64,000 bases of DNA from assembly GCF_022965805.1 (NCBI RefSeq), contig NC_133101.1, forward strand, positions 19,625,054-19,689,053, in the 5' to 3' direction. Source of the DNA: Primulina eburnea. Lineage: Eukaryota > Streptophyta > Magnoliopsida > Lamiales > Gesneriaceae. Under the pieces are notes generated by a model. It had not been told where the DNA came from and searched no databases. It was given only the letters and a program-made list of their open reading frames with translations. A program made the position numbers and the translations under genes. Shown piece after piece: positions 1-64,000 of this stretch. Positions within the stretch are counted from its first letter, which is position 1; each line of letters starts with the position of its first letter.

Positions 1-1004
1 TTTCGCAAACTTAAGTAAAATCAACTGGATTAAATTTTGAACAGAAAATAATCTGAAAATGATCATCTAGTTACTTAAAAACTCTAACGTATAAATATCA
101 TTCATAATATATTTTTAGGACTTGCTCCGGCCACTCGGATTATTAATCAAGCTTAAACTGTAAGTTATCAGGTGAGGAAATTACTATTTTTCTTCTATTA
201 AAGCCTTTGGCATTTGGCCTGGAAATTTCAATAGCATTTATTTAATGTTCAAATATCCTTTACAATTCATTTCAATTACTGATATATTTTCTTGCATATT
301 TATCAATTGATTGATATACCATTAATGAATGGAGTCATGGACAACGGATTTCGGTCCGGAAATTGAGTCCACTGGACAACGTGGCTTCGGCCCGGAAAAT
401 AAGTCCAATGAACAACGGGTCAAAAGTCCCGGGTATATGGTTCATCTGAACAACGCGCACCGAATATTTTGGTCCGGATAATGGTTTACCCGGCTCGTAA
501 AAAGTGCTCAATTAGAGCTACCAATGTTAATTTATGAAATCTTCATTCCATTGCATATCATTCATAACATTTAAATTGTTATGTCTATTACTTCATGCAT
601 AATTATAATGAAGCGTTATTTATTTAAAAGCTATAGACTAATTTAAACTCACTAAGTCCTCAAAGACTTAACCCTCTGTTTCTTTTCATCTATTGTAATT
701 TCCAGACACAGGAATCCTAGAATTGGAACCGGAGGAAAATAAATGAAGCTGAAATAAGAGCATTTGAAAGTTGGGATGATTTGTTAAACTTCCGCTGTAA
801 AATAATTGTACATATTTGAAATAAGAATGTAAATATTTGTAGATAATCTTTAAATGATAGTAGAAAATATTTGAATTTTTATCTACACTGTCCTTTTAAT
901 AATAATAGCGATAAAAATAAAAATTACAGTTTAATAAAGAAAGATTGAAGAAAATGTGGCACTTAGTAAGCGAATAATTATAAATTCCTAAACCGGGCGC
1001 CACA
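1..1004 (+). repeat. Element A 5' LTR, right-hand part
   Basis: Aligns by eye from its first bases to about 7827-8836 of the 3' LTR, with scattered single-base differences, and ends at the same GCGCCACA. Only about the last 47% of the 2154-bp LTR is present; the U3 part lies left of the window. It contains four degenerate tandem units of about 36 bp (330-485) built around ACAACG and TCCGG, and an ACTCACTAAGTCC motif near 645 that is shared in weakened form with the other Tekay-type LTRs here. Confidence 0.9.
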
Positions 1005-1008
1005 AAGG

Positions 1009-1021
1009 TGGTATAAGAGCC
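1009..1021 (+). other. Primer-binding site of element A
   Basis: TGGTATAAGAGCC lies four bases after the LTR end. It differs at one position from TGGTATCAGAGCC, the site complementary to the 3' end of plant initiator Met-tRNA used by many Ty3/gypsy elements. Confidence 0.85.
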
Positions 1022-1120
1022 TAGGTTTCTTAGAACCTAGAGACATGAGCCTAAGGTTTATTATAATGTCATACATTAATCTTTATGTTGTCTTCATAAT
1101 TTAAATGTTTTCCTTACAGG

Positions 1121-1938
1121 ATGACGGAGTCTAGTGGGACATCAAGAAATAAACAAACTATAATCAAACAAATGGAGAAGAAATAACCAAACTAAGCAAA
1201 GAAAACTCGGATTTGAAATGCCTAGTGAACATGTATCGGGAGCATTTTGAAACCTTTGGAACAACTGAAATTTTTCATGGATTTATTGAAGAACGGATGA
1301 GGGCTGATAACCTAGCATATCAGGTAAAATTAGTTTATGTACTGTATGAAAGAGACCGCACTCTTATATACTTACTAGACATGCATGAATTCTATGACCG
1401 AGGTTTGATTAGTTTTCTAAAAGGAGTATCACACCCTTTGATCGACATTGACCACTTAATCGTGCATGGGCGTGAAATGGTTTATCAATCTATCCAAGGA
1501 ATGTAACCTGGTGTTATCGGTCCATCTTACACCAATCAAGCTAATCAAACCACAACACCTCATATCACTAACATATTTGAAACCGGAGGTAGTAGTATTC
1601 CAGAGTATGTACCAGCCTCTTTTGTAGACTATCCTGGAGTCATGAACACAACATTAGATCAAAACCCTTTTATGATAAAAGATAATCTGTTGCAGTCACC
1701 GGAATTTGAATTTCTTCCTGACCCTATGTGGGAAAACATTGTGTTTGGAGTAGATGAATTTCTTCCAATGACTATCCTACCTGAATGTGAAAGTGTTAAT
1801 GAGCTTAGTTATGAACCGGACCCAGTTGAACCCTATACATCACTGCCGAATACGGATCAAAATGTTACCATGGAAACCACAGGCACAAATGAAAGCGTGA
1901 GCCACACAACTTTTATATATCTCTCCGACGACGATTGA
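1121..1938 (+). pseudogene. Extra leader ORF before gag, unknown function
   Basis: The first ATG after the LTR is at 1121. That frame stops at 1184-1186, but a shifted frame runs from about 1171 to 1938, about 255 codons, with a single internal stop (TAA 1504-1506); the sequence before and after that stop is in the same frame. The N-terminal part is charged and helical-looking (motif ITKLSKENSDLK). The middle is rich in Leu, Tyr, His and Asp. The C-terminal third is acidic and rich in Pro, Asn and Thr, ending in SDDD. I recognise no domain. ATG 1121 follows TTTTCCTTACAG, which looks like a 3' splice site, and the gag ATG at 2201 follows a T-rich stretch ending in TTTAG, so the 262 bp between the ORFs could be spliced out. 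A non-gag leader ORF is not a standard Tekay feature. Confidence 0.5.
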
Positions 1939-2200
1939 AGACAATGACTGTTTAGTATATAACTAGTATTAATAATCATCATCTTTTGTAGGTATGATGA
2001 TTATCAAGGGCATCATTTTTTGTAGGCATAATGACTCAGTTTTCTTGTTCTGTTTGTATTATGCTTGGGTATTGTAAATATTTGAAACATGTCTTGTTTA
2101 TAAATAAAACTGAGTGTTTACCCTATGACATAACTATATGATATATATATATATAAATATAGTGCAAGATATGTTCATATTTTATATTTATGTGTTTAGA

Positions 2201-3300
2201 ATGGCGTCTTCACAAAATAGTACTCAAGCCAGAATCAGACAAGAAATTCCCGCTCAAGATGACCACAACTCGGCAACTGGTGGAAATTCCAGAAGCGCTC
2301 AACACAATCCCCCTCAAGAACAAAATGTACAAAATATGTTTGAAATGATGCATCAATTTGTGCAGTTTTGTCAGCAAAATCCACCACGACCTCATGATCA
2401 AGCTCAAGAACACCACATTGAGGCAAATGATCGAGTTCTTGAGAGATTTTTGAGATTCAAACCGCCAAAGTTTGAAGGCAAACCAGATGCGTATCAAGCA
2501 GAATCTTGGCTAAGCAAAATTAACAAAATATTCTCTATTCTAAATTATTCTGAAGAACAAAAGGTGAATTTTTCCACTTATTTATTTGAAGAAGCAGCTC
2601 ACAATTGGTGGCGTACGGTGGAACATAAATGGACAAAGAATCACACCCTAAAAATGTGAGACAATTTTCTGCAAGAGTTCGAAGGTAAATATATAACTCA
2701 AGTTATATTAAATACCCGAGAACGTGAATTTATGGATTTAGTCCAAGGTGACATGACTGTAGCTCAATATGAAGCAGAATTCCATCGTCTTATACATTAT
2801 GCACCACAATACATGGAAGATGAGGTAAAAAAAATGAAAAAATTTGTTCAAGGGTTAAAGCTAGATATTCGTTGGGCAACATTGTCCACAGAAGTTGCCA
2901 GTTATGTCTCTGCTGTTAGTCAAGCTCTACGAGTAGAAGAAGACATCAAGGCACTTCTGAAAAAAGAGGAAGAAGAAAAGAAAATCAGGAAGCCCAACCT
3001 TTTTGAGGATAATAACCGGAAAAGAAAATTTGAAAAGTGAACACAACCAGTCAGGCAAGGAGAAGCTGTCAATGGAAAAGTTCCAAGAAACAACAAAAAA
3101 AATGTGGATATTGTGGATTACCAAATCATGAAGAAGAAAAGTGCTGGAGAAAAGGTGGGAAATGTCTTATTTGTGGAAGTGAGCAACACCGTATTCAAGA
3201 TTGTCCAAAAAGAATGCAGAAGACTCAACCCACAACCAAGCCAAAGATACCTGCTCGATCCTATGCCCTCTTAGGAAACAAAGAGGAGGAAGTTGATCCC
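2201..3300 (+). pseudogene. gag: Element A gag, broken
   Basis: Structural capsid/nucleocapsid protein that packages element RNA. The start is ATG 2201, after an AT-rich noncoding leader. A Gln-rich N-terminus is followed by the retrotransposon gag core (motifs RFLRFKPPKFEG and AAHNWW), then a Lys/Glu-rich coiled stretch and two zinc knuckles of CX2CX4HX4C form (about 3103-3215). Breaks: a TGA at 2657-2659, where related elements have Trp (TGG to TGA), and a frameshift where the first frame stops at 3038-3040 and the knuckle frame continues. The two knuckles are complete, so the decay is recent relative to the motif. Confidence 0.85.
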
Positions 3301-5160
3301 ACTGCAGTCGTAGAAGGTACTGTTACCATATTATCCAGTTCTGCAAAAACTTTATTTGATCCAGGAGCTACTCATTCTTTTATCTCAAAAGTTTTTGTAC
3401 GTAAATTACTACTGTTATCGGAACAGCTACCATATAGCTTCGAAATTAGCTCCCCTTTAGGGACAACAATGATTACTGACATCATTTACAAAAATTGTCT
3501 CTTAAACTTCCAAGAAAAAGAATATCTAGCAGATTTGATTGAATTACGTATCAAGAACTATGATATTATTCTTGGAATGGACTGGTTATTTAGACACCAA
3601 GCCCAGCTCAATTGCTACACAAAAGAAGTTTATCTTCAAACTTCTCATTCAATCTTTTCAAAAGCTAACCCTACCATGGGGATAGTATCAACAGCAGAAG
3701 CTAGGGCTATATTAAGAGACAATGGACAAGGATTTCTAGCTTATTTGATAAATAAGCCAAAAGATCAACTCAAGATCTCAGAAATCTCAGTTGTACAAGA
3801 ATTTCCGGAGGTTTTTCCTGAAGAGATCAATACTTTACCTCCTCAGAGAGACGTAGAATTTTCCATTAAGCTAATACCTGGAGCACAACCCAGATCTAAA
3901 ACTCCATACCGAATGGCACCTTCAGAGTTAAAAGAATTAAAACTTCAATTGCAAGAGCTCATGGACAAGAAATATGTCCGGCCTATTACATCTCTTTGGG
4001 GCGCTCCTGTATTATTTGCCAAAAAGAAAGATGGAACTCTAAGGATGTGCATTGATTATCGAGAGCTTAACAATGTTACCATCAAAAACAAATATCCTCT
4101 ACCACATATCGAAGAATTATTTGATTTCTTACAAGGGTCTCAAGTATATTCAAAACTTGATTTGAGACAAGGATATTACCAATTGAGAATTAAAGAGGAT
4201 GACATCTCCAAAACGGCTTTTAATACCCGTTATGGACACTATGAGTTTGTGGTAATGCCATTCGGATTAACCAATGCTCCTGCAGCTTTCATGGATATGA
4301 TGCATCGGATATTTCAACCATTCTTGGACAAATTCGTTGTCATATTCGTAGATGACATTTTGATATTTTCAAGAAGTCATGAGGAACATGCTCAACATCT
4401 ATGATTGATTCTCAAAACTTTGAAAGAACATCAATTGTATGCCAAATTCAGCAAGTGTAAATTTTGGCTAGAAAAAGTGTCCTTTCTTGGTCACTTTATC
4501 TCTAAGAAAGGACTGGAAGTAGATCCTGCAAAAATAGAAGCCATATCTCGTTGGAAACAGCCAACCAACATCACAGAAATTAGAAGTTTTCTCGGCTTAG
4601 CAGGATACTACCGAAGATTCATTAAATATTTTGCGAAAATTGTTGTTCCCCTGACACAGCTAACTCGCAAAGACAACCCTTTCTTGTGGAGTAATGAGTT
4701 TGAGAAAAGTTTTTGCAAATTAAAAGAAATGCTTACAAGTGCACCTGTATTAGCTTTACCAGAAAGGACAGAAGGATTTGTGGTTTACACAGATGCCTCA
4801 AAAGAAGGCTTTGGATGTGTATTGATGCAAAACGATAAAGTTATTGCATATGCATCTAGAAAATTAAAGAACCACGAGTTAAATTATCCCACTCATGATC
4901 TGGAATTAGGAGCAATAGTGTTTGCATTAGCAAAATGGAGACAATACTTGTACGGTTCCACTTTTGATATCTATACAGACCACAAGAGCTTGAAGTATTT
5001 ATTTACTCAAAAAGAGGTGAACATGAGGCAAAGAAGATGGATTGAATTTTTGTAAGATTACGATTGTTCCATTCTTTATCAATCGAGTAAAGATAATGTT
5101 GTGGCTGATGCTTTAAGTAGAAAGATTAGCATGGCTTGTTTGGAAATGAAAGAAGTAAGA
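3301..5160 (+). pseudogene. pol: Element A protease, reverse transcriptase and RNase H, broken
   Basis: The aspartic protease site at about 3358 reads D-P-G instead of D-S/T-G, a change expected to inactivate it. The RT palm is clear: the RLCIDY-like block near 4050, then the catalytic FVDD (Asp codons 4351-4356). RNase H follows, with the TDAS motif near 4790 and a second DHKSLKY motif near 4980. In-frame stops occur at 4402-4404 (TGA, where relatives have Arg CGA, a C-to-T change) and 5053-5055 (TAA in place of Lys). The reading frame is otherwise continuous from the zinc knuckles through RNase H. Confidence 0.9.
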
Positions 5161-6641
5161 GAATGGGTACACATCCATTCACGTGGGCACTTGGCCGGAT
5201 TGAGAATCGAACCTGAATTTCATACCAGAATTAAGCAAATCAAGAATTGGACCAAGAAGTTTCAAAACTCCGTACTGATGCCAATTTCGTCACCAATTCA
5301 CAAGGGATACTATTTTATCATGACCGTATTTGTGTGCCTAGCTCAATGAAAAAGGAAATAATGGAAAAATCACATCAGTCTCCGATCAGCATTCATCCAG
5401 GAGGATCCAAGATGTACCAAGAGATTAAAAAACACTTCTGGTGGAAAGGAATGAAACGAGATATTGCAGATTTCATTTCACAATGCCTATCTTGCCAAAT
5501 GATAAAAGCTGAACATCAAAGGCCAGCAGGTCTTTTGCAACCACTTCCTATACTAGAATGGAAATGGGATCAAATAACTATGGACTTTGTGATCAGATTA
5601 CCCCAACTCCCAGGAGGTTTTAATAGCATATGGGTGATCGTTGATCGCTTGACCAAGTCAGCACATTTCATACCCATAAGTCACAAATATGGGGTGGAAA
5701 AACTAGCTGAACTCTATCAGAAAGAAATTATACGGTTACATGGTATCCTCCCTACCATAGTATCTGATAGAGATCCGAAGTTTACGTCAAGATTATGGAA
5801 AAAACTTCAGGAATGCCTTGGTACCAAATTAAATTTTAGCACAGCAGCGCATCCGCAAACTTATGGTCAGTCTGAACGAACCATTCAAATATTGGAAGAC
5901 ATGCTTCGCGCATGTGTGCTGGATTTTGGGGCAAACTGGGGAAAACATTTGCCTCTAGTTGAATTTTCATACAACAATAGTTATCAATCCTCAGTAAAAA
6001 TGGCCCCATATGAAGCATTATATGGAAGAAAATGTCGCTCTCCTCTTAACTGGGATATGGATGAATGGAGAGGCACAAAGAATGGACAAGAACGAGCAAT
6101 CAGGCCTGACATTATACAAGAAGCTATCGACCAAATACAACTTATCAGGCAACGAATACAAACAGCTCAAAGTCGACAGAAGAGTTATGCAGATAAGAAG
6201 CGGAAATATTTGAAATTTGAAGTCGGAGATTACGTATTATGAAAAGTATCACCAAGAAAAGGCATCAGGCGTACTGGAAAGAAAGGAAAGTTGCATCCTC
6301 GATTTGTTGGACCCTTTGAAGTGATAGAACGAATAGACACTGTGGCTTATCATCTATCTCTACCTGAAAATATCTCTGGCATACATAACGTATTCCACGT
6401 ATCACAATTAAGGAAATGCAAAGTAGACTCATCCCAATTGATTGACCACCAACAGATAGATCTGGAAGATAATCTCACATATGAAGAACAACCTGTGGAG
6501 ATTTTGGACCAAAGAATAAAGGAACTTTGTAGTCGACCAATTCAATTGATAAAAGTCTTATGGAGAAACCAGAACATTGAAGAAGCAACGTGGGAAACAG
6601 AGAAAGATATGATATGTCAATATCCTCACTTATTCCAATAA
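5161..6641 (+). pseudogene. pol: Element A integrase with chromodomain-like C-terminus, broken
   Basis: Integrase inserts the cDNA into chromatin. The frame shifts in the overlap of two readings between 5247 and 5349. The HHCC zinc-binding region lies at about 5373-5515. The catalytic D, D and E occur in MDFV, SDRDPKF and ERTIQILED (about 5580-5900). After a TGA at 6240-6242 the same frame continues through the PRFVGPFEV block into a chromodomain-like tail (about 6490-6641) with VEILDQ and EEATWE motifs, typical of the Tekay type. This tail is thought to direct integration towards heterochromatin in chromoviruses. Confidence 0.88.
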
Positions 6642-6667
6642 CTCTTAAATCTGGGGACCAGATTTTT

Positions 6668-6680
6668 AAAAGGAGGGGAT
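6668..6680 (+). other. Polypurine tract of element A
   Basis: A purine run AAAAGGAGGGGA lies just before the TG that opens the 3' LTR at 6683. It is the expected plus-strand primer for reverse transcription. Confidence 0.8.
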
Positions 6681-7123
6681 ATTGTGACAACCTAAAAACA
6701 AAGGTGCATAAATGCAATTTAAAGTTTATTAGTATAAATTTTATTAATTTCATTATTTTTCGGTACAAATTTTATTTGTCCAAAGTATCTAGAAATACAT
6801 TAAAATACATCACAATACACTTAAAAATTCATTAAGCACTATGAGGTTCTCATTCCAAAATCCAATACCCAAAATATAATAAAATATTATAATTAAGCTC
6901 AATATATATGTTAAGGAATTAAGTACAATAATTATAAGATAATTTATAATTAGGTTCCATACATCGGTTTAATAATTAGATACACGAATATAATAATATT
7001 AAGTTTGGATAAACATAATTTTTTTCTATTTAACAAATAATTAAATAAAGAAATAATAAAATAATAATAATAAAAAATATTAAATAAAAATAATAATAAA
7101 TAAGGATAAGCACAGAATTTCTC

Positions 7124-7131
7124 TATATATA
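7124..7131 (+). promoter_or_regulatory. TATA box of element A LTR
   Basis: TATATATA follows an AT-rich U3 and precedes a purine-rich leader with many GAGAGA runs from about 7155, the usual arrangement of a plant LTR promoter. Transcription would be expected to start near 7155. The 5' LTR counterpart lies outside the window. Confidence 0.55.
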
Positions 7132-8154
7132 CTGGACACTTTCAAGAAAATCAGCCGAGAGATAGTAGGTAACGAAGAAAGCAACGAGAGAGAAGAAAAA
7201 AGGAAGAGGAGAGGAAGAAAAAAAATAGAAGGAAAAAAGCTATACCCTTTCCGAAAAATCCCAATAAATCACCAACTATTCACCTCAAATCATAAAGCAA
7301 TATAACCCGGAAGGTGACGAAAAAGGATCGCTCAAAAAACAAGAAAATCAAACAAGTGATATTCCGCAACGGCAACGGTATCCTGTATTCAAGCTAGGTA
7401 CTTTTCGCTCATTTTTCTTATAGCTACACACCAAACTAGAGGTTGACTTAAACGTAGAAGTTGTACCTCTTGTTGCATAGATAAGGTACATACCGCCCGT
7501 CATCCCAAAATATTGCCGAAAATAAAATTTTCGAAATGCCGGAGAACCCTAGTTCACCATAGGACGATATTTAAATCTGGTATCGATCGGTTAGGAATTT
7601 GACAAAACTTTCAACTGAAGAATTCAAGACAATAAAAAGTTACACATTCTGGAAAAAATCCGGCCGCGCGTGGCCACCGGACGGCCATCCACGCGCCGGA
7701 AGTGTCGCCGCGTGTACCTCATGCGCTGTCGGAACGGGGTTTTCCGGTGGCCGAGCATTGCTGGTGATATTTCCGACTTTTTGGTCAACTTTCGTAATAT
7801 TTGGAGATATATTCTAATTAATATGAATTTTGAAAACTTAAGTAAAATCAACCAGATTAAATTTTGAACAAAAAATAATCTGAAAATGATCATCTAGTTA
7901 CTTAAAAACTCTAACATATAAATATCATTCATAATATATTTTTAGGACTTGCTCCAGCCACTCATATTATTAATCAAGCTTAAACTGTAAGTTATCAGGT
8001 GAGGAAATTACTATTTATTCTTCTATTAAAGCCTTTGGCATTAGGCCTGGAAATTTAAATAGCGTTTATTTAATGTTCAAATATCCTTTACAATTCATTT
8101 CAATTACTGATATATTTTCTTGCATATTCATGAATTGATTGACATACCATTAAT

Positions 8155-8320
8155 GAATGGAGTCATGGACAACGGATTTCGGTCCGGACACTGAGTCCAC
8201 TAGACAACGTGGCTTCGGCCCCGAAAATGAGTCCAATGAACAACGGGTCAAAAGTCCCGGGTATATATATGGTTCATCTGAACAACGCGCACCGAATATT
8301 TCGGTCCGGAGAATGGTTCA
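8155..8320 (+). repeat. Degenerate 36-bp tandem block in the A LTR
   Basis: Four diverged units share the core ACAACG, then TCGGTCCGGA or similar, then TGAGTCCA. The same block is in the 5' LTR at 330-485. It lies about 160 bp before the ACTCACTAAG motif, the same relative place where the D LTR carries its own tandem block. Confidence 0.6.
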
Positions 8321-8836
8321 CCCGGCTCGTAAAAAGTGCTCAATTAGAGCCACCAATGTTAATTTATGAAATCTTCATTCCATTGCATATCATTCATAAC
8401 ATTTAAATTGTTATGTCTATTACTTCATGCATAATTATAATGAAGCGTTATTTATTTAAAAGCTATAGACTAATTTAAACTCACTAAGTCCTCAAAGATT
8501 TAACCCTCTGTTTCTTTTTGTCTATTGTAATTTCCAGACACAGGAATCCCAGAATTGGAACCGGAGGAAAATAAATGAAGCTGAAATAAGTGCATTTGAA
8601 AGTTGGGATGATTTGTTAAACTTCCGCTGTAAAATAATTGTACATATTTGAAGTAAGAATGTAAATATTTGTAGATAATATTTAAATGATAGTAGAAAAT
8701 ATTTAAATTTTTATCTACACTGTCCTTTTAATAATAATAGCGATAAAAATAAAAATTACAGTTTAATAAAGAAAGATTGAAGAAAATGTGGCACTTAGTA
8801 AGAGAATAATTATAAATTCCTAAACCGGGCGCCACA

Positions 8837-10732
8837 CAGTAGATCTTCCAAAATCTGTATAACTCTTTCTGACTGACCATCGGTTTGAGGATGGAATGCG
8901 GTACTGAATAATAACTTGGTCTCCATCGCTGCATGCAGACTCTTTCAAAAGGATGAAGTAAATCGCGGGTCTCTGTCAAAAGCAATAGATACTGGTATCC
9001 CATGCAGACGAACTATCTCCCGAATATATAACTCTGCATACTGTACCATGGTGAATGTCGTCTTAATAGGTAGAAAATGCCCTGATTTCATAAGACGATC
9101 AACTATCACCCAAATGACCTTTAATCCTTTAACAGTCTTAGGCAATCCCACAACAAAGTCCATGGTGATATTATCCCATTTCCACTCGAGAATAGGGAGT
9201 GGTTTCAATTTTCCCGCTGGCCTTTGATGCTCTGCTTTGACTTGCTGACAAGTCAAACACTCAGATACATATCTCAGAATGTCCCTCTTCATGCCTGGCC
9301 ACCAATACAACAACTGCAAATCTCTATACATCTTTGTACTACCCGGATGTATGGAATATGGTGTGTCATGGGCTTCCTTCATAATAAGACCTCTCAAAGA
9401 ATCGTCACTAGGAACCCATAAACTGTCTCAATAACGGACTAAACCATCCACCACTGAATATAAATTCCGGCCCTTGGCTTCATCTCTAGCTCTCTACTTT
9501 TGCAAATGCTCATCAGTGGACTGTCCATCACGGATTTTATCTCTCAATGTCGATTGGACTGATAATGTGGCAAGATTAGGGGCCTCGCCCTTGGCATATA
9601 TTGTAAGCTCAAACCGCTGTATCTCGGACTGCAACGGTATTTGGAGTGATAACTGCTGCTTTTCTACTCAACGCATCTGCCACTACATTAGCTTTCCCCG
9701 GATGGTAGCTAATGTCACAATCATAGTCCTTTACCAATTCGAGCCATCTGCGCTGTCTCATATTCAACTCCTTTTGGGTGAAGAAGTATTTCAAGCTTTT
9801 ATGATCAGTGAATATTTTGCACTTCTCCCCATAAAGGTAGTGTCTCCAAATTTTTAGCGCAAAGACTATTGCTGCAAGCTCAAGATCATGAGTAGGGTAG
9901 TTCTTTTCATGAATTTCCAACTGTCTTGACGCACAAACGATAACTCGGTCGTTTTGCATAAGAACTGCGCCCAAACCAAGCTTAGAAGCGTCGGTATAAA
10001 GAACATACTTCCCTTGCCCTGATGGCATAGATAACACTGGTGCTGATATCAAGGCTTGCTTCAACTTGTCAAAACTTTCTTGGCACTCGGGTCCTCAAAT
10101 AAATTTTGCATTTTTCTTTGTCGAGGCGGTCATGGGTACCGCTATAGATGAGAACCCCTGAATAAACTTGCGATAGTAGCCAGCTAGTCCCAAGAAACTG
10201 CAAATCTCGGTGACGCTTTTCGGTACTGGCCACTCTTTCATTGCTTCCACTTTACTTGGATCGACTTCCACTCCACTACTGGAAATGATGTGGCCTAGGA
10301 ATGCCACTCTATCAAGCCAAACTCGCACTTACTGAATTTTGCATAAAGATTTCTGTCTTGAAGTACTTGCAGTGCGGTCATCAAATGACTGCTATTCTCC
10401 TCTCTGCTCTTGGAATGGATCAATATGTCATCAATGAAGACAATAATAAACTGATCCAGATACGGCTGAAATACGCGATTCATGAGATGAATCCATGAAG
10501 ATCGCTGGCGCATTGGTCAACCCGAATGGCATGACCATAAACTCATAGTGCCCATATCTCGTGCGAAACACTGTCTTGTGAACATCAGACTCCTTGACTT
10601 TCAATTGATGGTATCCAGATCGCAGATCGATCTTAGAAAATATCGATGCTCCTTGCAACTGATCAAAAAAATCTTCAATTCTTGGCAGTGGATACTTATT
10701 TTTTATAGTAACCCGATTAAGCTCCAGATAAT
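8837..10732 (-). pseudogene. pol: Element B RT (rest), RNase H and integrase part
   Basis: From right to left: RT with [16 protein letters not shown], then FFDQLQG and the FIDD catalytic motif (within about 10513-10440); RNase H with TDASKLGLG and [11 protein letters not shown] (about 10064-9650); integrase with the HHCC region and the MDFVVGLP motif (about 9397-8950). The frame is broken repeatedly, for example by a 4-bp insertion near 10488 that is absent from the duplicate copy at 19601-19855, and by breaks near 10310, 10090 and 9420. The left edge is the insertion point of element A in the integrase core, so the final catalytic Glu and the C-terminus are not in the window. Confidence 0.85.
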
Positions 10733-12308
10733 TGATAAACATAAAAAATGTACATTAATTAAATGTTTTATAATATAAATTTATAGTTTTTGTTTTATTA
10801 AATGTTTAAATATTATATGTTTTATAATAAATTGTATAAAAAATAAGTTGTTGTGTAATTATAAGTTTTTACTATTTTTACAGGTTCGATAAAACAAGAA
10901 TAACCTTGGCGTTGCAAATGGGATTAAGATGATTCTTGGACCTGTAAAAGGTTGATGATAATATCTACAATATTGGTGACAAGCATGAGATAAAATTCTT
11001 CTCACATTTGGGATTAAATTAAACAACAAATAAAGTTACCGAAGAAATGACAGTTTTACCATGCTCTAGTATTTTGACCATATCTCTCAAATTACTTGGT
11101 CAAATGGTCTGAAAAAAATACGAAAACTAGACAACTCAATTATCCACATGTTTCTTTTTATGTGAAGAAGCAAATTCGGAGAAGAAGATTTTCAAAAGTG
11201 ATGTGTAATATAATATAATATCTTGGAACACCAATAAAGACTTTTGTGTAAAAATAATATTTTATTTGTGGTTGTCTCCCCAAATTTGGCTATAAATAGG
11301 GGTGCATTGTAATGTATTGAGATATCCCTCATTCTATGAACAAATCTTTGAGTTCATAATATTTCTCTCTATATTTTCTCTTTATTTCTTCATTTAAATA
11401 CAATTAGCATGTTAATTTCATATTCAAAGTTTTACACTTTGAATAATGAATAGCTAACTTCCCAAGGTTGAGATGAAAATGTGAAACTCTTGGCATGATA
11501 ATAAGGTTATTAAAAGGTAAGAATCTATGTTTTATATTATTTAATCATTAATTATTGTTTATGTTATATTTATTTTTTTAAGCATTTTTATACCCTACTT
11601 ATAAGTGGGAGTTTTGATTTATTGTTGCTATATGTTACACTAAATTCTTGGAACCATTTAAATGTTAGTTTGGTATTACCAACCATTTAAAGTGGATGCC
11701 TTGATTTATTATATATAAATATATTATAATATTAAATTCTTGGAACCATTTAAATGTTAGTTTGGTTTTACCAACCATTTAACTTGGATTCCTTGATTTA
11801 TTATATATAAATATATTTTAGTAATAATTTATTGGTACCATTTAAATGTTTGTTTGGTTTTACCAACCATTTAAAGTGGGAACCTTGATTTAGTATTTAC
11901 AAATATATATGGCACAATAAATACTTGACCACATTTATAAGTTTTGGTTTATATTATATACTTATAAGATAATAATATATAACATAATATAAATATGATT
12001 ATTTAATATATTGGAACCATTTTATTAAGTGAATTTCAATATTGTTCGTTAATGTTAACTTTATTAAAATACCAAGAGTGGATCATTTAATCTCAACTAT
12101 TTAAATTAAAATTTGAACAATTAAAATTTACCCATTAAAGATTCAAACAATTAAAATTAAAAAGAAACAAAAACAAAAACAAAACAAAAATATATTGTAG
12201 TGGACTTGTAATTACCTTAGCTTCCCCGTGGATACGATATCGGACTCACCGAATTATATTACTTGTGGACAACCTGCTCTTGGGAGTGCAACAATCAAAG
12301 TTACAACA
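10733..12308 (+). repeat. Element C 5' LTR (1576 bp)
   Basis: Near-identical by eye to 19856-21432. A TATA box (CTATAAATAG at about 11291) is followed by a leader. From 11640 to 11900 there are three diverged units of about 115 bp, each with GGAACCATTTAAATGTT, then TTTGGT, then ACCAACCATTTAA. The LTR ends ACAACA just before AGTTTT and the primer site. Confidence 0.88.
11640..11895 (+). repeat. Tandem CCATTTAAATG units inside the C LTR
   Basis: Three units each hold an inverted pair, CCATTTAAATG and ACCAACCATTTAA, separated by TTAGTTTGGT and followed by TTGATTTATTATATATAAATA. The same three units occur in the 3' LTR at about 20763-21015. They lie in the transcribed part of the LTR, downstream of the TATA box. 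Confidence 0.6.
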
Positions 12309-12314
12309 AGTTTT

Positions 12315-12332
12315 TGGCGCCGTTGCCGGGGA
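12315..12332 (+). other. Asp-tRNA primer-binding site of element C
   Basis: TGGCGCCGTTGCCGGGGA begins six bases after the 5' LTR. It is complementary to the 3' end of plant Asp-tRNA, the primer characteristic of Athila and related Tat-branch elements. Confidence 0.92.
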
Positions 12333-12434
12333 AGTATAATTTAATTTCAAATCTATTTAATTTTATTTATATTTTTTTCTTTCTTTGAATTTTTATTGCT
12401 TTTGTGTGTTTTTCTTCTTTTCTTTTGCATTTGC

Positions 12435-14951
12435 ATGAGCATTATTTGGTCACGTACACTTAGTGGTCGACTCATTCGAAATAGCCCTTTATTTTCACAA
12501 AACATGACGGAAGAACCCATCCAAGAAAATGAAGATGAAATTAAATCTCAACATGATCATGATAGGCGAAGAACACTTAGAGATCACATGAATCCTACAC
12601 GTACTAGTGCACCTTCATGTCTAGTTTTTCCCCCTGATGCATCTCATTTCAATTTTAAGCCTGGTACTATCCAACTTTTACCCAACTTTCATGGCTTAGA
12701 TTCTGAAAATCCATACATGCATTTACGAGAATTTGAAGAAGTGTGCAACACATATAATGATCTAAATTGTAGCATGAACACCATTCGACTTAAGCTTTTT
12801 CCTTTTTATTTAAAAGATAAAGCTAAAACTTGGCTACAAAATCTTAGATCAGGATCCATTCGAACTCGGGATGAATTGCAACAACAATTTTTGAAAAAGT
12901 TTTTTCCATCTCATAGAACAAATTCTTTCAAAAGGCAAATCATCACTTTCACTCAAAAACAAGGAGAAACTTTTTATCAGTGTTGGGATAGATATAAAGA
13001 ATTGCTTAATCTTTGTCCTCATCATGGTTTTGAAATTTGGAGAGTTGTTTCTCAATTTTATGAAGGCTTAACACCTAAAGATAGGCAAATGGTTGAATTT
13101 ATGTGTAATGGAACATTTGAAGATAAAGATCCAAAAGAGGCAATTGAGTATCTCGATTCATTAGCTGAAAATGCTCAAAATTGGGACACGATAGGTACAA
13201 TTGAACCATCAAACAAGATTCAATCTCCCACATCTGGTGGAGGTATATATACTCTCAAGGATGAACATGATCTCCAAGCCAGATTTACCTCTTTGGCAAG
13301 AAAAGTTGAGGCACTTGAATTGAAAAAGAATGGTCAATTAAAATCTGTTCAAGAAATTGCATGTCACATCTGTGATACAAGTGATCATTCTACAAAAGAT
13401 TGTCCCACTTTGCCTTCTTTTAAAGAATGTCTCCATGAACAAGCCAATGTTTTAAACAATTTCAAAAGGCCAAATTTTGAACCATTTTCTCAAAGTTACA
13501 ATCCAGGTTGTCGAAATAATCCAAATTTTAGTTGGAGGAATGATAATGCTGCACAATTTTCACAACCACATTTCCAAAATCAACAAAATTTTCAAAATTA
13601 TGCACCTTATGTTCCTCCACCTAAAAGGAATTTGGAAGATATATTGAATTCTTTCATTGCAAAGCAAGAGTCTATCAATACTCAAACTGCTCAAACCATA
13701 ACAGATTTGAAAGATACTCTTGCTAAATTTGCATCTGCACTTAATGTTCATGAAAAAGGTAAATTTCCTTCACAACCACAGCCTAATCCCAAGGATCATC
13801 ATTCACAAACCGGAACTTCTGGAACTCAACCGATGGATCAGGTAAAATCTGTTATTACCCTTCGCAGTGGTAAGGTTGTGGAAAAATATATTCTTGAACT
13901 TTGTGAAGATGATGATAAATCAACTCCAAAGGGTAAGGAAATCGAACCCATAACTTGCGAAGAGGAGGATCAACAGATAGTTCCACCACCATTCCCTCAT
14001 GCATTAAAAAATACAAAAAAATCAAATTTGAATTCTGATATATATGATATTTTTAAACAAGTAAAAGTAAATATTCCTTTATTAGATGCAATAAAGCAGG
14101 TACCATCATATGCCAAATTTTTGAAAGACTTGTGCACTGTGAAAACAAAATTGAATGTGAAAAAGAAAACATTTTTAGCCGAACAAGTAAGTGCAATCAT
14201 TCAAAATAATAATGCTTTGAAATACAAAGACCCAGGTTGTCCTACTATTTCTTGTATTATTGGAGAACGAAAAATTAAAAAAGCATTGCTTGACCTTGGA
14301 GCTAGTGTGAATTTACTTCCATATTCAGTTTATCAAGAACTCAATCTAGGCGAGTTAAAACCTATTTCGGTAACAATTTTACTTGCTGATAGATCTGTTA
14401 AAGTTCCAAGAGGTATGGTAGAAGACGTGTTGGTTCAAGTTGATAACTTTGTATATCCTGTCGATTTCATAGTTTTAGAGACACAACCTATTGAAGCTTG
14501 TAATGCAATTCCTGTAATTTTAGGTCGTCCATTTTTAACAACTTCTAATGCTCTTATAAATTGCAGGAATGGAATAATGAAGTTGTCATTTGGTAACATG
14601 ACCTTGGAGCTTAATGTGTTTAATCTTTGTAAGCAACCACACGACAAAGGAGATGAAAGTGAAAATGAAAATCTTATTGAAACTCTTGTGGAAGAAAACA
14701 TTCAAGAAGGGAGTACTCGTGACCAATTAGATATTTGTTCAATTGATACTGTTAAAGAAAAAATTGAAACTGATCTTGATGATTTTATTAGGTATCACCC
14801 GTTACCAGGAACAGAAAAAGAATTTGAGGCGAAATATGAGAACAAAGACGAACCACCCATATTGGAGTTAAAAACCTTGCCAGAAGAATTGAAGTATGCA
14901 TTTCTTGGAGAAGATGAAACATATCCGGTGGTAATTTCTTCTAAACTATAA
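12435..14951 (+). CDS. gag: Element C gag and protease
   Basis: One open frame of 838 codons from ATG 12435; a second candidate start is ATG 12504. The gag core (NFHGLDSENPY, LFPFYLKDKAKTWL, CPHHG) lies at about residues 75-240. A single zinc knuckle CHICDTSDHSTKDC lies near 13360. A Gln/Asn/Pro-rich linker follows, then a retropepsin with active site D-L-G-A-S (about 14292) and the closing ILGRPFL motif (about 14518). It ends at TAA 14949-14951 in the same frame as the following RT segment, so this stop probably interrupts a single gag-pol polyprotein. Athila elements normally have one long gag-pol ORF. The catalytic residues of gag-pro look intact. Confidence 0.88.
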   Translation: MSIIWSRTLSGRLIRNSPLFSQNMTEEPIQENEDEIKSQHDHDRRRTLRDHMNPTRTSAPSCLVFPPDASHFNFKPGTIQLLPNFHGLDSENPYMHLREFEEVCNTYNDLNCSMNTIRLKLFPFYLKDKAKTWLQNLRSGSIRTRDELQQQFLKKFFPSHRTNSFKRQIITFTQKQGETFYQCWDRYKELLNLCPHHGFEIWRVVSQFYEGLTPKDRQMVEFMCNGTFEDKDPKEAIEYLDSLAENAQNWDTIGTIEPSNKIQSPTSGGGIYTLKDEHDLQARFTSLARKVEALELKKNGQLKSVQEIACHICDTSDHSTKDCPTLPSFKECLHEQANVLNNFKRPNFEPFSQSYNPGCRNNPNFSWRNDNAAQFSQPHFQNQQNFQNYAPYVPPPKRNLEDILNSFIAKQESINTQTAQTITDLKDTLAKFASALNVHEKGKFPSQPQPNPKDHHSQTGTSGTQPMDQVKSVITLRSGKVVEKYILELCEDDDKSTPKGKEIEPITCEEEDQQIVPPPFPHALKNTKKSNLNSDIYDIFKQVKVNIPLLDAIKQVPSYAKFLKDLCTVKTKLNVKKKTFLAEQVSAIIQNNNALKYKDPGCPTISCIIGERKIKKALLDLGASVNLLPYSVYQELNLGELKPISVTILLADRSVKVPRGMVEDVLVQVDNFVYPVDFIVLETQPIEACNAIPVILGRPFLTTSNALINCRNGIMKLSFGNMTLELNVFNLCKQPHDKGDESENENLIETLVEENIQEGSTRDQLDICSIDTVKEKIETDLDDFIRYHPLPGTEKEFEAKYENKDEPPILELKTLPEELKYAFLGEDETYPVVISSKL

Positions 14952-16412
14952 AGTAATCAAGAAGGTAAATTAGTTGATATGCTTAAAAGACATAAAAATG
15001 CAATTGGTTGGACACTAAAAGATCTTAAGGGCATTAATCCACTAATTTGCACTCACAAAATTCACTTAGAAGAAAATGCTAAAACATCTCAACAACCACA
15101 AAGAAGATTAAATCCACACATGAAAGATGTTGTGAAAACTGAAGTTCTCAAACTACTTGATGTTGGAATTATCTACCCTATTTCTGATAGTAAGTGGGTA
15201 AGCCCAACACAAGTAGTTCCAAAAAAATCTGGCATCACAGTGATAAAAAAATGAAAAAGGTGAATTGTTAACAAGTCGAGTCCCATCTAGTTAGCGGATG
15301 TGTATTGATTATAGAAAATTAAATGATGCCACTAGAAAAGATCATTTTCCATTACCATTTTTGGATCAAATTTTAGAAAGAGTAGCAGGTCATTCCTACT
15401 ACTGTTTTCTTGACGGATATTCAGGCTATTATCAAATTCCCATTGCACTCGAAGATCAAGAAAAAACTACATTCACAAGTCCTTTTGGAACATTTGCATT
15501 CAGAAGGATGCCATTTGGTTTATGCAATGCCCCAGCAACATTTCAAAGATGTATGCTAATCATTTTTTGCGACATGGTTGAAAACTGTTTGGAGATTTTT
15601 ATGGATGATTTAACTGTTTTTGGGAGTACATTTGATAATTGTCTTGAAAATTTGGAAAAAAGTTTTAAAAAATGTGAGGAAAAAGGTCTTATTTTAAATC
15701 GGGAAAAATGTCATTACATGATTACTTCTGGAATTGTTTTGGGACATATTGTGTCATCTCATGGAATTGAAGTTGATAAAGCAAAAGTTGATGTCATTGC
15801 CAATTTACCTCCTCCAAAAACCATTAAAGAAATTCACTCATTTTTGGGACATGCTGGATTTTATAGGAGGTTTATAAAGGATTTTAGTTTAATCTCTAAA
15901 CCCATTTGTAACCTCTTAACAAAAGACAGTGCATTTGAGTGGACTCAAGAATGTCAAAATGCTTTTGATAAAATCATTCGACATTTAACATCAGCTCCTA
16001 TCATGCAACCTCCTGATTGGTCTTTACCATTTGAAATCATGTGCGATGCGAGTGATTATGCAGTCGGTGCAGTATTGGGTCAAAGAAGAAACGGTAAGCC
16101 TTATGTGATATATTATGCAAGTAGAACTTTAAACAATGCTCAAATGAATTATTCTACAACTGAAAAAGAACTACTTGTTGTAATATTTGCATTAGATAAA
16201 TTTCGTTCTTATTTGATTGGATCAACAACTATTGTGTTTACTGATCATTCTGCTATTAGATATTTGTTGACCATAACAGGATGCAAAGCCACGACTGATA
16301 CGATGGATTTTGTTGCTCCAAGAATTTAACATTGTAATCAAAGATAAAAAAAGGAACCGAGAATGTCGCAGCTGATCATTTATCGAGACTAGCAACAGGA
16401 TCATCTTGTGAA
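14952..16412 (+). pseudogene. pol: Element C reverse transcriptase and RNase H, broken
   Basis: The RT N-terminus (GWTLKDLKGINP, about 15005) continues in the gag frame to a TGA at 15252 within an A-rich stretch, where the frame shifts. A TAG at 15292-15294 replaces the Trp that precedes the MCIDYRKLND block (TGG to TAG). From 15298 RT is open, with catalytic FMDD near 15600, followed by RNase H with MCDASDYAVGAVLG (about 16039) and TDHSAIRYLL (about 16240). Shortly after 16270 the frame is lost again and the RNase H end is read in other frames up to the integrase start. At least three separate lesions are needed to explain it. Confidence 0.88.
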
Positions 16413-17753
16413 ATGGCACAAATTGATGATAATTTTCCTGATGAACATTTATTTTCAGTTACTACTATACCTTGGTTTGCTAACATAGTAAATTTTCCTG
16501 TGACAGGAAAAATGCCACCGCAATGGAGTTCCCAAGATAAAAGAAAATTTCTGAATGAGGTAAAAAACTTTTATTGGGATGATCCGTATCTATTCAAGTA
16601 TTGTCCAGATCAAATTTTTCGACGTTGCATACTCGACAATGAGGTTAGTAGTGTCATTAAATTTTGTCATTCAGACGCATGCGGAGGACATTTTTCTTCA
16701 AAGAAAACAGCTGCAAAAATCCTGCAGTGTGGATTTTATTGGCCCACTTTGTTTAAAGACACCCACGAAATCTGCAAGATCTGTGAAAATTGTCAAAAAT
16801 TGGGTGCGATTTCAAAAAGAAACATGATGCCTTTGAATCCTATCATTGAAATTGAAATATTTGACTGTTGGGGAATTGATTTTATGGGACCTTTTCCACC
16901 GTCGTTTGGATACTTGTATATTTTAGTTGCAGTTGATTATGTTTCCAAGTGGATAGAGGAAATTCCATGTCGAACAAATGATCATAAAATCGTCATCAAA
17001 TTTTTGAAAGAAAATATTTTTAGTAGATTTGGAATTCCTCGAGCCATGATAAGTGATGGGGGAACTCACTTTGTTAATAAACCATTTGCTTCATTAATGA
17101 AAAAATATGGTATTACTCACAAAGTAACTACTCCTTATCATCCTCAAATAAATGGACAAGTTGAATTAGCTAATAGGGAGATAAAGCAAATTTTGTAAAA
17201 AACTGTTAACTCAAATAGAAAAGATTGGTCTCTGCGACTTAATGATGCACTTTGGGCATATCGAACAGCTTTTAAAACATCACTGAATATGTCTCCCTAT
17301 AGGTTGGTTTATGGAAAACATTGTCATTTGCCTGTGGAATTTGAACATAAAGCTTATTGGGCGATCAAAACTTTTAATTCAAGCATGGATGAGGCCATCA
17401 AATTGCGTAAATTGCAACTTAATGAACTTGATGAACTCAGAAATGACGCGTATGAGAATTCAAGGATTTATAAAGCAAAAATCAAATCATTTCATGATAA
17501 AATAATTTTTAGAAAATCTTTTGAGATTGGTAAAAAAGTTTTTCTTTATAATTCTCGACTTCACATATTCCCAGGAAAATTACGATCAAGATGGACAGGC
17601 CCATATATTGTAAAACATGTGTATCCTTATGGAGCTGTGGAAATTGAAAATCCTAAAAATGGTGATGTTTTTAAAGTAAATGGACAAAGGCTTAAACCAT
17701 TTTTAGAAAATGAAATCTTTAAAGAAGAGTTTATTTCCCTTTCCGATCCTTGA
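16413..17753 (+). pseudogene. pol: Element C integrase, one premature stop
   Basis: Zinc-binding residues lie in HSDACGGH and CKICENC (about 16668-16790). The catalytic acidic residues are in GIDFMGP (about 16876), ISDGGTHF (about 17050) and the Glu of [11 protein letters not shown] (about 17160). A TAA at 17196-17198 interrupts the frame, which resumes unchanged and runs through the [10 protein letters not shown] region to a natural stop at 17751-17753. There is no chromodomain, as expected for Athila/Tat rather than chromoviruses. The accessory ORF follows about 170 bp downstream. Confidence 0.88.
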
Positions 17754-17925
17754 TTTTTTGTGTTGAATTTAATTTTGTTTGTTTTTATTTCAAGTTTCCT
17801 TAATCTTTTTATTTTCCCGATTAAATGGTGGATAACGGTACTACGTGGCTCTCATAGTCAGTTTAATCAATTTCCCACAATTGCTTATACAAAAATTAAA
17901 AAAAATCATTTCTTTTCTTTTCAAA

Positions 17926-18351
17926 ATGGATGAAATTCTCTCAAAAATTTGTAAATATTTTCCCCCTGTTTCTGAAAATGTTCTAAGAAAAATTTATGCA
18001 GGAAGGTGTGAAAGATTGAGATTATTAATGCAAAAAGTAATTCCAGAAGATATTCGTCTTGTAATAGAAGCTAAGGTCCGATTAGGAGGAGAAGTTCCGC
18101 AATCATTGCTCATTCGGTGTTTACCTGGATTAGGAAAAAGCACTTATGCGAAAAAACGAAGGGCCAAAAGGTTAGGGGTTTGTCATAAGTGTGCAAGATG
18201 GACTTGTGACACACGATGCAGATCTTTGGGATGTGTTTCCAATAACAGAGAAGATAAAATTGATTTCATTAAGAATGGGCTGAGTAAGGAGTCTTTAGAT
18301 AACATCTTATTGACTCTTGAGACGCATTCTAGTGGACACTGTGTATATTGA
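17926..18351 (+). CDS. Cysteine-rich basic protein resembling carlavirus C4 zinc-finger nucleic-acid-binding protein
   Basis: An intact 141-residue ORF from ATG 17926; the frame is open further upstream but without another ATG. The N-terminal half is helical, Leu- and Arg-rich. A highly basic patch at residues 71-82 (KSTYAKKRRAKR) leads straight into a cysteine cluster: C86-x2-C89, C94, C98-x4-C103. The order, Tyr-Ala-basic-Arg-Arg-Ala, then CHxC, then a TRC...C pair, followed by an Asn and a Phe-Ile, is the pattern known from the small 3'-terminal nucleic-acid-binding proteins of carlaviruses (Carla_C4 family), which bind nucleic acid and act as silencing suppressors or transcription modulators. 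The spacing between the Cys pairs is shorter here. It lies downstream of pol in sense orientation and is undamaged although pol is broken. The homology is by eye only; an unrelated zinc finger is possible. Confidence 0.6.
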   Translation: MDEILSKICKYFPPVSENVLRKIYAGRCERLRLLMQKVIPEDIRLVIEAKVRLGGEVPQSLLIRCLPGLGKSTYAKKRRAKRLGVCHKCARWTCDTRCRSLGCVSNNREDKIDFIKNGLSKESLDNILLTLETHSSGHCVY

Positions 18352-18686
18352 ACTTCTCCGTTTATGGAAACAATTCCAAGATGAGCGTCATCTTAATAGT
18401 CTTGGGAATCCGACTAAAAAAGACCTTGTTTGCCAATTTATAAGAAAATTGGATGGGAAGCATATCCTCGACTCATAGAAGGCGTTGAAGCCATTTCTGG
18501 ACGTAAAACCAGAGGAAAATTGTGAGCCACAATCACACTACTGTTTATATGCATGTGTGTCATTATTGTTTTTACTGTTTATTCTGTTTACAGCTGTGAC
18601 CCATTGTTTTGTCATGATAACATATTACCCCTATAAAATCTCTCATCTTTCTCTGTATTTTCGCAGACCAAAAAGAAAGTAAAAAC
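18352..18686 (+). promoter_or_regulatory. Region before the LOG copy: TATA-like box and 3' splice-site-like tract
   Basis: This 335-bp stretch holds no convincing gene. A short frame (about 18314-18478) overlaps the end of the cysteine-rich ORF. A frame at 18479-18682 codes for a hydrophobic, membrane-like segment but lacks a usable ATG. TATAAAAT lies at 18632-18639, about 50 bp before the LOG ATG. A pyrimidine-rich tract ending TATTTTCGCAG (AG at 18665-18666) looks like a good plant 3' splice site, 20 bases before that ATG. LOG could therefore be expressed from an internal promoter or from a spliced LTR transcript, as proposed for env-like genes. Both readings are inference. Confidence 0.4.
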
Positions 18687-19324
18687 ATGGCTGGATCCTC
18701 TACACAAACATTGAAAAATATTTGTGTATTTTGTGGGTCGAGTCTTGGTAAAAATGAAGTGTTTGTAGAAGCAGCGAATAAACTTGGAAAGATATTGGCT
18801 GAGAGAAAAATTCACTTGGTATATGGGGGAGGTAATATTGGGTTAATGGGATCTGTTTCAACATCTTCTCATCTTGGAGGTAGTCAGGTTTTGGGTATTA
18901 TTCCTACAGCTCTTGCTGAAGGAAATATTACAGGTGTTATGATTGGGGAGGAATTAAAAGTTTCTTCTATGTATGAAAGAATCATAAAAATGATTGAAAA
19001 TTCGGATGCTTTTATCGCACTACCAGGTGGTTTTGGTACATTAGAGGAAATTTTTCGTACTGTTTCTTGGGCACAACTTAATATCCATAATAAACCTATG
19101 GGATTGTTGAATATCAATATTATTATGACAGTTTGTTGACATTTCTTGATAAAGCTGTGGAACATAATTTCATTTCAGAAAATTCACGATGGATGCTCAT
19201 CTCTGCTTCGACTGCCGACCAATTAATTGATGATTTGGAAGCTTTTGTTCATAATCCTGATCCGATGATAGCAAAGATCAACTGGTCGCAATCAAGCAGT
19301 AAGAAAAGAAAGTTGGATCATTGA
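18687..19324 (+). pseudogene. LOG: Captured LOG-type cytokinin-activating enzyme, intronless, one frameshift
   Basis: LOG enzymes cleave cytokinin riboside 5'-monophosphate to the active free base plus ribose 5-phosphate in the cytosol. From ATG 18687 the protein opens with ICVFCGSS, then has GGGNIGLMG at residues 47-55 and the family signature PGGFGTLEE at 113-121. The conserved Arg of the active site is present (R98 in MYER), but the Lys two residues on is Ile. Near 19116-19125 (codon 144) a few bases are missing relative to the family and the frame shifts. The rest of the protein (LDKAVEHNFI onward) continues to TGA 19322-19324, ending in a basic SKKRK tail. The total, about 212 codons, matches the full family length. 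Plant LOG genes normally have several introns, so this uninterrupted copy points to capture from an mRNA. It lies between the cysteine-rich ORF and the 3' end of element C in sense orientation. Confidence 0.88.
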
Positions 19325-19427
19325 TTCAAAAGTCGTGGATTGGTTTGCGTTTGTTTCAGTTTGTTATCTTCAATAAAATTCCATGTGATATCTCTTTCAT
19401 TATGTACTCTTTATTAATAGCTATTTT

Positions 19428-19465
19428 GACATTAAGGATAATGTCATATTCTGATTGAGGGGAGA
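19428..19465 (+). other. Athila/Tat-type hairpin and purine run after the coding region
   Basis: GACATTAAGGATAATGTC (19428-19445) is an inverted repeat, followed by ATTGAGGGGAGA (19454-19465). The same arrangement, hairpin of the CATTG...CAATG type then a G run, occurs on the - strand in element H near 29769-29806. It marks the start of the 3' untranslated part; it is not directly followed by the LTR. Confidence 0.5.
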
Positions 19466-19600
19466 ACAAACTTAAAAAAAAATTAAAAAATAATAATATT
19501 ATTTTATAATAAACTCATGTTTATTGCTTGTATCTTTGTAATTTTTGCAAAAATATCATACATTACATATTTGAAAGGTTTAAATTAGAAAATGTATTAC

Positions 19601-19855
19601 ACGCGATTCATGAGATCCATGAAGATCGCTGGTGCATTGGTCAACCCGAATGGCATGACCATAAACTCATAGTGCCCATATCTCGTGCGAAACACTGTCT
19701 TGTGAACATCAGACTCCTTGACTTTCAATTGATGGTATCCAGATCCCAGATCGATCTTAGAAAATATCGATGCTCCTTGCAACTGATCAAAAAATCTTCA
19801 ATTCTTGGCAGTGGATACTTATTTTTTATAGTAACCCGATTGAGCTCCAGATAAT
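19601..19855 (-). pseudogene. Duplicate fragment of element B RT directly before the C 3' LTR
   Basis: Almost identical to 10473-10732, the B sequence that flanks the 5' LTR of C, up to and including the ATAAT target-site copy. Differences are a 4-bp insertion in the 10-kb copy, one A fewer in a homopolymer here and a few substitutions. It codes on the - strand for RT residues around FMDLMNRV and [13 protein letters not shown]. It occupies the place where the polypurine tract of C should be. Confidence 0.88.
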
Positions 19856-21432
19856 TGATAAACATAAAAAATGTACATTAATTAAATGTTTTATAATATA
19901 AATTTATAGTTTTTGTTTTATTAAATGTTTAAATATTATATGTTTAATAATAAATTGTATAAAAAATAAGTTGTTGTGTAATTATAAGTTTTTACTATTT
20001 TTACAGGTTCGATAAAACAAGAATAACCTTGGCGTTGCAAATGGGATTAAGATGATTCTTGGACCTGTAAAAATTTGATGATAATATCTACAATATTGGT
20101 GACAAGCATGAGATAAAATTATTCTTACATTTGGGATTAAATTAAACAACAAATAAAGTTACTGAAGAAATGGCAGTTTTACCATGCTCTAGTATTTTGA
20201 CCATATCTCTCAAATTACTTGGTCAAATGGTCTGAAAAAAATACCACAACTAGACAACTCAATTATCTACATGTTTCTTTTTATGTGAAGAAGCAAATTC
20301 GGAGAAGAAGATTTTCAAAAGTGATGTGTAATATAATATAATATCTTGGAACACCAATGAAGACTTTTGTGTAAAAAATAATATTTTATTTGTGGTTGTC
20401 TCCCCAAATTTGGCTATAAATAGGGGTGCATTGTAATGTATTGAGATATCCCTCATTCTATGAACAAATCTTTGAGTTCATAATATTTCTCTCTATATTT
20501 TCTCTTTATTTCTTCATTTAAATACAATTAGCATGTTAATTTCATATTCAAAGTTTTACACTTTGAATAATGAATGGCTAACTTCCTAAAGTTGAGATGA
20601 TAAGGTGAAACTCTTGGCATGATAATAAGGTTATTAAAAGGTAAGAATCTATGTTTTATATTATTTAATCATTATTTATTGTTTATGTTATATTTATTTC
20701 TTTAAGAATTTTTATACCCTACTTATAAGTGGGAGTTTTGATTTATTGTTGCTATATGTTACACTAAATTCTTGGAACCATTTAAATGTTAGTTTGGTAT
20801 TACCAACCATTTAAAGTGGATGCCTAGATTTATTATATATAAATATATTATAATATTAAATTCTTTGAACCATTTAAATGTTAGTTTGGTTTTACCAACC
20901 ATTTAACTTGTATTCCTTGATTTATTATATATGAATATATTATAGTTTTAATTTATTGGTACCATTTAAATGTTTGTTTGGTTTTACCAACCATTTAAAG
21001 TGGGAACCTTGATTTAGTGTTTACAAATATATATAGCACAATAAATACTTGACCACATTTATAAGTTTTGGTTTATATTATATACTTATAAGATAATAAT
21101 ATATAACATAATATAAATATGATTATTTAATATATTGGAACCATTTTATTAAGTGGATTTCAATATTGTTCGTTAATGTTAACTTTATTAAAATACCAAG
21201 AGTGGATCCTTTAATCTCAACTATTTAAATTAAGATTTGAACAATTAAAATTTACCCATTAAATATTCAAACAATTAAAATTAAAAAGAAACAAAAACAA
21301 AAACAAAACAAAAAGATATTGTAGTTGACTTGTAATTACCTTAGCTTCCCTGTGGATACGATATCGGACTCACCGAATTATATTACTTGTGGACAACCTG
21401 CTCTTGGGAGTGCAACAATCAAAGTGACAACA
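19856..21432 (+). repeat. Element C 3' LTR (1577 bp)
   Basis: Matches 10733-12308 with few differences by eye. It ends GACAACA, followed by ATAAT (21433-21437), the second copy of the target duplication, after which the RT of element B resumes. The TATA-containing segment CTATAAATAG recurs at about 20414. Confidence 0.9.
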
Positions 21433-22193
21433 ATAATCGATGCAAAGACGCATGCTACCATCTTTCTTTTTCACAAATAATACCGGAGCGCCCCATGGAG
21501 AGTAACTAGGGCGAATGAAACCCTTGTCTAGCAATTCTTGAATTTTATCTTTCAATTTTTTCATTTCGGCTGGTGCTAGACGATAAGGTGATTTTGATAT
21601 AGGAACAGTGCCCGACATTAGATCAATAGAAAACTCTACTTCATGGTCGGGTGGAATGCCAGAAACGTCTTCGGGAAAGACGCAAGGAAATTCTCTCACA
21701 ATGTCAACATCTTCCAACTTCTGACTGATAGACTCATGTGCAGTGGTGACACATGCTAGATAGGCTTGGCATCCACGCTTAATAAGCTTCCTCGCACATA
21801 GACAAGAGATAATGTGCGGCATTTGCTTGTTTCTCGTCGCCTCAAAAACAAAAGATTTACCACTAGGTGGCCTAATAGATACTGATCGCTGACAAAAATA
21901 AATCGAAGCTCCATTCGCTGATAGTCAATCCATCCCAAGTATAATATCGAATTCAGGCATAGGAAGCACAATAAGATCTGCCCGAAAAACATCTTTAAAT
22001 AAACGAAGCTCCAGATTCTCGACAATCTTAGTCGTGAGCATTTGATCACCGGAAGGAATAGTAACTTTGAAAACCAAACCCATATCTTGAGGAGTAATTT
22101 TCAATCTTTTGATGAAGGTTTCAGGTATGAAGGAATGTGTAGCCCCTGAGTCTAGCAGTGCATAGGTAGCTACACCTAGAATGATGATCCTCC
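21433..22193 (-). pseudogene. pol: Element B protease and start of RT
   Basis: The exon starts on the - strand at 22193, after a 3' splice site. It reads [22 protein letters not shown], so the protease catalytic D-S-G is intact. The frame is open down to a TGA at 21927-21925, which replaces the Trp of the GMDWL motif (TGG to TGA). The linker [11 protein letters not shown] and the RT start ([16 protein letters not shown], then RLCIDY) extend to 21438, where element C is inserted. Protein similarity to element D is high, so B and D belong to the same lineage. Confidence 0.85.
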
Positions 22194-22827
22194 CTGTGGT
22201 GAAAATGTCTTTTAAATATTTTCGTCTTGAAGCTTAAGGATTTGCTATCATTAATTCCAAAGTTATATGAAGATTTCGCGTTGAACTTAAACATTTCTTG
22301 GATAAATTGCACTTTAGTCCCTCAATCTTTTAAATTTGCATTATTGACCCCAAATTTTCGAATTATTGCAATTAAGTCCATAAATTATTTCGATATTCTA
22401 ACTTAGTCCTTGATGTTTCGAGAATTGCATTATTGGTCCTTAAGAATTTCGAAATTGCACATAGGTCCGTTATTTACGAATTTTTGCATCTTGGTCCCTT
22501 TAATTTTCGAAAATTGTAAGTTAGACCTCAAAGTTTCGAAATTGCATAGTTAACCCCCAAAATTCAAAATCCCTCTTAATTATGATTTTCTTTAATTTTG
22601 GCCCTAGAACTTTTTATTTGGAATCATATCATCCTTCACATAAAATAAGGCACAAAAATTTCAAATCATTTTTCTATGGTTTCTAAAATCATCGCTTAAG
22701 TCCAACTAAGTAGAACATGCAACCTAATTTATTCAAGGTTGAAACTTGATCCCAAATCAATTCTAATAACCAATTTAACATTTCATGCAATAATAAGCAA
22801 TATAAAAATGTTAAATGACTAGGTTAC
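22194..22827 (-). other. Putative spliceosomal intron in element B between gag and protease
   Basis: On the - strand the coding sequence reaches CTCATCACAG, then GTAACC (donor at 22827). Coding resumes after TTTTCACCACAG (acceptor AG 22195-22194) with GGAGGATC. Joining at these sites keeps the frame (Thr-Gly-Arg) and yields the protein junction expected for Tekay elements. The 634 bp between are AT-rich and carry no coding similarity. Element D has an intron at exactly the same codon and phase. Splicing is inferred, not shown. Confidence 0.68.
22307..22570. repeat. Nine degenerate 29-bp units inside the B intron
   Basis: Units start with TTGCA or a near variant, then two to four bases, TTAGTCC or TTGGTCC, an AT stretch and TTTCGAAA. 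About nine copies cover 264 bp. The units are diverged, so this is an old minisatellite. It is one reason the B intron is about three times as long as the D intron. Confidence 0.7.
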
Positions 22828-23927
22828 CTGTGATGAGTGTAGTGTCTGCCTCTTCCTCAGCTTCCTCGGCATTCATAACATAAGCTCGGGCCGTGATAGC
22901 TGCTTTCCTTTGGACAGTCATTGGCTTGGTGTCCATCCTCCTTGCAGTAGAAACATTTATAAGATCCCCATTCACATTTGCCAAGGTGAAAACGGTTGCA
23001 ATGTTTGCAAGGTTGCCTCTCAGCAGGCTTTGGTGCTCCCGGATTCTGTGGCTTTGGTGGCGCTGGCTTCTTGACTTGACCTTGGGGCTTTTGAGGCCCT
23101 TGAGATTTAGGAGGACCCGTATATGGCTTCTTGTTAGGCTGATTATTATTCTGATACTGTTGCCTCTTACGCTGTAACTCGAAGTCAATGCCCTTCAAAG
23201 ATTGCTCAGCCTGATATGCAAAGGTAACTGCAGTAGCATAATCCCCCGGACGCATGTTCATGACCTTATCCCGAATGGTAGGTCGTAGGCCATCCATAAA
23301 GTGTCTCAGCTTTTCTTCCGCATCTCCAACAATAAGGGGTACAAAGTGGCAACCCCTATCAAACTTCTTCACAAAATCAGCAACAGGTATGTATCTCTGA
23401 AGGAGAGTCATAAACTCCCTCTTTATCCGGCCCCTGACATCCGCAGTAAATTATTTCTCATAGAATTTGGTCTTGAACTGTGCCCAAGTGAGTGTAGCAA
23501 GGTCAACACCATGCTCCACTCCTTCCCACCATAAAGAAGCGTCGTCCCTCAGCAGATAAGTAGTACACCTCACCCGGTCGGCATCTCCCATGTCTAGATA
23601 GCGGAAATGTACTTCTAGGGAACGGATCCAACTCTCAGCAGCAAATGGATCGGTAGTGCCAGAAAATTCCCTCGGCGCTAGCCTCCGGAACTGATCATAA
23701 ACGTCGCGCGGTGGCCTAGGTGGCTGCTCTAGAAGCTTCTACTGTATCTGTTGTAACTGCTGCTGCTACAACTGTTGCTCGAAGAGACGAGCCATACCCT
23801 CTAATGCACGAGTAGTAGGATCCCCTGGAGGAGGGGGTGGTGGTGGTGCATTTCCTTGACTGTTCCCACGATGATTAACACTGTTCTCAGCTTGATTCTC
23901 ATGAATGGGCGCACGTCTAGGAGGCAT
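22828..23927 (-). pseudogene. gag: Element B gag, broken
   Basis: The start is ATG 23927-23925, beginning MPPRRAPIHENQ. A Pro-rich run follows (from GGTGGT repeats at about 23845). The gag core includes RGCHFVPLIVGDAEEKLRHFM (about 23340) and a Pro/Lys/Gln-rich linker. The zinc knuckle CFYCKEDGHQANDC (CX2CX4HX4C) lies near 22945, with a Cys/His-containing stretch before it. Several frameshifts separate these parts. The last coding segment ends TTLITG at the intron donor. It is homologous to gag of element D. Confidence 0.82.
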
Positions 23928-24200
23928 TATATCTAAACGTTTTCCAAATTCTAACGTAACCAACATGCATTTAAATCTAAGTTCTCTAATCTTGTGACAA
24001 ATCCTAACTCAATTAGAAATTTAAGCATGCATAGAAAAATATTTGTAAAGCTAGTAAACATGTAGCATAATCATGATATTCATAACGTCATGCAGGTAAT
24101 AACATATTGAATCACATAAAGCATGTAAAACTTACAACTTTGAGGCTTGACGACTGATTTTCCCGACGCTGATGGTGGCACAACCCTTTACAGGACCTTT

Positions 24201-24212
24201 GCTCTGATACCA
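24201..24212 (-). other. Primer-binding site of element B
   Basis: On the - strand TGGTATCAGAGC, a perfect match to the plant initiator Met-tRNA type site, lies one base after the LTR end at 24214. Confidence 0.88.
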
Positions 24213-24213
24213 A

Positions 24214-27200
24214 CTGAAACATCTGCCATTTTTATTGCTTTAAAAGTATTAGAAATTTTGTTTTCTTATTCTAAATTTCGGCTTTTACATATAACACACG
24301 AAATATTTTTATAAAATATTTAGCCCTTTTTAAAATAAACCTCAACCGACTAGCATTTTAAAAATCAAGCGAAATAGCCATAAAATAAAATCGTCTAGTG
24401 TTTTACCAAACCTAAGAATCAATAATTTGAAAAGTAAAGCCCATACTAAACCTCTCAAAAATCTCTCAAAAGCAAAAATAAACAGTCTTAAAAATCTTTA
24501 ACTCAAATCAGTAATCATAAAACGTAATGCGGAAAATGTAGCGTTGGTCCTCGGGTTGTGTGCACCTTCAGTCCAGTAGAATCATCCATCAAGACCTACA
24601 TCAAACTCACCTGCATCCATCACACCTAGTGAGTCTAAAGACTCAACACACCATAATTTTTACAACAAATAATACGTATAAAATCGCATGCAACAGTGAA
24701 AATACTTTTAGATAAAAATAACATTTCACGATATGCATAAATAATCCTTAACTTTTTCCTCAACATGACACAAACCTTTAACATGATCATAAACATTTTC
24801 TTTTATCCTTTGTTGAATTCAGATCGTTAATTGTGACTTTCCTCAATCCTCAAAAGTCGATGCATCCATCTACGTGTAACCACAGTACTGGACGGCGGAG
24901 GACACCAGCAACACTCTCACCGGTCAACTGGGCTTTGGCCTAACATTATCGAATAGAAATACGATCGTCGGGGCTCCCTCAGGGCCTTCTACCATAAATA
25001 GGCTTCCTCTGGGGCCTTTTCCCCTCACGATATTCCCATTCTTACCTCAAACCTCATAACCTCATATTCGCAACAATGGAAACACGATCGTCGGGCTCCC
25101 ACTGGGACCATCACCCTCACGACATCGCCATCATTAACGAATTAGTCACAATCACTTCACTTCCTTCAACGTTTTACATTCACATCACTTTATAAAATTA
25201 TGAATAACATTTAAATTTTTCGTTTTTGAAACCAAGCATGCAACATGTATTTTAAATGTCTTCTTAAATCATAAAAATCCCTTAGACATTTAAAAATCAT
25301 ACTTTAATCATGAGAAATTCATAAACATTCAAAAATAATCATATTATCATAAAAACAGCATTTCGGGCACTGCCATGACCTTTACTAATTTCCCGGTGTA
25401 AAAAGACCGTTTTACCCCTGGACTCGACATTTTACGATTTCGACTTTTTTTCTTGATTTCATTACTCTAACGTGTCCCAAATAATTATTTAAGATTAATG
25501 AATTTTTTTCATAATTTTATCTGGCTTAAAACTTAGACTTTTTCAATTATCTTTTCTTAATTGTTTTAGCGGTGTTTTAATCCCGAAAAATACCAAACTT
25601 TAATATAAAATTCCTAAATTCTAAATTTAGTCTTTTTATATTATTTTAGCCCTTATGGACCACGACTCGACCCCCGTGAACCGTTTTCCAATTTTTCTTC
25701 TTTTAAAAACCCTATTTGACACCTAAACTTCGACCCCGAGCCATCTTTTGATTTTCACGAGTTACCCCCAAACCAAGTTGGTCCAAAACTTGCCCAACAT
25801 CTTAACTTAGCCTACTGGACTCTAACCTCACCAAGCAACCCAACCAGAACACAAAAACGATAGTCCTTAAAACACACCTATGATGGCCGAGAAGTGTGAA
25901 ATCTTAGGACTCTAAGTTTTGCTTCCCAACCCATGAACCAACGATCCCAGCCCTTGTACCACCCCTCTTGCACCCTCCTAGGACTCTATTGCATTGCCTC
26001 AACCCGGCCTTTGAACCCCAGACCGATCCCCCAAGCCCCTGGAAGCCACAGCTTCCTGCGCATGCTGCGCGTTCTTTCTCGGGTGGAGTCCTAGCTTGGC
26101 TAGGACTCTTCCCCAGCCCTTAGCGTGAGCCCTAGCTTGGCTAGGATTCCTTCCATGACTCACTTGTGTCCCTGGCTAGCCCCTGGAACGAGCCAACCAA
26201 GCCTTAACCCTTGCACAACAAAAAACCGAACCCCATGCTTTTGACACAGCTTCTCGGTTTCTGTCTGTTCTTGCTTCCTTTTTCTTTCCTTGTTACAGCC
26301 GATGTGTGTGTGGTGTGTGGGACTCTAAAACAATTATAAACCTTACCTACATCATGGCAGCCCCTTACTAAACAATAAACCAGATTTTTGGGTTTGAAAA
26401 CCATGCTCCCACATGCACATGTGTATTAAACCGAAAGTTCATAAATTTTTTTACATAATCTTCATGCACACAATAATTAAAACAATACTACGATATAATG
26501 GATGAGAAAATGGAGATTAAGGTGTGCCTTTGCGTGTAATACGCACGAATAATCGTTGACGACGAAGAACGGAGGACGACTATGGCTTCTGCCTTGCTTG
26601 TTGCTTTCGAAATTACTCCTTCCAAGTGATGTGTGTGCTGTCGTGAGTGTATGGGAAAGAGTGTTGTTTTCAGAAAATCAAAGTGGCCGATTATTTTGTG
26701 TGCCAGGTTTAGGGTTTTAGGTGTTTTAATCTCATATAAACTCTAATTAAGTCACTAACTAGGCTTTAGGCCTATCAAGCCACAATTAAGCCCATTAATC
26801 TTTTAATTTGAATTAAATAAAATATATTAGTAAAGTTTTAGTAAAAAGTTTATGAATTAAATAGTCGGGTTGCCAAAAAGTTCACATTTTAGTTGAAAAA
26901 CCAACACCGATAAAATTTACGTTCCGACGTATAAAATCACCTCAAAAACCCTTATTTTCAAAGATACTAAAAAGCATCGACCATATTTTAAATAATTAAA
27001 TAATTAAAAATATTTTACATTTTTCAGCCCTCGATCCCCGTTCCTCGATCGTCACCTAAATATTCCTTGAAAATACAGTTTTTATGCATGATGATATAAA
27101 GCATCTCAAATAACAAATAAACAAATATGTCACATAATTAGTTAGCAATTAAAAATCAATTATTGTTTATTTTTCATAAATTCCTAGATTCGCATGCCGT

Positions 27201-27232
27201 TGGATTACGTCGTCATAATTTTGGACCTTACG
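24214..27232 (-). repeat. Element B 5' LTR (about 3.0 kb)
   Basis: The boundary at 24214 is set by the primer site. The far end near 27232 is set by alignment to the solo LTR at 32654-35933, whose terminus is clear. Shared blocks include the GAGTCTAAAGACTC hairpin (24631-24644), the TCGTCGGGCTCC motifs at about 24966 and 25090, and the CAGCCCTCG block at about 27025. A CAGGTGAGT donor-like site lies at 24616-24608, close to the hairpin. The short ORFs inside are not convincing genes. Confidence 0.78.
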
Positions 27233-27417
27233 CTTAATTATTTTATTTCCCCTTTTCCAAGTGACGAATAAAGTGTATCATTAAAAGTTCGATTCAAATA
27301 TTTCTGATAAAAATCTAAGTTGAAATGATATATGTAAACGATGATCTTACCTAAACCTCGCTAAAGTTATACGCCTTCCAAACAATATAAACATTTAACG
27401 ATGTGTCTGTAATGATC
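27233..27417. other. Unassigned spacer between B and H
   Basis: 185 bp of AT-rich sequence. It should be the target DNA into which B and H inserted, or an extension of one of them. Nothing is recognisable in it. Confidence 0.3.
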
Positions 27418-28218
27418 CATAATTCTAATACCTTTCCCTAGTTTTAGAATTAATAAGATAACATCAATTTATGGCCAGTAAATTGAAATCGTTAAGAACT
27501 AGAAAATAGAATTAAACTGACAAGAATTCAATCATATAAACAAGAGAGTCAAAGTTATCGTATCAATGAAGCTACATCATCCTCTAGAATTGAAAATTTA
27601 GTGTATAATGAAATCTAAACTAAAACATAGCATGTTTGAAGACTTAGAAATCTCAACACAAGAAACTAAAAGGGGGAATAACTAGATCACAAATCATAAA
27701 TGGCGTCTTTGTCCCCAGATTCGTCGTTGAGATCAATCCTGGCGTTCCAAATCTTTCTCCAATGTGTGCTCTTCGTCTCCCATGGCTTTTTCTCTCAAAA
27801 AACGGCTGCCTCTCTCTGAAACCCTACTTCTTATTTTTATCCTTCTTCCGAGCCCATAAAATAAAGCCCAATTATATATTCTTGCATGTGTTACCGCCGT
27901 GGTGATAGTCAAGCAGCGACTAGGCGCCCGTAAGGTCCAGATGTAGCGCCTAGGCGCTTGAGCTTCAGCAACTCTGGCGCTGCAAGGCTAGTAATGTAGC
28001 GATGCAGCTCTTCTTTACCTCATGTGAAGCCTTAACACTGTAGTGCTAGTCCATCAACAGTTTAGCATCAAAAATACCTCCAATCTCCATCAATCATCCA
28101 ATAGTTGTTCATCTCTTGCACGACACGAAAACAACAAATACCAAGCATAATTATATCCGAAATTTACATAATTCAAATGGATTCTCATATAAATTAAGTG
28201 AAATTCTTTCACTTATCA
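27418..28218 (-). repeat. Element H LTR, probable (about 800 bp)
   Basis: On the - strand it begins TGATAAGTGAAAG, directly after a purine-rich AAGTTTAGGGAG, and ends near GGATCATTACA, giving TG...CA. The opening TGATAA resembles that of element C. The left boundary is a best guess and no target duplication can be checked, because the other end is lost. A GC-rich patch with GCGCCTAGGCGCTTGAG lies at about 27950. Confidence 0.45.
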
Positions 28219-29956
28219 AACTCCCTAAACTTGAACTTTTGCTATTCCCGAGCAAAAAAAAAAAAGAACTCAATCAAGAATTAATACTAACAACCATAAG
28301 TCATGGATATGAAAAAGTGACATTGGCCTCCAACTCATCCATTTTCATGTAATTCACAATTACTCAAGAGTCACATGCTTGTCTTATATGTCAATGTTCA
28401 TTTACCCAATAGAATGCTCAAAGAGATTCACAACAGCCACTCATCTTATAAACTCAAGAAATTCTCAGCTCAGTTCAAACAACATTTCATTAAGATGCAA
28501 CTTCACTTACACAGATCACATATGACTTTAATGGTGAATATTTGGCTCATAAGATATTCAATACAAGTACACCAAAAATTTGATGTCAAACATTGAGATG
28601 CTTACATGCAAGTGATTAAAGTTCATACTTGCTAACCATGTTTCTCAGGTTTTCATAAGCTTGATTTGAACAAGTTTTCTCCACTAGTATATTGGGTAAT
28701 TGTGACAAGATTATTAGGTCTTAGAGGCTTATAACGTCAAGCTTCGGCTCACGGCTACAATGAAGGCTATGAAAATAAAAATTTGAGAGAAATCCTTGAA
28801 TTTAATCATTTTCATTCTCATTTCATTTTCCATCCACTATTGTTTTCTCATCATTCACATCCTCAATTTTCCATATATTTTTTTCTTCACCACATTTTGA
28901 TTCATTCTTTTCATTGTTTTTTTTTTCTTTTTTCCTTCTATTGTTTCATTTTCAACTCCTTTATACACATTTTTTCCTTTTCAAGGTTCTCTCAAAATTA
29001 GGTTGGATAGTAAGTGTACAAGCTTCATTTGGTAGTTATGGTGGGATATAGAACAGATACAAGTGAAGGCTAATTATATGTAATTGATTCACTCCACTTG
29101 ACTTTTAGTTAGCTCAAACAGGGACACTAGGGATATTTATGATGCATTAGGTAGGCTCGAAAGGCAAAAACTGCTTTTAAGAATTGCCTAAATCATTCCT
29201 ATGACACATATTATATGTATTCGCTTCGAAAAGTGTTCAATCAAATTCTAGATAACCCTCAATCCATTAGTTATCTAATACAGATCAATCACATGCACTT
29301 TTCAACCAAAATGATATATGAGATAGGCACAAAAAAAATTCAAACATCTCAATCAACTCGAGGCTCAATGGGCTATTGATAATAAAAAATGAAAACAGAC
29401 CCAAATATATTGAAAAACAATTGCTTAGATAATCTCTGTGTTTGCAGAAGTGTCAGTCAATGTCATGTGAGAATCACTAAAAATTACGATCTTCATTGTC
29501 TATTTAGCATCAAAGGTATGTAAATTGTCTCTAAGCATCGATAGTATCAACAAACATGACAGTGCAAAAGATGTGACTCTCAAGTTATCATGAACACGTA
29601 TATGCTTCAGAGCCACAACTTCATTCTCATCATCGACCACACAATGACTTAATCCATGACTATTTTCTAACGAATCTAGCATGCAGTAATCAAAATGACT
29701 CTTTTTATTTTATTTTTTTCAATAATCAAAGCAAATAAACTAAATCACAAATCAACATAGCCATGCCATCCCCCCAAACTTAGATACGTGCATTGTCCCC
29801 AATGTACAAGAAACAATAAAAGAGCATGGGTGCACGTATCTCACGTAACGAGCATCAAGACTTGATGTCCTCTCTTGACAACTCAACCTCCTCACCATCC
29901 AAATCATCAAGCTCATCATCCTCATAAGATTCGTACACATCATCATGTTCGATAGA
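28219..29956 (-). other. Element H 3' untranslated region with Athila/Tat hairpin
   Basis: A noncoding stretch of about 1.7 kb. On the - strand it starts near the end of the ORF remnant, then has GTACATTGGGGACAATGCAC (an inverted repeat at 29806-29787), then a TTTGGGGGGA run at about 29778-29769. Farther on there is a CTCGGGAATAGC stretch near 28240 and the polypurine tract. This layout is known from Athila/Tat elements. Low-complexity T-rich sequence lies at 28850-28985. I see no gene. Confidence 0.5.
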
Positions 29957-30205
29957 TCAGTAAGAAAAAGCTGGCGGAGGCGGAAATGACTCACTGGAGG
30001 CGTTGGACGTAAGAAAGCGCTGTGCAAGCACGCGGGTAAAGTCATGCACATAGTCCACGTGCTCGCGAGTAATCCGCCACTGTTTCCTCATCACGCGCTC
30101 CAAATCATCGAACCGTTCGTGTGCGGACTGTGGCCTCCCAGAACCTGCCCGTGGTACCTGTGGTGCCTGTGGGGTGGGCTGCGACTGTGCTCCATTCCTT
30201 TAAGC
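29957..30205 (-). pseudogene. Element H: C-terminal remnant of an Athila/Tat ORF
   Basis: About 82 codons on the - strand ending at TGA 29959-29957. The start is Pro/Gln-rich, followed by a charged helical stretch (ERFDDLERVMRKQWRITREH) and a PPPP motif close to the end. Similar charged, short tails precede the hairpin and G run in Athila/Tat elements. The rest of the element is cut off at 30235 by an LTR fragment. I cannot assign a function. Confidence 0.4.
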
Positions 30206-30234
30206 CTCATCGGACCACTAGCACTCTATCGCCG

Positions 30235-31510
30235 TGTAAGGTCCAGGAATTTAATTCACGTAAGTTAAATGCATGAAATCTAAGATTTTTATTTTAAATT
30301 ATGTGTTTAATTATTTTCATGCATTTTATGCATAATTCATGCATGATAGTAGTTATTTCATGAAATTTTCATAAGTTCATGCATTATGGTTTCACAAAGA
30401 TTGGAGGTCGGAGAATTTTCAGGAAAATTATTTTAATTACACGATTTATTTTATAAATTATGTTAATGCGTTTTTAAGGGTATTTTTGAAAAATGGGAAC
30501 TTTTGGGTATTTTTACCTGCAGGATTTTAATTTTTAACGGTACGCAAATTTTATCAAATCGAGGAACTTTTTAAGGTTTCGGCTAATATTTTCAAAATCT
30601 TTTCAACACAAAATATTTTTTGGGAGTTCGTTTTGATTTAATGGGCCTACTTTTAAGCTTGTTGGGCTTAAAATCTTTTTTAAACTTTTAAATATCAAAA
30701 TAAGGCCCATTAGTTGATTATTAGCTATTTAAATATTACATAGTTATCTATTAAACCTAACCCTAGTCATTAGCACCCCACTAAACCTAATTCACTCCAT
30801 TCAGCCTCCCACTCTCCTCCAAGCTCAAGTATTTCTTCTTCGCCTCGTGTCCCTTCGAGCATTTGTACACCAATTATCTTATCAGGCACGCATTTGTATC
30901 TTTCTTCATGCATCATACACGATTTATATATGCTGTGACATGCTTATTTGTTCATGAAACATCCTATCCATCCATGGGTTCGTGAGTTTTTTTGGTTGGT
31001 TCTATGCGAGAGATGCATCATGTGTTTCAACACTCATGTGTATCCTTCGATCTGTGCAAGGGGCTGCGGTTATGGTCGTTTTAGGGTCAGAATTTGATGG
31101 CCAAAGGCTATCTTAAGAAGTAGGACCGTGGCTTGGTATGTAGGTGAAGAACCGTGAGGAGGTGCTTCGAGTGAGTGGTTTGTAGGAGATTGAGTGGTTG
31201 GGTTGGGACCAGCGGGGCAAGGGGCGATCCGAGGCTGGAGCCAGGCCGTGAGGAGTCTGAGCAAAAGCTGGGGAAGGCTCTAACCCTGTTGGAACCGACC
31301 CTGCACACAATCGGGCGAGCTTAGGAGAAGGGTCGCGTCTTGGAGTTCTTAGGAGCGAGCGGTCGTTCGTAATTTCCAGCATGCATGAAGGCGGGTTGGT
31401 GGGTTTGGTAGGTACGTTAGGGTCTGATCTAGGTCCTTAGAAGGCTGGTTTGTTGATGGTACGTCGGGTTTGGCCGATGTCGTGAGTTTTAGGGAAAGTG
31501 GATTCGGGCG
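30235..31510 (+). repeat. Truncated LTR in + orientation
   Basis: Starts TGTAAGGTCCAGG, like the TGTAACG or TGTAAAGGCC openings of the Tekay-type LTRs here. It includes an AT-rich U3, an AAACCTAACCCTAGTC stretch and a leader-like CTCTCCTCCAAG region at about 30810. From about 31510 similarity switches to a - strand LTR. The end is lost and no internal region follows. The open frames on it (31070-31382) look like chance ORFs. Confidence 0.5.
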
Positions 31511-32653
31511 TGTACTGTCCAGCCCAGTTCGTCAAGAGTTGAAGCCTCCAAACTCATCATTTTCCTCACCTGCAACCATTCAAACCTAGTGAGTCTAATG
31601 ACTCAACACATTCCAACCGTGATAGCAAATAATACATATACAAGTAAATGCATTTAAAAGAATATTTTTAATAAAATACCTCCAATTTAAAATTACTAGC
31701 ATACACATTTTCATAAATCATTCAAAATACTCGACATTATATAGAATTTCCCCATCCTTCATGAAAAAACATTTTTGGTGAAGTTTGATCATTGAAAGTG
31801 ACTATCCTTTATCCTCTATTCGGTTGATCAATCTATAAACCATGGTACCTGGCGGCGGGACGTTAGCAACTATCGTCACTGGGTCATGGTCTAACATAAA
31901 GTAAGTTCACCGCCCTTTTTTTATGGTGGATCTCTCACATATCCTCTGTGTCATAGTCAAATCATATCCTTCAAAATATTTTCTTTTCTTTCCCTTATTT
32001 CATTTAGAAATAACTTATATTTTTATAAACTGAGTATGCCACCGGAAGTCTATTAACCTTAGCATATATTGTAAATTTAGCATATTCATTTCAAATAACT
32101 TTTAACATGTGTTATGATTACTTGGGACACTGCCAGGACTTCCGAACTTCTTTGTATGTAAAATGACCATTTTGCTCCTGAAAACCTAACTTACCCTTTT
32201 CAATATTTTCCTTAGTTCCTTGACCTGAGCATATCTCGAACCATCATATAAACTTATTGTTGACCTCTAACAACTTTCTCAAATATAAACTCGAGCCCCT
32301 CGACCCATGATCACAAATCAACTTAACCAATAAACTGTAGTCCGTTTGTAGCCCGAATTGACTCGAAACTTAATAACTTTTTCCAAACTCGAACCACGAC
32401 TCACTAGACTTTAGTCCACCCCCGTGAGCCACGTTCCAGCCCACACGAGACCATCCTTGGCCCTCCGAACCCTCTGCCCTCGTCAACGACACTCAGCTCT
32501 CCACCCTCGCGATGCTGCCAAGCCTCCACCGAGCCCTCAACGCTTCATAAACCTTGACCGAGGCTCGGTGCTTTTCCCTCTCATTCCAGCCCTATTCTAG
32601 CCTACATGGGACCCTCTTTAGGACTTCTAAACACCATATCCCCTTCCTTTAAT

Positions 32654-35600
32654 TGAAACGTCAGCCCTTTTTATTCGTTTTACTTAAAAAGTAAAAAAAT
32701 TTTTATTTTTTTTAAAAAAAACCTCACTTAGCATCGACCGAACCATAAAATATTTTTGACACCATATTAAAAATAAAAAATCAACTACCATTGGAAAACC
32801 AAAGGAAATAGCCCATACTATAACCTCTTAAAAAACACTCATAAATAATTAAAAGTCATAAAATTATTCTTAACATAACTTAAAATCATAAATAATAACT
32901 AGCGTGGAAAACTAGCGTCGGTCATCGGGTTATGTGCACCTTCAGACCAACAAAGTCAATCATCAAGACCTCCATTAACATTATTATTATAATCACCACC
33001 ATCAATCACATCTAGTGAGTCTAAAGACTCAACACACCATAATCTTGATAACAAGTACTACATATACAGATCACATACAACAGTGAAAGTACTTGTACTT
33101 AAAATATCTTTTTCATGAAGATGCATAAACTTTAAACATAACCATTTTCGTAAATATTTTCATGATGCATAAAACTTTAAATAAAAACATTTTCATAATC
33201 TTATGCATAAACATTTTCATTAACATATTCCTGTAATCATATTCATATTAACATATTCATATTCGTGTTCATGTTTGTTGAATTCAGATCGTGACTGTGA
33301 CTCGTATTCTTAATTGTATTGGGCGATGGATCCATCTACATGTTACCACAGTACTGGGCGGCGGGGACACCAACGACACTCTCACCCGTCAACTGGGCCT
33401 TGGCCAACATATTAACATATTCATATTGATATCATGTATTCGTATTCGTATTCGTATCCGTATCCAAGGAAACACGATCGTCGGGCTCCCACTGGGACCG
33501 TAACCCTCATGATATATCCAACATATTTAGTCACAATCCCTTCACATCCTTCAACATGTCATATTTCCATCACTTAATAAAACATGCATATAATATCATT
33601 TTATTTTGAAACCAAGCATGCAACATATCTTTTAAATGTCCAATTTAAACCTTAATAATCCATGAACATTTAAAAATCATATCTCAACATATAAAAATTC
33701 ATAAAAATCCATAATAATTGAAAAAAAATCATATTAGCATATAAAATAGCATTTAGAACACTGCCATGACGTTTACTAATTTTCTGGTGTAAAAAGACCG
33801 TTTTACCCTTGGACGTAAAATTTTACGTTTTTGATATTATCTTAATTTCATTGACTCTATCATGTCCCAAATAATTATTTAAGCTTACATGAATTTTATC
33901 ATATTTTTATTTGACTTAAATCGATGACTTTTAAATTAATCTTTAAATGTGACATTAATGCATTTTAATCCTGAATTAAACCAAATATTAATATAAAATT
34001 TCCAAATTAAAAACTTAGACTTATAATAATTATTTAAGCTTAAATACAATTTTCCTTAATTTTATAAAGCTTAAAACTAGGCGTTTCCATTATCTCGTTA
34101 ATTAGCGTTTCGTGCGGTGATTAAATCCCGAATAAATCCAAAACTCGTTATTTTGATCCCAAATTTTAAACATAAAATTTTTAGTATTTATTCTACCCTT
34201 CCAAATCATGAGCCACCGTGGACCCATGGATTCAATTTTAGCTTTATTATTTTTGTTTTTGACACCTTAACGAACCCACCGAGCCATCTCCCAATTTACT
34301 CGAGCCACGCCCAAGCCACCTTGAGCCAAAATCTAGCCAACCCATCTATGAACCCTACTGACCAGCCCTGGCCCTCTCAATTATCTACTGAACCTTGCCC
34401 CAATTATGCTCGTGTGTGTGTATGTGTGAATCCTAAGCACATAAGGACTCCTAGCCAACTTAGGACACTTTCAGCCGAGCCACCACCTAGCCCACACGAC
34501 CCTAACCTTCCATGGACCAAACACAGACCCTGCCCAGACCATCCCAGGCCCCTGGACCAGCGCACAATCCAGCTGAAGGAGGAAACAACATGTGCGTGGC
34601 TCTAAGATGCAACCCTCACGGTTTCCTTGTTTTGGTCCAGCCAGCAAGAAGCCAGCCGCATCAACCCCTAGCCCGACCCCTGCCCGTGACCCTTGGACCC
34701 TGATGAACCACCTAGCTCGCCCCCAGACCGAGCCGCAAGACCATCTTCTCTCCCAAACAGATTCTACACGTGAATATGGGAGCCACTTCGGGTGGACTCC
34801 TTCCCCAAGCCTAGAACTTGAACCCTAGCCACCCTAGGACCCAACCCAGCCCTAGATCGAGCCCTCAAGCCCCATGCAACAATCAAGTCCCTTGAACCAC
34901 ACATGCACACGAACTCTTCAAAAAACTCACGGCCCATACTTAACTTCCTTGCCCACGGTTCCAGCATATTTATTTTTTTTGTTTGCAGCGTTTTCCATGT
35001 TTTCTAAGACCCCTAAACTTGTTTAAAACTTGCCCCTTAACATCTTAATTCATGGCAGCCCCTTTAACAACAATAAAACATGATTTTGGAATCAAATACC
35101 ACAAGTTTGAAACCTATATGCACATAGTTACGAAATTAAATTGTGTCTCATGTTTTCTTTCAAATCATGATCAAATAAATATTATGGTGTGATAGATGTT
35201 TGAAAGAAATAAATATGTTGTGCCTTTGCGTATTTTACGCATGAAAAACCGTTGACGATTGCGAAGAACGGCGGCACGAAGACGATGGCTTGAACCCTTG
35301 CAAATTTTGATGTTTTTCCCCTCAATTTGATTGTGTGTGCCGTGTATTTGGTGGGGAGAATTTTGAGGTGAGAATTCAGACTTTGAGGCGTGTAAAAGTG
35401 TGCAAGGTTTGGGTGATTTACATATATTAAATACTAATTAAATTACTAACAAGGCTTAGGCCTATTAAGCCAACACAATTAGGCCCATTAGTCTTAATTA
35501 GGATTTAATTAAAATATTAAAATAGTTTTGTCAAAATAAGTTTGTGAATTTATTAGTCGGGTTGCCAAAACGTTCGTATTTTTGTTGAAAATCCAACACC

Positions 35601-35933
35601 GATAAAAATTACGTCCCGGCATATAAAATCACATCAAAACCCTTATTTTCAAAAATAATAAAAAGCATCACCCTTATTTTAAATAATTAAAAACAATTAA
35701 CCCATAAAAACATTTTCTATTTTTCAGCCCTCGGTCTTCGTTCCTCGATCGCAACTCAAATAACCTTTAAAAATACATTTTAATACAATCATGTAGAAAA
35801 GTATATTTTAAACATGCAAATATGCACAACATAATTATTTCATGCAATTAAAAACAAGTAATTAAAATAAAAGAGAATTTAATAATTGCATGCATGTGGT
35901 TTGCGTTGACCTTAAAATTTTCGGGGCGTTACA
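32654..35933 (-). mobile_element. Solo LTR, B-like family, 3280 bp
   Basis: The termini, on the + strand TGAAACGTC to GGGGCGTTACA, match the B LTR. It is flanked by a perfect TTAAT duplication (32649-32653 and 35934-35938) and no internal sequence is present. A solo LTR of this kind forms by recombination between the two LTRs of a complete insertion. It contains the hairpin GAGTCTAAAGACTC (33017-33030) and a TATTCG microsatellite. The open frames at 34117-34967 are chance readings through a GC-rich stretch. Confidence 0.9.
33434..33464. repeat. TATTCG microsatellite
   Basis: About five copies of a 6-bp unit (TATTCG, last copies TATCCG) inside the solo LTR, absent from the corresponding place in the B LTR. 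Confidence 0.75.
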
Positions 35934-36895
35934 TTAATGGTAGTGAGTCCCTATGAATCTTAACACGACTCAAACATGCATTAAAAATTCAAATCTTTAT
36001 GATAAATCATTCAAAGCCTTGAGAAAACTTGATCATCACGTTTTTCATTTAAAGGATAATAAACATGCATAATATGGTTTGAATGATGCAAAAAGAAGGG
36101 TTTAAAACTTTGTATTTAAAACGCTCGAAATACGAATATCGGTGCGGTGGAAAGTCGGTGATGAATGGATGCCTATTTATACCCTTTTTTCTGGACAAAA
36201 CCCACCGAAAAACCCACTTTAGGATGCAAGAGAGTCGAGTGAACGTTGTTGGAAGTAAGAACGGGAAATAAAATCGAAGAACGAATGAGGAAAAAAAATT
36301 TGGAAACTCCCTTGACAAGTCTCCTAGTTCGGCCGCTGCTCACCTGACGTGAATTGTGTGTGTGCGTGTAGGTGTATTTAGGTGTGTGTGTTTAGGGTTT
36401 ACGGTTTAATTATTTAAAAAAACAAAAAGGCTTTCTAAATACTTAATTAATGGACTTAATTAACCTTTATTTTTAATTACTTAATTAGACCCATTAAGAT
36501 TAATAAAATCATTAGGTCTCAAATTAAAAGATTTAAAAAAAGCCCTAAAAAAATCCTATATAATTTACATAAATTCCTTGCTTACAATAATTAATTTAAA
36601 TTCGATCCTAAAATGCTAAAATTCTTAAATTATTTAAAATAAACTTTTTTAAACTAAAAATAAAAATTTATCTTTTAAATCTTTAGCACCTTAATCGTCT
36701 TCGGTCCTCCGTACCTAGCCAATCATCGATATTCGCCTGAAAATATTTAAATTATGGAATCAAACAAAATTACTCAATTAATCATTTAGTCAATCAAAAT
36801 ATAACATTCATGCATCCAAAATCATTTAATTAAATAATTTAGCAATTTAATAATTTTTATGCATGCATTTTACGTAACCGGATTTTGACGTTACA

Positions 36896-37170
36896 ATAGA
36901 TGTTACACATATCTTGGATGCATAAACATATATTTGAGTGAGTTATATGTCATTAAATATCATAGATGTTACATATATATCTTGCATGTATAAACATATT
37001 TTGAGTGAGTTATATATCATTAATGACCATATATGTTACATATATCTTGGAATTGAAGTATAAACATATATTTGAGTGACTTATATGTTATTCATGATCA
37101 TAGATGTTACATATATATCAAATCTATGAACACATGTTTGAGTGAACATATGTAAAGTTTGTGGACATAT
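36896..37170. repeat. Four tandem units of about 66-72 bp (host repeat)
   Basis: GATGTTACA-type starts at 36899, 36965, 37031 and 37103. Each is followed by ATATATCTTGG, then ATAAACATAT, then TTTGAGTGAGTTATATG. The last unit is diverged. It lies in front of a longer-period array, so this looks like satellite-like host DNA rather than LTR sequence. Confidence 0.7.
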
Positions 37171-37179
37171 GTATGAGTT

Positions 37180-37666
37180 AGTTAGTGTACGTATTTGTTC
37201 TTGTATGGTATCAGCAATACAAGTGGTCTTATTACTTAGTACTTATTTCTTGATTTGTTGTAATCAATAGCTTAATTGTGGTATCACTAATACCAATCGT
37301 AATATCATGAACACGTGCATGATTTAGTGGTATCTGTTCTTTTATGGTATCAGCAGTGCATTGATTTGTGGTACACGAACTGTAGCTTAATTGTAATATC
37401 AATAATACACATTACCTGGTACGACCATGGAGACATGTAGTGGTCTTCGTTCCATTGTTACGCAGTAATAATGTGAAAAATATGGTATAATTAAGACTAC
37501 TTATAGTACTAATAATTAAAATATGGTACCGTATACATATATGTATAAATCATGGTCTTGGTTCGTTCACATATGTTTAATACCAGTTGAATTGTTATGT
37601 AATACTAATTGGTAAACTATCGTACAATTAAGAATACTTGCAGTACTAATATAGTTTAGATATGGT

Positions 37667-37731
<65 letters not shown>

Positions 37732-37946
37732 AACATCATTGTTTTTGTTATTTCATGTATATTCAGTACCTGTTCCATTGTTACGTAGTACTAATGTGGT
37801 AAAATCTAGTATAATTAAGGCTACTTGCAATACTATTATACGTAAAATATGGCATCACATCATATATGTGTTACATCATGGTTTTGGTTTGTCCACGTAT
37901 ATTCAAGTACTAATGAAGCAAGATGTCGTACAATTAAGACTATTTG
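37180..37946. repeat. Host tandem repeat with period of about 130-190 bp, first part
   Basis: Early copies share CTTGTATGGTATCAGCA (37202 and, with changes, 37339). Later copies share CCATTGTTACGTAGTACTAAT, ACAATTAAGACTACTTG and CATGGTCTTGGTT (starts near 37452, 37580 and 37772). The array is cut by element D at 37946 and continues at 48867 and 59173. The TATGGTATCAGC words resemble a Met-tRNA primer site, but they recur in tandem and have no LTR beside them. Confidence 0.65.
37670..37730. repeat. (AT)25 microsatellite followed by (TG)5
   Basis: A perfect AT dinucleotide run followed by TG repeats, inside one unit of the host tandem array. Confidence 0.95.
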
Positions 37947-40263
37947 TGTAGAATCTGTAATTATACTGCGTACAAGCCATGCATAATTCTCGTATTTTAA
38001 ATTAAATTGACTTCATTGCATGCATATTTAAATGCTTTTCTTTGAAGTTAATTATTTTAGCCAGCAGTTAAATTGTATTCTTTTCAGTTAATTCAATGAG
38101 GCCGGACTGGAGTTGGAGTTTAGAAATAAAATTTAAGATTCAGAAAATATTTTCAGAATTTGTTTTAGCTAGCAAGTAAGTTAATTTAAGTTATTTAGAA
38201 GGTTTAAGTAATTATTTAAATAAGTTGACATAAGAAGTAAATAGAGTTCATTAATTTATTTCCTTAATTCTTTAAAATATTTAATGAGTAGATAAAACAC
38301 TAAAGAGTTAAAATACAATATTTAAGAAATATTTTCCCTCCTCTTTAATTAAAATTTTCGGCCACCCTCATTGTCTAGATAATTCATTTGCCAACTCTCC
38401 ACCTTTAACTCTTTCTTTGTATTTAATTTAGTAAGATAATCTTTCAAGTTTTCGCACCATTTAATTATCTAATTAGCATTATCCTATCTTAGTCTATCAT
38501 GAGGAATAATCGGCCACCCCACCCTAACAAACACCCCAAGAAGATTTGATCGCAAACAATAATTCAAAATTCAAAGAGGGAGACTCCCTTTGTATCCTTT
38601 TATTAGTGGATCTCCCCTCACTCTCCTATCTACCATTTCCCCTCCCCCATGACCGAAATTTAGAGAGTTTTAGAGTAGAAATTTTGTGATCTCATAGCTA
38701 GAGCAAGAGAGAAAAAAATCGAGAGCGAGAAAGGTAGAAAAGAAAGCGTTCCACTCCTCCGCGTCGAATCGTTTCATTCGTTTTCATCTTTTAAAAACGA
38801 ACCAAGCATGTATATATTTTTATTTCTCTTCAATCAAGTCGTACTATGATTTTTAAACACTACATGATCACGATTTTCAACCCCAAAACCGAAATTTACA
38901 GCAAACTTTTGAGAAAAAAATTCTGCACAGATTTGTTCTATTCTTGTTTCACGTTTGGGTATGTTCCTTCCAGATTTCAGGGGTGGCTCGTTCCAGGGGC
39001 TCGAAGCTACATATAGACATGTACTAGGACATGTTAGGGCCATGATAGATCGTGGGTTTCAGTTCCATACACGCTGGAGCGATCTGTGACAGCAACCTCC
39101 CCATAAGGGCAAAAATCTTGTTCGAAATCTTTGTTGTGCTGTCAAAGGGGAAGCTTGCTGGTCTTGGCTGCCCTAGGGGCTATAGCGATGATCAAAACCT
39201 CTCCTTGACACGTCTAGGACGTGACCAAGATGCCCTTTCATTGCTTGGTTCACGGTCCCCTTGGTTTTTAAACAAAAGAAACACAGCCCCCCCCTCGATT
39301 TCATTTTTCAGGTTTCGTGTGTGTGAGTTGGTGTTCGCCCTTGTTGTGTTGCTTGGATCTTGTTTGGCTTCTAGCCCTTAACCATGGTTCACTCAATACC
39401 CCTGGATGTCTAGATCGAGCCATGGTCAATCAAATGGCCAATGGAACGACGAAAGGCAGCGAGCAACCGATGCATGTCAGCACAGATTTTTGGGCGCTCG
39501 GATGCAAGCTTCGGGTGTCACAGGGTTGGCTTGAATTGTGGCTGGCCTAGGGCCCTTAGCCATGGTCCAAACCATTCTTTATGATGTTGGTAAGAGCCTC
39601 TGGTCGGTGGTTAAAGCCCCAATGTCCGGTAGTCTCGAAAACGACGCAACAAAAGAGAGACGCAGCTGCTGTAATTTTCTTGACAGCAAGCACGTCGCGG
39701 TTCAGAGGCATCGTTTGAGTTCTTGGTTGGCTTTTAGCCTATGGCCTTGGACTGGACAGTGCCTCATCAAGTTAGGAAAGTCATGTTTTTGACCGTTTGT
39801 GATTCAGATCATTTTTGAGGTCGTACGAGAATTTATGGTATGATGTGCCAAATTGACTCTCGACAGAGCGTTTCATGTTTTGGCCTCCATTCACCTAGAT
39901 TTCGACCCTAACTATTTTAGGAGCATTAATTCATCATTTTAAGCGTATTTTAATCATGACTATACGTTGGTTCAGTGTTGGTTCGGGTTGGTTCGGAGTA
40001 ATGATTAAATACGAAGTCGTTAGACGTAGCATTTTCGAACTTAGTTGCATAGTTTGGTCAAGTAAAAGCTGTTTCATATTTTTCATGACATATTTAGGTT
40101 GCAGCGAGCCTAGGAACGATCCATTCCAGTTGGTAAAATAGTACAGGATATTTCAGTATGCAATTTAATTATATTACGTGCATGAATATAGAAAATTCTT
40201 ATTTTTGAGATTTATGCGATATTGCTTGTGGTCAATTCACTATTATGGGAGCATTATTTTACC

Positions 40264-40376
40264 TGGTCGCCAGTGACCGATCAGTTCAGTTTGGTACCAC
40301 CCGGTCGCCAGTGACCGATCAGTTCAGTTTGATACTCCCCCGGTAGCCAGTTACCGACCAGTTCAGTTCAGTTCAG
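40264..40376. repeat. CGGTCGCCAGTGACCGA tandem block in the D LTR
   Basis: Three units of about 38-40 bp, each with CGGTCGCCAGTGACCG (itself an inverted repeat, CGGTC...GACCG) and ATCAGTTCAGTTT. The copy in the 3' LTR is at about 48206-48314 and is slightly diverged. The minus-strand LTR E has related sequence on both sides of the F insertion. Confidence 0.75.
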
Positions 40377-40602
40377 TGCAGAGGCCACATGCGTAGACCA
40401 TAATCTCAACAGAAAATTATTATATTTTAATTCAGTACAGGGCTCCAAGGAGCAAACATTTTTACTGTGATTTTTCAGTTCAGTTATGCACGTATTATAA
40501 TTGCTCAATACAAGTTATTTTCAGTATGCCTCATGACACGATATTTTATCACATGCAAATTTTACTATAGTATTTACTCGTTATCTACGATATATGCATG
40601 CT

Positions 40603-40616
40603 GAGTCTTTAGGCTC
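40603..40616. other. Conserved GAGTC hairpin of the Tekay-type LTRs
   Basis: GAGTCTTTAGGCTC followed by ACTA. Other copies: 48542-48555 (D 3' LTR), 49241-49254 (E), 24631-24644 (B), 33017-33030 (solo LTR) and 31591-31604 (fragment). In the - strand LTRs it reads GAGTCTAAAGACTC. It forms a 5-bp stem with a 4-base loop and lies about 306-430 bp from the LTR end that faces the primer site. Confidence 0.75.
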
Positions 40617-40925
40617 ACTAAACTTGATTGTTGTAGGTACCGATGAGGTCAGGGCCGAGGGCGGGGACCAGTGAGCCAGCTTGGGTCGACTGTAGTGGCA
40701 CCCGAGGACCTCAGTTCATCATTTATTATTTTATCAAACGATTTTTATCAGTTGTTGGATATTCTTAAATTGTTATTTCGCCAACAAATATTTTCTTCCG
40801 CTGCCATTTTGAATATCAAACTTTGTTTATCGGTTTAATTAAGAATGAGGCATTTTAATTATTTAAAAAGAAAAAAATTTAATTTTCCGCAAATTTTCAA
40901 GTAAGGATTTTCGGGCCTTTACAGT

Positions 40926-40938
40926 TGGTATCAGAGCC
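40926..40938 (+). other. Primer-binding site of element D
   Basis: TGGTATCAGAGCC, a perfect Met-tRNA-type site, starts two bases after the 5' LTR. Confidence 0.92.
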
Positions 40939-41164
40939 TATGTTTTTGTAAAGGGTTACACTACTACTGACCACGAGAAGCTCACGAAGTCACATCTTCG
41001 GTCTGTAAGTTTTACTTTTCAGCATTTTATTTAAAGCATGAATTATTTTAACAGCATGCTTCCATGAAATAGTTTACGATCAGATTTTCAGTATTTCAGT
41101 GTTCATTTAAAATAAATTTTAGAATTATGCATGTTAGTTACGTATGGGTTATGTTTGGAACAGT

Positions 41165-42261
41165 ATGCCTCCTAGACGTCAGGTAGGACGCCCGAGAGGG
41201 GGTGGTGTGCACCGTCATGAGAACGGGTTTGATCAGAGACAAGAGAGGCAGACACCTCCTCCTCCTTCTCCTCCTCCTCCTCCTCCTCCTCCACCTCCAC
41301 CTGACATGAATGCCCAGATGCTAGCTGGGATGACGGAGTTCTTCGCACAGTTTGCGGGGAAGAATGCCGCAGCCGCAGCCAGGCCGACAGGGCCCGAGGC
41401 TGTTTATGAGAGGTTTATGAAGATGCGTCCGAAGGAGTTTTCTGGGACGTCCGACCCCATGATTGCCGAGGGATGGATCAAATCCCTCGAGGTTATCTTC
41501 GAGTTCATGGAGCTTGGAGATGCTGACAGAGTCCTATGTGCCACCTACTTATTCAGTGGAGTTGCCCTCTTATGGTTGGAAGGAGCAGCAGTAGCCCTGA
41601 ACTTGGCTACACTAACTTGGATGCGCTTTACGGAGGTTTTATACTCCAAATATTTTGCCGAGGAAGTGCGCACCAGGTTGACCACTGAGTTCATGAGCTT
41701 GAGACAGGGTGATATGACGATTACGGAGTTCATCCGTAAGTTCGAGAGGGGCTGTCACTTTGTGTCCCTGATAGCGAATGATGCCAGAGCTAAGATGATG
41801 CATTTCCTGGTGGGTCTACGGCCGATCTTGCGCCGTGATATTAGGGTGTCTGACCCTACTACTTATGAGATTGCTATCTCCAAAGCCCCAGCCGCAGAGC
41901 AGGATCTGCGGGACATCGAGAGGGATCGCCAAGGCAAGCGCCCAGTACAGGTACCACACCTGCCCTCCTACTCATCAGCATCAGCAGCAGAATAAGAGGC
42001 ATTTTCATGGGCCGCCTAGAAACAGAGGTCAGCAATAGCAGCAGCGGGGACGCCCAGCCCCAAGGACTTTTGAGCACCCAGTCTATCCCAGGTGCTCACG
42101 CCGCCATCCTGGAGCATGCATGTATGGCTCAGGAAAGTATTTCAAGTGTGGCAGTGCAGACCACGTGTTGCTGCACTGCCCTCAGAGGAATCTGCCTACT
42201 CAAGGCAGAGTCTTTGCTCTCCCTGCCGCGGAAACGAACCCGGAGACTATGTTGTTGACAG
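41165..42261 (+). pseudogene. gag: Element D gag, frameshifted
   Basis: The start is ATG 41165 (MPPRRQVGRPRGGG). A Pro run coded by CCT/CTC repeats occurs at about 41258-41303. The gag core follows, with KMRPKEFSGTSDPMIAEGW (about 41426) and FERGCHFVSLIANDARAKM (about 41742). The first frame ends at TAA 41993-41995. Coding similarity passes into another frame near 41930, which has a TAG at 42036-42038 in a Gln-rich stretch (CAG to TAG). The zinc knuckle near 42141 has lost its first Cys (TAT in place of TGT) and keeps the others. The last coding bases before the intron are TTGTTGACAG. Confidence 0.85.
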
Positions 42262-42462
42262 GTACCTTTAAGCTTTAAGTTATTGTTTGAATTTCAGCGT
42301 TTGGGAACCAGAATTAAGATTTCGAACTTAGAACTCCGATAGGATTGCATGCTCTACTCAGTATTATTTTGGGGATTTAAGTTAGAAGAACTCTGGCCTT
42401 TGCATGTCTATAAGTTTAATTCTTGTAGCTATTGGGTTCAACTTAGAGTTCCGATCTTTCAG
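42262..42462 (+). other. Putative spliceosomal intron in element D between gag and protease
   Basis: Coding sequence up to ACAG is followed by GTACCTTTAAG. Coding resumes after CCGATCTTTCAG with GGAGAATTTTTATATC. Splicing joins Thr-Gly to Arg-Ile-Phe and restores the protein found at this place in element B. The 201-bp stretch contains in-frame stops and no coding similarity. Its codon position and phase equal those of the B intron (22194-22827). Elements A and G have no extra sequence here. Confidence 0.7.
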
Positions 42463-44822
42463 GGAGAATTTTTATATCTGGTTCCGCTACCAAGGCCTTG
42501 ATAGATTCAGGGGCCACTCACTCGTTTATTTTGGAGGTCTTTGCGAACTTTCTCAAGATCAAGACCATTGGGCTAGACACAGCCTTTTCAGTAGTGTTGC
42601 CGTCAGGCGAGGAGATGGCAGCTACCAATGTTATCCGAGATATAGATCTTGAGCTGAATAGTAATCTTGTTTATGCGGATCTGATCGTGCTACCGATGCC
42701 AGAATTTTACATCATCCTAGGGATGAACTGGCTATTGCGGAACAGAGTTTTGATTGACTTCCAGCGGAGATCTGTTCTTGTTCGACCGCCAGGAATGGAG
42801 CAGTTCTTATTTGAGCCAGACAGGTACTTTCTTTTACCGCGAATTATTCCATATGTTCAGGCTAGGAAGCTCATGCATAGAGGGTGTCGGGCATTTTTAG
42901 CAACCTTCATATCCGTCCCCGAGGAACCCAGCCAGTCAGCCTTAGATGTTCCGATCGTCAGAGATTTCCTAGACGTTTTTCCTGAGGACGTCTCTGGTAT
43001 GCCACCCGGGAGAGAGGTGAAGTTTTCCATTGAGCTTATGCCGGGTACGACTCCGATATCCAAAGCTCCGTACCTTTTAGCGCCGAAAGAGATGGAAGAG
43101 CTTAAGAAGCAGATTCAGGAACTTCTGGATAAGGAGTTCATTCGCCCGAGTTTTTCACCTTGGGGCGCGCCAGTCTTATTTGTAAAGAAGAAGGATGGCT
43201 CTATGAGGCTTTGCATTGACTACCGGGAATTGAACAGGGTTACAATGAAGAACAAATACCCCCTTCTGAGGATTGAGGATTTGTTTGACCAGTTACAGGG
43301 AGCCTCGATTTTCTCCAAGATTGATCTGCGCTCCGGTTATCACCAGTTGAGGGTGAAAGATACTGATGTTTCGAAGACAGCTTTCAGGACTCGTTATGGC
43401 CACTACGAGTTCCTTGTGATGCCGTTCGGTCTGACGAATGCGCCAGCGATTTTCATGGATCTCATGAATTGCGTATTTCAGCCGTATCTTGACCAGTTTG
43501 TGATAGTGTTCATAGACGACATTCTCGTCTACTCCAAGAGTCAAGAGGATCACATCAGACATCTGACCACAGTTTTGCAGACCTTACAGAAGCACAAGTT
43601 ATTCGCAAAGTTCAGTAAGTGCGAATTCTGGTTGGAGAAGGTGACGTTCCTAGGCCACATCGTTTCTAGCAGTTGTATTGAGGTAGACCCAGCGAAAGTT
43701 GCAGCAGTCAGAGATTGGGTTGTGCCTCAGAATGCATCTGAAATCCGCAGTTTTCTTGGGCTAGCAGGATATTACAGAAAGTTCATTCAGGGATTCTCTT
43801 CCATTGCCGTTCCACTCACATCATTGACCAAGAAGAATGTGAAATTTGTGTGGAGCGATGAGTGCCAAAAGAGCTTTGATACTTTGAAGCAAGCTCTTAT
43901 CTCAGCACCAATTTTGGCCATGCCGTCAGGGCCTGGCGAGTTTGTCCTTTATACCGATGCTTCGAAGCTCGGTTTAGGCGCAGTATTGATGCAGCATGGG
44001 AGAGTGATAGCGTATGCTTCTCGACAGTTGAAAATCCACGAGAAAAATTACCCTACCCATGATCTAGATTTGGCCGCCGTAGTTTTTGCATTGAAGATTT
44101 GGAGGCACTATTTGGTTGGAGAGAAGTGCCATATCTTTACCGACCACAAGAGCCTCAAGTATTTCTTTACGCAGAAGGAGCTGAACATGCGTCAAAGGCG
44201 TTGTTTGGAGCTTGTGAAAGACTACGATTGTGACATTAGCTACCATCCGGGTAAAGCTAATGTAATTGCAGATGCATTGAGCAGAAAAGTCGCAGTGATG
44301 ACTCATTTGACAATTCAGAAACCTCTTCAGCTTGAGATGCAGAGGTTTGATCTAGAGTCATACCCTCAAGGTAGAGTTCCATGTCTATCTACCTTAACCA
44401 TTCAGTCCTCTCTCCTTGACCGTATTCGTAGTGGTCAGTCAGCAGATGAGAAATTGGCACAGTGGAAGAAGAGAGATGAGGCCAAGGGCAGTATTTTATA
44501 TTCAGTCAGCGACGGTATAGTGCGATACCGAGACATGATGTGGGTTCCTAGCAGTGATACTATCCGAGCAGATATTCTATCAGAGGCCCACATGTCGCCG
44601 TACTCTATTCATCCAGGGAGTACAAAGATGTACAAAGATCTGCAGTTGTTGTATTGGTGGCCAGGGATGAAAAAAGACATCAGACGTTTTGTATCTGAAT
44701 GTCTGACTTGTCAGTTAGTGAAGGCAGAGCATCAGAGACCAGCAGGTATGCTCAAGCCTCTTCCTATTCTCGAGTGGAAGTGGGAGAACTGTTACCATGG
44801 ACTTTGTGACCGGTTTGCCTAA
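42463..44822 (+). pseudogene. pol: Element D protease, RT, RNase H and integrase N-terminal half
   Basis: One open frame for about 785 codons after the intron. Protease DSGATHSF (Asp near 42504) and its closing ILGMNWLL (about 42715). RT from [11 protein letters not shown] (about 42980) with [16 protein letters not shown] and the catalytic FIDD (43515-43520). RNase H with TDASKLGLG (about 43953) and [11 protein letters not shown] (about 44142). Integrase HHCC region with HPGSTKMY and CLTCQ (about 44610-44715). The catalytic residues look intact. The frame is lost near 44790 by about one inserted base in front of MDFVTGLP. Confidence 0.9.
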
Positions 44823-45842
44823 GTCAGTCAGAGGATCAAATGCCATTTGGGTGATTGTAGATCGTCTTACCAAATCAGCGAACTTCTTGCCTATTAAGAC
44901 GACTTTCACCATGGTTCTGTACGCGGAGTTGTATATCCGGGAGATAGTCCGACTTCATGGTATTCCCGTTTCTATCGTATCTGATAGAGATCAAGATTTA
45001 CTTCCTCTTTTTGGAAGATTTTGCATTCGACCATGGGTACGAAGTTGCTGTTTAGCACAGCTTTCCACCCACAGACAGATGATCAGTCAGAGCGAGTTAT
45101 TCAGATCTTGGAGGATCTTCTCCGTGCTTGTGTGATTGACTTCTCAGGGAGTTGGGAGTCGAAGTTGCCATTGGTGGAGTTCACTTATAACAACAGCTTC
45201 CAGTCGTCTATTGGTATGGCACCGTATGAAGCACTGTATGGCCGCAAGTGTAGATCTCCTGTTCATTGAGATGAAGTAGGAGAGAGAGCGGAATTGGGTC
45301 CAGAGATTATTCATCAGGCTGCCGATGTAGTAGTCAAGATCCGTGATAGGATGAGGACTGCACAAAGTCGACAGAAAAGCTACGCAGATCAGAGAAGGAG
45401 AGACCTAGAGTTTGCCGTTGGCGACCATGTCTTTGTGAAGATAGCACCTATGAAAGGTGTTATGCGGTTTTGAAAGAAAGGGAAGCTCAGTCCGAGATTC
45501 ATTGGACCATTTGAGATCCTTGACAGAGTTGGGACGCTAGCTTATCGTGTTGCACTTCCGCCGAATCTGGTCGGAGTACACAATGTGTTCCACGTCTCCA
45601 TGCTGAGAAAGTACATGGCGAACCCTTCGCATGTGCTGAACTTTGAGCCATTTCAGCTTACTCCGAACCTGTCTTATGAGGAGAGACCAGTGCAGATCCT
45701 AGACCGGCAGGAGAAGAAAATTCGGAACAAGTTGGTTAAGCGAGTCAAAGTCAAATGGCTCAACCATTCAGAGGAGGAAGCTAAGTGGGAGTCTGAGCCA
45801 GAAATGAGGAGTCGGTACCCCGAGTTATTCAGTGAGTTCTAA
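44797..45842 (+). pseudogene. pol: Element D integrase core and chromodomain-like tail, broken
   Basis: Integrase core: MDFVTGLP (first Asp), SDRD (second Asp, about 44985), then a 1-base deletion at about 44992 changes the frame. It resumes as HSTMGTKLLFSTAFHPQTD, with the catalytic Glu in ERVIQILEDLL (about 45090). Stops at TGA 45267-45269 (Trp to stop) and TGA 45471-45473 (Gly to stop) interrupt the C-terminal part. The final segment, from PRFIGPFEIL to 45842, includes a chromodomain-like tail with VQILDRQEK and EEEAKWE. Confidence 0.87.
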
Positions 45843-45864
45843 TTTCGAGGAAGAAATTTCTTTT

Positions 45865-45877
45865 AAAGGGGGGAGAG
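45865..45877 (+). other. Polypurine tract of element D
   Basis: AAAGGGGGGAGAG directly before the TGTAGAACC that opens the 3' LTR. Confidence 0.88.
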
Positions 45878-45878
45878 T

Positions 45879-48861
45879 TGTAGAACCCGTAATTAGACTG
45901 CGTACAAGCCATGCATAATTCTAGTATTTTAAATTAAATTGACTTCATTGCATGCATATTTAAATGATTTTCTTTGAAGTTAATTATTTTAGCCAGCAGT
46001 TTAATTATATTCTTTTCAGTTAATTCAGTGAGGCCGGACTGGAGTTGGAGTTTAGAAATAAAATTTAAGACTCAAAAAATATTTCCATAATTTGTTTTAG
46101 CTAGCAAGTAAGTTAATTTAAGTTATTTAGAAGGTTTAAGGAATTATTTAAATAAGTTGAGATAACAAGTAAATAGAGTTCATTAATTTATTTCCTTAAT
46201 TCTTTAAAATATTTAATGAGTATATAAAACACTAAAGAATTAAAATACAATATTTAAGAAATATTTTCCCTCCTCTTTTATTAAAATTTTCGGCCACCCT
46301 CATTGTCTAGATAATTCATTTGCCAACTCTCCACCTTTAACCCTTTCTTTGTATTTAATTTAATAAGATAATCTTTCAAGTTTTAGCACCATTTAATTAT
46401 CTAATTAGCATTATCCTATCCTAGTCTAGCATGAAAAATAATCGGCCACCCCACCTTAACAAACACCCATAAAAGATTTGATAGCAAACAATAATTCCAA
46501 ATTCAAAGAGGGAGACTCCCTTTGTATCCCTTTATTAGTGGATCTCCCCTCACTCTCCTATCTACCATTTTCCCTCCCCCATGACCAAAATTCAGAGAGT
46601 TTTAGAGTAGAAATTTCGTGATCTTCATATCTAGAGCAAGAGAGAAAGAAATCGAGAGCAAGAAAGGTAGAAAAGAAAGCGTTCCACTCCTCCGCGTCGA
46701 ATCGTTTCATTCGTTTTCTTCTTTCAAAAACGAACCAGGCATGTATATATTTATATTTCTCTTCAATCAAGTCGTACTATGATTTTTAAACACTACATGA
46801 TCACGATTTTCAACCCCAAAACCGAAATTTACAGCAAACTTTTGAGAAAAAAATTCTGCACAGATTTGTTCTATTCTTGTTTCACGTTTGGGAATGTTCC
46901 TTCCAGATTTCAGGGGTGGCTCGTTCCAGGGGCTCGAAGCTACATATAGACATGTATTAGGACATGTTAGGGCCATGATAGATCGTGGGTTTCAGTTCCA
47001 TACACGCTGGAGCGATCTGTGACAGCAACCTCCCCATAAGTGCAAAAATCTTGTTCGAAATCTTTATTGTGCTGTCAAAGGGGAAGCTTGCTGGTCTTGG
47101 CTGCCCTAGGGGATATATCCATGATCAGAACCTCTCCTTGACACATCTAGGACGTGACCAAGATGCCCTTTGATGGCTTGGTTCACGGTCCCCTTGGTTT
47201 TTTAAAAAAAGAAACACAGTCCCCCCCCCCTCGGTTTCATTTTTCTGGTTTTGTGTGTGTGAGTTGGTGTTCGCCCTTGTGGTGTTGCTTGGATCTTGGT
47301 TGGATTCTAGCCCTTAACCATGGTTCACTCAATACCCCTGGATGTCTAGATTGAGCCATGGTCAATCAAATGGCCAATGGAACGACGAAAGGCAGCAAGA
47401 AACCGATGCATGTCAGCACAGATTTTTGGACGCTCGGATGCAAGCTTCGGGTGTCACAGGGTTGGCTTGGATTGTGGCTGGCCTAGGGCCCTTAGCCATG
47501 GTCCAAACCATTCCTTAGGATGTTGGTAAGAGCCTCTGGTCGGTGGTTCAAGCCCTAATGGCCGGTAGTCTCGAAAACGACGCAACAAAAGAGAGACGCA
47601 GCTGCTGTAATTTTCTTGATAGCAAGCACGTCGCGGTTCAGAGGCATTGTTTGAGTTTTTGGTTGGGTTTTAGCCTATGGCCTTGGATTGGACAGTGCCT
47701 CATCAAGTTAGGAAGGTCATGTTTTTTACCGTTTGTGATTCGGATCATTTTTGAGGTCGTACAAGAATTTACGGTGCGATGTGCCAAATTGACTCTCGAA
47801 AGAGCGTTTCATGTTTTGGCCTCCATTCACCTAGATTTCGACCCTCACTATTTTAGGAGCAAAAAAATTCATCATTTTAAGCGTATTTTAATCATGACTA
47901 TACGTTGGTTCAGTGTTGGTTCGGGTTGGTTCGGAGTCATGATTAAATACGAAGTCGTTAGACGTAATTGTCGCATTTTCGAACTTAGTTGCATAGTTTG
48001 GTCAAGTAAAAGCTATTTCATATTTTTCATGACATATTTAGGTTGCAGCGAGCCTGGGAACGATCCATTCCAGTTGGTAAAATAGTACAGGATATTTCAG
48101 TATGCAATTTAATTATATTACGTGCATGAATATAGAAAATTATTATTTTTTAGATTTATGTGATATTGCTTGTGGTCAATTCACTATTATGGGAGCATTA
48201 TTTTACCCTATCGCAAGTGACTGATCAGTTCAATTGGGTACCACCCGGTTGCCAGTGACCGATCAGTTCAGTTTGATACTCCCCCGGTAGCCAGTTACCG
48301 ACCAGTTCAGTTCAGTGCAGAGGCCACATTCGTAGACCATAATCTCAACAAAAAATTATTATATTTTAATTCAGTACAGGGCTCCAAGGAGCAAACATTT
48401 TTACTGTGATTTTTCAGTTCAGTTATGCACGTATTATAATTGCTCAGTACAAGTTATTTTCAGTATGCCTCATGACACGATATTTTATCACATGCAAATT
48501 TTACTATAGTATTTACTCGTTATCTACGATATATGCATGCTGAGTCTTTAGGCTCACTAGACTTGATTGTTGTAGGTACCGATGAGGTCAGGGCCGAGGG
48601 CGGGAACCAGTGAACCAGCTTGGGTCGGCAGTAGTGGCACCCGAGGACCTCAGTTCAGCATTTATTATTTTATCAAACGATTTTTATTAGTTGTTGGATA
48701 TTCTTAAATTGTTATTTCGCCAACAAATATTTTCTTCCGCTGCCATTTTGAATATCAAACTTTGTTTATCGGTTTAATTATGAATGAGGCATTTTAATTA
48801 TTTAAAAAGAAAAAATTTAATTTTCCGCAAATTTTCAAGCAAGGATTTTCGGGCCTTTACA
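45879..48861 (+). repeat. Element D 3' LTR
   Basis: Matches the 5' LTR over its whole length with scattered substitutions and small indels. It ends CCTTTACA, followed by the ATTTG duplication. The frames at 46558-48085 are LTR sequence, not genes. Confidence 0.92.
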
Positions 48862-48866
48862 ATTTG

Positions 48867-48926
48867 CAGTACTAATATACTTAAAAAAAGATAGCATTTA
48901 CATATATGTGTAATATCATGATCTTG
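48867..48926. repeat. Host tandem repeat, middle part between D and E
   Basis: 60 bp with CAGTACTAATATA, a shortened ATATGTGTAATATCATG stretch and ATCTTGG. It continues the array left of D (after ACAATTAAGACTATTTG) and right of E, showing that D and E inserted about 70 bp apart into the same repeat. Confidence 0.75.
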
Positions 48927-49552
48927 GTTCATGTAAAGGCCTAAAAATTAGTATTTGAAAATGTGCGGAAAATTAAAAATTTTCTTTTTAAATAATTAAA
49001 ATGTCTCATTCATAAGATAAACTGATAAATAATGTTTGATATTAAAAATAGCAGCGGAAGAAATTAATGTTTGCAAAATAATAACCTAAAATAATTCAAC
49101 AACATAAAAACTTGGTTTGAATTAAAAATAATAAATGCTGAAATGAGGTCCTCGGTTTCCACTACTGCCGACCCGAGCTAGCTCACTGGTCCCCGCCCTC
49201 AATCCCGACCTCATCAATACCTACAAAAATCAAGTTTAGTGAGTCTAAAGACTCAGCATGCATATATCGTAAATAACAAGTAAATAAATTATAAAATCGC
49301 ATGCAAGTGAAAATATCATGTCATGAGGTGTAACGTAAAATATCATTTCATAAGTAATTATAATACGTGGATAACTGAACTGAAAATCATAAGTGAAAAT
49401 GTTTGCTCCTTGGAGCCCTGTAATGAAATAGCATGTAATAATTATCTGGTGAGATTATGCTCTACGCAAGTGGCCCCTAGACTGGACTGAACTGACCGGT
49501 AAGTGACCACCGGGTGAAGTAATAATCGTCTGATCAGATTAATGCCACAGTA

Positions 49553-50493
49553 TGATGAGAACATGGTTGATCAAGCACCAAAGAAGGCATGGGATTCGTT
49601 GGAGTTGCCCGAAGGACCTATAACGAGAGGACGTAGCAAGAAATTTAAAGAAGCACTTCAAGGATTCATAATGAGCTATCAGGGAAGTCCTACAAATTGG
49701 GTGATTAAATTAGAAGAGCTTGGGGAGCATGTACACAACAATGGAGGTGTTTGGAATGTTATTCAAGTACAAAATGATCATGAAGACAGCAGCTCGAGCG
49801 CCCCCCGTGACAGAAGACGCGCAGCCGCGCGCGCATGACCAAGAAGAACACGCGCAGCCGCGCCACAATTGGCGCAACCGCGCGCCCATCGCGAGTTTTC
49901 GCGCGACCGCGCGTACCAGGCCGATGGGGAGCCAACATGCAGAAACGTGCGCGTCATCGCACGACAAGCCGCGTCACCGCGCGCCCGAGAGTGAACCAAG
50001 GCAGAATGCCGCGCACCCCAGCGCGCGTTCTCGCGCCACCGCGCGCACTTCTGTGTCAAATTTGCTAGTTACTTTATTTAATGCTTTTACACTACTTTTC
50101 TTGTATTTTATTGATTACATAATGTATTGTAAGGGGGATGAACGAAACCAATTCAGATGATATAAGAAATTGCTTGAGTTTTATCTCAACTTTGAAGGCA
50201 AAATTTTGTTCTTCACAAATTAAATCAAACTTATCAAAGATTGTATCTTTGTGGCGTTTTTCGATTGTTCTTGCACGGATTGTCATAGGCTTCGTTCTTT
50301 GAAGGTTCGTTCTTGATTCAATTGTTTTATCGTTGATATTTGTTGCTAAGAATTAATTTCTTAGAGGTGAAAATCACAAATCGTTACTTGTTTCAAAAGA
50401 TCGGGACAACATAATCGATCCTTGTTTGTTATTGAGTTGAGGGTGCGATTTCGATAATCGTGTTTGCTTCTCATCGTACTCGGATTCGTATCA
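49553..50493 (+). repeat. Element F 5' LTR (941 bp)
   Basis: Its first 286 bp repeat the C-terminal coding sequence of pol (open frame to a stop at 49836-49838). Then comes a very CpG-rich block (about 49797-50050), then an AT-rich part with TTGTATTTTATTGATTACATAATG, and a 3' part ending TTCGTATCA. Confidence 0.9.
49797..50050. repeat. CpG-rich GCGC block in the F LTRs
   Basis: Irregular repetition of GCGCGACCGCGCG, CGCGCAGCCGCGC and similar words. The 3' LTR copy (about 55915-56215) is longer by about 40 bp, with one more such unit near 56040-56080. It stands out sharply from the AT-rich surroundings, and the CpGs remain largely intact. Confidence 0.75.
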
Positions 50494-50495
50494 TT

Positions 50496-50512
50496 TGGTA
50501 TCAAAGCTTAGG
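50496..50512 (+). other. Primer-binding site of element F
   Basis: TGGTATCAAAGCTTAGG starts two bases after the 5' LTR. It has one mismatch within the 12-base Met-tRNA-type core. Confidence 0.8.
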
Positions 50513-51116
50513 TTCATTGAATTCAAGTAAGTTATTTTGTTATTAAATTCTAGATCTGTGTTATTTCTTCGTTCTGTGTCAGATCTGCGTTATCCTTTCG
50601 TTTCTGTTAGAAAACAAAAACAAAAATTCGTTTCTGTTTCAGATCTGTGTTATATTGTTGTTTCTATTGTCATATCTATCAAAAACAAAAACAAAAATTC
50701 GTTCTGTATCAAATCTGTGTTATCTTTTCGTTTCGGTTTCCAGATCTTTGTTATTATTTGTTCTTCCTTAAAATCTGTGTTATTTTCTATCATTCTTCGT
50801 CATTCTTGAATCTAGAATTTTCGAAAATTTGGTTATCGTTGTTCTTGTTTATGTGCAATCCAAGTGAGACAGTTGCAAGTGTTCACAAGTTGAATTTTGT
50901 CAGTTTGATATAAAAATATAAAGAATTAAGCACACCTTTGAGAGAACTATCAAACTTGAGTGAAAAATATTTGAGTGCGAGTGTTATTTCTTTGGAGTGA
51001 TTGTGAGAATTTGGGTGAGGAATATCTTTTATTTTTACTAACGTTTTATTACAGGTATAAAATCTGAAAGTAAAATGGAGAGGGAAGTAGGATAAGGTTC
51101 GAATCAGAGGTTGTCT
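50513..51116. other. Untranslated leader of element F
   Basis: A T-rich noncoding leader of about 600 bp with repeated AGATCTGTGTTAT and AAACAAAAACAAAAATTCG words, about four rounds between 50550 and 50790. I see no gene. A T-rich tract ending TTTTATTACAG at about 51055 resembles a 3' splice site. Confidence 0.5.
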
Positions 51117-52205
51117 ATGGAAGCGTTATTTGGGCATTTTAGTAAAATGTTGAGGACCGAGTTGAGGACCGAATTGAATCCTTTATATGATTGGATGGAT
51201 AGGCTTGAGGTTAGCACCAGTGAAAATAAATCTAAGCCTACAGGTTTGGGTACAGTTGAAGAAGAAGATGATGAATATGATTTGGGTGTAGAAGAGGAAA
51301 GTCAAAACGAGAACTGGGGTAGAAGTGGAAGAGGTAGAGGAGGATTTGGTAGGGGAAGAAGAGAAGCCTTACGGGGTAGGTACAATGATGAGAATAAGGA
51401 AGATAATAACATAGGTAGTATTAAGATGAAAATTCCGTCGTTCAATGGTAAGTCGGACCCTGAGGCTTATTTAGAATGGGAAAAGCGAGTTGAATTCGTA
51501 TTTGACTGTCATCATTATTCCGAACAAATAAAGGTTAGGTTGGCCGTGGTTGAATTTGTTGCTTATGCACTTATTTGGTGGGATCAATTAGTGACCACTA
51601 AAAGAAGATGCAATGAGCGACCTATAGAAACTTGGACTGAAATGAAGAGCGTAATGAGGAAGAGGTTTGTACAAAATCACTACTATAGAGAAATGTTTAA
51701 GAAGTTACAAACTTTGAGACAGGGTGTGAAGAGTGTTGAGGACTACTATAAAGAGTTGGAAGTAGTCATGATAAGAGCAAACATAGAAGAGGATAATGAA
51801 GCTACTATGGCTCGTTTCTTGTGTGGTTTGAACAGGGAAATTCAAGACCAAGTGGAGCTTAGACATTACTTGGATCTAGATGAAATGGTGCAGATGGCGA
51901 TAAAAGTGGAGCAACAACTCAAGAGGAGAGGAGTTGGTCGTACCACACAATCTGGGAGTACCTCAACACCTTGGCGTTCCAACGTTGTTAAACGTGAAGA
52001 AAGCAAGGTAGTGGTCAAACCCAAAGTGGATATTAAACAGGAGACGCCTAAGCAGGGAGTGCAAGGTAAACCTGAAACTCCTATTAATCGTTCTAGAGAT
52101 ATTAAATGTTTTAGGTGTCAAGGAATTGGTCATATTGCTAGCCAATGTCCCAATAAAAGGGTGATGGTGTTGAATAATTATGGGGAGTATGAATATATCT
52201 CATAG
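51117..52205 (+). CDS. gag: Element F gag
   Basis: An open frame of 362 codons from ATG 51117. An acidic stretch is followed by an Arg/Gly-rich segment (about residues 70-100, GRGRGGFGRGRR) and the gag core (KIPSFNGKSDPEAYLEWEK, near 51430). The single complete zinc knuckle CFRCQGIGHIASQC is at 52107-52148. The frame ends at TAG 52203-52205. Protease-pol continues from about 52180 in the +1 frame, and joining needs one base change in the acidic linker. CRM elements normally have a single gag-pol ORF, so I read this as a mutation and not programmed frameshifting. Confidence 0.88.
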   Translation: MEALFGHFSKMLRTELRTELNPLYDWMDRLEVSTSENKSKPTGLGTVEEEDDEYDLGVEEESQNENWGRSGRGRGGFGRGRREALRGRYNDENKEDNNIGSIKMKIPSFNGKSDPEAYLEWEKRVEFVFDCHHYSEQIKVRLAVVEFVAYALIWWDQLVTTKRRCNERPIETWTEMKSVMRKRFVQNHYYREMFKKLQTLRQGVKSVEDYYKELEVVMIRANIEEDNEATMARFLCGLNREIQDQVELRHYLDLDEMVQMAIKVEQQLKRRGVGRTTQSGSTSTPWRSNVVKREESKVVVKPKVDIKQETPKQGVQGKPETPINRSRDIKCFRCQGIGHIASQCPNKRVMVLNNYGEYEYIS

Positions 52206-53997
52206 TGAGGGAGATGATGGAGAGGATGAAGATGAGATGCCTGCATTAGAGGATCCTGATGAGGGATATGAGACAGTTGTAGGTGAGGCATTAGTGACTA
52301 GGCGTATCATGAATACCCAAGTCAAGGAAGATGAGACTAACCAAAGGGAAAAATTGTTCCATACTAGGTGTTTTGTAAATGGCAAAGTTTGCAACATTAT
52401 TATAGATGGAGGGAGTTGTAGCAATGTGGCTAGTTGTGAGATGGTAGAGAAGTTGATCTTACCTACTTTAAAACATCCTCAACCATATAAGCTACAGTGG
52501 TTTAATGACTGTGCTGAAGTGAAAGTGAACAAACAAGTTATGGTTGCATTTTCAATTGGAAAGTATATTGATGAGGTGTTGTGTGATGTGGTACCAATGC
52601 ATGCTTGTCATATATTGTTAGGGAGACCATGGAAATATGATAGACAAGTGACACATGATGGGTTTAAAAATAGATATTCATTTGTCCTAAATAAAGAACC
52701 CATTGTTTTACTTCCTTTGTCTCCAAAACAAATCATGGAGGATCAACGTGAAAAGAAAAAAAGAGATGAGGCCGAAAGAATGAGCGAAAAGAAAAGTGAG
52801 ATGGCCCTTGAAAAGAAAAATGAAATGGCTAAAAATAAAAGTGATAAAAAAATTGAGATAGCCATGCAAAAGAAAAATGAGGAAAAAGAAAATGAGAGGA
52901 AAGATGCCAAGAAAAAAATGTACATGGCACAAAAGAGTGAGATGAAACAATTGTTGCACACACGTGATACACTTGTGTTGATTCTTTACAAAGAGATTCT
53001 CTTTAACACAAGTGATATAGCCGGAAATCTTCCGAGCATTGTTGTTTCTCTTTTGCAGGAGTTTGATGATATATTTCCGGAGGAGCTACCTCAAGGAATA
53101 CCACCATTGAGGGGGATTGAGCACCAAATTGATTTTGTGCCCGGAAGTGCATTTCCAAATCGTCCCGCTAATAGAAGCAATCCGGAGGAAACTAAGGAAC
53201 TTCAACGGCAGGTAAGTGAGTTATTAGATAGGGATTTTGTGCGTGAGTCCATGTCTCCTTGTGCTGTACCTGTTTTATTAGTTCTCAAGAAAGATGGATC
53301 ATGGCGAATGTGTGTGGATTGTAGGGCAATTAATAATATAACCATCAAGTATAGGCATCCTATACCTAGACTAGATGATATGTTAGATGAGTTGCATGGT
53401 GCATGTATTTTTAGTAAGATTGATTTGAAGAGTGGTTATCACCAGATTCGAATGAGGGAAGATGATGAATGGAAAACAACATTTAAAACAAAATATGGGT
53501 TATATGAGTGGATGGTAATTCCTTTTGGTTTAACTAACGCTCCTAGTACCTTTATGAGGTTGATGAATCATGTTTTGCGTGCTTACATAGGAAAATTTGT
53601 TGTGATTTATTTTGATGATATTCTTTTGTATAGCAAAGATTTGGATGAGCATGTTAAACATTTAAGACTTGTACTGATAACACTTAGGGATGAACACTTA
53701 TATGCTAATCTTAAGAAATGTGATGTTTGTACAACCAAATTGGTGTTTCTTGGATTTGTTGTAAGTTCACAGGGGATACAAGTCGATGAAGACAAGGTAA
53801 GTGCTATTCGAGATTGGCCAACACCTGCTAATGTTAGTCAAGTTCGAAGCTTTCATGGTCTTGCAAGCTTCTATAGGAGGTTTGTAAAAGATTTTAGCAC
53901 ACTGGCGGCACCAATGACGGCGGTGATTAAGAAGAACGTTCCATTTCATTGGGGCGAGGAGAAAGAGAAGTCTTTTAATATTATTAAAAAAAATTAA
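52206..53997 (+). pseudogene. pol: Element F protease and reverse transcriptase
   Basis: Protease with D-G-G-S at about 52405 (IIDGGSCSNVAS) and the closing ILLGRPW (about 52613). A long Lys/Glu/Met repeat linker follows (about 52738-52945), built on EKKNEMA-like units. RT from FPEELPQGIPP (about 53080) has MCVDCRAIN with Cys in place of the usual Tyr, and catalytic YFDD (53614-53619). The frame ends at TAA 53995-53997 after a run of eight A, which looks like a homopolymer frameshift at the RT and RNase H boundary. Confidence 0.88.
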
Positions 53998-55670
53998 TTA
54001 ATGCGCCTTTACTTGTTTTACCTGATTTTTCTCATACTTTTGAAATTGAATGTGATGCTTCAGGTGTAGGTATTGGTGGAGTTTTTATTCAAGGAGGACG
54101 ACCAGTGGCATACTTTAGTGAGAAGCTCAATGGAGCAGCGTTGAACTATCCGACATATGACAAGGAATTGTACGCTCTTGTGAGGACTTTGGAGATGTGG
54201 CAACACTACTTGAGCCTAAGGAGTCTGTGATTCATACGGATCATGAGTCTCTAAAGTACCTTAGGGGACAACAGAAGTTGAACAAGCGGCATGCTAAGTG
54301 GGTGGCGTTCATTGAAACATTTCCCTACATAATCAAGTACAAACAAGATAAAGATAATGTAGTGGCCGATGCACTATCACGGAGGTACGTATTAATCTCT
54401 ACCTTGGATTCAAAGATTTTGGGATTTGAACATGTAAAAGAGTTGTATGTGATGGATGAAGACTTTAAGGAGATATTTGAAACATGTATGCATGGTCCAC
54501 ATGACAAATTTTATTTGCATAATGGTTTCTTATTTAGAGAAGATAGATTGTGCATTCCTAAATCATCAATTCGTGAATTACTTGTAAGGGAAGCACTTGG
54601 TGGTGGTTTGATGGGGCATTTTGGTGTGGCTAAAACTTTGAGTTGTTTGCATGAGCATTTCTATTGGCCACATATGAAACGTGATGTTGAGCGTGTTTGT
54701 GAAAAATGCATTACTTGTAGACAAGCTAAGTCTAGAACACAACCAAATGGATTGTATACACCACTTCCTGTTCGTAGTGAACCTTGGATTAATATTTCTA
54801 TGGACTTTTTTTTAGGTTTACCGAGGACTAAGAAGGGGAGGGATTCAATATTTGTTGTTGTTGATAGATTTTCTAAAATGGCACATTTTATTGCTTGTAA
54901 CAAAACTGATGATGCATCAAACATTGCGGATTTGTTCTTTAAGGAAGTCGTTAGGTTGCATGGTATGCCTAGGACTATCGTTTTTGATCGTGATGTTAAA
55001 TTCTTGAGTTACTTTTGGAAAACTTTGTGGGCTAAACTTGGCACGAAACTGATGTTTTCTACTACATGTCATCCTCAAACGGATGGACAAACTGAAGTTG
55101 TTAATAGGACTATAGGAACACTTTTGCGTGCTATTCTTAAAAAGAACTTAAAGAATTGGGAAGATTGTTTGCCATTTGTTGAGTTTGCTTATAATCGTTG
55201 TGTGCATTCTACTACAAATTTTTCGCCATTTGAGATTGTTTATGGTTTTAATCCTTTGACTCCGTTGGATTTGATGTCTTTACCTGTGAGTGAAAGGTTG
55301 AATCTGGATGGCAAAAAGAAAGCTGAATTTGTTAGGAGCTTGCATGAGAAGGTCAAGGAAAATATCGAGAAGAAGAATTTACAATATACAAAGCAAGCCA
55401 ACAAGGGAAGGAAAAAGATTGGTTTTGAAAAAAGAGATTGGGTGTGGTTGCACTAAGGAAGGAAAGATTTCCAGAGAAGCGACGTTCAAAGCTCCTACCT
55501 AGGGGTGATGGACCATTTCAAGTGATTGAAAGGATCAACGACAATGCATATAAACTTGATCTACCAGGTGAGTATAATGTCAGTTCTACTTTTAATGCTA
55601 GTGATCTTTCGTTGTTTGATGTAGGAGATGATCAAGATTTGAGGACAAATCATTCTCAAGAAGAGGAGGA
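53998..55670 (+). pseudogene. pol: Element F RNase H and integrase, frameshifted
   Basis: RNase H motifs [10 protein letters not shown] (about 54052) and [11 protein letters not shown] follow in a new frame. Another small deletion near 54214 shifts the frame again, and from there it is open to 55456. That part holds [12 protein letters not shown], the integrase HHCC region (about 54615-54730) and the catalytic residues in [17 protein letters not shown] and [14 protein letters not shown] (about 54795-55130). One base missing near 55453 moves the last part to the frame that runs through GDGPFQVIERINDNAYKLDLPG and into the LTR. No chromodomain is recognisable. Confidence 0.88.
55658..55670 (+). 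other. Polypurine tract of element F, inside coding sequence
   Basis: AAGAAGAGGAGGA directly precedes the TGATGAGAAC of the 3' LTR. It also codes for the Glu-rich EEEDDEN part of pol, so the tract serves two purposes. Confidence 0.8.
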
Positions 55671-56655
55671 TGATGAGAACATGGTTGATCAAGCACCAAA
55701 GAAGGCATGGGATTCGTTGGAGTTGCCCGAAGGACCTATAACGAGAGGACGTAGCAAGAAATTTAAAGAAGCACTTCAAGGATTCATGATGAGCTATCAG
55801 GGAAGTCCTACAAATTGGGTGATTAAATTAGAAGAGCTTGGGGAGCATGAACACAACAATGGAGGTGTTTGGAATGTTATTCAAATACAAAATGATCATG
55901 ATGACAGCAGCTCGTGCTCCCCCCGCGACAGAAGACGCGCAGCCACGCGCGCATGACCAAGAAGAACACGCGCAGCTGCGCCACAATTGGCGCAAGCGCG
56001 CCCCAGCGCGAGTTTCCGCGCAACCGCGCGTAACAGGCCGAAGCCTGCGCGCCATCGCGCGTCTTTCAGCGCGACCGCGCGCCCGATGGTGAGCCAACAT
56101 GCAGAAACGTGCGCGCCATCGCGCAACAAGCCGCACCACTGCGCGCCCGAGAGTGAACCAAGGCAGAATGCCGCGCGTCCCAGCGCGAGTTCTCGCGCCA
56201 CCGCGCGCACTTCCGTGTCAAATTTGCTAGTTACTTTATTTAATGCTTTTACACTACTTTTCTTGTATTTTATTGATTATATAATGTATTGTAAGGGGGA
56301 TGAACGAAACCAATTCAGATGATATAAGAAATTTCTTGAGTTTTATCTCAACTTTGAAGGCAAAATTTTGTTCTTCACAAATTAAATCAAACTTATCAAA
56401 GATTGTATCTTTGTGGCGTTTGTCGATTTTTCTTGCACGGATTGTCATAGGCTTCGTTCTTTGAAGGTTCGTTCTTGATTCAATTGTTTTATCGTTGATA
56501 TTTGTTGCTAAGAATTAATTTCTTAGAGGTGAAAATCACAAATCGTTACTTGTTTCAAAAGATCGGGACAACATAATCGATCCTTGTTTGTTATTGAGTT
56601 GAGGGTGCGATTTCGATAATCGTGTTTGCTTCTCATCGTACTCGGATTCGTATCA
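55671..56655 (+). repeat. Element F 3' LTR (985 bp) with the C-terminus of pol
   Basis: The first 286 bp carry the C-terminal 95 codons of pol (to TGA 55954-55956), including ELPEGPITRGRSKK and a basic end. Extension of pol into the LTR is known for CRM-lineage elements. The LTR is about 44 bp longer than the 5' copy because of an extra GCGC unit; otherwise the two look nearly identical. Confidence 0.9.
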
Positions 56656-59172
56656 CAGTATACTGGGTGGTTGAGAACTGAACTGACCGGTAAGTGACCA
56701 CCTGATGAAGTAATAATCTCATGATAGTGAAGTGACCACAAGCAATATCGCATAAATCTCAAAAATGAATATTTTGCACGTAATATAATTAAATAACATC
56801 ATTAAATATCCTGTATTTATTTTACCAAATGGGTTGGATAGTTCCCAGGCTCGCTGCGACCTAAATATAACATTAAAATATGCAAATGATTTAACTTGAC
56901 CAAACTTTGTAATTGAATCCAAAAACGAGACAATTACGCCCAATGACTTGGTATTTAATCATGACTCCGTGCCAACCCGAACCAACACCAAACCATCATT
57001 TAGTCATGATTAAAATACAACTAAAATGATGAAATAATACTCCTAAAATTATAGTGCTCGAATTTTGGTGAATGGAGGCCAAAAACATGAAACGCTCTTT
57101 CGAGAGTCATTTTGGCACATTGCACCGTAAATTCTTTTACGATATCTAAACTTATCCGAATTACAAACGGCCAAAAACATGACCTTCCTAACTTGATGAG
57201 GTACTGTCAGTCCAGGGCCATAGGCCAAAATCCAACCAAGAACCCGAAACACACCTCTGAACCGCAGCACACTTGCTGTCAAAAATTACAGCAGCAGCGC
57301 TTTGGATTCCTTGCGTCATTTGCGAGGCTAATGGCCATTGGGGCTTGAACCACAGACCAGAACCTCTTACCAACACCTAAGGAATGGTTTGAACAATGGC
57401 TAAGGCCCCTAGTCCAGACACAATTCGAACTACTCCAGAAACATGACCCTTCGCCCAACCGAGAGCACAAACCTGCACGCGTGGGGCTTTGCTGTTGTTT
57501 GTCGTCATGGATCGTTCCAGTGGTCATTTGGTTGACCTTGGTATGATCTAGACATCTAGAGGCATGGTATGAACCGTGGCTAAGGGCTAAAGAGCCAACC
57601 AAGATCCACACCAACACCCATACTTTTGAACACCACACACACACCACCACCAGAATTTTCTAAAAACCGAGGGACTGTTCTTGTTTATTTTTGAAACCGA
57701 TTGGGACGTGAACCAAGCCAGAAAAGGGCATCTTGGTCACGTACTATACATGCTAGGGAAGGGTTCAAACCAGGGTTACAGGCCCAAGAGCCAACCAAGG
57801 TTCGAACCATCCTTAGACAAACAAACCAGAATTTTCGAAATCCAATTCTGCACTATGGGGAGGTTGCTGTCATTTCGTGTTGCTGGGGGGAAAAATGGCT
57901 TACACCCATGGACTAATCCCTTCCTAACACACCCCATAACATTACTAGATGCAGCCTTGAGCGCCTGGAACAAGCCAACTCCCTGAAATCACATAACCAA
58001 CAGAACCGTGAAGCATGAAGGGAAACAAAAAAAATCTGTGCAGAAATTTTGTGGAGTGTTGCTGAACAATTTCGGTTTTTGCTAATAAAATCATGAACAA
58101 ATATGGTTAAAAAAAACATGTATATGACTTGATTGAAGAGCAAGAAAAGATATAAGCATGCCTGGAAATCGTTTGAAAAGAAAACGATTACGACGACGCG
58201 GCGCGGCGGACGTGGAGTTGCTTTGCTTCTTGTTTTTCTCTCTTGTTCTCACGATTTTTTTTTCTTGCTGATAATCTTCAGAATTTCGAAAGTGAGGGAG
58301 GGAGAAAGAGTGATATGGAATGAAGGAAGGCTACTAGGAAAATAAAGGGTCAAGAATGCTATGGAGGAAAGTTGCAATTGAGGGAATGGAATGACAAGGA
58401 AATGATTTTCCTCCCATCAAGGTGTTCGACTATATGGGATTGGGTTGGCTAGCTTATTGGTTTAATTAAGTGCACAAAATTGCTTAATTATTAATTTGAG
58501 GATTTAAAAATGAGGGAATTATCAACCCAAGAAGTGATTAAGGAAGGATATCAAATGGAGAGTTGCCAAAACAATCAAGATTTGCTTCTAAGGAAGGGCC
58601 GAAAATTTGGATACTAAATTAGGTCGAAATATTGATTAATTCATGAATTTTTTTAACTCTTTAAAGTTTTAAACACTTAATAAGTATTTTAGTGGATTAA
58701 TTATTCAATTTAGAATAATTACTTTCTCGCATGCATGGATAATTCTTAGAATAATTTTACTAACATGCTAGGGTAATATTTTCTTGAATAAATTAGGCTT
58801 ATATTAATTTATCTCAATTGGGTAAACATTTTAATTTAGGCTTTTAATTAATTATTGAAATTAAAGAATTTATTTACTACTTATCTCCAGTTAATTAAAT
58901 AAATTCTTAAACATTCTTTTACATTAAATTAACTTATTATTTATCTTAAATAAATTCTAGAATTGTTCTCTTAATATTAAATTTTATCTCAATACTCCAA
59001 CTCCGGTCCGGCCTCACTTAGTTAACTGAAAAGATAGCAACTAAACTACTGAATAAAATAATTAAATTTAAAGAAAAGAAATAAATACTCATGCAATAAA
59101 AATCATTTTAATTTAAATACTAGGAATTATGCATGGCTTATACGTAGTCTAATTTACGGGTTCTACAGTTCA

Positions 59173-59400
59173 GTATTAGTTTCATTGTTATATAGTACTA
59201 ATTCGGACAAATAAGGTACAATTAAGACTATTTTTAGTACTAATATATTTACAATATGGTATCATATGCATGTACGTATGACAACACAATCTTGGTTATT
59301 TCACGTATGTTCAATACCAATTTCATTATTACGTAATACTAATGGGCCAAAATGTGGTATATTAATATTAGTTGCAATATAAATATAGTTGAAATACATT
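59173..59400. repeat. Host tandem repeat, right part
   Basis: Units with TTCATTGTTATATAGTACTAAT, ACAATTAAGACTATTTTTAG, CAATCTTGGTTATTTCACG and TTCATTATTACGTAATACTAAT continue the array seen at 37180-37946. The copies here are more diverged. Confidence 0.65.
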
Positions 59401-59947
59401 ATTGTATACATATGTAGTTAATATACACATAAATATGTAATCAACCAAAATATATATAAATTCAACCAAGATATACAATCAATCCACAAAAATATAGTCA
59501 CAAATATAAAATATCAATTCAACAAAAATACAGTAGCAATTCTAAGTTTATTGAATACAATAACAAAAATACTACATGAATAATATATAATACAATCGTA
59601 AAATTAAATTGAATTCAGCAATTGTAAACCGAAGAGGCAATCGATGATATGCGAACCGAAGCTATCAATAGAAGTTTCAACAATTGAAAAACAAACCAAA
59701 GTTTCACTGAAACTTTCAAAATTTTCCAACAGAAAAAAACCGTATTACAAAATTTCCCATACGGTGAGAAAGCTCGTCGGTGAAGGACACTCATCGGAAT
59801 GCAGCAACGGCCGGAGGAGAAAAACTGCTGGAGGAATAATGGAATATCGAAGTCGGGAGGGTAGAGTGAGAAAAATGATGGTTATACACTTAATTAATGT
59901 AATTGACTACTTAAAGCCTAAATTATACCATTTAATTGCATCGAGGA
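59401..59947. other. AT-rich host sequence, no recognised gene
   Basis: 59401-59620 is AT-rich with repeated CAACCAAAATATATA, CAACCAAGATATACAATC and CAACAAAAATACAGTA words. 59640-59940 is less AT-rich, with an open frame of 102 codons (59644-59952) that has no recognisable domain, no upstream promoter signal and ends in the G LTR. I do not treat it as a gene. Confidence 0.4.
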
Positions 59948-60004
59948 TGTAGTATCCCGATGTCTAATTTGAGTTAATTATTGGATTAATTATATTTTGG
60001 TGAG

Positions 60005-60258
60005 ATCGGAAGGACCGAACAAGGTTCGGAACGTCCGAACAGGGTTCGGATCATCCGAACAGGATTCGGATCGTCCGAGCCAGGTGGCTGGACCCGTGTA
60101 AGGCATGCAGGGTTCGGATCGTCCGATCAGGGTTCGGATCGTCCGAGACAGGTGGCTGGACACGTAGAAGACATGCAGGGTTCGGATCGTCCGATTTGGG
60201 TTCGGAGCGTCCGAAGTGTACCGGATCGGATCTTCCGAAGTGGATCGGATCGTCCGAA
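60005..60258. promoter_or_regulatory. Array of ten TCGGATCGTCCGA sites upstream of the G TATA box
   Basis: Each site is about 15 bp, two inverted TCGGA/TCCGA halves around a 3-5-bp centre. Copies start near 60005, 60024, 60043, 60064, 60112, 60130, 60180, 60198, 60223 and 60243. Two copies of a 33-bp spacer (CAGGTGGCTGGAC, then CATGCAGGG) separate groups of two. The dense palindromic sites upstream of a TATA box suggest binding sites for a dimeric protein. Confidence 0.65.
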
Positions 60259-60264
60259 CATTGG

Positions 60265-60272
60265 CTATAAAT
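60265..60272 (+). promoter_or_regulatory. TATA box of the G LTR
   Basis: GGCTATAAATAGAGGC is a textbook plant TATA context, just after the palindrome array. Transcription should start near 60300. Confidence 0.8.
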
Positions 60273-60618
60273 AGAGGCGCGAGGCTTCATTTGTGACTCG
60301 CCAATTCAGAGCGTTTTAGTCGTTTCCGATTGGTTTCTAGTCTTTTCCCGAGGTTCAGGCGCTAGCGGGGAGCTACTGATCTTGTAGCGGAGCTGTGCTC
60401 TTGTTGGGAGCTAGCGGCATCAGTAGGCTGACTGCGGACGCAGGAGTGAGTCTAGGGCCGGTTGTTAGGATCTGCTGGTTTGAGGTACGAAAGTACTATC
60501 CGAGATATCCTGGTCGAGTATACATTCTTATATGTGTTGCATGATTGTTTGCTGCATTGTTATATGTCATATGATGCATGCTATTATGTCACGCCTTATG
60601 CTACATGTTGCATTTCAT

Positions 60619-60677
60619 GTTGAGCCGTATCTCTTTCGAGATAGCCTTTATTGTTGAGCTGTATCTCTTTCGAGATA
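60619..60677. repeat. Duplicated TATCTC hairpin in the transcribed G LTR
   Basis: GTTGAGCCGTATCTCTTTCGAGATA (60619-60643) is repeated with one change at 60653-60677. Each copy contains the perfect stem TATCTC and GAGATA with loop TTTC. Confidence 0.75.
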
Positions 60678-61287
60678 AGCTATATCTTGTGGGGCCGCTC
60701 AGCCCTGTCTTGTGGACGCATGGACACCGAGAGTACACAGTGGCCGACGGGTCCGGAGGGCTTCGGTGATCCGGGACATTTTAGGTCCACGTCTGATCTT
60801 GTAGTGGATGTAGTGACCCAGAGGAGTACCGCGCGGCACTATCCACTTGGCGCCTCTAGACTGAGCATATTTGAGATCTTTTGTGACTCTTGTTTCTTGA
60901 CTACCCTGGTATCATATCATAGCATGTGCATTTCATATAGGCTTGTATACTCATGCTTTTGTACTGGGCGTTCTTATCGCTCACGTCCTCGGTTTTGTTT
61001 ATCTTGGACACCCCATTCCCACGGGGCAGGCCTCAGGTTGGATGGCTCAGGAGGAGGAGAAGGAGGACGTTGAGTAGACGGTGGAGTTATTTCTTCTGTA
61101 CTCTTTGTTTCGATTTGGTTGTACCGCATACTTTTATTTTTAGTATTGAGTTATTCGGATTTTCGATTGGGTTGTATAACTATCATTTGTTGACCTTTTC
61201 CGTCATTATCTCTGATTGTTGTTATTAAGTTAATTGCATGCGTAAATCTTGATTAGTAGGTGATTCTGGAACGGGTCACTACATTTA

Positions 61288-61303
61288 TGGTATCAGAGCA
61301 TGC
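61288..61303 (+). other. Primer-binding site of element G
   Basis: TGGTATCAGAGCATGC starts four bases after the LTR. The first 12 bases match the plant initiator Met-tRNA-type site exactly. Confidence 0.9.
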
Positions 61304-61381
61304 ATATGATTTTGGGATATAGATTCTGTTTTGGGATTTTCGTTGACCATTATACCATTTTCTCCATTCTATGTTGTAGCG

Positions 61382-64000
61382 ATGGCTGGCCATTTTGGTG
61401 ATGAGAGTAGTCAGGGGAGTGTAGGTCGTTGGGGTGACCAGGACGATCGTAGGCGTCATCGTGAACATCGTCATCGTCGGGATGGTCCTAGGCGTTTTGA
61501 TATGCATCGTTTCATTCAGATGGGGCCTAAGCCTTTAGTCGGTGGTGAGACTCCCGATGATGCTGAGGATTGGATAGAGCGCATGGAGAGTTGTTTCCGT
61601 GCATTCCAGTGCACCGAAGAGCAGCAGATGGAGACCCTTAGTTTTCTTCTCGAGGGCCGTGCGCGCAAGTGGTGGCGATCGACTTCTGCGCCGATAGTCC
61701 AGTCTCAGGGTAGGGTGACTTGGGCCGATTTCCGTGCAGCTTTCATGCAGCTATATTTTCCTCCAGCCCTTCGCCAGGCAAAGACGATTGAACTTCTGAA
61801 TCTTAAGCAGGGTAATATGTCTGTTGATGCATATCAGCAGAAGTTCTTCGAGTTGTTACCCTTTGCTCCTCATATTAGTGGCAGTTCTGAGGCCAAGTAT
61901 GACCATTTCCTTCAGGGTCTTAACCAGGAGATCTTTGATCGAGTCACTGTCTGTGATAATCCTACTTCTTATGATGGGTTAGTGAACCGGTGTCGCCAGG
62001 CAGAGATCAGTCTCCAGCGTGGTAGGTCTATTCTTTCTTCTAGACCTCCGAGTACTTTGAGCCCTCTATCTCAGTCTTTCAAGAAATCTGGTTCTTCTTC
62101 TTCTGGATCTGGATCTCGGTCTAGCAGTGTTTTTCGCTTTGATAAGAAGAAGGTTTCTTGTGAGCATTGTGGAAAGAACCATCCATCGGAGCAGTGCCGA
62201 TCAGCTGCGGGAGCTTGTTTCCAGTGCGGAGAGATGGGTCATCTTAAGAAGAATTGTCCTCAGTTGCGAGGTGGAGCAGGATCTGGTTCCGGATCTCAGA
62301 CGACTGTTCAGCAGAGGAGGCAGGGACAGGCAATGGGTAGTTCAAATCTTCGACCTCGTGCCCAAGGTCAGGTATTTGCGCTGAACCAAGATCAGGCTGC
62401 AGATGAGACAGAGAGAGTCATAGCAGGTACTTTTTGTTTATGCGGTATTCCTGCTTTTGTTCTTATTGATACCGGAGCATCACATTCATTCATTTCTGCA
62501 CGATTTGTTAAGCGTCATAAGTTACCGTATGTCTCTCTAGACGTCATTCTTTCTGTTTCTACTCCGATGGGTCATTCGGTGTTAGCAAAGCGTCTAGTGA
62601 TGGGTTGTCCTTTAGATTTTGAGGGTAACGAATTGACTGCGAATCTTATGATCCTAGAGATGGAAGATTTTGATTGTATTCTGGGTATAGATCTTTTGAC
62701 TACCTACCGAGCTACTGTGGATTGTTACCAAAAGCTTGTTCAGTTTCGTACGACTGAGAGCTCTAGTTGGTTTTTCTATGGTGAGGGAGCGCGACCTCCG
62801 ATGCCAGTGGTATCTGCTCTGAAAGCCTGTCGTGCTTTAGAGTCGGGCGAGGAAGGCTACCTCATCTATGCGATTGATTCGTCCACATGTAGTGTTGGTA
62901 CAGAGGATATTCCCGTGGTTTGTGAGTTTCCTGATGTTTTCCCAGATGAGATTCCTGGTTTTCCTCCGATTAGAGAAGTGGAATTTGGCATTGAGTTAAT
63001 GCCAGGGACTACACCGATTTCTCGTGCCCCCTATCGTCTGGCTCCGTCAGAGATGAGGGAATTGAAGCAGCAATTGCAGGATCTTCTTGATAAAGGTTAT
63101 ATTCGCCCGAGTGTTTCACCTTGGGGAGCTCCAGTCTTGTTTGTCAAGAAAAAGGATGGATCGATGCGATTGTGTATTGATTATCGCCAGCTGAATCGTG
63201 TGACGATCAAAAACAAGTATCCATTACCTCGTATTGATGACTTGTTCGATCAGCTTCAGGGTACCTCTGTTTACTCCAAGATTGACTTGCGATCGGGTTA
63301 TCATCAGTTGAGAGTTAGAGATGATGATATTTCCAAGACTGCATTTCGTACTCGATATGGACATTACGAGTTTCTAGTTATGCCATTCGGATTGACGAAT
63401 GCACCAGCAGTTTTTATGGATCTGATGAACCGAGTATTTCGGGATTTTCTAGATCAGTTTGTTGTGGTTTTCATCGACGATATCTTGATTTATTCTCACA
63501 GTGTGGAGGAGCATGCCCAACACTTGAGAATTGTGTTGCAGATTCTTCGCGAGAAGCAGTTGTATGCTATGCTGAGTAAGTGCGAGTTCTGGATTGATCG
63601 TGTAGTATTCCTTGGTCATGTAATTTCCGAGGAAGGAGTTTCTGTGGATCCTAGCAAGATTGAGGCAGTGCTGAATTGGTCACGTCCGACAACAGTGGCT
63701 GAGATCCGTAGTTTTCTAGGTCTGGCGGGGTATTATCGTCGCTTCATCGTGAATTTCTCTCAGGTAGCTAGAACATTGACGCAACTTACTCGGAAGGATG
63801 TTCCATTTGAGTGGTCATCTGAGTGCGAAGATAGTTTCAGAGAGCTTCGTCGACTTCTGACTTCTGCACCTGTTTTGGCGTTACCGTCAGGATCTGATGG
63901 TTTCAGTGTTTACACCGATGCCTCTTTTCAAGGCTTAGGGTGTGTGTTGATGCAGAATGGTCATGTCATCGCTTATGCTTCCAGACAGTTAAAGTCTCAC
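61382..64000 (+). CDS. gag-pol: Element G gag-pol polyprotein, open to window end (partial)
   Basis: I read 873 codons from ATG 61382 to 64000 without a stop or frameshift. Gag: an Arg/His-rich N-terminus ([12 protein letters not shown]), then the core with [14 protein letters not shown] and ARKWWRS, then a Ser-rich linker. [14 protein letters not shown] cluster and a complete zinc knuckle [14 protein letters not shown] follow (from 62216). Protease D-T-G-A-S has its Asp at 62468; there is no intron before it, unlike B and D. RT includes [10 protein letters not shown] and catalytic FIDD (63476-63481). RNase H begins with [11 protein letters not shown]. All catalytic residues in view are present, so this is the only element here that might be autonomous. 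Confidence 0.93.

Follow-up and report, generated by a model that had tools for sequence, protein, structure and literature searches.

What is a gene of the cytokinin-activating LOG family doing inside an LTR retrotransposon of Primulina eburnea? LOG-type enzymes are established to release active cytokinin. The window analysed here is a 64,000-nucleotide stretch of contig NC_133101.1. From its letters alone, the original prediction had placed an intronless LOG gene in sense orientation past pol and ahead of the 3' end of an Athila-like element, within ATAAT duplications, and had proposed that the gene moved with the element; frames, Pfam matches and sequence agree on this placement, with the 3' LTR following LOG.

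The LOG-bearing element was recognised from sequence and Pfam domains as an Athila-like LTR retrotransposon on the plus strand, bounded by target site duplications (TSDs) ATAAT at 10728-10732 and 21433-21437. Direct repeats, their ends (TG...CA in the 5' LTR) and alignment define a 5' LTR of 1576 bp (10733-12308) and a 3' LTR (19856-21432). A 92-bp tandem repeat is present in 2.9 copies in each LTR (11641-11908 and 20765-21032). Just inside the 5' LTR lies a PBS-like site of the tRNA-Asp type, TGGCGCCGTTGCCGGGG (12315-12331, plus strand), which we take to fit the 3' end of plant tRNA-Asp. This tRNA is named among the primers of non-chromoviruses (PMC6317226). The gag and protease frame runs from stop to stop over 12345-14951 (Retrotrans_gag 64.8 bits; Asp_protease_2 23.3 bits, slightly under the cut-off), followed on the same strand by reverse transcriptase and RNase H in 15295-16329 (RVT_1, RT_RNaseH, RT_RNaseH_2) and by the integrase in 16338-17753, in two frames split at 17196-17198, with rve and Integrase_H2C2 in 16338-17195. 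The Pfam domain order protease-RT-RNase H-integrase is that of Gypsy elements. By sequence comparison, 17199-17750 is the pol C-terminus, common to a diverged P. eburnea subfamily (L109) and to a Rhamnella gene model (P0203), and no Pfam match to a Chromo domain was found in it. Equally, the element frames had no Pfam match to the Athila ORF-1 domain PF03078, which is not required for Athila membership since no more than 16% of such elements possess it (PMC6317226).

The two LTRs differ by 36 mismatches in 1575 aligned sites, a divergence that may date a rearrangement of the flank and not the insertion, because a copy of the 5' flank adjoins the 3' LTR. Positions 10474-10732 are near-identical to about 19600-19855, an antisense RT fragment from the surrounding host element that ends in a third ATAAT directly before the 3' LTR; the gap between LOG and the LTR is about 1.2 kb in other copies. 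This flank copy likely arose by local gene conversion or recombination. An older minus-strand Gypsy-type element, traced by its frames in 8945-10094 and 21370-23450, is split by the LOG-bearing element.

The LOG gene itself spans 18687-19324 on the plus strand and is uninterrupted by introns. Its codons 1-150 match Lysine_decarbox (PF03641) with 85 bits (cut-off 27) and LDcluster4 (PF18306) with 48.7 bits (cut-off 26.3), and its remainder (19121-19321) runs in another frame with 22.9 bits, alone below the cut-off. The single frameshift near 19120 that had been predicted is confirmed by the frames on either side and makes the window LOG a pseudogene; with the upstream ORF also ending early, the window copy of the element is decayed. 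The closest solved relative by sequence is Arabidopsis At2g37210 (PDB 2a33, E = 1.6e-44), and in an intact copy the LOG match to PF03641 rises to 131.3 bits. As predicted, the protein contains PGGFGTLEE and the conserved arginine, which presumably has a role in LOG enzymes. Of the 72 Primulina rows that have a 212-aa frame (two places counted twice), 68 contain PGGFGTLEE. Among 134 LOG-like relatives, PGGxGTxE is present in 119 and absent from 15, and the arginine pattern is present in 128 and absent from 6. Judged by sequence, the LOG cargo would activate cytokinin locally. Both a TATAAAA box (18632-18638) and a CAG acceptor-like site (18664-18666) precede it on the plus strand; TATAAAA precedes LOG in 95 of 100 copies and a CAG lies 15-25 nt 5' of the ATG in 85 of 100. 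A similar TATA-like box and CAG site stand before LOG in L109, and their occurrence in both subfamilies suggests that LOG may be expressed separately.

The original prediction missed a second cargo gene, at 17926-18351 on the plus strand. This ORF passes the cut-offs of two viral Pfam families, Viral_NABP (PF05515, 25.8 bits, cut-off 23) and Carla_C4 (PF01623, 23.1 bits, cut-off 20.9), and is hereafter called NABP. It ends prematurely after 141 codons in the window and reaches 181 aa in intact copies. Three intact copies all passed the cut-off for PF01623 and two of them that for PF05515, the third being 0.8 bit under it.

Searching the genome for further copies, as the original prediction had suggested, revealed an amplified family. 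When LOG-region DNA was compared with the 812-Mb genome, the best 40 of 984 candidate places were scored, and the 39 other than the window showed 95-97% identity. A protein query with an uninterrupted 212-aa LOG homologue (P0001) met no stop in 148 of the 150 places scored, a rate biased because these were the best-scoring of 1464 candidates; a NABP query likewise met no stop in 148 of 150 (the best 150 of 1278 candidates). With up to 3 mismatches allowed, the 36-base spacer between NABP and LOG occurs at 648 sites spread over many contigs, against 0 for the control. Forty chromosome-1 copies were taken from this list of sites with frames disregarded in the choice. All were within 1 mismatch of the spacer pattern, so the sample excludes the oldest copies; within it, the exact 212-codon LOG is kept in 17 copies and missing from 23, and 24 of 40 have a NABP frame that reaches 170 aa or more.

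Twenty copies fetched for holding NABP or LOG contained LOG in every case and full-length NABP in 18, and in 16 a 3' LTR of matching orientation followed about 1.2 kb past LOG. The diverged subfamily L109, represented by one copy, repeats the order pol C-terminus, NABP, LOG; all three frames are open, at 81% (pol C-terminus), 62-64% (NABP) and 66-68% (LOG) identity to the main subfamily, and the L109 NABP has 176 aa and a different end. That LOG moved with the element, as predicted, is thus supported by the spacer at 648 sites and by the pol-NABP-LOG order in two subfamilies. It is highly improbable that LOG was inserted later into one copy or that the element landed beside a host LOG gene: copies were sampled for holding NABP or LOG, so LOG-free elements could exist, yet the spacer adjoining LOG is common to 648 sites on many contigs and the TSD of the element encloses LOG. 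For the window copy, the 648 sites with the adjoining spacer rule out a later LOG insertion.

Sequence searches also found LOG-like and NABP homologues in other eudicot families. Named sources of the LOG-like sequences, known there as sequences, element context aside, include Diplodiscus, Reevesia, Pterospermum, Populus, Parasponia, Paulownia and Xanthoceras. For NABP, 315 homologues reach E 0.01 or better, and among the 120 matches listed the named sources include Populus, Xanthoceras, Rhamnella, Orobanche and Acer. In some gene models the cargo is joined to element genes: P0244 and P0245 of Primulina begin with pol pieces joined to LOG, P0241 of Xanthoceras joins a gag or pol piece to LOG, and P0203 of Rhamnella joins one to NABP. 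A single 90% cluster, P0283 of Pterospermum kingtungense, comprises 327 LOG-like member sequences and another, P0114, comprises 325, sizes that hint at large LOG-bearing families elsewhere. LOG and NABP matches fall on contigs of equal size (8723, 4511 and 2128), which is only suggestive of their being together in other plants; coincidences at 1161, 905 and 1018 are uninformative because such contigs are too short for both genes. Across seven LOG-NABP pairs, in which linkage is shown for two Primulina pairs only, three others being equal-sized contigs and two being from the same species, the distances correlate (r = 0.64, a value reached by 16 of 5040 permutations). The same gene order in the diverged subfamily, the low dN/dS described below and the homologues in other eudicot families identify the pol-NABP-LOG elements as an old lineage that has retained both of its cargo genes. 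The original reading was therefore too narrow, as the cargo is neither recent nor confined to the window element.

Many copies are nearly identical, and intact frames inside so young a family prove little alone. This similarity favours the view that LOG and NABP are passive hitchhikers, captured once and spread in a recent burst, whose frames are intact because the copies are young. Between the two retro subfamilies, dN/dS was 0.21 (0.12-0.32) for LOG, with 0.18 (0.00-0.30) for NABP and 0.08 for the pol C-terminus, values to be read with a dS of 1.2-1.7, near saturation, and a second subfamily represented by one copy. Within the main family, changes private to one copy were compared with changes shared by at least three copies, the shared counts being small throughout. 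In 28 chromosome-1 copies, private changes in LOG were 95:25 nonsynonymous to synonymous (3.8; neutral 2.6-3.6) and shared ones 9:9 (p = 0.016). For the larger sets, 87 of 100 LOG and 71 NABP copies were free of gaps, and removal of two duplicate rows left 85 and 69. The 85 LOG copies, many of them from best-hit lists, gave 140:43 private against 14:20 shared changes (p = 0.00012). For NABP, 27 copies gave 71:14 against 8:8 (p = 0.006), a contrast widened by a private ratio of 5.1 that exceeds the neutral 2.5-3.7, and the 69 copies gave 97:28 against 13:11 (p = 0.023). With shared redefined as at least two copies, p was 0.018 and 0.0006 for LOG and 0.0016 and, in the larger set, 0.1 for NABP. 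Changes common to copies thus include fewer amino-acid changes than neutral. Post-insertion changes look unfiltered and transmitted ones filtered, as would be expected if both proteins aid transposition. This depletion of replacements, and the open frames kept at a dN/dS of about 0.2 by two subfamilies with only 66% LOG and 62% NABP identity, make passive hitchhiking unlikely.

To place the LOG cargo, trees were built with plant and bacterial enzymes. A branch with 97% SH-aLRT separates two Arabidopsis and two bacterial LOGs from all 134 LOG-like relatives, a sample biased because it was found with retro-LOG queries. With 28 of the 134, the separating branch has support of 98/93. On this small sample of host LOGs, the cargo falls on a branch apart from At2g37210 and At5g11950, but a grouping of the 28 with At2g37210 was not rejected (p-AU 0.146). 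The cargo is of the same family as these plant LOG enzymes and differs from them in being intronless, mobile and on a separate branch. An At2g37210 fragment searched against the genome matched the 150 Primulina places scored at 51-54% identity, and these were filled by retro copies. One annotated P. eburnea LOG3-like gene, P0024, was considered as the host LOG gene and rejected, as it belongs to the second retro subfamily. Capture of LOG from an mRNA by template switching is plausible, and the derivation from a plant LOG mRNA would be ancient.

NABP is likely related to the cysteine-rich nucleic-acid-binding proteins (CRP/NABP) of carlaviruses, judging from its domain matches. The likeness lies in PF01623 and PF05515 and in a basic run directly before a four-cysteine finger; the Primulina protein differs in its 181 aa, its cysteine spacing and its carriage by a retrotransposon. 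Its finger, C-x2-C-x4-C-x3-C, is found in 101 of the 120 homologues listed and together with the basic run in 95, and in 14 aligned rows the invariant positions extend well past the finger. For one carlavirus the finger is quoted as C-x2-C-x12-C-x4-C in the available text of PMC8839810, and because this spacing differs we class NABP as a likely relative of the carlavirus CRP and not as one. The spacing, the modest Pfam scores and a scan of IMG/VR with NABP that found no viral relative would all suit a non-viral origin, in which a basic zinc-finger protein of retroelements or plants had converged on a short motif. We consider this somewhat doubtful, as two viral families score above curated cut-offs, with one of three intact copies narrowly under PF05515, and as PF01623 is precomputed for 120 of the 120 matches listed of the 315 homologues. 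The AlphaFold model of NABP has a mean pLDDT of 59, a quality too low for fold comparison.

The window element is a decayed copy of an Athila-like lineage in which pol is followed, ahead of the 3' LTR, by two sense genes, a carlavirus-type NABP and an intronless LOG; in our view the lineage probably keeps them for its replication. NABP would have come from, or together with, RNA viruses, and both genes would have been kept because they help the element to replicate. LOG may yield active cytokinin at the sites of element expression and so favour dividing or meristem cells heading to the germ line, and NABP may bind nucleic acid and thereby weaken RNA silencing or alter host transcription, like viral CRPs; as a joint mechanism we propose this only tentatively, by analogy. 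Silencing suppression is a function that NABP might have by its family membership. Viral CRPs are described as silencing suppressors, and p12 of chrysanthemum virus B is also a transcription factor that causes hyperplasia, according to the available text of PMC8839810 and PMC12172455. At least as tentative is the wider idea of an old eudicot retrotransposon with a host-manipulation module, in which a virus-type silencing suppressor and a cytokinin enzyme would ready cells for transposition. Such a module would condition cells in the manner of gall-forming microbes and viruses, and, if true, this would be a hormone-manipulating selfish element that combines a gene of host origin with one from an RNA virus.

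A report by Steinbauerova from 2011 is said to describe two Athila-like elements with LOGL4-like ORFs. The available text of PMC9289625 cites this earlier report (Steinbauerova 2011) for LOG cargo and itself reports Gypsy elements with a LOG (YgdH) domain from Citrus sinensis and C. clementina and, under a looser filter, Populus trichocarpa. The LOG cargo is therefore not a first case, and the original prediction was mistaken in holding that no LTR retrotransposon with such cargo had been described. The Citrus and Populus elements are likewise Ty3/Gypsy carriers of a LOG-family domain, for which the available text is silent on an NABP partner, on copy number and on selection. The Gypsy elements of Phalaenopsis with an AlkB-type RNA demethylase also retain an extra enzyme ORF, and differ in the enzyme, in an Ogre/Tat-like lineage, in a single cargo domain and in activity shown in vitro (PMC9289625, as far as available). 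Neither a pairing of LOG with a viral-type NABP in a retrotransposon, among titles and abstracts, nor selection evidence for such cargo was found in the open-licence literature, and the available part of PMC7264820 does not mention lysine, cytokinin, lonely or carlavirus. The available text of PMC6317226 calls the function of extra ORFs in plant retrotransposons "rather speculative"; its survey covered ORFs of at least 250 codons, and both LOG and NABP are below this limit. With two cargo genes that are conserved, recognisable and open to activity tests, the question of extra-ORF function becomes testable.

The public P. eburnea gene models P0024, P0244 and P0245, named LOG3-like or LOG6, are members of a LOG-bearing element subfamily, which warns annotators that transposon genes occur among the plant gene models named LOG. 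The window also holds three more Gypsy-type elements on the plus strand, at 2129-6641, 41138-45842 and 51096-55956, and the first two of these have chromodomain-like matches, one just below the cut-off and one above it.
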